Shown here: positions 1-33,997 of the stretch, one piece after another | Numbering within the stretch: position 1 is the stretch's first letter | Layout of the letters: the number at the start of each line of letters is the position of its first letter | Virus record (IMG/VR): IMGVR_UViG_3300009104_000066 | Span: 1-33,997 of that record | DNA length: 33,997 nucleotides | Source: a virus | Strand: one strand, 5' to 3' | Notes under the pieces: model-generated | What the model was told of the DNA's origin: nothing | What the model saw: the letters and a program-made list of their open reading frames with translations, nothing else | Database searches by the model: none | Made by a program: the position numbers and the translations under genes

Positions 1-20
1 TTTTATTTATTTATTTCTTA

Positions 21-59
21 TATATCTATTATCCATTTCTATTCGTAATCAGTTTGTAA
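21..59 (-). repeat. 39-bp element, copy 1 (leftward promoter-like)
   Basis: This is the most diverged of three copies of a 39-bp element; the others are at 168-206 and 470-508. Shared blocks on the + strand are TATTATCC, TCGTA and TTTGTAA. It differs from copy 3 at 8 of 39 positions by hand alignment. Read leftward it ends in TGGATAATA followed by TA repeats, which looks like an extended -10 region. If it is a promoter it would serve genes left of the window. No coding sequence overlaps it. Confidence 0.6.
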
Positions 60-93
60 AAGTAGATAATTTATTTATTAATTATTTTTTATT

Positions 94-131
94 TATAATT
101 ATAGCGCAAACTCTCTCACTTTATAATTATA
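94..131. promoter_or_regulatory. Paired TATAATTATA palindromes (operator-like)
   Basis: The perfect 10-bp palindrome TATAATTATA occurs at 94-103 and again at 122-131, 28 bp start to start. The 18 bp between them has a GCGC and a CTCTCTC run, unusual in this A/T-rich stretch. Two identical palindromes nearly three helical turns apart would suit a dimeric repressor or origin-binding protein. That role is inferred, and A/T-only palindromes can arise by chance in such DNA. Confidence 0.35.
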
Positions 132-167
132 TTTATTTTAATTTAGTTTTTATTTTTAATTGTTATT

Positions 168-206
168 TATATATATTATCCAAGTTGAATCGTATTTACT
201 TTGTAA
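168..206 (-). repeat. 39-bp element, copy 2 (leftward promoter-like)
   Basis: Second copy of the 39-bp element, matching copy 3 at 35 of 39 positions. It lies just downstream of the leftward ORF at 209-442, so if it initiates transcription it would drive a short untranslated leftward RNA: between here and copy 1 there is no ORF longer than a few codons. It could instead be a protein-binding repeat or part of an origin. Confidence 0.6.
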
Positions 207-208
207 TA

Positions 209-442
209 TTATTTAATTAGTATGTAATCTAGATTCCACTCATCTTTCTTAATTATAAAATCTATATTATTAGATTTTAGTGAGTTAACTGTGTTAGTCC
301 AATAGTCTACAGTTTCACTAAAGATTATAAATTTATAGTCATTAGGCATTTGCAGTTCATTATCAGCAAAGAACTGTGTACTGTCTTCAACGTAATGTAG
401 TTCATCATTAGGTAGTATTGATTGTAATTTATTATAAGTCAT
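209..442 (-). CDS. Small acidic leftward protein, 77 aa, unknown
   Basis: This is the only ORF in the window on the - strand that I believe is real. It encodes 77 residues rich in D, E, N and aromatics, with a balanced, protein-like composition and no membrane segment or recognisable motif. It lies in otherwise noncoding DNA rather than opposite another gene, and is flanked by two copies of the 39-bp element, one of which (470-508) sits 28 bp upstream of its ATG in the right orientation for a promoter. The leader is purely A/T with no Shine-Dalgarno. It may be an early regulator or host-takeover peptide at the edge of a leftward early region, but the sequence does not show its function. Confidence 0.55.
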   Translation of the reverse strand: MTYNKLQSILPNDELHYVEDSTQFFADNELQMPNDYKFIIFSETVDYWTNTVNSLKSNNIDFIIKKDEWNLDYILIK

Positions 443-469
443 ATTATATATATTTAATTATTAGTGTTA

Positions 470-508
470 TATATATATTATCCAAATGGAATCGTAATAA
501 CTTTGTAA
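470..508 (-). promoter_or_regulatory. 39-bp element, copy 3, upstream of the leftward ORF
   Basis: Third copy of the repeated element, positioned just before the start of the 77-aa leftward ORF. Leftward, it reads TTACAAAG, TACGATTC, then TGGATAAT and a TA-repeat tail. The conserved -10-like TGGATAAT and its placement favour a promoter. The TTACAA to GATAAT distance of 20 bp is too long for a normal sigma70 pair, so a phage-modified or phage-encoded polymerase is possible. On the + strand it contains TAACTTTG, which fits the Bacteroidota -7 consensus TAnnTTTG, but no partner -33 box was seen. Confidence 0.5.
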
Positions 509-526
509 TATAATTAAACTCAGTAT

Positions 527-587
527 GAAATCATAGATAAGTCAGACTTAATTATGATATCATAAGAAGTTAGAAATCATAATAAGT
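527..587. promoter_or_regulatory. 14-bp palindrome flanked by direct repeats
   Basis: TTATGATATCATAA at 552-565 is a perfect 14-bp palindrome. It is flanked by two near-identical direct repeats, GAAATCATAGATAAGT at 527-542 and GAAATCATAATAAGT at 573-587, which differ by one base insertion. This repeat-palindrome-repeat arrangement resembles a regulator-binding or replication-initiator site. No gene overlaps it. Confidence 0.4.
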
Positions 588-682
588 AATGGGATAAGCT
601 GAAATATCTGGGGAAAAAATATAGCTAGCTGGAAGGGCATATGCTTAAAATTCAAACAAAAACGTAAAAAAATCAAACAAAA

Positions 683-753
683 ATGGGAGGATCGAAGGGG
701 GCCCGGTCAAGAAAAATCGGTTTTGGGAGGGGGTGGTAGTGGGGGAGAAGGGG
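683..753 (+). other. G-rich tract with G-quadruplex motif
   Basis: The tract has strong G bias on the + strand, including GGGGGCCCGG near 697-706. At 725-753 four G-runs (3, 5, 5 and 4 bases) are separated by loops of 1, 7 and 4 bases, meeting the usual G3+ N1-7 quadruplex rule. Surrounding DNA is strongly A/T-rich. An 18-codon ORF (683-739) crosses it but looks accidental. Possible roles are an origin, a packaging or pause signal, or an RNA quadruplex in a leader. Folding is predicted from pattern only. Confidence 0.5.
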
Positions 754-793
754 AACAACACTCTACTCCAATATTTATAATATCATTTTTATA

Positions 794-882
794 GTGACAA
801 TAGGGTTATATAGTATACTAGTAATAGGCTAGTGTCACCCTCCCCTATGATATTATACTAGGGTATAATATCTAGGTACCTA
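794..882. promoter_or_regulatory. Cluster of inverted repeats upstream of the structural operon
   Basis: Four symmetric elements follow one another. (1) GTGACAATAG at 794-803 pairs with CTAGTGTCAC at 829-838, 9 of 10 bases. (2) Inside that loop, TAGTATACTA at 811-820 is a perfect palindrome. (3) TATTATAC at 851-858 pairs with GTATAATA at 863-870 around a 4-nt loop. (4) TAGGTACCTA at 873-882 is a perfect palindrome. A TATAAT lies at 864-869. The cluster lies about 100-185 bp before the first + strand structural gene, so an operator or promoter complex is likely, though unproven. Confidence 0.5.
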
Positions 883-922
883 CCTATATATAAGATTAAG
901 AGTAATAAGCTACTGTCACGCT
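820..922 (+). repeat. 22-bp direct repeat pair, 81 bp apart
   Basis: Positions 820-841 and 901-922 match at 19 of 22 bases, sharing AGTAATA, GCTA and TGTCAC in the same order and spacing. The first copy contains the right arm of the GTGACA/TGTCAC inverted repeat. The second lies 56 bp before the ATG at 979. A duplicated binding site or promoter element is the simplest reading. Confidence 0.5.
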
Positions 923-978
923 AGTAAAAACTATTTTTTCTATGTAATAGTAAAGAAGTAAGAAGTAAACAAAAAACT

Positions 979-2715
979 ATGAGAATATCAAACTACCCAA
1001 CAGACACATTAACAGGTACTGAACTGATATTAGCTACAGATGTCAACACATCGACCCAAGAATATAAAACAGTTAATTTTTCAGTAGATACATTAAAAAC
1101 ATTTTTAGTAGGAACAGACGATACTAATGAATTCACTAATATTACATTAGGTGGATCCTTAAAATTTGAAGGCGCTACAGCAGATGCACACGAAACAACA
1201 TTAGGTGTAATAAATCCCACAGCGGATAGAGCAATCAATTTACCTAATGTAGCAGGTACTCTACCTGTTTTAGCCGAAGTCAGTGCAACAGCAATCACAT
1301 CAACTCCAGAAGAACTTAACTATGTAGATGGTGTCACTTCAAATGTTCAAACGCAATTTAACAATATAACAAGTAAATTTGATGCTAGTGCAACATTAGC
1401 AGCAGGATACGTAGCGATTGTTAATGGATCAGGAAAAATATCAACTACTACTACAGCATACACACCTGTTACAGCAAGTGAGCTAGATGTATTATCTGGT
1501 GTAGTGAGTACGTTAACTGCTGCAGAACTCAATATTCTTGATGGAGTAACTACTACAACAGCAGAATTAAATCTTTTAGACGGGGGAACTTCAGTTGGTA
1601 GTTCTATAACAGTCGCTGACGCTGACGGTATTATTATTAATGATGGTGGAACAATGAAATCAATACCTGCGTCAGACATAAAAACATTCGTTGGTTCAAT
1701 ACCACATAAAATAGCTGGAACTGATTTTGGTAACTCAGTTATCGTAGGTCACAGCACAACCGGTACACTTAACGGCGCTACTGGTAATACAGGATTAGGA
1801 TTTGGGGTTTTACAAGCAATCACTGAAGGTGATAATAATACAGCTATTGGATATGGCGCGGGAGACGCGATAACAACAGGTGATAATCATACGGCAGTGG
1901 GGGCAGGTTCGATGGGCGCGATAACCGGTGGAGAGAAATGTGTTGCTATTGGATATAACGCACTTGCAAGTACCACAGCTCCTAATCAAGTTGTAGCCGT
2001 AGGTGAGTCAGCTTTATATAGCTATAATATATCAAATAACTCACAGGGCTTTACTGTAGCGATTGGTGCTCGAGCTGGTTATGCAATAGCTGGGGTAAAT
2101 CAGCCATATGCTACCCTCATAGGTTATGGCGCAGGAGATTCAATAACAACAGGAGTTAAAAATACAATTGTTGGGGCAAGCGCGGACGTAGCAAACGCCA
2201 CTGATGAGAATTCTATAGTAATTGGAGCTTTTGGAGCTGGTCATGGAAACAATATTGCTGTTATTGGTAACACAGATACTACAGCTTGGCATCCAGCTGA
2301 TGATAACGGGGTAGATTTAGGCTCCGCTTCTTACTCATTTAAAGATGCATTTGTGCAAGGTGTTGTAAATGCAGGGGGAGTTAAAATGGGAGGTGCTGTA
2401 GCTGATCCAGCTAGGGTAGATTTACATCTCGCGCAAGCAATAACACATAATGATCATAAGGGTACACTCTTATTTGATGGTCCAGACGCAGGAATTGCAG
2501 ATGGTGCATTATCCGAAGCAATTACATTTAATAATACAGCAATTGATGCAGAGGCAAATGTGATTATACAGATGAAAAGTGATATTTGTGCTGATGTTAT
2601 TGTATATAATATAGCTGACAATTCATGCAAATTTAAGATTTTAAACAAATCTGGTAATTCTATAGTTGATGGTGATGATATAGATCTTGTTTATACAGTT
2701 ATTAACCAGAACTAA
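979..2715 (+). CDS. Tail fibre / virion protein with YadA-like repeats
   Basis: This 578-aa protein is built like a trimeric phage fibre. Residues 1-45 form a short N-terminal block (RISNYPTDT...) resembling that of the fibre at 6372, probably the virion attachment part. Residues 105-205 carry repeated AELNxLDG units common in marine phage fibres. Residues 205-237 (VADADG..., NDGGTMK, ASDIKTF) are matched in the protein at 7079. Residues 265-430 hold NTAIGYGAG / TAVGAGS / VAIGYNA repeats typical of YadA-type left-handed beta-roll heads. Residues 470-578 are a distinct C-terminal domain. It is the first rightward gene after the control region. The A-rich leader lacks a Shine-Dalgarno. The role in receptor binding is inferred from architecture. 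Confidence 0.75.
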   Translation: MRISNYPTDTLTGTELILATDVNTSTQEYKTVNFSVDTLKTFLVGTDDTNEFTNITLGGSLKFEGATADAHETTLGVINPTADRAINLPNVAGTLPVLAEVSATAITSTPEELNYVDGVTSNVQTQFNNITSKFDASATLAAGYVAIVNGSGKISTTTTAYTPVTASELDVLSGVVSTLTAAELNILDGVTTTTAELNLLDGGTSVGSSITVADADGIIINDGGTMKSIPASDIKTFVGSIPHKIAGTDFGNSVIVGHSTTGTLNGATGNTGLGFGVLQAITEGDNNTAIGYGAGDAITTGDNHTAVGAGSMGAITGGEKCVAIGYNALASTTAPNQVVAVGESALYSYNISNNSQGFTVAIGARAGYAIAGVNQPYATLIGYGAGDSITTGVKNTIVGASADVANATDENSIVIGAFGAGHGNNIAVIGNTDTTAWHPADDNGVDLGSASYSFKDAFVQGVVNAGGVKMGGAVADPARVDLHLAQAITHNDHKGTLLFDGPDAGIADGALSEAITFNNTAIDAEANVIIQMKSDICADVIVYNIADNSCKFKILNKSGNSIVDGDDIDLVYTVINQN

Positions 2716-2717
2716 TA

Positions 2718-2981
2718 ATGGCAAAACCTAAGAAAAAGGTAAAAAAACAAAAATTATCCAAAAAAGCAGCTAGTGCAAAAGCTGCTAGGGATAAAAAAAG
2801 GGCAATGCGTTCTGATAGAAAGTCTAAAAAGGCTGAAAATCAGAGAAAAAGACGCGCCGCAAAGAAAAAAGGTCGTAAAATTAAAGGAAAAGACTACGAT
2901 CATAAGAAAAAACGCTTTGTTTCTGTAAAAAAGAACAGAGGGAATTACGGAAAAGGAACTAAAAAAGAGAAAAAACGATGA
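2718..2981 (+). CDS. Lys/Arg-rich basic protein, 87 aa
   Basis: About half the residues are lysine or arginine (32 K and 11 R of 87 by count), in alternating A/K/R stretches with almost no hydrophobic core. This suggests an unstructured nucleic-acid-binding protein, for example one packaged with DNA or acting as a condensing or scaffold partner. It starts two bases after the upstream fibre stop and its own stop overlaps the next ATG (ATGA), so it is in a translationally coupled operon. A second basic peptide with a similar composition is at 5862-5966. No family could be assigned. Confidence 0.7.
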   Translation: MAKPKKKVKKQKLSKKAASAKAARDKKRAMRSDRKSKKAENQRKRRAAKKKGRKIKGKDYDHKKKRFVSVKKNRGNYGKGTKKEKKR

Positions 2982-3199
2982 AATTATTGACATACTTAAT
3001 ATATACGCTATTAATAACCTGCATGCTAGCTTGTGGAGGTTCAAAATATAAAAACAAACACGAATTTAGGAAAAAAAGAATAGAAATGAGGGATAGTTTA
3101 AAACTAGAACACCCAGATTCTATTGTAAAATACAGAGATAAGAGATTAGCAAGAAAAAAGAAAAAAGATTGCTGCGCAAAATGCGAATGTAAATCATAA
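2978..3199 (+). CDS. Small putative lipoprotein, 73 aa
   Basis: The N-terminus is a short signal sequence: K2, a hydrophobic run at 3-18, then MLAC with Cys19 as the likely lipidated residue, followed by GGS. The -3 position is Met rather than Leu, so the lipobox is slightly unusual. The mature part is highly charged, and the C-terminus is a Cys cluster (CCAKCEC) that could bind metal or form disulphides. The ATG overlaps the preceding stop (ATGA). Candidate roles are an Rz1-like outer spanin subunit or a surface-exclusion lipoprotein. The holin is about 2.8 kb downstream rather than adjacent, so neither is certain. Confidence 0.65.
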   Translation: MKLLTYLIYTLLITCMLACGGSKYKNKHEFRKKRIEMRDSLKLEHPDSIVKYRDKRLARKKKKDCCAKCECKS

Positions 3200-3211
3200 A
3201 ATATTAATTAG

Positions 3212-3256
3212 GGTAGGTAAAACTACCATAACCAAAATATTCTAGTGAAAACTAGA
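3212..3256 (+). promoter_or_regulatory. Two small hairpins, the second against a start codon
   Basis: GGTAG (3212-3216) pairs with CTACC (3223-3227). TCTAGT (3241-3246) pairs perfectly with ACTAGA (3251-3256) around a GAAA loop, a GNRA tetraloop. The second ends one base before the ATG at 3258, so it could block that start or favour the internal ATG at 3282. It is one of several tetraloop hairpins in intergenic gaps of this window. Confidence 0.45.
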
Positions 3257-3257
3257 C

Positions 3258-3578
3258 ATGTTTAACCTAAAACCAAATACAATGACGTATTTTTATAAAA
3301 CTTACTCATGGAGTTCACAAGGTGAAAACCAGGGAGTATCCGATAAAACCATAGAGGCTTGGAAGCATTTAGCTGAAAAGAAAAACTGGAGAATAGTTCA
3401 GTTACCAAATGGATATTATCAAACCGAATACCGTAACATCGAAAAAGATGAATGGTATGACGTTACTAGACGCGAAACCGTTGAATCAGCCGAGGCTGCA
3501 ATTGACGGTAGTATTGAACACTATAAAAAAAGGATAGATTTTTTAAAAGGTCCGAAAGTAGTCAAGACGTTTAAGTAA
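3258..3578 (+). CDS. Conserved-looking hypothetical protein, 106 aa
   Basis: A small soluble protein with several Trp and Tyr residues, no membrane segment and no motif I can name. The C-terminal half is predicted helical and charged (RRETVESAEAAIDGSIEHYKKRIDFL). The true start may be the internal ATG at 3282 (MTYFYKTYSW), which would place the GAAA hairpin in the leader; the longer form is listed because it has an in-frame ATG with no stop between. It lies directly before groEL. No function is assigned. Confidence 0.65.
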   Translation: MFNLKPNTMTYFYKTYSWSSQGENQGVSDKTIEAWKHLAEKKNWRIVQLPNGYYQTEYRNIEKDEWYDVTRRETVESAEAAIDGSIEHYKKRIDFLKGPKVVKTFK

Positions 3579-3582
3579 TATA

Positions 3583-3599
3583 TTTAACTTTAAATTTAA
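3583..3599 (+). promoter_or_regulatory. TTTAAC / AAATTTAA leader of groEL
   Basis: TTTAAC at 3583-3588 and AAATTTAA at 3592-3599 precede the groEL ATG, with TTTAAC starting 21 nt upstream. The same pair occurs with nearly the same spacing before the genes at 16061, 16516 and 23736. It is a candidate phage promoter or a translation-enhancing A/T leader replacing a Shine-Dalgarno. Confidence 0.5.
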
Positions 3600-3603
3600 T
3601 ATA

Positions 3604-5178
3604 ATGGAATATAATCAACCTAGCTTAATTGTTAAAGATTTAAATTTTGGCAATGATGCTAAAACAAAGGTAATTTTAGGTGTGGATAAACTAGCTAAGG
3701 CAGTCAAATCCACCCTAGGTGCCTCTGGGAAGTGTGTAATATACGAAGATGCCAGGGGCAAACCGGTGATAACAAAAGACGGGGTAACGGTAGCAGAATC
3801 CGTTGTCTTACTTGATCCGGTTGAAAATATGGGGGCTACATTAATAAAAGAAGCTGCTAATAATACAGTAAAAGAAGCCGGCGACGGAACAACTACTGCT
3901 ATAGTATTAGCAGAATCTTTATTGAAAAATATAGAAGAAGAAGGTGAGCATAATGTCTCAATAAGAGAAATTAAAGAAGGTGTCCAATCAGGGTTTAAAA
4001 AGGTAAAAAAATATCTTGATAAAACTAGTATTGAAGTTAAGGGCAATACTCTGAAACATGTTAGTACTATAAGCTGCAATAATGATAGTACATTAGGTAA
4101 TATTATAGCTGAAGCATATGAGAAAGTTGGAAAAGATGGTGTAGTTTTAATGGAAGAGTCGCAAGACGAAACAACATATACAGATATAGTAAATGGTGTA
4201 AAATTAGATTGTGGGCTAACATCACCACATTTAATTACAGATAAAGATAAACAACGCGCTGTGTTAGAAGAACCACGCGTATTAATTGTATCTTCACCTA
4301 TCCCTAATATACGTAAAATTCAAAATATACTAGAATTTATTATAAAAGGTAAAGTGCCTTTATTATTAGTAGCGGATGTTGATCAGCAAGTAAAATCTGC
4401 ACTACTAATGAATAAAGTAAAAGGAAATATTAATATAAATATTATAGATCCACCTGGTTTTGGTCCTAGCAAAAAAGATACAATAGAAGATCTTGCTTTA
4501 TTAACAGGGGCAAAAGTTATTAATGAAGAGTTAGGTGATGATTTAGAATTAATTGAACCAAGTTCTTTAGGTAGTGTTGAAAAAGCAGTTACAGATGATA
4601 ATTCAACTGTATTAACTTTATACAATACTAATAATAATGTGAAAGAGCGTATTAAAGATATTAATAACAAAATAAAGAAAGAAACAAAAAATCCTTTATT
4701 TAAAAAGAAATTACAACAACGATTAGCAATGTTATCAGGATCTGTTGGTATTATTAAAGTAGGTGCTGATTCTAAAGTAGAATTAAAAGAGAAGAAAGAT
4801 AGAGTTGAAGATGCTATCTATGCTACAAAAGCAGCGTTAAAAGAAGGTATTGTTCCTGGAGGTGGAATTGCTCTTTTAAACGCAGTTGATGAATTAAAAA
4901 TAGAAAATATTGGGGAGAAAATACTAGCAGAGGCCATAAAATCTCCATTTATTACTATAATGGCAAACGCAGGTATTGAAAACTACGAAATACCTACCAC
5001 CAAAGGTATTGGATTTAATGTAATTTCCGGGAATCAAGTTGATATGATTAAATCTGGAATCGTAGACCCCGTCTTAGTTACTAAAACTGCATTAAAAAAT
5101 GCGGTGAGTGTTGTTTCTACTATAGTTTCTGCTGGATGTGTAATTTCTAATGTAAGAGTAAATCATGAAAGCGGTTAA
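3604..5178 (+). CDS. groEL: Phage-encoded chaperonin GroEL
   Basis: This is a full-length group I chaperonin of 524 residues (E. coli GroEL has 548). The ATP-site signatures are present: TLGASGK at 37-43, TKDG with Asp59, GDGTTTA at 93-99 with Asp94, GGG at 419-421, and RVEDAIYAT with Asp403, equivalent by eye to E. coli Asp52, Asp87 and Asp398. The apical domain is recognisable (NIRKIQNIL at 235-243, PPGFG at 283-287) but some GroES/substrate-contact positions appear changed. There is no C-terminal GGM tail. It should form a ring that folds viral or host proteins, with capsid or fibre subunits the obvious clients. The downstream co-chaperonin gene overlaps by 14 nt. The 5' third is clearly more GC-rich than the rest. 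Confidence 0.95.
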   Translation: MEYNQPSLIVKDLNFGNDAKTKVILGVDKLAKAVKSTLGASGKCVIYEDARGKPVITKDGVTVAESVVLLDPVENMGATLIKEAANNTVKEAGDGTTTAIVLAESLLKNIEEEGEHNVSIREIKEGVQSGFKKVKKYLDKTSIEVKGNTLKHVSTISCNNDSTLGNIIAEAYEKVGKDGVVLMEESQDETTYTDIVNGVKLDCGLTSPHLITDKDKQRAVLEEPRVLIVSSPIPNIRKIQNILEFIIKGKVPLLLVADVDQQVKSALLMNKVKGNININIIDPPGFGPSKKDTIEDLALLTGAKVINEELGDDLELIEPSSLGSVEKAVTDDNSTVLTLYNTNNNVKERIKDINNKIKKETKNPLFKKKLQQRLAMLSGSVGIIKVGADSKVELKEKKDRVEDAIYATKAALKEGIVPGGGIALLNAVDELKIENIGEKILAEAIKSPFITIMANAGIENYEIPTTKGIGFNVISGNQVDMIKSGIVDPVLVTKTALKNAVSVVSTIVSAGCVISNVRVNHESG

Positions 5179-5422
5179 TTATTATATTGTTGTTGAGAAA
5201 ATTAAAGAACAACAAAAAGCGATAGAAGGATTAATTCTCACTGAAGATCTTGATACAGAAAATCGATTTGTTAGAGGTAAAATAATTACAGTTGGTAATT
5301 TAGTAGAGGGCCTTAACAGCGAAGATATTGTTTATTATGATAAAGCTACAGGTCATGGTATAACATGGAATGGAAAATTATACCATGTAATTAAAGTTGG
5401 TGATGTAGTTTTAGTAGAATGA
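5165..5422 (+). CDS. groES: Phage GroES-like co-chaperonin
   Basis: This 85-aa protein aligns along most of its length with GroES (about 97 aa in E. coli). It starts with a beta strand (YYIVVEKI), then has a mobile-loop-like segment EGLILTEDL whose LIL at 23-25 matches the GroES IVL contact tripeptide, then RGKIITVG, DIVYYD and a final VGDVVLVE strand. It is shorter in the roof region. It begins inside the groEL reading frame (14-nt overlap), so the two are probably translationally coupled in the order groEL-groES, the reverse of most bacterial operons. It should cap the phage GroEL ring, as T4 gp31 replaces host GroES. Confidence 0.85.
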   Translation: MKAVNYYIVVEKIKEQQKAIEGLILTEDLDTENRFVRGKIITVGNLVEGLNSEDIVYYDKATGHGITWNGKLYHVIKVGDVVLVE

Positions 5423-5859
5423 GATTAAGTTCACAAGATTTACGTGAAATTAAATTGCTTAAGTATTACAGGCTCGTTCGTAAATGGGCCTGTAAAACGT
5501 ATAATCTAAAAGATGCAGATTTAGAATTACTTATATATTTAGATTGCAAAGGAAGATTTACGCGTAATGATTTTATTAATGGAGTTTATACATACTCATG
5601 GGATAAAAACAGATGGGAAAGACTACGAAGAGATGGTTGGATAGAAGCATGGAGACATAGAAACAGAACCACAATTAAATATAGTATTTTTAAAACATCA
5701 TTTAAATGTAGCCAATTAATTAGTAGAATATATAGAATTCTATTAGGTGAAGAAGACTTACCCACTTCAGAAAGAAGTGTATTTTATAAAAACAAATCAT
5801 ATACAGATAAGGTTTATAATAAATCTATAGATGATATGATAAAAGATAAAGACAGATAA
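5419..5859 (+). CDS. Winged-helix-like DNA-binding protein, 146 aa
   Basis: A basic protein whose middle resembles a winged helix: helices around residues 20-45 (ADLELLIYLD), a second helical unit (FTRNDFINGV), and a recognition-like segment WDKNRWERLRRDGWIEAWRHR followed by strand TTIKYSIF. This layout fits MarR-type folds, but no diagnostic family motif is visible. The C-terminal 40 residues are charged and probably extended. The ATG overlaps the groES stop (ATGA), so it is coupled to the chaperonin genes. It could be a late transcription regulator or a DNA-binding virion protein. Confidence 0.6.
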   Translation: MRLSSQDLREIKLLKYYRLVRKWACKTYNLKDADLELLIYLDCKGRFTRNDFINGVYTYSWDKNRWERLRRDGWIEAWRHRNRTTIKYSIFKTSFKCSQLISRIYRILLGEEDLPTSERSVFYKNKSYTDKVYNKSIDDMIKDKDR

Positions 5860-5861
5860 TT

Positions 5862-5966
5862 ATGCCAATAGTAAGCGGAAAAAAATATCCATATACAAAG
5901 AAAGGAAAAAGAGCAGCAGCAAAAGCAAAAAGAAAAGCTAAAAGAAAAGCAAGAAAAAAGAAATGA
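5862..5966 (+). CDS. 34-aa basic peptide
   Basis: This short ORF runs from ATG at 5862 to TGA at 5966. It starts MPIVSGKKYPYT and continues as an Ala/Lys/Arg repeat (AAAKAKRKAKRK). It fits tightly in the operon: two bases after the preceding stop and a 4-base ATGA overlap with the holin ATG at 5963. The gap between neighbours is otherwise unexplained, which supports it being a gene. Similar short GKKYPYT-type basic peptides occur in marine phages as I recall, with no known function; this was not checked. DNA or RNA binding is likely from charge alone. Confidence 0.7.
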   Translation: MPIVSGKKYPYTKKGKRAAAKAKRKAKRKARKKK

Positions 5967-6370
5967 GTAAAATATTAGCAAAAATATTCGGTAATGCCGG
6001 GGGTAGTGTATTACAAAAACTATCTGGTGTTGCTGATAAATTTATTACAACCGGTGATGAGAAAAGAGCGTTTCAAAAAGATATGGAACAAATCTTTCTT
6101 GACGCTGAGGCAGCAATGCAACAAAATGTAACAGAACGCTGGAAAGCCGACTTAGAACACGGTAACTGGCTAACAAGATCGGTACGTCCACTGGTCTTAA
6201 TCTTTTTAATTATATCTACTGTAATCATGGTGTTTATTGATAGTGGTTCAATAAACTTTAACGTGGAGCAAAAATGGACCGATCTTCTTCAACTGGTTTT
6301 AATGACTACGATCGGAGCGTATTTTGGCGGACGAAGCGTTGAAAAGTTCAATCAATTTAAAAAGAAATGA
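5963..6370 (+). CDS. Holin, three-TM gene-transfer-agent type
   Basis: This 135-aa protein has an amphipathic N-terminal half (FGNAGGSVL, then a charged helix at 31-66), the conserved-looking stretch NWLTRSVRPLVL at 68-79, a first membrane segment at 76-93 and a second at 107-123 ending in AYFGGRS. This order matches the phage/GTA 3TM holin family. It should permeabilise the inner membrane at lysis. No endolysin gene was recognised nearby. The start overlaps the preceding peptide stop (ATGA), and the stop is one base before the fibre gene at 6372. Confidence 0.8.
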   Translation: MSKILAKIFGNAGGSVLQKLSGVADKFITTGDEKRAFQKDMEQIFLDAEAAMQQNVTERWKADLEHGNWLTRSVRPLVLIFLIISTVIMVFIDSGSINFNVEQKWTDLLQLVLMTTIGAYFGGRSVEKFNQFKKK

Positions 6371-6371
6371 A

Positions 6372-7067
6372 ATGGCAAGAATTGGTAATTACAAACCAGA
6401 TACTGATGTAACAAAAGACGATAGGTTAATTGGTACCGATTCAGGTGGCACAACTAAAAACTATCGTTTAAATGATATATCAAAGTTTTTTAAAGAAACC
6501 AATGCTGCTGGTATAGCTGGACAATTCACATATCAATATAAAACATCTGGCTTAACTAATGGTAATATGGGTGTTACATTTTCTAGTGGATCAACTTTTC
6601 AAAACGTAACATCAGTAAAATTAAATAAATATGTTTACGGTGAGACGGACTCGTACGAAAACTTATTAAACATATTCGCTTCTAGTAAAATATTAGTAAT
6701 AGATGTAGAAGATCAAGATAACTACGGGGTATATAACACAACGACTGTAGCGCAAGATGGTTCATCAGATTTTTATGATATTACCATATCACAAGAAAAA
6801 GCTAATGGAACATTTACAAATGAAAAATTTTATGCAATAATATCTATTGGCGGTGGATCAGATAAACATTCAGCTTTCTCTGATTATTACGAAGTATCGC
6901 AAGCAACAAACCCATGGGTGATAACACATAATTTAAGTAAGTTTCCTTCTGTAACTGTTGTTAATAGAAACGGAGTAGAAGTTCATACCAAAGTAACCCA
7001 TGATAATAATAACAAAGTAACAATTACGTTTTCTGGCGATACTGCTGGTAAAGCGTATTTTAATTAA
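6372..7067 (+). CDS. Short tail fibre / virion protein, 231 aa
   Basis: The start is placed at 6372 (MARIGNYKPDTDVT); an in-frame ATG at 6324 would overlap the holin by 47 nt and add an unrelated tail. The N-terminal 40 residues, with NYKPDTDVT, LIGTD and NYRLNDISKFF, resemble the N-terminus of the fibre at 979, suggesting a shared attachment domain. The middle is beta-rich. The C-terminal 55 residues (NPWVITHNL, PSVTVVNRNG, VTITFSGDTAGKAYFN) form a common phage-fibre end domain. It lies between the holin and the next fibre, 11 bp upstream of it. Confidence 0.7.
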   Translation: MARIGNYKPDTDVTKDDRLIGTDSGGTTKNYRLNDISKFFKETNAAGIAGQFTYQYKTSGLTNGNMGVTFSSGSTFQNVTSVKLNKYVYGETDSYENLLNIFASSKILVIDVEDQDNYGVYNTTTVAQDGSSDFYDITISQEKANGTFTNEKFYAIISIGGGSDKHSAFSDYYEVSQATNPWVITHNLSKFPSVTVVNRNGVEVHTKVTHDNNNKVTITFSGDTAGKAYFN

Positions 7068-7078
7068 ACAACACAACT

Positions 7079-8716
7079 ATGGCAATACCATTTTTAAACA
7101 ATATTGATTTAAATGAAAATCAATTACTCAACGCAAAAGTACACACCGATACTACAGCGCCTTCAAATCCTGGCACGGGTAGTATGTGGTTTGATACCAA
7201 TACAAATGAAAATTTATTAAAGATATATAGAGGGGGTTCATGGACTAATCTCTTTGTTAAAACGGAAGCTATTGCAGATAGTGGAACAAATTTAGCTACT
7301 GCCGATCAGATACACACATTCGTTACAGCAGGATCACTAACACTTACAAATAAAACAATAGATGTTGATAATAATACCGTTTCTAATATAGAAGTAGATA
7401 ATTTAAAATCAGGGGTATTAGATACAGATATATCTTCAGTAGCTGGTACAGATACTACATTAGCTTCTGCTAAAGCAATTAAAACATATGTTGATGCCCA
7501 AGTAACAGCTCAAGATTTAGATTTTCAAGGTGATAGTGGCGGAGCATTATCTATTGATTTAGATTCAGAAACATTAACAATTGCTGGTGATACTGGTATT
7601 ACAACAACTGGTTCAGGAAATACAATTAACATTGATCTTGATGATACAGCAAGTGACATGACAGCCACAAACAGTGGTGTTTATGGATCAGCAACTGCTA
7701 TTCCTGTAATTACTGTTGATAGACAAGGTAGATTAACAGCCGCTTCAACAGCAGCTATATCCACAACATTAACAGTAGATGGTGATAGTACCTCACAAGA
7801 TGTTTCTTTAGCAACTGATGATTTACAGATATTAGGTACTACAGGTGAAATAGATGTAGCTGTTACAAAAGTAAGTACAGATGTTAAAGCGACTATTGGT
7901 TTAGCAGACACTATAACTGGTAACAGAACATTTTCAAATAATGTTACTATAAGTGGTGGTTTAACTGTAGTGGGTACAACACAAACAAATAACGTTGAAA
8001 TAGTTAGTACATCTAATGGTGTACAGTTCGAGGGTACTGCAGCTGATGGATATGATGCAATACTTAAATCTGTTGTTGCTGATTCTGATAAAACATACAC
8101 GCTACCAAATATAACTGGTTATGTTCCAATACTAACTACTGATCCTGGTACTACAGCGATAAGCGCTACTGCAGCTGAAATAAACAAAATAGATGGTTTT
8201 ACTGGAGATCACAATGATTTAAACTATGCTAAGGATTTAAGAGCTACAGGTGTAACTGCCTCAGAGTATGATACTCTTGATGGAATTACAGCTACTACAG
8301 CTGAGTTAAATATCATGGATGGCGATACATCTGCTACATCAACAACAGTAGCTGATGCTGATAGATTTGTAATGAACGACGCTGGCACAATGAAACAAGT
8401 TGCCGCTAGTGATATTAAAACATATATTAATACAGCTGTCGCGGCTAGAGAATTTAAAGTAGAATTAAATGCAAATGAAAGTAGCGTTACTAAATCTAGT
8501 AATACATATACAGTAACTCATAGCCTTGGTACTAGAGACGTTCTTGTTCAAGTTATAGAAAAAGGTGATTCAGCTAGTACAAACTCAGATCCAAAACATC
8601 AAACAGTTCATGTGGATATTGATAGACCAGATGACGCGGGTAATACAGTTACCGCCGCTTTTGGTCAAGCTGTTACTGATGGTGATTACAAAATACTTAT
8701 AACCAAAATAGGTTAA
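7079..8716 (+). CDS. Tail fibre / virion protein, 545 aa
   Basis: It begins MAIPFLNNIDLNENQL, sharing MAIPFL (and its first 15 bases) with the giant fibre at 8739. Residues 25-60 contain TAPSNPGTGSMWFDT and a following WTNLF, a frequent phage-fibre module. The body is Thr/Asp/Ala-rich beta repeat sequence. Residues around 360-460 carry TAAEINKIDG, TASEYDTLDG and TTAELNIMDG repeats followed by VADADRF, NDAGTMK and ASDIKTY, closely similar to residues 160-237 of the 578-aa fibre at 979. The C-terminus is a TVTHSLGTRDVLVQVIEKG-type domain common in phage appendages. Likely a trimeric fibre or fibre-associated protein. Confidence 0.7.
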   Translation: MAIPFLNNIDLNENQLLNAKVHTDTTAPSNPGTGSMWFDTNTNENLLKIYRGGSWTNLFVKTEAIADSGTNLATADQIHTFVTAGSLTLTNKTIDVDNNTVSNIEVDNLKSGVLDTDISSVAGTDTTLASAKAIKTYVDAQVTAQDLDFQGDSGGALSIDLDSETLTIAGDTGITTTGSGNTINIDLDDTASDMTATNSGVYGSATAIPVITVDRQGRLTAASTAAISTTLTVDGDSTSQDVSLATDDLQILGTTGEIDVAVTKVSTDVKATIGLADTITGNRTFSNNVTISGGLTVVGTTQTNNVEIVSTSNGVQFEGTAADGYDAILKSVVADSDKTYTLPNITGYVPILTTDPGTTAISATAAEINKIDGFTGDHNDLNYAKDLRATGVTASEYDTLDGITATTAELNIMDGDTSATSTTVADADRFVMNDAGTMKQVAASDIKTYINTAVAAREFKVELNANESSVTKSSNTYTVTHSLGTRDVLVQVIEKGDSASTNSDPKHQTVHVDIDRPDDAGNTVTAAFGQAVTDGDYKILITKIG

Positions 8717-8738
8717 TATACAAAAATTAAAATAAAAT

Positions 8739-11700
8739 ATGGCAATACCATTTCTACATCCGATAGGGAATATAAACATATCTGACGGTACGCCTCAACT
8801 GAAGTTGACGGATACATCCTCTTCCGCCACGACGACTCTCACGCTCGATGGGGTCAATCTCACTTTACAAAATCTCGGAACAGACGGTGACTTTACTATT
8901 ATAGGTAAAGATGGGTCTAGTAATATAAATCTTCTTGCATTTGATACATCTGAGGGAGGTGCTGCGACTTTTGCAGGGGATGTTGCATTAACAGGAAGTG
9001 GTGATAAAATAATATCTGCAATTTCAAGCGATGATGATGCAACATTATTTTTAAGTGGAGCTGGTAGTGGGAAAGATGTACATATTGTTTATGGTAATGA
9101 TAGAGATTTGTTTATATCAAAATCGTCAAGTTCTACAGCTACAAGCGAGGGAACACCAGTTCTAACATTAGGGGGAAATTCTAACGCAACTTTTGCAGGA
9201 AATGTAATATCTAAAGATACTTTTTATTTAGAAAATGGTAGTGGAAATAGATGGCAAATGCTATTTGACACTAATGCTTTTAATTTAAGATATTATAATG
9301 GTAGTAGTTGGAGCGCAGATGCTTTTGCGATAGACACATCAAATAATGCAACTTTTGCAGGGAATATACTTTTAGATGGAACTAATCAAATTCATTTTGT
9401 GGCACAAAGTGGCGAAAGTAATACAGAAGCTATGAGAATCACTAGAAGTAGTGATAAAATGTATTTTACTTATGGAACAAACGCGGGGGATGAAGCATTT
9501 TATATAAATAGTGATGGTACAGTAAAATTTGAAGAAAATGCAACTTTTGCAGGTAGTGTTGGAATTAGTGGTGCTGATGCTAGTAGTTATAATGCAAACG
9601 GTGATAATTTAGTAATAGCCGGGTCAGGAAACGTTGGGATGACAATATCAAGTACAAACAGTAGTGATAGTAATGTATTCTTCGCTGACGGTACTAGTGG
9701 TGCTGATGCTTATAGAGGTATATTAAGATACACTCATGATGATAATGGTTTTGATTTTTATACTAATGCTACTCTTGCTCTAAACTTAGATTCATCACAA
9801 AATGCAACTTTTGAAGGGAATGTAACTATTGAAGGGAGTTTAGCATTAGGTGAAGCAGATACAGCATCTGGTCATATTAACGCTAAAGAGTTGATGACAT
9901 TTAATATTGATACAGATAATGATGATACTAATAGATATTTTGGTTGGTATACCAATGGTGCAGATGGTAGTGGTACTGAACTTTTAAAAATATTAGAAAC
10001 TGGTGATGCAACTTTTGCAGGATCAATTTTAGTAGGTGATTCAACTGCAGAAGCTGGTCATGGTATAGAAATACAAAAAGATGGTGGTGGAGCTTCTATA
10101 GGATTATTGATACATAACCAAGGAACCGACGCGGCGGATGATTCTAAAATTTCTTTTGAAACACAGGGTCAAAGAGATATTAGTATAGGAATAGATAGGA
10201 GTGATAGTTTCTTTAAAATATCCCATAGTGGTAGTTTAGGAACAAATGATTGGCAAACGTTTGATGGTTCTGGTAATGTAACTTTTGCAGGGGATATTGA
10301 ATTAGCTGACGGGCATAACACACTTACATTAACAAGAAATTTAGGAGCTGGTGTAGCGCCTGGAACAAGTTTAGGTTTTATACAATTTAATAACGATGCG
10401 TCAACAAGTTCAGATGATAGAGCCGCGATAATTGAAGGGGTTACAGATGGTGGTAGTGCTAATGCTACTGGTGGTAGTTTCAAATTTTGGACTAAAAAAC
10501 CAGCAGATGGTGTTAACGCTGTTGCATTAACTCTTGATTCATCACAAAATGCAACTTTTGAAGGGGATGTTAATGTTAAAAACGCTAGCACTAGAATTAT
10601 ATCTTTAAATTACGAAGACAGTATAAACAGTATTATATCACATAGTGGCACAAACTTTGGCTTAGAAAGTTTAAACGTAAGGGGTGATAATATTTATTTC
10701 TATACTGATTATGATAGTGGCACGCCAAAAGGTAATTTAACATTAACGTTAGACAGTAGTCACAATGCAACTTTTGCAGGTGATGTTAGTTTAGGAGCAA
10801 CAGATAAAGGTTCAAACACAACTCTTTCTTTATATACTAATGACACATATAAGACGACTGTAAAATATCAAGAAACAAGTGGATATTATGGATTTTCAAC
10901 AGAGTATGATGGTAATGGTAATGCTTTTACAATAAGAAGACATTCTAATAGTCAAGCGGGGGTAGCTGTTATGACTATGAATAGAGATGACGCAAATACA
11001 ACTTTTGAAGGTAACATTAATGGAAAAGGATATTTAAATCTTCAAAATGGTTATGGCAGCGCAAATGGTATATACTTATATGGTAATCCTGCTATGTATA
11101 GAGAGGATGTTAACACTTTGCATTTTCCATTAAATGTAGCAACTTTTGCAGGAAATGTTACCGCTTCATCTGGTACTGGTCATTTTTCCAATGTTAATTC
11201 TTCATCTTATCAACTAAATGGTACTTATGTGATGGATTCTAGTAGAAATTTAGTTAATATAGCTGCAATTACAACTACAGGTGCTGCAACTTTTGGAGGT
11301 GATGGAATTATAAACACTGCAAATAAAGCCTTAAAAGTTAGGTATTCTACAGGAAGTGCAAGTTATGAAGGAAGACTACGATGGGCAGGTTTACAACTAG
11401 GAAACAATGGTACTAATAGAATAGTAGCTGGAAATACTGTCGCTGGGGGTTCTTTAGCAATATATACAAACAATACTAATGATGGTTCTGATTATAATGT
11501 AACACCAGATGGAGCACATGCAGCTTCGTTTCAAGCAGATGGTGATACTATTTTACATCAAAACGTAGGTATAGGAACTTCAAGTCCAGGTGCAAAATTA
11601 AATGTATATACAGGTGGTAATAGTATTGCAGCAGCAGCAGTATTACAACATGATACTTTTGGGGCAGATAGAAAAGTTGGTTTAGGATTTGAATTAGGTA

Positions 11701-14700
11701 GTACGCAAATTAAAGCTGCTGTAGGTTTTATCTCAGATGACTCAAGCCCAGGAACATACGGTAGAGGAAATTTAATATTCTGTGTAGATAGTAATGATGA
11801 CAACGCACCAGTTGGACATGCTGATGAAAAACTTCGTATATCACACACTGGTACAGCAACTTTTACAGGGACAGTAAACGCAGCAGCACTTACTATAACA
11901 GCGGGTGCTGGTAAATTAGCTTTTGCTAACGATGCAGCTAATTATTATGCTTATCAAAAGGATGCATCGGATGGAATTGTAGTTTCAGGGTATTATGGAG
12001 TTTCATTAGCACACCGAGGTAATATGAAATTAGGTGTTGGTTCGGGTGGTATTAGTGTAACAGGAACACAATCTGTTTCTGGTGAGGCAACTTTTAATGG
12101 TAAACTAAAAATTTATACTGATGGTACATTAAATTGGGGAGCAGCTTATGACTATGGGAGATTAACTCACGACACTAATGTAGCAATAGTTGCTGGATTA
12201 TCTGGTAAAGCGCTTGTATTAAGGTCTAATGGCTCAGGAAGTAGCAATACAGCTTTAACATTAGATACATCTCAAAATGCAACTTTTGCAGGGAAAGTTT
12301 TTAGTAAACATAGAAAAGAATGTACTGCTAGTATTAGTAATTCTTATGTAAAAATATATCAGATATCTACAAATTCATCTCAAATGGCTTCGTTAGTAAG
12401 AATAACAGCGACAACACATGGAACTGGCCATGTTGCTGCTTGGACGGCTGATGTAATAGTTAACCACTATCAAGATGTAACTATAAAATCACATGGTGGA
12501 GAATATACACAAGGTACTATAAAAGTAGAGAGTAATAATAACGGGGAATATCATTTATCATTTAAATCTACTTCAGCTAACGCTTCTACATATTATTTTA
12601 CTATTGAGTCACTTTCTAGCGAACAAGATATAACAGTTAATCCTACAAGTACACCGGCTACTAATACAGTGCATGAACATGTTTTAAACTTTGGTACTAA
12701 TATAACTGGAGAAGGGGGTACTTTAAAGCATAATTTTGGAGGAACTGTAGATGGTACAGCGATAGGTGGTAATTCAACCGCATTAAGAGGAACTTCATTA
12801 ACTATAGATTCAAGATTAACTTTACATGATGGAGAAATAGATAATAATTCAGGGGATTTAACTTTAGATTCAGCAGGAGATATTATATTAGATGCAGGTG
12901 GTAATGAAATAAAATTAAAAACTGGTGGTTCAGAGTGGGGACAAATATATAATTCATCAAGTGATCTTGCAATTTATTCTTCTGTTTCTGACAAGGATAT
13001 AATATTTAAAGGCAATGATGGCGGTAGTTTAATTACCGCTTTAACATTAGACATGTCGGAAGGTGGAAATGCAACTTTTGCAGGTAGAGTTGGGGTGAAT
13101 GGTGCTCCAACTAATACGTTTTCAATAAAAGATGGTTCTAATGCTAATTTTGAAATGGGATGTAATTCAGATAGTGTATTTCTACAGTCATATAATAGAA
13201 CTAGTTCCGCTTGGGCAGGCATACAGTTTAATACCAATGGTGAAACAATGAGATTAACAGCTGATGGAAGATTGGGAATTGGAATCGCAACCCCACAAAC
13301 TCACCTTCAGGTTAACGGTACCCATTCTAATTTTAATGCACACATTGGTCAAGGTCAAGATAATGGTGATGGGCGTTGGGGAGGTATTTCACTAGGTTAT
13401 GCAGAAAACGGTAATGCTAATTATAGAAAAGTTGGTATTGTAGCAGAAGCACATGGTGACGGCGCTGCTAGACAAGATTTCCATATACTAGTAGATACTG
13501 CTAATGATGGTAATAGTGCTGTACTTGGTGATTCAAAGTTCAAAATTGATGGATTAACAGGTAATACAACTTTTGCAGGGAATGTTGGAATAGCTGGGAG
13601 TGCAGATTCGGTTTATTCCTTAGCGGTTAATTCTACCGATGAAGATGCTGTACAAATATATAATTCCACAGACGGATTAGATGCTTTAATCACATTCCAA
13701 AACCCAGGCGGAACTTTAGGTAGAATACAAGGACTTGATAACGGTGGATTAGGATTTGATACAGGGAATAATGCTGGTGGGATAAATTCTAATGTACTTC
13801 ATTTAGGTAACGGAGGAAATGCAACTTTTTCAGGTAGAGTAGTAACAGGAAACACAACAATAGGAAATTGGAGTAATTCAGATAGAATAGAAACAAGCGG
13901 TGATGAACTTACTTTAGGAACCCATAGCAACCATGATGTTATTATTAATAGACAAGCTAGTGCAGCTTTAACTTTCTCATCTGGCGCGGCAACTTTTGCA
14001 GGTGAAATTACTTCAGGTGACGATATGAACACGCCTACTAAACTTGTAGTTGGTGAAAGTGCAACAGCAGAGGTAAGAATTAAAAAGACAGATGCAGGGT
14101 ATGGTAAAGTTAGTTGGTATAATAATAATGGTAGTAGTGCTCAAGCTGCTTATATATCTTTAGCCTCTGATGAGCATTTATATTATTATCTTCCATCTAG
14201 TAAATCTCATATATTTTATGGTAGTGGTAGTGAAAGATTCAAAATAGGGGGTGATGTTGAAGTTACGGGATCAACTGATTTTGCAATTCCAACAGGTAGA
14301 AGAATTAAATTTGATGGTGCTGGTGGTCATACTTACATAATGGAAGAAGGTGACAACAATATGAAATTTTATGTTGGTGGTACCGAACACATGGCTGTAG
14401 GTGGTGGTGATGTATGGATTCAGCAACCAATGCGAATTACGCAGTATATTTATCATACAGGTGATCTTAGTACACAGATAAATATGGAAACTAGCCAGAT
14501 AACAATAGCAACATCTGGTGGATCTCATATACAAATAAATAATGATGAAAATATCTATTTCAGAACCAATGGTACTAATAGATTTAGAATGGATACGCAA
14601 GGTACATTTACCGCCACACAAGATATTATAGCTTACGGATCTGTTTCTGATAAATCATACAAAGAAAATATCAAACCAATAACTGGAGCATTAGATTTAG

Positions 14701-14957
14701 TTGGTAATCTTAAAGGCGTTACTTTTGATTGGAAAGAAGATACCGACACTAATAAAATGGTTGGTATAAAAGAAGATATAGGTTTTATAGCCCAAGATGT
14801 ACAAGAGGTATTACCAACGCTTGTAAGAGAAAATGAAGATGGAAAACTGTCTTTAAGAGACAAAGGTATAGTACCAGTATTAGTTGAAGCTATAAAAGAA
14901 TTAAAAGCAGAAGTAGAAGAACTAAAAAAACATAAATGCGATGGCTGTACCAAGTAG
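8739..14957 (+). CDS. Giant tail fibre with C-terminal peptidase S74 chaperone
   Basis: At 2072 aa this is the longest complete gene in the window. It opens MAIPFLHPIGNI like the protein at 7079, then runs through many beta-structured segments separated by about 19 copies of an ATFAGNV-type unit. One segment has VGIGTSSPGAKLNV, typical of phage fibre shafts. The last 110 residues are an intramolecular chaperone auto-processing domain (peptidase S74): SDKSYKENIKPI with Ser1970 and Lys1975 as the expected catalytic dyad, GFIAQDVQEVLP, then a coiled coil at the end. The chaperone should trimerise the fibre and then cut itself off. Bases 8781-8890 are much richer in GC than the rest. The last 17 nt overlap the next gene. 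Confidence 0.85.
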   Translation: MAIPFLHPIGNINISDGTPQLKLTDTSSSATTTLTLDGVNLTLQNLGTDGDFTIIGKDGSSNINLLAFDTSEGGAATFAGDVALTGSGDKIISAISSDDDATLFLSGAGSGKDVHIVYGNDRDLFISKSSSSTATSEGTPVLTLGGNSNATFAGNVISKDTFYLENGSGNRWQMLFDTNAFNLRYYNGSSWSADAFAIDTSNNATFAGNILLDGTNQIHFVAQSGESNTEAMRITRSSDKMYFTYGTNAGDEAFYINSDGTVKFEENATFAGSVGISGADASSYNANGDNLVIAGSGNVGMTISSTNSSDSNVFFADGTSGADAYRGILRYTHDDNGFDFYTNATLALNLDSSQNATFEGNVTIEGSLALGEADTASGHINAKELMTFNIDTDNDDTNRYFGWYTNGADGSGTELLKILETGDATFAGSILVGDSTAEAGHGIEIQKDGGGASIGLLIHNQGTDAADDSKISFETQGQRDISIGIDRSDSFFKISHSGSLGTNDWQTFDGSGNVTFAGDIELADGHNTLTLTRNLGAGVAPGTSLGFIQFNNDASTSSDDRAAIIEGVTDGGSANATGGSFKFWTKKPADGVNAVALTLDSSQNATFEGDVNVKNASTRIISLNYEDSINSIISHSGTNFGLESLNVRGDNIYFYTDYDSGTPKGNLTLTLDSSHNATFAGDVSLGATDKGSNTTLSLYTNDTYKTTVKYQETSGYYGFSTEYDGNGNAFTIRRHSNSQAGVAVMTMNRDDANTTFEGNINGKGYLNLQNGYGSANGIYLYGNPAMYREDVNTLHFPLNVATFAGNVTASSGTGHFSNVNSSSYQLNGTYVMDSSRNLVNIAAITTTGAATFGGDGIINTANKALKVRYSTGSASYEGRLRWAGLQLGNNGTNRIVAGNTVAGGSLAIYTNNTNDGSDYNVTPDGAHAASFQADGDTILHQNVGIGTSSPGAKLNVYTGGNSIAAAAVLQHDTFGADRKVGLGFELGSTQIKAAVGFISDDSSPGTYGRGNLIFCVDSNDDNAPVGHADEKLRISHTGTATFTGTVNAAALTITAGAGKLAFANDAANYYAYQKDASDGIVVSGYYGVSLAHRGNMKLGVGSGGISVTGTQSVSGEATFNGKLKIYTDGTLNWGAAYDYGRLTHDTNVAIVAGLSGKALVLRSNGSGSSNTALTLDTSQNATFAGKVFSKHRKECTASISNSYVKIYQISTNSSQMASLVRITATTHGTGHVAAWTADVIVNHYQDVTIKSHGGEYTQGTIKVESNNNGEYHLSFKSTSANASTYYFTIESLSSEQDITVNPTSTPATNTVHEHVLNFGTNITGEGGTLKHNFGGTVDGTAIGGNSTALRGTSLTIDSRLTLHDGEIDNNSGDLTLDSAGDIILDAGGNEIKLKTGGSEWGQIYNSSSDLAIYSSVSDKDIIFKGNDGGSLITALTLDMSEGGNATFAGRVGVNGAPTNTFSIKDGSNANFEMGCNSDSVFLQSYNRTSSAWAGIQFNTNGETMRLTADGRLGIGIATPQTHLQVNGTHSNFNAHIGQGQDNGDGRWGGISLGYAENGNANYRKVGIVAEAHGDGAARQDFHILVDTANDGNSAVLGDSKFKIDGLTGNTTFAGNVGIAGSADSVYSLAVNSTDEDAVQIYNSTDGLDALITFQNPGGTLGRIQGLDNGGLGFDTGNNAGGINSNVLHLGNGGNATFSGRVVTGNTTIGNWSNSDRIETSGDELTLGTHSNHDVIINRQASAALTFSSGAATFAGEITSGDDMNTPTKLVVGESATAEVRIKKTDAGYGKVSWYNNNGSSAQAAYISLASDEHLYYYLPSSKSHIFYGSGSERFKIGGDVEVTGSTDFAIPTGRRIKFDGAGGHTYIMEEGDNNMKFYVGGTEHMAVGGGDVWIQQPMRITQYIYHTGDLSTQINMETSQITIATSGGSHIQINNDENIYFRTNGTNRFRMDTQGTFTATQDIIAYGSVSDKSYKENIKPITGALDLVGNLKGVTFDWKEDTDTNKMVGIKEDIGFIAQDVQEVLPTLVRENEDGKLSLRDKGIVPVLVEAIKELKAEVEELKKHKCDGCTK
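8781..8890 (+). other. GC-rich island in the 5' end of the giant fibre gene
   Basis: By hand count this 110-bp stretch has 57 G or C bases (52%), whereas flanking DNA is strongly A/T-rich. Codons such as CTC, ACG, TCC and GCC cluster here and are rare elsewhere in the gene. The reading frame is unbroken. It could be a recently recombined segment joined to the MAIPFL anchor. Confidence 0.6.
8961..14000 (+). repeat. About 19 dispersed GCAACTTTTGCAGG repeats in the giant fibre
   Basis: A core close to GCAACTTTTGCAGG, encoding ATFAG, recurs near 8964, 9185, 9348, 9540, 9804, 10008, 10277, 10551, 10767, 10998, 11139, 11285, 11856, 12087, 12280, 13071, 13566, 13820 and 13989. Conservation is visible in the bases, not only the protein. 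A longer 30-bp identity occurs at 9789-9818 and 10536-10565. Spacing is irregular (about 140-800 bp), so each unit is a boundary between variable beta segments rather than a tandem repeat. Confidence 0.8.
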
Positions 14958-15453
14958 TGGAACTGAGTTAAGTTTATTAAAGTTAGCAAAAGAAAAAGCC
15001 TATGATGATTATAATAGTAGCACCAGTTGGCCACCATCTGGGATTAGTGGCTCAGGTATAAATTTACACGAATTAACCGTTGGAGGACAGGCTCATCATA
15101 CTACATATACATTTGAAACAACAAATACTTCTAGTCCAAGTTATCCAGATAGTAATACACCATATCAAATGGGTGAATTCTATAGTTATGATCACGATTT
15201 TGTAGGATCCACAACATCATACAGAACAGATTCTGGCGTTAAATTTAATGTGTTATGTGCTTCTAATACAACAACAGCTATATATACTGTTGGTGCTATA
15301 GCTAATGGCTCAACGGTTTATACAAATTCAGCAAGAACATCAACGTTGGGGGCTGGAAAATATGGTTGGCATGTTAATGCTAATAGTACACAAGCAACAC
15401 ATAGATTTGAAACAAATAGTAGTGGTGTAGTAAGTAACCTCGCAAGTTGTTAA
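14941..15453 (+). CDS. Small virion / fibre-associated protein, 170 aa
   Basis: It starts MAVPSSGTELSLLKLAKEKAYDDY, a start type seen in small marine phage virion proteins (recalled, not checked), followed by Ser/Thr/Tyr-rich beta sequence and ending in a lone Cys. No transmembrane segment. The ATG lies inside the last 17 nt of the giant fibre gene, so the two are probably translationally coupled and the product may associate with that fibre. The next gene begins 3 nt after its stop. Confidence 0.65.
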   Translation: MAVPSSGTELSLLKLAKEKAYDDYNSSTSWPPSGISGSGINLHELTVGGQAHHTTYTFETTNTSSPSYPDSNTPYQMGEFYSYDHDFVGSTTSYRTDSGVKFNVLCASNTTTAIYTVGAIANGSTVYTNSARTSTLGAGKYGWHVNANSTQATHRFETNSSGVVSNLASC

Positions 15454-15456
15454 GAT

Positions 15457-15987
15457 ATGAAAATAGACGAAAATAAAATAAAAAAACACACGGGATCAAG
15501 TTTTAATATCACAAAAGAAAATGGTATTACACATTTACGTTTTGATAATGGAAATTGGTTAAAAAACGAGAGTGTATATTCTGATGTGTATTTAGGAGAG
15601 TGTGACGGGTGTAATAGAGATAAAATAAAAACTATATTTGATAGTTTTTCTTATGATAAAATATTAATTGGTGGTTTAGGATTGGGATTAATACCAAACC
15701 ATTTAGCTAATAAATCCAAATCAGTTATTGATGTTATAGAAAATAATAAAGAGTTAATAGATTGGGTGAATAATGAAAAATATTTAGATGATTCAGTAAG
15801 CATAATAGAAGCTGATATTTTTTCTTATACGCCATCTAAAAAATATGATTTAATTCTTATTGATATATGGTGGAATGAATCAGATATTACAGAAGAAATA
15901 AAAACTTCTTTAAAAAATAAATATTCTTCACATTTAAATGATGGTGGAAAATTATTTTTACCATTAACAGAAGAGGATATAAAGTAA
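15457..15987 (+). CDS. SAM-dependent methyltransferase-like protein, 176 aa
   Basis: The core reads as a class I Rossmann methyltransferase or spermidine-synthase-like fold: motif I ILIGGLGLGLIP at 69-80, an acidic second strand end (VIDVIEN, 90-96), IIEADIF at 117-122 with Asp120, and YDLILIDIWW at 130-139 with Asp136. The N-terminal 60 residues form a beta extension that includes CDGC at 49-52. It is short for a complete enzyme, and no DNA-methylase motif (DPPY/NPPF) is seen, so DNA modification is not supported. Lying at the end of the fibre cluster, it may modify a virion protein or small molecule; the substrate is unknown. Confidence 0.65.
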   Translation: MKIDENKIKKHTGSSFNITKENGITHLRFDNGNWLKNESVYSDVYLGECDGCNRDKIKTIFDSFSYDKILIGGLGLGLIPNHLANKSKSVIDVIENNKELIDWVNNEKYLDDSVSIIEADIFSYTPSKKYDLILIDIWWNESDITEEIKTSLKNKYSSHLNDGGKLFLPLTEEDIK

Positions 15988-16015
15988 AATACACAATAAA
16001 GGTGTAATAAGATAT

Positions 16016-16033
16016 TTAGCTGGCAACAGCTAA
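16016..16033 (+). promoter_or_regulatory. Hairpin with GCAA tetraloop
   Basis: TTAGCTG (16016-16022) pairs perfectly with CAGCTAA (16027-16033) around GCAA, a GNRA tetraloop. It is followed by a T-rich stretch and by the TTTAAC leader of the next gene. The tail is too short for a confident terminator, so an RNA-processing or 5' stabilising hairpin is equally possible. Confidence 0.55.
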
Positions 16034-16037
16034 TTTG

Positions 16038-16056
16038 TTTAACATTTTAAATTTAA
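16038..16056 (+). promoter_or_regulatory. TTTAAC / AAATTTAA leader of the 123-aa gene
   Basis: TTTAAC at 16038-16043 begins 23 nt before the ATG at 16061, and AAATTTAA is at 16049-16056. This is the same two-part leader seen before groEL. Confidence 0.5.
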
Positions 16057-16060
16057 AAAC

Positions 16061-16432
16061 ATGGCATTAAAAGGATCATATGATTACAAAGGTATCACTG
16101 TAAGTGATGCGTATGTAAAGATTACAAGCGTAAATTGGAATTGTCAAAGCAATTCTGAGAATTACGTAAAGACTGCGGCTGTGTACAATTCTGATGGTTC
16201 AGTAAAAACTCCTCAGGTAGACGATACTAGATGGGTACAAACTACAGTTGGAAATTGGCACGCAAATGTTTATAAAGATAAAGCAGCTAGAGATGCAAAT
16301 CCTAACAATCAAATCTGCTCAGTAAGCGGAAGTTTTGATATGGACATCAAAGATAGCGCAAAAAACCCTGTAAAACAGGCTTATGTTGCAGCTAAAACTG
16401 TTGATACTTATAAAGATATGGCAGACGCTTAA
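16061..16432 (+). CDS. Hypothetical virion-type protein, 123 aa
   Basis: A small soluble protein beginning MALKGSYDYKGITVSDAYVKITSVNW, beta-rich in the first half with several Trp and Asn residues, and helical near the C-terminus (NPVKQAYVAAKTVDTYKDM). No named domain is recognised. It has its own hairpin plus TTTAAC leader, like the capsid region, suggesting strong independent expression and hence perhaps a structural component. Function is not assigned. Confidence 0.7.
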   Translation: MALKGSYDYKGITVSDAYVKITSVNWNCQSNSENYVKTAAVYNSDGSVKTPQVDDTRWVQTTVGNWHANVYKDKAARDANPNNQICSVSGSFDMDIKDSAKNPVKQAYVAAKTVDTYKDMADA

Positions 16433-16459
16433 TAGACTATGACAATAGGTTATTAAGAA

Positions 16460-16499
16460 TACTATTATTTGTGTAATAGTAATAGAGTAGAATTTTAAC
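16460..16499 (+). promoter_or_regulatory. Hairpin plus TTTAAC leader
   Basis: TACTATTA (16460-16467) pairs perfectly with TAATAGTA (16474-16481) around TTTGTG. TTTAAC follows at 16494-16499, 22 nt before the ATG at 16516, with AAATTTAA at 16502-16509. The unit repeats the arrangement just upstream of the 123-aa gene. Confidence 0.5.
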
Positions 16500-16515
16500 T
16501 AAAATTTAATTAATT

Positions 16516-16791
16516 ATGAATAAAAAAGTAGAAGACGCAAAAGTCGAAAAAATCACTGATGAGCAGTTAACTGAACTTCAGGGGCATGTAAACAGAATCA
16601 ACGCAGCTCAATTACAATTGGGTCAACTTGAATCTCAAAAACACGGTGTTGTAAACGCTATACCTCAACTTCAAAAACAATTGAAGGATTTCCAAGATAA
16701 AATGGAAGAAGAGTATGGTAAAGTAAGTATTAATATACAAGACGGTACAATACAGGAAATACCTGAAGAAGATGGGCAAGCTAATACGTAA
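16516..16791 (+). CDS. Coiled-coil hypothetical protein, 91 aa
   Basis: Residues 15-70 are predicted to form a long helix with heptad-like Leu/Ile spacing and many Gln (TDEQLTELQGHV, LQLGQLESQ, LQKQLKDFQDKMEEEY), followed by a short beta stretch and an acidic tail. No enzyme motif. It may be an oligomeric virion-assembly factor. Its 3' end overlaps the next gene by 20 nt. Confidence 0.7.
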   Translation: MNKKVEDAKVEKITDEQLTELQGHVNRINAAQLQLGQLESQKHGVVNAIPQLQKQLKDFQDKMEEEYGKVSINIQDGTIQEIPEEDGQANT

Positions 16792-16993
16792 GATAAGTAT
16801 TGGTAAAGATTATAAAAATGAAGCTATGCACTACGCCGTTGGACAAGAAGTCTACGGCGGGCATACTATTTGTGATATAATAGAAGAAGATTCTAAATAC
16901 AGCATTTATATTAAAAAAAATAATGAGGTATTACCTTGGAAAGATTTTAATAAAAATATGGCTGTATCTATAGAATACAACTTAGAATATTAA
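16772..16993 (+). CDS. Hypothetical protein, 73 aa
   Basis: A small beta-rich protein (MGKLIRKISIG, YAVGQEVYGGHTI, YSIYIKKNNEVLPW) with no recognised domain; the pattern suggests a small beta barrel. It overlaps the preceding gene by 20 nt and its final A is the A of the next ATG, so all three are probably co-translated. It directly precedes the tandem GroES-like gene. Function unknown. Confidence 0.65.
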   Translation: MGKLIRKISIGKDYKNEAMHYAVGQEVYGGHTICDIIEEDSKYSIYIKKNNEVLPWKDFNKNMAVSIEYNLEY

Positions 16994-17592
16994 TGCGTGC
17001 ATTATATAATTTTATAGTTGAACCAATAGGGGAAAGGTATAATAATAAAAAACAAATTGGGGGTAAAGAATTAATATTAAACACAGAAGTGTTTAACCAT
17101 CAATATGTTAATAGAGAAGCTAAGATTATAGCTGTACCTAAATTACTTGATAATGATTTGCAAATTGGTGATACGGTTTTATTACATCACAATGTTTTTA
17201 GAAGATGGCATAATATGCGTGGCATAGAAAAAAACAGTAGAGGATTTATTAACGAAAACACTTATTCAGTAAATACTGACCAAATATACGCGTATAAAAG
17301 AAATGATAAATGGAACGCTTTAGATGGATATTGTTTTGTAAAACCAATTAAATCATACGATAAATTAAAAGTTGATAAAGAACAACCTTTAATTGGTATT
17401 ATTAAATATGTTGATAAAACTCTAAAAAATATAAAAGTCAATGATTTAGTGGGTTTTAGGCCAAGTAGTGAATTTGAATTTATTATTAATAACGAAAGAT
17501 TATATAGAGTATTAACAAAATTTATTACAATTAAATATGAATATCAAGGACAAGAAGAAGAATATAATCCAAGCTGGTTACAAAGCAGTTGA
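16993..17592 (+). CDS. Tandem (two-barrel) GroES-like protein, 199 aa
   Basis: Both halves resemble the Cpn10/GroES barrel. In the first (1-102), FIVEPIGE opens the fold, GGKELILNTE at 23-32 resembles a mobile loop with LIL at 27-29, then REAKIIAVP and IGDTVLLHHN match the GroES strands RGEVLAVG and VGDIVIFND. In the second (110-185), GYCFVKPI, IGIIKYV, VNDLVGFRPSSEFEFIINNERLYRVLTKFITIKYE matches the GroES C-terminal half, but no mobile loop is evident. A two-barrel co-chaperonin architecture is known in chloroplast Cpn20. It sits just upstream of the packaging genes, far from groEL. Sequence similarity is weak, so it might be a barrel protein with another role. Confidence 0.6.
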   Translation: MRALYNFIVEPIGERYNNKKQIGGKELILNTEVFNHQYVNREAKIIAVPKLLDNDLQIGDTVLLHHNVFRRWHNMRGIEKNSRGFINENTYSVNTDQIYAYKRNDKWNALDGYCFVKPIKSYDKLKVDKEQPLIGIIKYVDKTLKNIKVNDLVGFRPSSEFEFIINNERLYRVLTKFITIKYEYQGQEEEYNPSWLQSS

Positions 17593-17809
17593 TGAGTTAA
17601 TTAAAGTGGCGAAAGAAAAAATAGTTGATTCAGAAGATGATGTTTCTGCTGATAGATTAAAAAATGCGGCTGCTACAAAAAAGTTAGCTATATTTGATGC
17701 TTTTGAAATACTAAACAGAATTGAGGAAGAAAAAAATATATTAGAAGATAAACCAACTACTCAAAAAGAAAATACTTTTCAAGGGTTTGCTGAAAAGAGA
17801 TCTAAATAA
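17537..17809 (+). CDS. Helical protein upstream of terminase, 90 aa
   Basis: A largely helical, charged protein (AVDELIKVAKEKI, ADRLKNAAATKKLAIFDAFEILNRIEEEKNIL). Its place immediately before the large terminase, with its last base forming the A of the terminase ATG, makes a small-terminase or packaging-accessory role possible, but no DNA-binding motif is clear. It overlaps the upstream gene by 56 nt in the +1 frame, much longer than other overlaps in the window. The overlap might be real or the true start may lie further in. Confidence 0.6.
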   Translation: MNIKDKKKNIIQAGYKAVDELIKVAKEKIVDSEDDVSADRLKNAAATKKLAIFDAFEILNRIEEEKNILEDKPTTQKENTFQGFAEKRSK

Positions 17810-20031
17810 TGTACGAACAAACGTTATATAAAATTATTGAACCAGTAAGAATTAATACACTTAAACGGTTAAATAAGAGCAAGAAATGGAAATATGGTTA
17901 TAATAAAGAAAATGATATTATAGTCATAAGTAAAACAGGACAAATAGGTGAGATATATGAGATACAAAATCTTAAAATAGCTCTACCACCTACTACTAAA
18001 ATTTATAGCAGATCAAAAAAGAAAAAAGAACAATACTGGGAGCAGTTCGAATATCCAAAAGCATTGAAAAATGTTAAAACCATTTTTGATTGGAGAGATT
18101 ATCCCAATGAACATAAAGATAAATGGTTTGATTATATCAATGAGGAATTCAATCGTAGGGAAAATGGTTTTTGGTTTAATAATAATGGTAAGCCTACTTA
18201 CATTACCGGTACTCACTATATGTATCTTCAGTGGTCAAAAATTGATGTGGGTGCTCCTGAATTTAGAGAATCAAATAGATTATTCTATTTATTTTGGGAA
18301 GCTTGTAAAGCAGATAAACGTGCTTACGGAATATGTTATCTCAAAAATAGACGATCTGGTTTCTCGTTTATGGCAAGTGCGGAAACAGTTAACGCTGCTA
18401 CTATCTCGAGCGATTCAAGATTTGGGATATTATCAAAAACTGGTTGGGATGCTAAAAAGATGTTTACAGATAAGGTTGTACCAATATCTGTTAATTACCC
18501 GTTTTTCTTTAAACCGATTCAGGATGGTATGGATCGACCAAAAAGCGAACTTGCATATAGGGTCCCGGCTCAAAAGTTTACTAGAAAGAAACTACAGGTT
18601 AATGAGAAAATTGAAGAAATTGTAGGTTTAGATACAACCATTGATTGGAAAAACACTGGTGATAACAGTTATGACGGGGAAAAACTTAATTTACTAGTAC
18701 ATGATGAGAGTGGAAAATGGGAGAGACCTGATAATATACTAAACAATTGGAGAGTAACAAAAACATGCTTACGATTAGGTAGTAGGGTTATTGGTAAATG
18801 TATGATGGGTAGTACATCAAATGCATTAGATAAAGGTGGAGATAATTTTAAAAAATTATTTAGAGACTCTGACGTAACAAAAAGAAATAAAAATGGGCAA
18901 ACTAAATCTGGATTATATAGTTTGTTTATACCGATGGAATGGAATTATGAAGGATTTATGAATAGGTATGGTATGCCAGTTTTTGATACACCATCAGATC
19001 CAACATATGATTTCTATGGAGAATTAATCGATACTGGCGTTGTAGATCACTGGGAAAATGAAGTTGAAGGATTAAAAAATGATCCTGATGCTTTAAATGA
19101 ATTTTATAGACAATTTCCAAGATCTGAAGAACATGCTTTTAGAGACGAAACTAAAAATAGTATATTTAATCTAGCTAAAATATATGAGCAAATAGATTTT
19201 AATGAAGAAACAAGTAGTGAATCTCAAATAACCACTGGAAATTTTCAGTGGATTAATGGAGTAAAGGATACCCAGGTTATATTTTATCCAGATTTAAAAG
19301 GAAGGTTTAATGTATCTTGGGTACCACCTAAACATCTACAAAATAATATTATTGTTAAAAATGGTATTAAATATCCTGGTAATGAACACATGGGCGCTTT
19401 TGGTTGTGATAGTTATGATATATCAGGAACTGTTGATGGTAAAGGATCTAAAGGTGCTTTACATGGTTTAACTAAATTTAGCATGGAGGATACACCTCCA
19501 AATCATTTCTTTTTAGAATATATAGCTAGACCACAAACAGCAGAAATATTTTTTGAAGACATGCTTATGGCTTTACATTTTTACGGAATGCCATTATTAG
19601 CAGAAAATAATAAACCTCGATTGCTATATTATTTAAGAAGAAGAGGTTATAGAGGTTTTAGTATGAACAGACCTGATAAAATTTGGAATAAATTGTCTAT
19701 AGCGGAAAAAGAAATAGGTGGAATTCCAAACACAAGTGAGGATATAAAACAAGCACACGCCTCAGCGATTGAAATGTATATACAGGAACATGTTGGTATT
19801 AAACCCGATGGTTCACATGGAAACATATATTTTAATAAAACATTAAATGATTGGAGTAGATTTGATATAAATAAAAGAACAAAATTTGATGCAACAATAA
19901 GTTCCGGTTTAGCAATAATGGCTTGTAATAGACATTTATATAAACCAAATGCAAACATACAAAAAGAAAAAGTAAATATTAATATTGCTAAATATAAAAA
20001 CACTGGCAATAGATCACAAATTATAAAATAA
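17809..20031 (+). CDS. terL: Terminase large subunit
   Basis: This 740-aa protein has the order of a phage packaging motor. The ATPase domain has a deviant Walker A at about 178-187 (LKNRRSGFSF, lacking the GKT/S end), Walker B LNLLVHDE with Asp299 and catalytic Glu300, and a coupling motif GSTSNA at 334-339. The C-terminal RNase H-like nuclease is suggested by GAFGCDSYDISG with Asp534 and Asp537. It should cut concatemeric DNA and drive it through the portal encoded by the next gene, 2 nt downstream. It is longer than most TerL proteins (usually 450-650 aa), mainly through an extended N-terminus of about 170 residues. Confidence 0.85.
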   Translation: MYEQTLYKIIEPVRINTLKRLNKSKKWKYGYNKENDIIVISKTGQIGEIYEIQNLKIALPPTTKIYSRSKKKKEQYWEQFEYPKALKNVKTIFDWRDYPNEHKDKWFDYINEEFNRRENGFWFNNNGKPTYITGTHYMYLQWSKIDVGAPEFRESNRLFYLFWEACKADKRAYGICYLKNRRSGFSFMASAETVNAATISSDSRFGILSKTGWDAKKMFTDKVVPISVNYPFFFKPIQDGMDRPKSELAYRVPAQKFTRKKLQVNEKIEEIVGLDTTIDWKNTGDNSYDGEKLNLLVHDESGKWERPDNILNNWRVTKTCLRLGSRVIGKCMMGSTSNALDKGGDNFKKLFRDSDVTKRNKNGQTKSGLYSLFIPMEWNYEGFMNRYGMPVFDTPSDPTYDFYGELIDTGVVDHWENEVEGLKNDPDALNEFYRQFPRSEEHAFRDETKNSIFNLAKIYEQIDFNEETSSESQITTGNFQWINGVKDTQVIFYPDLKGRFNVSWVPPKHLQNNIIVKNGIKYPGNEHMGAFGCDSYDISGTVDGKGSKGALHGLTKFSMEDTPPNHFFLEYIARPQTAEIFFEDMLMALHFYGMPLLAENNKPRLLYYLRRRGYRGFSMNRPDKIWNKLSIAEKEIGGIPNTSEDIKQAHASAIEMYIQEHVGIKPDGSHGNIYFNKTLNDWSRFDINKRTKFDATISSGLAIMACNRHLYKPNANIQKEKVNINIAKYKNTGNRSQIIK

Positions 20032-20033
20032 AT

Positions 20034-22439
20034 ATGATAGATTCAACGACAAAAGGACATTTTCCAAGTCAAGTAGTTAGTGATGCAGAAAAACGTAGTT
20101 ACAAGTACGGTTTAAAAATAGCACAGGCTATTGAGCATGAATGGTTGGGACATAGAGGTAACACGAGTAGATTAAGAAGTAATCAAAATAATTTTCACAA
20201 ACTAAAACTTTATGCTAGAGGTGAACAATCTATCCAAAAATATAAAGATGAATTATCTATTAATGGTGATTTATCTTATCTTAATTTAGACTGGAAACCA
20301 GTACCTATTATACCTAAGTTTGTTGATATAGTTGTAAATGGTATAGCTGAAAGAACATATGATATAAAAGCATATTCGCAAGATCCACATGGTGTTAGTA
20401 AGAGAACAAATTATATGGAATCAATTTTACGTGATATGCAAACGAAAGATTTAAATGATTTTGCATCTCAGGCGTTTGGAATTGACTTGTATGAGAATGA
20501 TAAAGATAAATTACCAGGAGATGAAGAGGAATTAGCAATTCACATGCAACTTAATTATAAGCAAAGTATAGAACTAGCAGAAGAACAAGCTCTCAATACG
20601 TTATTAGATGGTAATAATTATGAATTAACAAGAAAACGTTTGTATTATGATTTAACAGTATTAGGTATTGGGGCTGTTAAAAATAATTTTACTACGTCAG
20701 AGGGTATTAAAGTAGAATATGTTGATCCAGCTAATTTAATATATTCACATACAGAATCACCATACTTTGATGATATATATTATGTTGGTGAAGTTAAAAG
20801 TCTTCCAATTAATGAACTGAAAAAACAATTTCCTGATTTAACAAATGAAGAATTATTAGAAATACAATCTAATGGTAATGGAATGAGGGAAAGTAGAGGA
20901 TTAGATAATACTGATGATAATATTGTTAGGGTTTTATATTTTAATTACAAAACATACATGAATGATGTATATAAAGTAAAGAAAACTATATCTGGCGCAT
21001 CAAAAATAATACCAAAAGATGATTCATTTAATCCCCCACAAGATGATGAAAGATTTAAAAAGCTATCTAAATCTATTGAAGTATTATATGATGGAGCATT
21101 AGTATTAGGTACTGAAAAGTTATTGAAATGGGAATTATCTAAAAATATGATAAGACCTAAGAGTGATTATACTAAAGTAAAAATGAACTATAGTATTGTT
21201 GCTCCAAGAATGTATAAAGGTAAAATAGAATCTTTAGTTGGTAGAATAACAGGGTTTGCTGACATGATTCAATTAACACATTTAAAATTACAGCAAGTAT
21301 TAGGTAAGATGGTACCTGATGGAGTATATTTAGACGCTGATGGTTTAGCTGAAATTGATCTTGGCAATGGAACTAATTATAATCCACAAGAAGCGCTCAA
21401 TATGTTTTTCCAAACTGGTAGTGTTATTGGTAGATCAATGACACAAGAAGGTGATATGAATCCAGGTAAAGTACCTATTCAAGAAATTGCCAGCAATAGT
21501 GGTGGTAATAAATTACAAAGTTTAATTGCTACATATAATTATTATCTCCAAATGATAAGAGATGTGACCGGATTGAATGAAGCTAGAGACGCTAGTACAC
21601 CGGATAAAAACGCATTAGTTGGTATTCAAAAACTTGCAGCTGCTAACAGTAATACAGCTACAAGACATATACTACAAGCTGGTTTATATTTAACTGCAGA
21701 AACCGCAGAGTGTTTATCATTAAGAATTTCTGATGTATTAGAATACTCTCCAACAAAAGATGCGTTTGTTCAAGCTATTGGTGCACATAATGTTGGAACA
21801 TTAGAAGAAATGAAAAATCTTCATTTGTATGATTTTGGTATATTTATTGAATTAGCACCTGATGAAGAAGAAAAACAATTACTTGAAAATAATATACAAG
21901 TTGCGTTATCAAAAGAAAATATAGAACTTGAAGATGCTATAGATATTAGAGAAATTAAAAATGTTAGATTAGCAAACCAGTTGTTAAAAATAAGAAGAGC
22001 TAAAAAAATAGATAAAGACCAACAGATTGCGCAGCAAAATATTCAAGCACAAGCAGAGGCAAACATGCAATCGCAACAAGCTGCTATTCAAGCTGAAACT
22101 CAAAAACAGCAAATATTAGCGCAGAATGAATTGCAACTTGAAGAAGGAAAAGCAGGGTTCGATATGCAAAAACTACAACAAGAAGCAACATTAAAGAAAG
22201 ACTTAATGAATCATGAATTTGAATTAAATATGCAGTTGAAACAAATGGAACTTGATACATTAAAGCAAAAAGAAACTAATAAGGAGGATAGAAAAGATGA
22301 AAGAACTAGAATTCAAGCATCTCAACAATCTGAATTAATAGAACAAAGAAATCAAAATTCACCACCTAAAAACTTTGAATCAAAAAACAATGATGTTTTA
22401 ACTGGTGATTTTGACCTGGGCATGTTTGAACCTAGGTAA
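20034..22439 (+). CDS. Portal protein
   Basis: This 801-aa protein follows terL directly and precedes the scaffold and capsid genes, the standard portal position. Its N-terminal half shows portal-like features: a helical clip/wing region, VPIIPKFVDIVVNGIAER and a segment reading VEYVDPANLIYS. The central region (DMIQLTHLKLQQVLGKM, RDVTGLNEARDAS) fits the crown and channel helices. The C-terminal 140 residues are a Gln/Glu/Lys-rich coiled coil (IAQQNIQAQAEANMQSQQ...), as in long podovirus portals. A dodecameric ring at the unique capsid vertex is expected. No catalytic motif applies. Confidence 0.8.
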   Translation: MIDSTTKGHFPSQVVSDAEKRSYKYGLKIAQAIEHEWLGHRGNTSRLRSNQNNFHKLKLYARGEQSIQKYKDELSINGDLSYLNLDWKPVPIIPKFVDIVVNGIAERTYDIKAYSQDPHGVSKRTNYMESILRDMQTKDLNDFASQAFGIDLYENDKDKLPGDEEELAIHMQLNYKQSIELAEEQALNTLLDGNNYELTRKRLYYDLTVLGIGAVKNNFTTSEGIKVEYVDPANLIYSHTESPYFDDIYYVGEVKSLPINELKKQFPDLTNEELLEIQSNGNGMRESRGLDNTDDNIVRVLYFNYKTYMNDVYKVKKTISGASKIIPKDDSFNPPQDDERFKKLSKSIEVLYDGALVLGTEKLLKWELSKNMIRPKSDYTKVKMNYSIVAPRMYKGKIESLVGRITGFADMIQLTHLKLQQVLGKMVPDGVYLDADGLAEIDLGNGTNYNPQEALNMFFQTGSVIGRSMTQEGDMNPGKVPIQEIASNSGGNKLQSLIATYNYYLQMIRDVTGLNEARDASTPDKNALVGIQKLAAANSNTATRHILQAGLYLTAETAECLSLRISDVLEYSPTKDAFVQAIGAHNVGTLEEMKNLHLYDFGIFIELAPDEEEKQLLENNIQVALSKENIELEDAIDIREIKNVRLANQLLKIRRAKKIDKDQQIAQQNIQAQAEANMQSQQAAIQAETQKQQILAQNELQLEEGKAGFDMQKLQQEATLKKDLMNHEFELNMQLKQMELDTLKQKETNKEDRKDERTRIQASQQSELIEQRNQNSPPKNFESKNNDVLTGDFDLGMFEPR

Positions 22440-22465
22440 TATGTTTAATTATATAATATTATATT

Positions 22466-23710
22466 ATGGCTAATAAAAAGAAAGAAGTAGCTAAAGAAGC
22501 TACTGATATTAAATCTCCTATGGGAGATGAAGTAAAGGTTAAAGTAAAACCTAAAATGAAAAAACTTGCTACTGGTAGTGACGATGGGGTTACAAAAGTT
22601 GATTTGTCTAAAAGTGAAAAAGAAGCAAAAGAAAATCAACAACCAGAAGAGGTTAAAGAAGAACAATCTAAAAAAGAGGAACAACCAAGAGATAAAAAAG
22701 ATGATAAAGTTATTGAGGAAGTTCAAGAGAAAGTGGAAGAGAAAAAGGTTGAAACAAAAGAAGAAGAAACTGAACAGCCAGTTTTGGAAGAAGTTACGGA
22801 AGAAGAGACTGATACAGCTGCTAAAGAAAAGGTTGAAGCAGTTGAAGAAGCAGTTGAAGAAGCTGTAGATAAAGCAGAAAAAACTGGTGAAGAATTACCA
22901 GAGAATATTCAAAAAGTTATAGACTTTATGAATGAAACTGGAGGTGATCTTGAAGATTATGTAAAATTAAATCAGGATTACAGTAAATTAGATGACATGT
23001 CTCTATTAAGAGAATATTATACTCAAACAAAACCCCATTTAAATGGTGAAGAGATTAATTTTCTTATAGAAGATTCATTTTCGTATGATGAGGATACTGA
23101 TGAACCAATAGATGTCAAAAGAAAGAAATTGGCTTTTAAAGAGCAAGTTGCCAATGCTAAAGGCCATTTGGATAAAATAAAATCCAATTACTATGCGGAA
23201 ATCAAAAGCGGTGTTAAGTTAACACCTGACCAAAAGGAAGCTATTGATTTTTATAATAGTTACACAACGGAGAATAAAAAATCTCAAAAAACAGCTGAAC
23301 AGCAAAAACTTACTTTTATGGAGAAAACAAATGATGTTTTCGATACTAAATTCAAAGGTTTTGAATATAACGTGGGAGATAAAAGATTTAGGTTTAATGT
23401 GAATGATGTAGATACAGTTAAAAATACACAAAGCGACATTAATAATTTTATTTCTAAATTTTTAGATAAAAACAATATGATGAGTGACGCTAATGGGTAT
23501 CATAAATCTTTATTTACAGCAATGAATTCAGACGCTGTTGCTAATCACTTTTACCAACAAGGTAAAGCTGATGCATTAAAAGAAACAATGCAAAAAGCTA
23601 AAAACGTTGATATGTCACCAAGGGAAACTGGTACAGTTGACACTGGTGGGGTGAAGGTAAGAGCTTTAGGTGATGATACAAATAAACTTCGTTTTAAAAT
23701 TAAAAATTAA
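22466..23710 (+). CDS. Scaffold-like head assembly protein, 414 aa
   Basis: The position between portal and major capsid protein and the composition argue for a scaffold. Residues 1-140 are almost entirely Lys/Glu/Val low-complexity and probably disordered. The middle (145-330) is helical and acidic. The C-terminus ends KVRALGDDTNKLRFKIKN, a small basic stretch such as scaffolds use to contact capsid protein. A leader with TTTAAT 23 nt before the ATG resembles the TTTAAC leaders. No protease motif is seen. It could instead be a capsid-associated internal protein. Confidence 0.65.
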   Translation: MANKKKEVAKEATDIKSPMGDEVKVKVKPKMKKLATGSDDGVTKVDLSKSEKEAKENQQPEEVKEEQSKKEEQPRDKKDDKVIEEVQEKVEEKKVETKEEETEQPVLEEVTEEETDTAAKEKVEAVEEAVEEAVDKAEKTGEELPENIQKVIDFMNETGGDLEDYVKLNQDYSKLDDMSLLREYYTQTKPHLNGEEINFLIEDSFSYDEDTDEPIDVKRKKLAFKEQVANAKGHLDKIKSNYYAEIKSGVKLTPDQKEAIDFYNSYTTENKKSQKTAEQQKLTFMEKTNDVFDTKFKGFEYNVGDKRFRFNVNDVDTVKNTQSDINNFISKFLDKNNMMSDANGYHKSLFTAMNSDAVANHFYQQGKADALKETMQKAKNVDMSPRETGTVDTGGVKVRALGDDTNKLRFKIKN

Positions 23711-23712
23711 AG

Positions 23713-23730
23713 TTTAACTATAAAAATTAA
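23713..23730 (+). promoter_or_regulatory. TTTAAC leader of the capsid gene
   Basis: TTTAAC at 23713-23718 starts 23 nt before the capsid ATG, with AAATTAA at 23724-23730. It is the same leader type as groEL and the genes at 16061 and 16516. The bases between it and the start are A-rich with no Shine-Dalgarno. Confidence 0.5.
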
Positions 23731-23735
23731 AAAAA

Positions 23736-25175
23736 ATGGCAATTACTAGTCCAAGTCCGTACAGTGTAAGGCCACATCCAATTAAAGCAACACTTAGTTC
23801 AAATTATATTGATTTTACGTCAAGTGATACTGCAGGATGGGCACAACAATATGTACCGGATTTATTCGAAAAAGAAGCTGAAGTTTTTGGTAACAGAAGC
23901 GTTTCAGGTCTTCTTGAAAAAGTCGGAGCTGAAGAAGCAATGACTGCTGATCAAGTTATTTGGTCGGAACAAGGTAGATTACATCTATCTTATTTAGCTA
24001 CCCATGATGCAAATACTGATGGTAAACTTGTTATCACTCAAGATGCTGATGGCAATTCAATTGATGCAGCTGATGAAGGTGCTCATTCAATTAGAGTTGG
24101 AGATACTATTTTAGTATCAGATGCTAACGCGACGTTAAGATGTTATGTTAGTGCTGTAAACGTTGGTGGTGATGATGATGTTATACAGGTTTATCCTTAT
24201 TCCCACGCGACTTTAGATGCTGGTGGAATAGCGAAAGACCAAGCAACTATTAAAGTAATGGTGTTTGGTTCTGAATTCGCAAAAGGCGTTGCAGGACAAA
24301 CTGAAGCTGTTGAACCACAGTTCAAACAGTTTAACAACAAACCAATCATAATTAAAGATATGTATCAAGTCTCTGGATCTGATGCTTCTCAAATTGGTTG
24401 GGTTGAAGTAAGTGGTGAAGATGGTCAAAATGGTTACCTATGGTATTTAAAAGCTGAAGGTGATACTAGAACTAGATTTACTGATTATTTAGAAATGGCA
24501 ATGATTGAAGCAGAAAAAAGTGTTTCTGGAGCAAACGCTGCAGTTCCTGATGGTACTGAAGGTTTATTTAAAGCTATCAAAGACAGAGGACACCAAGCTT
24601 CTTTAATTGATGGCGGGAATGCAGGTAATGATTTAGCTGAATTCGATTTAATATTAGCAGAATTTGATAAAAATGGTGCTATTGAAGAAAACATGATGTA
24701 CTTAGGTAGAGAATCATCTCTTGCAGTTGATGATATGCTTGCGAGTCTTGACGGTGGAAGCGCTGGATCAGGATCAGCATACGGTGTATTCAACAACTCT
24801 ATGGACATGGCATTAAATTTAGGTTTCAAAGGATTTAGAAGAGGTTCTTATGACTTCTACAAGTCTGACTGGAAATACTTAAATGATGCTGCTACAGGCG
24901 GATTCACAGCTGATGCTGCTGGAAACGTCAGAGGTGTTATTATACCAGCAGGTGTTTCATCTGTTTATGACCAAAATCTAGGTAAAAACATAAGACGTCC
25001 ATTCTTACACGTAAGATATAGATCGTCTGCAGCTGATGACAGAAGGTTCAAAACATGGACCACTGGTTCTGTTGGAGCAAATATCACAAGTGATATTGAT
25101 AAAATGGCAGTACATTATCTGTCAGAAAGATGTTTAGTGGTACAAGGAGCTAATAACTTCGTGTTACTTAACTAA
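23736..25175 (+). CDS. Major capsid protein
   Basis: This 479-aa protein follows the scaffold and ends at a strong terminator-like hairpin, as expected for a highly expressed capsid gene. The sequence is balanced and globular: an N-terminal arm (PYSVRPHPIKATLSSNYIDF), a helix-rich region with DLFEKEAEVFGNRSVSGLLEKVG, long central domains, and a C-terminal segment PFLHVRYRSSAADDRRFKTW ending SERCLVVQGANNFVLLN. These features suit an HK97-fold capsid protein, but I cannot name a specific family from motifs. Length fits T4- or marine-phage-type capsids. It is a likely client of the phage GroEL/GroES. Confidence 0.8.
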   Translation: MAITSPSPYSVRPHPIKATLSSNYIDFTSSDTAGWAQQYVPDLFEKEAEVFGNRSVSGLLEKVGAEEAMTADQVIWSEQGRLHLSYLATHDANTDGKLVITQDADGNSIDAADEGAHSIRVGDTILVSDANATLRCYVSAVNVGGDDDVIQVYPYSHATLDAGGIAKDQATIKVMVFGSEFAKGVAGQTEAVEPQFKQFNNKPIIIKDMYQVSGSDASQIGWVEVSGEDGQNGYLWYLKAEGDTRTRFTDYLEMAMIEAEKSVSGANAAVPDGTEGLFKAIKDRGHQASLIDGGNAGNDLAEFDLILAEFDKNGAIEENMMYLGRESSLAVDDMLASLDGGSAGSGSAYGVFNNSMDMALNLGFKGFRRGSYDFYKSDWKYLNDAATGGFTADAAGNVRGVIIPAGVSSVYDQNLGKNIRRPFLHVRYRSSAADDRRFKTWTTGSVGANITSDIDKMAVHYLSERCLVVQGANNFVLLN

Positions 25176-25194
25176 TACAACTTATATAAAGAGT

Positions 25195-25227
25195 TAGGTG
25201 CTTCGGCACCTAGCACTTTATTTTTTT
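25195..25227 (+). terminator. Terminator-like UUCG hairpin after the capsid gene
   Basis: TAGGTGC (25195-25201) pairs perfectly with GCACCTA (25206-25212) around TTCG, an exceptionally stable tetraloop. A G-T and a G-C pair extend the stem outward to 9 pairs. It is followed by CACTTTATTTTTTT. This is the best intrinsic terminator candidate in the window. It may cut readthrough so that capsid mRNA exceeds downstream tail mRNA. Confidence 0.8.
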
Positions 25228-25230
25228 AAC
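25225..25230 (+). promoter_or_regulatory. TTTAAC leader after the terminator
   Basis: TTTAAC starts 26 nt before the ATG at 25251 and follows the terminator-like hairpin directly. The AAATTTAA half is degenerate here (ATTTAATT). It may restart expression after termination. Confidence 0.4.
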
Positions 25231-25250
25231 TTATTTAATTATATTATATT

Positions 25251-26024
25251 ATGGCAAAAACAAAAACAAAAACAAAAAAAGAACTATCTTCTAGTCTTGA
25301 AAAAGATTGGGTTGTAAAAGATAGAGTTTATATATTAAGAAACGATGCAACTCCATTGAGTTATCATATTAAAGCAAGAGGTATATATTGGTTTGATGAA
25401 GAAAGACAAGAGGAAAGAGAATTAAAATATACAGAAAATCAAAAATCACCTTTTGTTGATGAGTTTAAAGGAGATGCTAGATTGGGACATATTGTCTTTA
25501 GGAATGGAACATTAACTGTTCCAAAAGAAAAAATAGTTCTACAAAAATTATTATCATTATATCATCCACAGGTTAATAAATTATGGCGAGAGTTTGATCC
25601 CGTGAAAAAAGCAAAAGATGATTTAGTTGATATTGAATTAGAAATACAAGCACTAAATGCAGCGAAAAATCTAGATATAGAGCACGCTGAAGCAGTTTTA
25701 AGAGTAGAAGAAGGTAGTAGAGTAGCTCAAATGACATCTAAAGAAGTTAAAAGAGATTTACTATTATTTGCAAAAAATAATCCTGAATTATTCTTAGAAT
25801 TAGCGCAAGATGAAAACGTAGAACTTAGAAATTTTGGTATAAAAGCTACTGAGGCTGGATTACTAACATTATCACCAGATCAACGTGAATTTAGATGGAA
25901 AGACAGCAAAAGAAAAGTAATGACTGTTCCTTTTGATGAACATCCATATTCTGCGCTAGCAGCATTTTTCAAAACCGACGAAGGTTTGGAAATATATAAA
26001 AACATAGAAAAAAGATTAAAATAA
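25251..26024 (+). CDS. Hypothetical head-region protein, 257 aa
   Basis: A charged, mostly soluble protein. Residues 20-110 are mixed alpha/beta (WVVKDRVYILRNDATPLSYHIK, IYWFDEERQEERELKY). Residues 115-190 are strongly helical (KKAKDDLVDIELEIQALNAAK, HAEAVLRVEEGSRVAQM). The end has SALAAFFKTDEGLEIYKNIEK. Its position straight after the capsid gene suggests a head-completion or virion-associated role, but no family is recognised. Confidence 0.7.
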   Translation: MAKTKTKTKKELSSSLEKDWVVKDRVYILRNDATPLSYHIKARGIYWFDEERQEERELKYTENQKSPFVDEFKGDARLGHIVFRNGTLTVPKEKIVLQKLLSLYHPQVNKLWREFDPVKKAKDDLVDIELEIQALNAAKNLDIEHAEAVLRVEEGSRVAQMTSKEVKRDLLLFAKNNPELFLELAQDENVELRNFGIKATEAGLLTLSPDQREFRWKDSKRKVMTVPFDEHPYSALAAFFKTDEGLEIYKNIEKRLK

Positions 26025-26034
26025 TTAATCACTT

Positions 26035-26070
26035 TATAGAGTAGTCACTCTATTGGGTGACTACACTATA
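26035..26070 (+). promoter_or_regulatory. Long intergenic hairpin
   Basis: Arms 26035-26050 and 26055-26070 pair at 15 of 16 positions (one A/A mismatch, one G-T wobble) around a TATT loop. The following bases are A-rich, not T-rich, so this is not a standard terminator in the + direction. It may be an RNase III-type processing site or mRNA stabiliser just before the ATG at 26085. Confidence 0.6.
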
Positions 26071-26084
26071 TAAAAAAAGAAATT

Positions 26085-26804
26085 ATGGCAGTAAATGTAG
26101 ATACAGTATATCAAAGAGTATTATCTATTGCTAATAAAGAACAAAGAGGTTATATTACACCTCAAGAGTTTAACTTATTAGCTAATCAAGCACAAATGGA
26201 AATATTTGAACAATATTTTTATGATTTAAATCAATTCAGTAGAGTACCAGGCAATGACACGAGGCACGCTGATATGGTAACTACATTAGAAGAAAAAATT
26301 AGTTTGTTTGAAAAAACTGCAGCTATAGTTGGTAGCAGTACTATGACTTTACCAACTGATATATATAAATTAACTTCAATCCTCTACAAAGGCGTTGAAG
26401 CGGAATACATAAGCCAAAAGGATTTATTATATATCAAAAAATCTCCATTAACATATCCTACCGCGGACCGTCCAATATTTACAAGAGACAACGATTCAAT
26501 TGACGTTTATTATGACAATACATTTACAAAAGCATCAACAACAGCTGATGTTACGGTAAATTATATTAAAAAACCTATAACTGTTAAGTGGGGGTATGTT
26601 ATTGTTGACGCTGGAAATAATACAAAGCAACCATTATATGATTCTAGTGCTTCAGCAACAACTAACTTTGAATTACATATATCAGAAGAATCTAAATTAG
26701 TAATAAGTGTATTAGCGTTAGCTGGTATAGTTATAAAACAACCTGATTTATATCAAGTGGCAGAAAGAGAAGAAACAAAAACAATACAACAAGAAAAACA
26801 ATAA
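26085..26804 (+). CDS. Head-tail connector / adaptor-like protein, 239 aa
   Basis: Its N-terminal helices (VDTVYQRVLSIANKEQRGYITPQEFNLLANQAQMEIFEQYF) resemble phage adaptor or connector proteins that join portal and tail. A beta-rich middle follows (TMTLPTDIYKLTSILYKG, SIDVYYDNTF, ADVTVNYIKKPI), then a C-terminal helix (HISEESKLVISVLALAGIVIKQPDLYQVAE). The position between capsid and tail genes agrees. The connector call is from layout and fold impression; no specific family motif was seen. It ends 4 nt before the next ATG. Confidence 0.6.
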   Translation: MAVNVDTVYQRVLSIANKEQRGYITPQEFNLLANQAQMEIFEQYFYDLNQFSRVPGNDTRHADMVTTLEEKISLFEKTAAIVGSSTMTLPTDIYKLTSILYKGVEAEYISQKDLLYIKKSPLTYPTADRPIFTRDNDSIDVYYDNTFTKASTTADVTVNYIKKPITVKWGYVIVDAGNNTKQPLYDSSASATTNFELHISEESKLVISVLALAGIVIKQPDLYQVAEREETKTIQQEKQ

Positions 26805-26808
26805 ATAA

Positions 26809-28128
26809 ATGGCACTACAAACATTAACTAACGAAGGGTATTATAGAGGAAGTCAAACATTTTTAGGCACAGGGAATGCTAATAGCGTTTCAATAAGTAC
26901 TAATGGTGGTGTAGGTTCTGCAGGAAACCCTAGTGTAGATGTTACTTTAGATAACACCACGGGTTTAGTTGTTGGTATGTTAGTAACTGGAGACGGATTA
27001 GTTCCATCAACCGCTTACACAATAGCACAAATTGTAAACGGCACTGATATAAAACTTGATGTTGCTGCGGTAATAGCAGATGACGTGATTTTAACTTTTA
27101 CACCAATAGCAAACGCAAAGTTTGATTTAACCACATCAAATTTTGATCCACTACCTACAGAAGAAGGACAATTTTCTGTACATATAGATAACGTATTACA
27201 AAATGCTACAACATACAGTTATAGTTCACCTACATTGACATTTGTATCTGTTCCAGCTTCAGGTTCAATTATTAGTGTTGAATTAGCAGCCTATGATAGA
27301 GAATATGGTAGTTATCAATCCATAAAATTAGATAATATAGTTAATAATTTTATCATATCATATGTTGGTGAGGGAAAAATTATTCCAAAAGCAGCAAGAA
27401 CAGACGTTGCGTTTCATGCGCAAAGAGCTATTCAAGAGTTAAGTTATGATACGTTAAAATCTTCTAATTCACAAGAAATAGAAATACCACCATCATTAAC
27501 GATGGCTTTACCGCATGATTATGTAAATTACGTTAAAATAGCATGGATTGATAGTAACGGTGTTGAATGTTTAATGCACCCAACTAGAGCCACAAGTAAC
27601 CCAAACGCTGTATTACAAGATAGTGATTATAATTATATTATGGCGGCAGATGGTTCAATAACATACGCAGAAAATTCAGAAACATGGAATAAATATAAAA
27701 GCAATACCACATCTGAATCAACAAAAGATAAAGTAGCAGAGGAAGAACTCGAAAAACTTAATCAAGGAGGAAGATTTGGAATTAATCCAGAAAACGCACA
27801 AGACAATGGTATATTTTTTATAGATAATAATAAAGGAAGAATACACTTTAGTTCTAACGTCGCTGGTAAAGTAATAACATTACATTATATAAGTGATGGT
27901 GTAAGTACAGATAATATTAGTGTACATAAATTTGCAGAAGAAGCTGTGTATAAATATATAGCGTATGCTATATTATCAACAAGAATTAATATACCTGAAT
28001 ATGTTGTACGTAGATTTAAAAAAGAAAGATTTGCTGAAATTAGAAAAGCTAAATTAAGGTTATCAAATCTTAAAACAGAGGCATTAACACAAGTAATGAG
28101 AGGCAAATCGAAAGTAATAAAAAGTTAA
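26809..28128 (+). CDS. Tail / connector structural protein, 439 aa
   Basis: The C-terminal two thirds contain NNFIISYVGEGKIIP, RTDVAFHAQRAIQELSYDTLK, EIEIPPSLTMALPHDYVNYVKI and a helical end (FAEEAVYKYIAYAILSTR), the pattern of tail-tubular-A-like structural proteins in marine podoviruses as I recall them. The N-terminal 160 residues appear inserted: residues 42-97 form a VGMLVTGDG...GTDIKL beta module and 105-160 a second beta module (VHIDNVLQNATTYSY, LTFVSVPASGSI). Both modules recur in the next gene. It is 4 nt downstream of the connector-like gene. Function is inferred from position and pattern. Confidence 0.65.
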   Translation: MALQTLTNEGYYRGSQTFLGTGNANSVSISTNGGVGSAGNPSVDVTLDNTTGLVVGMLVTGDGLVPSTAYTIAQIVNGTDIKLDVAAVIADDVILTFTPIANAKFDLTTSNFDPLPTEEGQFSVHIDNVLQNATTYSYSSPTLTFVSVPASGSIISVELAAYDREYGSYQSIKLDNIVNNFIISYVGEGKIIPKAARTDVAFHAQRAIQELSYDTLKSSNSQEIEIPPSLTMALPHDYVNYVKIAWIDSNGVECLMHPTRATSNPNAVLQDSDYNYIMAADGSITYAENSETWNKYKSNTTSESTKDKVAEEELEKLNQGGRFGINPENAQDNGIFFIDNNKGRIHFSSNVAGKVITLHYISDGVSTDNISVHKFAEEAVYKYIAYAILSTRINIPEYVVRRFKKERFAEIRKAKLRLSNLKTEALTQVMRGKSKVIKS

Positions 28129-28134
28129 TAAAAT

Positions 28135-31100
28135 ATGCCTGAATTAAAACATAACTTTATACAAGGTCGAATGAATAAAGATCTTGATGAGAGATTAGTA
28201 CCTAAAGGAGAATATAGAGATGCTATGAATATAGAAGTGGCTTCTTCTGAAGGGTCTGATGTTGGGTCAGTTCAAAATGTATTAGGCAATACAGTTCAAA
28301 GTACAAAAGATAATAGTCCATTATCTACATGGTCAAGTAATTATATTTCTAATCTTACAAACGTACAATGTATAGGTTCTATCTGTGATTATGAAAATAA
28401 CAAAATTTATTGGTTTATAACTAGTGACGAGGCTGATTGTATTGCTGAATATAATGAAGCAACAAAAGTTGTAGCACCAGTTTTAGTTGATGTATATACA
28501 ACCACATCAGTGGGTTCATCGTCTGAATCAAGTGGTACTTCACTTACAATAGCAGTTGCTAATGCAAATTTAAGAGTAGGTATGGTTGTATCTGGCCACG
28601 CTAATATTGTAGCGGGAACAAAAATAACAAATATTAATGGTACAACTATAACTGTAGATACAGCTTTTACAGATAATTTACCGGCAAATCATGATAGTTA
28701 TACATTTACAGGCGAAAGGGTATTAAACTTCAGTGTTGATTACAAGATAACAGGAGTTAATATTATAACTGGGGATAGAAAGGATGGATACGCTGCAAAC
28801 GACGCGTTGTTATTTTGGACAGATAACAGATCTGAACCAAAACAAATTAATATAACAAAATTTAAAGAAGATCATACAACTGCAGATTTTAATACAAACA
28901 CACAGATAAATGGTGTTGATGTAAAAGAGTCTGATATTACTGTTATAAAAAAATCTCCTTTAACAGCGCCAACATTAGCAATGTCTGCTACAAAACGAAC
29001 TGGAAATTTAGTTGGTACTGGAAACAACCCTGCTTTTTGCTCTTTTAATTTTTCAACTAATGTAGGACTTGGGGCATTAAAGCATGATGCAAACGCGCTA
29101 TTATCATCTATAACAACAAATTCATCTGACGCAACAACTAGTGTTAATGGTGTTGGAGTTGATTCTAGTGGATCTGCAGCTGGAACAGGCTTAAACTTAA
29201 ATGTAACAGTTGCTGGTGGTGCTGTAACAGCAATAACAGTTGTAGCTGCTAATGACGGGGAAAATTATAAATCTGGAGAGGTGATTAAAATTGATAATGC
29301 GGATATTGGAGGTTCAACTGACGTTGAAATAACGTTACAAGCTGATGATTTTATTGGAAACGAAACTTATAAACTTTACCAACCTGGAGATCAGTTAACA
29401 TTTGATTTTAATCCAATACCAAATTTTAGAGAAGGAGATGTAATTATTTTTTCTGGATCAAAAGAAGTTGATAATGTTACAGAAAAGTTTGATGTTAGGG
29501 TAAAAGTTGTTGAATTATTAAACGAAGCCCAGCAAATAATAGGAGAGATATTAAGTATAAGTAGTAAAGTACCAACTCAAAACGCTGATATTGTGTATGA
29601 GGTTGTTTTAGACGAGGGAGATCCATTATTTGAATTAAAATTTCCTAGGTTTGCATATAGATGGAAATATAAGGATGGACAATATTCTTGCTTTTCTCCA
29701 TTTTCTGAAATAGCATTTTTACCAGGTGAATTTGATTATGCGTCCACGGATGGGCATAATAAAAGTATGGTAAATACACTAAAAACATTAACAATAAATG
29801 GTTTTCAATCTCAACCTAATGATGTTGATGAAGTTGATATATTATATAAAGAATCAGATAGTACATTAGTTTACATTGTTGATACATTAAAGGATAATGA
29901 AACATCATTCACTTTAGAAAAAGAACTTTTTAAAGGTTTAGTAGAGGAAAATCAATTATTAAGACATTTTGATGCGATACCTAAAAAAGCAAAAGCACAA
30001 GAAGTTGTAGGTAGTAGAATTGTTTATGGTAATTATACACAAAACTACATGATGGATAAAAATAATTACCCTGAAATAATAATTACATCAACAAAATCAC
30101 CTTATAACCCTAGTCAATCTTTCGTTGGAGATGGTAGCACAAAAACATTTACATTAACAACGGGTTATTTTGCAACATTACCAGATCAAGTAGAAGATAT
30201 TAAAATTTATATAGATGAAGAGGAAACAACAGAAAACTTTTCATACGCGTCACCTGTTGTAACGTTCGAAACTGCACCCGCAGATAACAGTATTGTAAAA
30301 ATTGTAGATAATAAATTAAACAAACCACAGAAATCAATAAAAACATTAAGAACATATCAAGCTGGTGTTACTTATATGGATAAATACGGTAGAACATCTC
30401 CTGTTTTTACAAACCCTAAAGCTTCAGAGTATTTAGAGTTATCAAAATCCGAAGGTGTAAATTCATTTGAATTAGCATTAGCTAACTCACCACCTGATTG
30501 GGCAACACATTATAAGTTTTATATAAAAGAAGGTAGTAGTGAATATTATAATCTAATACTAGATAGGTTTTATATTGCTGAAGATGGTAATTTATGGTTA
30601 TCATTTCCATCGTCTGATAGAGATAAAATACAGAAAGGGGATTTTATTATATTAAAAAAAGAACACGATAGTGATTTACCCGTAACCAGTAATAATAAAT
30701 TTAAAACTCTAGACATAAAAAATTCAGCACCAGAATTTATAAAAAATAGAAAATTTGCAATAGCATCAGCAGGCGTTAAAACCAGAAGTAATGGAGTAGA
30801 TAAACCAAACATAGGCGCTGTATCTTTTCAGTTTGTTGGGCCAGGAGATGATGAGCATGAAAGTTTTGCGTCAGCTTTTACTGGCGATAGTTTTATTATT
30901 ATAAAACACGGTAGCAATACAAGTAAATTTTATCGTGTTGAGAATGGTGGTTTAACTGGTGATGATGATGGAAGTGGTGTTAGTAACAGCATATATAAAG
31001 TAACATTAGCAGAACCTTTATCTGAAAACGATAGTTTTTTAGATAATATTGATAGTAATAGTGAAGCGTTTACTATAAATGTTTACAATGATAGAGTAGA

Positions 31101-33997
31101 AAACACAAATGAATTTGAAGGTAGATTTTTTGCAAAGGTGGCAAGAAATGACGTGTTAGATACCCACGTAATCGAACCTGTAATTTCTGATAAAACGTTT
31201 AATGTAATTGCCTCGGCAGATATACTACAGAGAGCGCCAAATCCTGGTGAATGGGATGATCCATCATGTGTTGCGTGGATAGACTCACACACTAATCCCA
31301 CGTGGCAAGGGTATGGATTTCAGGTTAAAAGTGAAAACCACCCGACACATGGGGCTTATGATATGGATTTAGTATTGTTATCTAAAGAACTTCGGATGCA
31401 ACCCCCTTTAGATCCTTTTACCGAACCAATATCAGAGATTGATAAGGCAATAAAAAAAGATGGCACAACATTGGTGCAATTTGAAGACGAAAATGGAAAT
31501 AGAGGTAATGTTTACCGCGCTTCAAATGTTAAAAAGAATATTGAACTTAGGGTTCTCAAAGTCCAAGCTCATAGATTTTCCAACGTATATCAAATAACAA
31601 GAAAAATTATTCGTTTGGAGCTTGTTGATATAGACACTGAGCAACCATATACAGATAAGTTTGAATATAGTAATACAGCAGATAACCCTCGTATAACAAA
31701 AATTTATATAGTAAAGCAAACGTTTGACAACGCTGATGTTTTAGCATCTGAAAATCCAGCTGTGTTTGAAACAGAACCAAAGAAAATTGCAGATTTAGAT
31801 TTATACCACGAAATAAGTGATAACATTGGTATTGTGAAGATTGGTATGGATGTAACTGGTACTAATATTAGCGGCACGCCAACCGTGACTAACGTAACGA
31901 GTGGTTATGTTCATTTTTCAACAAACCAATCATTAACAAAAGATGACGTGTTAACTTTTACAGACTCCACAACAGGAGTTACCGCAACCGCTGTTGTTAA
32001 AAGTACTACAAGTAATATATCATTCACAAAAATAAAGTCTGGGGGTCATCATGGCGCAGTAACAAGTAATTGGTTTAATTGTTATAGTTATGGTAATGGC
32101 GTAGAGTCAAATAGAATACGTGATGATTTTAATGCACCTCAAATTGATAAAGGTCCAAAGGTATCTACCGTTTTGGATGTTCCATATCTAGAAGAACATA
32201 GAAAAAATGGTTTAATATATTCTGGAATATATAATTCGACATCTGGAATAAATAGACTTAATCAATTTGTTATTGCGGAAAAAATAACAAAAGATTTAAA
32301 TCCCGAATACGGATCAATTCAAAAGTTAAACGCAAGGGATACAGATTTAACAGTATGCTGTGAAGATAAAATACTGAAAGTTTTAGCGAATAAAGATGCT
32401 TTATTTAACGCTGATGGAAATATACAATTAACATCTACGCATAATGTTTTAGGACAAGCAGTACCTTATCTTGGTGAATATGGTATAAGTAAAAACCCAG
32501 AATCTTTTGTTAATTATGGGTATAGATCATATTTTACTGATAAAGCTAGAGGTGTTGTTTTAAGATTATCAAGAGATGGTCTTGAAAACATAGGTAGATA
32601 CGGTATGAAAGATTGGTTTAAAGATAATTTAAAACTAATAACTAACGCTATAGGTAGTTATAACGAAGCAAAAGAAGAATATAACATAACATTAAAAGGT
32701 TCAACAGATTACACTGTTAGTTTTGACGAAAAAACAAAAGGATGGACAAGTTTTAAGTCATATATCCCAGAGTCAGGTGTATCAATGAACAATATGTATT
32801 ATACGTTTAAAAATGGATTATTATATTCACATGATAACACAACGAGAAATACTTTTTATGGAGCGGGTAGTGCGGCAGATTCAACTATAAAACTGATTTT
32901 GAATGACGCACCTAGCTCAGTAAAAGGATTTAAAACACTTAATTATGAAGGTTCACAAGCACGACAACACTTATATGATATAGCTGGTGTTGGAAAATTA
33001 ACATATAAAGATATTGTACCATACAATTATACACAAACCCAATTTAATGCTTTATCAAAAAGCACTACAAATGGTTGGTATGTCAGCTCTATATCTACAG
33101 ACGCGCAGACTGGTATTGTTGATGAGTTTTATGAAAAAGAAAACCAATGGTTTAATGTAATAAAAGGTGATGAAACTGTATTTGATAACAATTCTACAGC
33201 TGGTAATAATGTAGACACATCAGAATTTCCAGTACAAGGTATTGGTAAAATGTCAGCCAATCCAACTGGTGATACATCTCGAACAGAATTCAATGTTAAT
33301 ATAACAGTAGATGGTCTTGCGGGAAAAAATATGACATTAACTAGTGTTTCAGGGCCAGGTACATGGACATTAAGTGATAACGTTGCCACAAGAACAGGTG
33401 TCGTAACTTTAGATTCAATAGAACCTGTGGTATTAACGTTTACGTGTAATGATGGTTATGAAAACCCAAATAGTCAAACACTCGCTAGTCAAAGTCCAAG
33501 TGTATTTAATAGCATAACATATAATACGCTTACACTAACAACTAACAAGTTAACGTTGAGTTTTTCTAGTGAAACATTATCTGCTGATAAAAACATAACT
33601 ATCACTTTAAATTCTGCGGCTGTTATAACAACAACAAACAAAAGTATATCTGGTGAGTATAACTACAACGTTAGGAACACATCAGTTCCAGATTCAGCGT
33701 TAATAATACCTACACGTATTGCGTATACTAACACTGGAAATAAAGGCGCAACAGAAACTGTTATTACAAGAACAATAACAGCTAAAAATGGATATGCGTT
33801 TGGTAGATTGGTTGATGGTGTATTCATTGAAGATACACCAACTGCTATAGTTGTTGACCAAAATGATCCAACTGGTAAATATACTATATCGTATGCTAAT
33901 AGAGTAGAAAATAGTAGTAGATTAACATCAGTTGATGTTAAAGTAAATTACACATATGGAGAAAAAAGTACAACCACTGGTGATTATATAATGTTTT
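28135..33997 (+). CDS. Giant tail structural protein, truncated at the window edge
   Basis: An uninterrupted frame runs from ATG at 28135 to the last base, at least 1954 codons with no stop. It opens MPELKHNFIQGRMNKDLDERL and contains blocks I associate with large marine phage structural (stabilisation or tail-tubular-B-like) proteins: LLFWTDNRSEPKQINI, FPRFAYRWKYKDGQYS near residue 501, NGVESNRIRDDF near 1321, and YLGEYGISKNPESFVNYG. Inserted beta modules lie at about 136-182 (VGMVVSG...GTTITV) and 663-722 (VGDGSTKTFTLTTG). Residues after about 1700 are Ig/Fn3-like Thr-rich beta repeats. It follows the connector-type genes with a 6-nt gap. The 3' end, and so the full length, is unknown. Confidence 0.75.
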   Translation, partial: MPELKHNFIQGRMNKDLDERLVPKGEYRDAMNIEVASSEGSDVGSVQNVLGNTVQSTKDNSPLSTWSSNYISNLTNVQCIGSICDYENNKIYWFITSDEADCIAEYNEATKVVAPVLVDVYTTTSVGSSSESSGTSLTIAVANANLRVGMVVSGHANIVAGTKITNINGTTITVDTAFTDNLPANHDSYTFTGERVLNFSVDYKITGVNIITGDRKDGYAANDALLFWTDNRSEPKQINITKFKEDHTTADFNTNTQINGVDVKESDITVIKKSPLTAPTLAMSATKRTGNLVGTGNNPAFCSFNFSTNVGLGALKHDANALLSSITTNSSDATTSVNGVGVDSSGSAAGTGLNLNVTVAGGAVTAITVVAANDGENYKSGEVIKIDNADIGGSTDVEITLQADDFIGNETYKLYQPGDQLTFDFNPIPNFREGDVIIFSGSKEVDNVTEKFDVRVKVVELLNEAQQIIGEILSISSKVPTQNADIVYEVVLDEGDPLFELKFPRFAYRWKYKDGQYSCFSPFSEIAFLPGEFDYASTDGHNKSMVNTLKTLTINGFQSQPNDVDEVDILYKESDSTLVYIVDTLKDNETSFTLEKELFKGLVEENQLLRHFDAIPKKAKAQEVVGSRIVYGNYTQNYMMDKNNYPEIIITSTKSPYNPSQSFVGDGSTKTFTLTTGYFATLPDQVEDIKIYIDEEETTENFSYASPVVTFETAPADNSIVKIVDNKLNKPQKSIKTLRTYQAGVTYMDKYGRTSPVFTNPKASEYLELSKSEGVNSFELALANSPPDWATHYKFYIKEGSSEYYNLILDRFYIAEDGNLWLSFPSSDRDKIQKGDFIILKKEHDSDLPVTSNNKFKTLDIKNSAPEFIKNRKFAIASAGVKTRSNGVDKPNIGAVSFQFVGPGDDEHESFASAFTGDSFIIIKHGSNTSKFYRVENGGLTGDDDGSGVSNSIYKVTLAEPLSENDSFLDNIDSNSEAFTINVYNDRVENTNEFEGRFFAKVARNDVLDTHVIEPVISDKTFNVIASADILQRAPNPGEWDDPSCVAWIDSHTNPTWQGYGFQVKSENHPTHGAYDMDLVLLSKELRMQPPLDPFTEPISEIDKAIKKDGTTLVQFEDENGNRGNVYRASNVKKNIELRVLKVQAHRFSNVYQITRKIIRLELVDIDTEQPYTDKFEYSNTADNPRITKIYIVKQTFDNADVLASENPAVFETEPKKIADLDLYHEISDNIGIVKIGMDVTGTNISGTPTVTNVTSGYVHFSTNQSLTKDDVLTFTDSTTGVTATAVVKSTTSNISFTKIKSGGHHGAVTSNWFNCYSYGNGVESNRIRDDFNAPQIDKGPKVSTVLDVPYLEEHRKNGLIYSGIYNSTSGINRLNQFVIAEKITKDLNPEYGSIQKLNARDTDLTVCCEDKILKVLANKDALFNADGNIQLTSTHNVLGQAVPYLGEYGISKNPESFVNYGYRSYFTDKARGVVLRLSRDGLENIGRYGMKDWFKDNLKLITNAIGSYNEAKEEYNITLKGSTDYTVSFDEKTKGWTSFKSYIPESGVSMNNMYYTFKNGLLYSHDNTTRNTFYGAGSAADSTIKLILNDAPSSVKGFKTLNYEGSQARQHLYDIAGVGKLTYKDIVPYNYTQTQFNALSKSTTNGWYVSSISTDAQTGIVDEFYEKENQWFNVIKGDETVFDNNSTAGNNVDTSEFPVQGIGKMSANPTGDTSRTEFNVNITVDGLAGKNMTLTSVSGPGTWTLSDNVATRTGVVTLDSIEPVVLTFTCNDGYENPNSQTLASQSPSVFNSITYNTLTLTTNKLTLSFSSETLSADKNITITLNSAAVITTTNKSISGEYNYNVRNTSVPDSALIIPTRIAYTNTGNKGATETVITRTITAKNGYAFGRLVDGVFIEDTPTAIVVDQNDPTGKYTISYANRVENSSRLTSVDVKVNYTYGEKSTTTGDYIMF

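Follow-up and report, generated by a model that had tools for sequence, protein, structure and literature searches.

A reversed, overlapping groEL-groES pair and a tandem co-chaperonin gene in marine flavobacterial phages: a candidate three-part folding set

A groEL gene that runs into a groES gene on phage DNA raises the question of whether such a phage brings a whole folding machine instead of borrowing that of its host, and of what that machine consists and where it came from. Earlier papers have documented GroELs in phages, including the present group, and list 'cpn10' among the core genes of the Pervagoviridae (PMC5332604, PMC8776804). Part of the pair may also have been described by Marine et al. 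2017, a work on virioplankton chaperonins cited in PMC7185714. The data presented here suggest that some phages do bring a whole machine, and that the folding set has three parts rather than the two described in an earlier sequence-only reading of this DNA, which overlooked a tandem co-chaperonin.

The window, that is, the whole stretch of 33,997 bases that was analysed, is the IMG/VR virus record IMGVR_UViG_3300009104_000066. Its 3' end is open and it is therefore counted as a genome fragment; judged from relatives, the full genome is probably 60-75 kb. Going by the same relatives, the source is a marine tailed phage of Flavobacteriia, and Flavobacteriia are the host of every terminase relative whose host is known.

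Gene order and setting of the groEL-groES pair

The groEL gene (3604..5178, plus strand) has an ATG start and no internal stop, and encodes a group I chaperonin of 524 aa that lacks a GGM tail. The protein matches Pfam Cpn60_TCP1 over the full-length Cpn60 domain (E 1.2e-55, residues 30-516 on profile positions 1-488 of 490) and PHROG 5725, 'chaperonin groEL' (E 5.9e-135), and aligns end to end with solved GroELs in the PDB (E 1.4e-115). The groES gene (5165..5422, plus strand) encodes a single-domain co-chaperonin of 85 aa that matches Pfam Cpn10 over the curated cut-off (E 2.6e-6) and PHROG 3188 (E 9.4e-10), and its predicted fold matches GroES/Cpn10 and T4 gp31. The GroES mobile loop (5210..5254, plus strand, residues 16-30), in which GLILT replaces the GIVLT of E. 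coli, is the main low-confidence segment of the model, and a mobile loop with the hydrophobic triplet, G-[LIM]-x-hydrophobic, was found in 27/27 relatives. The two genes share 14 nt (5165..5178, plus strand, ATGAAAGCGGTTAA), an overlap that likely couples their translation.

A scan of viral contigs for GroEL gave at least 588 relatives. We kept 80 of them, about 68-76% identical to the window GroEL. In all 80, groES lies directly 3' of groEL, and the overlapping order is retained in 79. The overlap is 14 nt in 52 of these relatives, 17 nt in 22 and 20-31 nt in five; the remaining one (L080:2209-3936) has a groEL that runs straight into groES, the groES start and mobile loop being deleted. This single contig was considered as a GroEL-GroES fusion and dismissed as a deletion, either natural or an assembly error, and it is excluded from the evidence. 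As a control, 80 bacterial loci were found with an alignment of GroELs; groES was upstream in 71 of these, in most cases separated by a short gap, and in no locus was it downstream, while nine gave no groES. The difference between 80/80 viral and 0/80 bacterial loci with a downstream groES indicates that this reversed arrangement with its overlap is genuine and ancient and not due to chance, and the earlier description of an intact pair in reversed order with a 14-nt overlap is borne out by these counts and by the intact reading frames.

The same reading held that the pair is rare, and this could not be maintained. In addition to the 588 or more relatives, 266 phage records carry a GroEL match, though some of these are mislabelled bacterial DNA; a 2017 paper had already reported GroEL from this group of phages, and the adjacent order also occurs in Elemovirus and MW202828. 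The records of 'Acinetobacter phage MD-2021a' and Salmonella look bacterial, with cellular genes flanking groS-groL; they were rejected as phage GroELs and left out of the GroEL tree.

The pair had also been placed among fibre and lysis genes. PHROG searches did find tail-spike-like matches at 979-2715 and a holin at 5963-6370, so the neighbours were named correctly, but relatives with 8-10 kb of upstream sequence show small leftward genes giving way to rightward ones only a few genes ahead of groEL. This switch of strand just before groEL implies that the pair opens the rightward structural arm and does not lie deep among tail genes. Several other products of the window were noted. The 2,072-aa protein encoded at 8739-14957 ends in a C-terminal Peptidase_S74 endosialidase chaperone domain and is probably a giant self-processing tail fibre. 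In the product of 6324-7067, the C-terminal 60 residues match several PHROG families without assigned function, in each case at the C-terminal end, in the manner of a shared module. The 1,954-aa open-ended protein at 28135-33996 has a sub-threshold match to the C-terminal domain of the crAss-like phage muzzle protein (E 1.3e-4), a hint at a distant kinship with crAss-like phages.

Divergence and origin of the phage GroEL

Residues T30, D52, D87, T89-T91, D398 and D495 (E. coli numbering) are all intact in the window GroEL, in agreement with the earlier statement that the ATPase residues are preserved, and T30, D52, D87, D398 and D495 are kept in all 80 viral GroELs. Other positions have changed. 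P33-K34 is replaced by A-S in 80/80 viral GroELs. Established GroEL mutant work places the hydrophobic apical groove, which receives substrate and the GroES loop, at Y199, Y203, F204, L234, L237, L259, V263 and V264. This groove is altered in the viral GroELs: Y203H in 79/80, L234Q in 80/80, L259K in 79/80 and V264M in 80/80, together with replacement of V263/V264 by L/M and of Y199 by L, while L237 is kept and F204 mostly kept. This divergence of the lid-binding groove implies that the phage GroEL probably needs lids of its own. The ring-ring contacts K105, A109, R452 and V464, conserved in bacteria, vary freely in the 80 viral GroELs, and this erosion suggests that the phage GroEL may work as a single ring. 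Judged from its residues, the protein would be an active ATPase chamber adapted to its own lid.

As the GroEL, the GroES and the ATPase core are all plainly of bacterial type, an obvious source would be an ordinary bacterial groE operon, captured recently from a host and then rearranged. However, the closest bacterial GroELs are only about 42% identical to that of the window and are scattered across unrelated phyla. In a maximum-likelihood GroEL tree of 52 rows, the window GroEL belongs to a viral clade (support 100/100) whose stem measures 1.54 changes per site. All bacteria cluster apart from it, together with Immutovirus and some further phages (support 100/97); the branching order of the phage GroEL lineages is uncertain because of long branches. 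In this phylogeny, suggested earlier as a check, the protein falls within no bacterial genus and outside all sampled bacteria. The low identity and the supported viral clade therefore exclude a recent capture from the sampled bacteria, and the gene order common to 80/80 relatives also speaks against it, leaving this origin very improbable. The earlier proposal that the pair was acquired and reorganised by the phage applies to a distant ancestor, but the tree and the identities do not support it for the present phage.

A tandem co-chaperonin beside the terminase gene

The third gene of the set (16993..17592, plus strand) lies about 11.6 kb from groES, just upstream of the genes for the terminase large subunit (17809..20031, plus strand; PHROG 6681, E 8.8e-171) and the portal protein (20034..22439, plus strand; PHROG 6547, E 3.7e-143). 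The terminase gene is its fixed neighbour, in the identical order in annotated relatives. The 199-aa product is Cpn20-like and matches PHROG 13932 (E 4.7e-20), a family named co-chaperonin GroES. Sequence searches of Pfam and the PDB gave nothing significant for this protein, and no Pfam domain in its first half, so that its identification comes solely from predicted structure and orthologues. The model (mean pLDDT 73, pTM 0.67) has as its best PDB fold match Chlamydomonas Cpn20 (7ekq_R; full length, E 1.5e-5, TM 0.56), and it also matches the 200-aa 'chaperonin cpn10' of Cellulophaga phage phi18:3. In orthologues of the phi18:3 group, here called Baltivirus-like, the second half is a GroES (hhalign 98.3%, E 2.1e-14, score 78.2 vs a column-shuffle maximum of 14.9), and the first domains of the marine (window) and Baltivirus-like proteins are homologous (hhalign 98.3%). 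The first domain gives a weak sequence signal against GroES, just above shuffles (hhalign 12% and 10%), and a profile comparison of domain 1 with domain 2 gave no signal over shuffles. The protein is thus read as two Cpn10 domains head to tail, the second assigned by orthologue sequence and the first mainly by the predicted model. No paper on a tandem co-chaperonin in phages was found in a limited literature search.

A standard Cpn20 has a GroEL-binding mobile loop in each domain. The marine tandem protein has such a loop in domain 1 and none in domain 2 (51/51). The mobile-loop-like segment of domain 1 (17026..17112, plus strand, residues 12-40, containing GGKELILNTE) is poorly ordered in the model, has a fixed length, and carries a near-invariant L27-I28-x-N30-T31-E32 in 51 sequences. 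In domain 2 (17302..17589, plus strand) the loop is shortened to an 18-residue segment, P118-G135, that is without a hydrophobic triplet in 51/51 relatives of the marine lineage. The corresponding stretch in the Baltivirus-like group, which is mostly without GroEL, is 27-35 residues long and in most cases has the triplet. Since Callevirus has both a phage GroEL and a tandem protein with a longer second-domain segment, loop loss does not simply track GroEL. An FRRW/EKNSR insert is highly conserved in the tandem protein.

The tandem gene was absent from the 10-kb groEL flanks of some relatives, but distance or the ends of contigs proved to account for this. A search of the whole records found it in 26 of the 28 that lacked it in the flanks, the two exceptions being fragments of less than 12 kb. 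A second sample, drawn by terminase and so independent of GroEL, comprised 19 marine and 18 Baltivirus-like records. The tandem gene was present in 16 of the marine records, the contigs of the other three ending 300-380 bases upstream of the terminase gene; GroEL was present in seven, each with its own GroES, and most others are cut upstream. One marine record (G042) has 11 kb upstream of the tandem gene and gave no clear reading on groEL or groES. The Baltivirus-like records had the tandem gene in 18/18, a single GroES in 15/18 (three are cut upstream) and GroEL in 1/18. That sole groEL (G052, the record of L295, 6213-8032) has groES directly behind it, possibly a separate gain of the pair. 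The complete genomes of phi18:3 and phi13:2 encode the single and the tandem GroES and lack GroEL; Tenacibaculum phage Gundel_1 has neither co-chaperonin and no GroEL. No record clearly reaching both loci had the tandem gene without the single GroES. Although these counts come from related records and are not independent events, the joint presence of single and tandem GroES wherever both loci were reached indicates that the two co-chaperonins are the constant unit and that the phage GroEL is optional.

Possible modes of action and known systems

The reading we favour, and consider probable, is that GroEL, GroES and the Cpn20-like tandem GroES form a phage group I chaperonin set that folds virion proteins under both lids. 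GroEL would bind ATP and build a chamber of seven subunits, which would be capped by GroES and the tandem protein, perhaps jointly, as a plastid-like mixed lid of seven GroES-type domains; and the chamber would fold abundant or oversized virion proteins. Plastid Cpn20 and Cpn10 form functional hetero-oligomeric rings of seven GroES domains (PMC5780408), and this precedent, together with two kinds of lid subunit that always occur together, invites the mixed-lid reading by analogy. As each marine tandem chain has a single loop, a lid of this kind would contact GroEL at fewer than seven sites. For phi38:1, of the wider group, infected cells and virions have both yielded GroEL peptides (PMC13288928). 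The mixing of the two lids is itself put forward tentatively. Several points speak against the three-part reading: the GroES-likeness of domain 1 comes mainly from the model, the loop of domain 2 is missing in the marine lineage, the groES and tandem genes are not adjacent, and the chaperonins of phages EL, OBP and AR9 function without a co-chaperonin (PMC9598537).

The main rival is that the co-chaperonins act separately, with GroES serving the phage GroEL and the tandem protein assisting head assembly on its own, with either host or phage GroEL, as a gp31-like adaptor that would steer host GroEL to capsid or portal proteins. The presence of the tandem protein without a phage GroEL in phi18:3, phi13:2 and most Baltivirus-like records, where host GroEL must therefore be the partner, is in its favor, as is a gene beside those for terminase and portal and not beside groEL. 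However, phages without GroEL still keep the single GroES, which suggests that the lids work jointly, and the second-domain loop of this supposed adaptor has been lost in the marine lineage, so separate action appears rather unlikely. Next in rank, and less likely again, is that the tandem protein is a former co-chaperonin whose GroES folds now make up a head or packaging protein. The fixed position directly upstream of terminase and portal, the missing second-domain loop and the conserved insert would all fit such a role, but domain 1 retains its mobile-loop-like segment with the near-invariant LI(L)NTE, the protein always accompanies the single GroES, and the phi18:3 record flags neighbouring structural genes as detected by mass spectrometry and not the tandem gene. 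Returning to the three-part set, one possible history, advanced with some doubt, is that flavobacterial phages evolved a lid of two kinds of subunit independently of plastids. This lid would form one seven-domain ring, would in the marine lineage touch GroEL at fewer points than it has domains, and would be used on host GroEL (Baltivirus) or on an adapted phage GroEL for virion building.

Among known phage systems, T4 gp31 and RB49 CocO are phage co-chaperonins, and gp31 shares the fold predicted for the window GroES; gp31 works on host GroEL, whereas the window phage encodes its own GroEL and two co-chaperonins. The GroEL homologues of EL, OBP and AR9 possibly work as single rings, as may be the case here. 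In the window, unlike in those phages, groEL overlaps a groES with a conserved mobile loop, and a cognate GroES encoded in this way argues against co-chaperonin-independent working. Nishimura et al. 2017 (PMC5332604) reported GroEL in Flavobacteriaceae phage 'group 2', consisting of environmental genomes, and related it to Cellulophaga phage GroEL; this group very likely includes the window lineage, though the main text of that paper, in contrast to the pair described here, mentions GroES zero times.

The closest arrangements are those of Elemovirus, MW202828 (Manatee Spring), Callevirus (phi38:1, Calle) and Maribacter phage Panino, all of which encode GroEL and a single GroES and, ahead of the terminase gene as in the window, a tandem GroES. 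The tandem architecture is unmarked in their annotations, and their GroELs are only 35-41% identical to that of the window. In Elemovirus and MW202828 groEL and groES are adjacent and in the same order as in the window, if less tight, whereas groES comes first in Immutovirus and in Callevirus, in the latter within the replication module, and a small gene separates groEL from groES in Panino. The three-part set may serve as a marker for marine flavobacterial phages.

Outside phages, the likeness is to the chloroplast, where a two-domain head-to-tail GroES (Cpn20) is likewise found with a separate single-domain co-chaperonin (Cpn10). The tandem protein and Cpn20 share 15% identity, with no sign of descent, and the marine protein differs in having only one mobile loop; convergence is the likelier explanation. 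Tandem co-chaperonins have been regarded as exclusive to chloroplasts, and there is debate over how a seven-fold chamber accommodates a lid whose domain count is even (PMC5780408). The phages provide a natural set, with both lids but no GroEL in some and with one or two loops per tandem chain, that makes this question directly testable.

Follow-up and report, generated by a model that had tools for sequence, protein, structure and literature searches.

The gene at 16993..17592 of the window (33,997 bases, a virus record of IMG/VR in its entirety; features whose positions are given with two dots lie on the + strand) encodes a tandem co-chaperonin, a 199-aa protein (P0001) that, on the evidence of structure prediction and homology, is almost certainly made of two successive Cpn10 barrels. 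This protein probably acts as a lid for GroEL, to which we infer that it binds. The best overall explanation of its role, about as likely as not in our estimate, is that tandem chains and the phage's one-barrel GroES together make up a mixed, roofless lid for GroEL, whether that of the phage or that of the host, with virion-assembly proteins as clients.

A conserved phage gene family

The open reading frame has exactly the extent originally predicted, from an ATG at 16993 to a stop codon at 17590-17592, the ATG overlapping the stop of the preceding ORF as TAATG. The gene is under purifying selection, with pairwise dN/dS values of 0.16-0.23 against five relatives and constraint in both halves; along with the presence of at least 598 relatives of the protein in IMG/VR viral contigs, this excludes a chance ORF. 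Residues 1-175 match positions 1-192 (of 200) of the PHROG 13932 'co-chaperonin GroES' model (E 4.7e-20), a profile that the phi18:3 orthologue matches at E 5e-102. The public members of this family (phi18:3 gp096, phi40:1 gp089, Calle_2 gp13 and Elemovirus gp30) share the profile, the length and the place upstream of terL; their identity with the window protein is no more than 33-38%. A Pfam search with the latter returned no match at E<=1, Cpn10 (PF00166) included, and a family HMM run against PDB sequences gave a chance match at E 0.1 and nothing else.

The C-terminal tail ending EEEYNPSWLQSS (17539..17589) is found in the window's marine clade only, and its coding sequence is shared with the next ORF, which overlaps the gene at 17537-17592 (56 bp), so that the conservation of EEEYNPSWLQSS may partly reflect shared coding. 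A bacterial origin of the gene was considered and dropped, since the 17 matches in question are confined to MAG contigs and a phage terL follows at all loci with downstream room.

Two Cpn10 barrels in one chain

AlphaFold2, given a 58-sequence alignment, models the window protein as two Cpn10 barrels with a mean pLDDT of 86.8 and a pTM of 0.80. In a Foldseek search of the PDB this model matches best with 7ekq_R (Cpn20 co-chaperonin, in an entry that bears the description CrClpP-S2c), aligned over 205 columns, that is over the full length (E 6.7e-6, TM 0.58); rank 2 is another chain of that entry, and the 7ekq chains are followed by GroES, Cpn10 and gp31 chains with TM scores of about 0.3 for the 199-aa query, the level to be expected of a single barrel. 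The full-length TM score against Cpn20, set against that of the one-barrel chains, implies a similar barrel-barrel layout, which agrees with the likeness to Cpn20 that had been suggested from the sequence.

Barrel 1 (residues 1-104, 16993..17304) was also modelled alone (pLDDT 88.6), and its 28 best Foldseek matches in the PDB are all Cpn10, GroES, gp31 or Cpn20 chains. Barrel 2 (residues 105-182, 17305..17538) is recognised from the AlphaFold2 strands at 106-182, from hhalign and from the C-halves of orthologues, which score 28.2 (phi40:1), 32.6 (phi18:3), 26.4 (L169) and 26.9 bits (L170) against Pfam Cpn10. The curated cut-off of 21.1 bits is passed by these orthologue C-halves only, the window protein being below detection, so that the profile comparison proposed with the original prediction succeeded for the relatives and failed for the protein itself. 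In hhalign comparisons the C-half matches the phage GroES at E 4e-6 and the N-half does so weakly (E 6e-4, probability 29); nothing significant was obtained between N-half and C-half, and the internal repeat is thus invisible by sequence. A Cpn10 HMM built without tandem proteins retrieves tandems of the phi38:1 type (E 2e-4 to 1e-3). The next fold behind Cpn10, at lower probability, is the GroES-like domain of alcohol dehydrogenases and quinone reductases. Each half is thus Cpn10, in accordance with the two tandem barrels originally read from the sequence, and searches of PHROGs, BFVD and the PDB (Foldseek) for a better match in a virion family found none.

Mobile loops and roof hairpin

In barrel 1, residues 18-41 (17044..17115) make up the mobile-loop region; they include the lowest pLDDT blocks (73) of the N-terminal barrel and contain the motif GGKELIL at residues 23-29, with the hydrophobic tripeptide LIL at 27-29 (17071-17079). 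Residues 27 and 28 are hydrophobic in 201 of 202 relatives, which bears out the mobile-loop character that had been attributed to this motif. Common versions are LIL, FIV and LIV, and the Elemovirus loop NGLILN resembles GGIVL of GroES.

In barrel 2, comparison of relatives locates the site of a lost mobile loop at residues 119-134 (16 aa, 17347..17394). The region is just 16-18 aa long in 197 of the 202 relatives and 25-27 aa long, with GSIIVP, NGLRVI or PSLIYIP, in the other five, the phi38:1 group and phi18:3, which keep the second mobile loop where the window's clade is without it. The simplest reading is a two-loop ancestor whose second loop was lost in most members. The original description of the second barrel as lacking a loop is therefore correct for the window protein, the lack being a secondary loss and not a defining feature.

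The roof hairpin is absent from both tandem barrels, which have 10 and 8-13 residues in its place as compared with 16 in E. coli GroES, and from the phage's own one-barrel GroES (7 residues as compared with 16). The other phage GroES sequences compared likewise have no roof hairpin. T4 gp31, which folds gp23, is also without roof loops and has a wider ring opening (PMC6318259).

Gene neighbourhood

At every locus with room to tell (147/147), terL lies downstream of the tandem gene. In the window the two are separated by a 90-aa ORF (17537..17809) that overlaps the 3' end of the tandem gene by 56 bp and, by its position, is a possible small terminase gene (its match to PHROG TerS, at E 0.24, is not significant). 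The terminase large subunit (TerL, 17809..20031; PHROG 6681, E 8.8e-171) and the portal protein (20034..22439; PHROG 6547, E 3.7e-143) follow, so the placement just upstream of terminase and portal was right. Further downstream, 23736..25175 encodes a virion structural protein (PHROG 13704, head and packaging, E 2.2e-99) that is a candidate major capsid protein and a putative client of the tandem lid. The same gene order is found in Elemovirus, MW202828, phi40:1 and Calle_2, and in phi18:3 with one intervening gene. The phi40:1 and phi18:3 orthologues carry no MS/MS structural flag, unlike the neighbouring portal and structural proteins, and the tandem protein is hence no obvious part of the virion.

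Directly upstream, and joined to the tandem gene by the TAATG junction, is a 73-aa ORF of unknown function (16772..16993) that is conserved with it at 183 of the 188 loci with upstream room; its product is a possible partner of the tandem protein. Two long ORFs were also seen in the window. One, of 2072 aa (8739-14957), is repetitive and tail-fibre-like, with a C-terminus that resembles, by eye, an intramolecular-chaperone (endosialidase-type) domain; the other, of 1954 aa (28135-33996), leaves the record at its right end.

Association with GroES and GroEL

The phage encodes its own chaperonin genes: groEL (524 aa, 3604..5178; Pfam Cpn60 E 1.2e-55, with full-length alignment to solved GroELs) and a one-barrel groES (85 aa, 5165..5422; Pfam Cpn10 27.8 bits, cut-off 21.1; PHROG 3188), the product of which is the probable ring partner of the tandem protein. 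The tandem gene is far from groEL, as had been noted, the latter ending (5178) 11.8 kb upstream; it is found 3-12 kb from groES, in a different gene cluster. Co-occurrence was assessed in those tandem-bearing records that reach 56 kb or more, 21 in all; they represent fewer independent lineages, as the phi18:3 relatives, the phi38:1 pair and the records resembling Elemovirus are nearly duplicates. A one-barrel GroES occurs in 21/21 and GroEL in 16/21; shorter contigs lacking groES start too near the tandem gene to contain it. The three-part set with groEL and groES that had been proposed is thus complete in the window, with the qualification that GroES is a more regular partner of the tandem protein than GroEL. 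The five records without phage GroEL that keep both co-chaperonins are phi18:3, three of its relatives and the 72.8-kb L169 record. This pattern fits a joint lid on host GroEL, and it may also be that GroES is retained for reasons of its own, apart from the tandem protein.

GroEL is known from phi38:1-like environmental genomes (PMC5332604), and the phi38:1 protein has been detected in infected cells (PMC13288928). In G028 (the record of L225), groEL appears to be broken into three pieces with an internal TAA (17709-19160), groES and the tandem gene being retained; this may be decay or a sequencing error. Leucines L234 and L259 of GroEL contact GroES and substrate. In apical helices H and I of the phage GroEL these positions (E. 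coli numbering), judged by eye, seem to be occupied by Q and K, and the two substitutions may match an altered lid.

A proposed mixed seven-barrel lid

In plants and algae, Cpn20 assembles with Cpn10 into functional hetero-oligomers that contain seven Cpn10 domains (Tsai et al., as reported in PMC3542282). In the mechanism that we propose, the two fused barrels would lie next to each other within a ring of GroES type, as in chloroplast Cpn20, barrel 1 contributing a GroEL-binding mobile loop and barrel 2, its loop lost in the window's clade, serving mainly as a ring-filling wall. Chains of two barrels cannot by themselves fill a ring of seven; three of them would therefore combine with one phage GroES (3x2+1 = 7) into a mixed, roofless seven-barrel lid that closes the GroEL of the phage or, where the phage has none, that of the host. 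We consider such a mixed ring with GroES about an even possibility, the stoichiometry of three to one being deduced from the seven-fold ring; a point against it is that this arrangement would give only about four mobile loops in the window's clade. Presumably expressed along with the genes for packaging and head, the tandem protein may help to fold virion-assembly proteins, the major capsid protein being the likeliest; late-gene position and the gp31 precedent point to such clients, and the gene position suggests a required role in major capsid protein folding in the manner of gp31. More tentative, and in our estimate somewhat short of an even chance, is the wider conclusion that phages independently evolved a mixed seven-barrel lid of the Cpn20/Cpn10 type, of three tandem chains and a single GroES, roofless, with loop-bearing and loop-less barrels alternating, and working with phage GroEL or else with that of the host.

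Tandem chains could also form a lid by themselves, homo-trimers or homo-tetramers (six or eight barrels) capping GroEL asymmetrically and alternating with a separate GroES heptamer that serves other clients. On their own, the Cpn20 proteins of plants and Plasmodium assemble chiefly into tetramers, and they function with GroEL (PMC3542282; review PMC5780408), and the location of the tandem gene and groES in separate gene clusters would suit such a division. This arrangement does not, however, require the strict accompaniment by one-barrel GroES that is seen even without phage GroEL, and with one loop per chain it would have only three or four loops; we regard it as unlikely.

Less likely still is the loss of GroEL binding altogether, the protein having been repurposed as an assembly or packaging factor working with TerL or portal. 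Its invariant position directly upstream of terL, its strong sequence divergence from Cpn10, the loss of one loop and an extra excursion in barrel 1 with a nearly invariant HHN motif would all be understandable in such a factor, but it retains a hydrophobic motif of the GroEL-contact type in all but one of the relatives, some of these (phi18:3, L169) have loops in both barrels, it co-occurs with GroES and GroEL, and its orthologues escape the MS/MS flags of their structural neighbours. A lid of two storeys, in which seven tandem chains deepen the chamber by stacking seven loop-less barrels above a loop-bearing ring, would have exactly seven loops and no roof hairpin between the storeys, but is very improbable given that the predicted arrangement agrees with Cpn20, where the two barrels adjoin within the ring, and that relatives looped in both barrels do not fit it.

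Relation to known co-chaperonins

Among the closest known systems is the Cpn20 of chloroplasts and apicoplasts. Like it, the phage protein has two head-to-tail Cpn10 barrels in a single chain some 200 aa long and is accompanied in its genome by a one-barrel partner of Cpn10 type; Cpn20 is also its best structural match, over the full length. The phage protein differs in being phage-encoded, in the loss of the second mobile loop from most members and in having no roof loops, whereas in apicomplexan Cpn20 each domain keeps both kinds of loop, mobile and roof (PMC3542282). As loops and roofs are not kept in both domains, we call the protein Cpn20-like in architecture and not a Cpn20. The window protein has no significant sequence similarity to Cpn20, and the resemblance is probably a case of convergence. 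T4 gp31 is also a roofless phage co-chaperonin of Cpn10 fold linked to head assembly, but it is a single-barrel homoheptamer acting on host GroEL, in contrast to the two-barrel chain with separate phage GroES and GroEL described here. With GroES/Cpn10 (PF00166) in general, the protein has in common the barrel fold and the mobile-loop motif of barrel 1, and it departs from them in its two barrels, its lack of roofs and of one loop, and its position below Pfam detection.

The original prediction knew of no tandem co-chaperonin in phages. As regards the family this does not hold, as database annotations already name members 'co-chaperonin GroES' or 'chaperonin Cpn10' (PHROG 13932, phi18:3 gp096, Elemovirus and Callevirus among them) and 'chaperonin cpn10' is listed with the Pervagoviridae core genes (PMC8776804). 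As regards the architecture it stands: our literature search, which covered part of the subscription journals, found no text on a tandem architecture in phages, on the resemblance to Cpn20, on the lost loop or on the strict co-occurrence with GroES. The observation itself is thus confirmed and its first interpretation partly supported.

In the literature consulted, tandem co-chaperonins are treated as a plastid speciality, and it has been debated how subunits of two barrels are accommodated in a ring of seven. The widespread phage family, with its constant one-barrel partner and its naturally occurring one-loop and two-loop variants, offers a small expressible system for this question. Next to gp31, it may be another way in which phages adapt the GroEL chamber to virion proteins, and it makes it possible to name hundreds of genes upstream of terL that have loose labels or none. 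The tandem model is also matched (TMq 0.73) by a viral protein of 304 aa in BFVD, A0A516L046, the length of which would allow for a third barrel.
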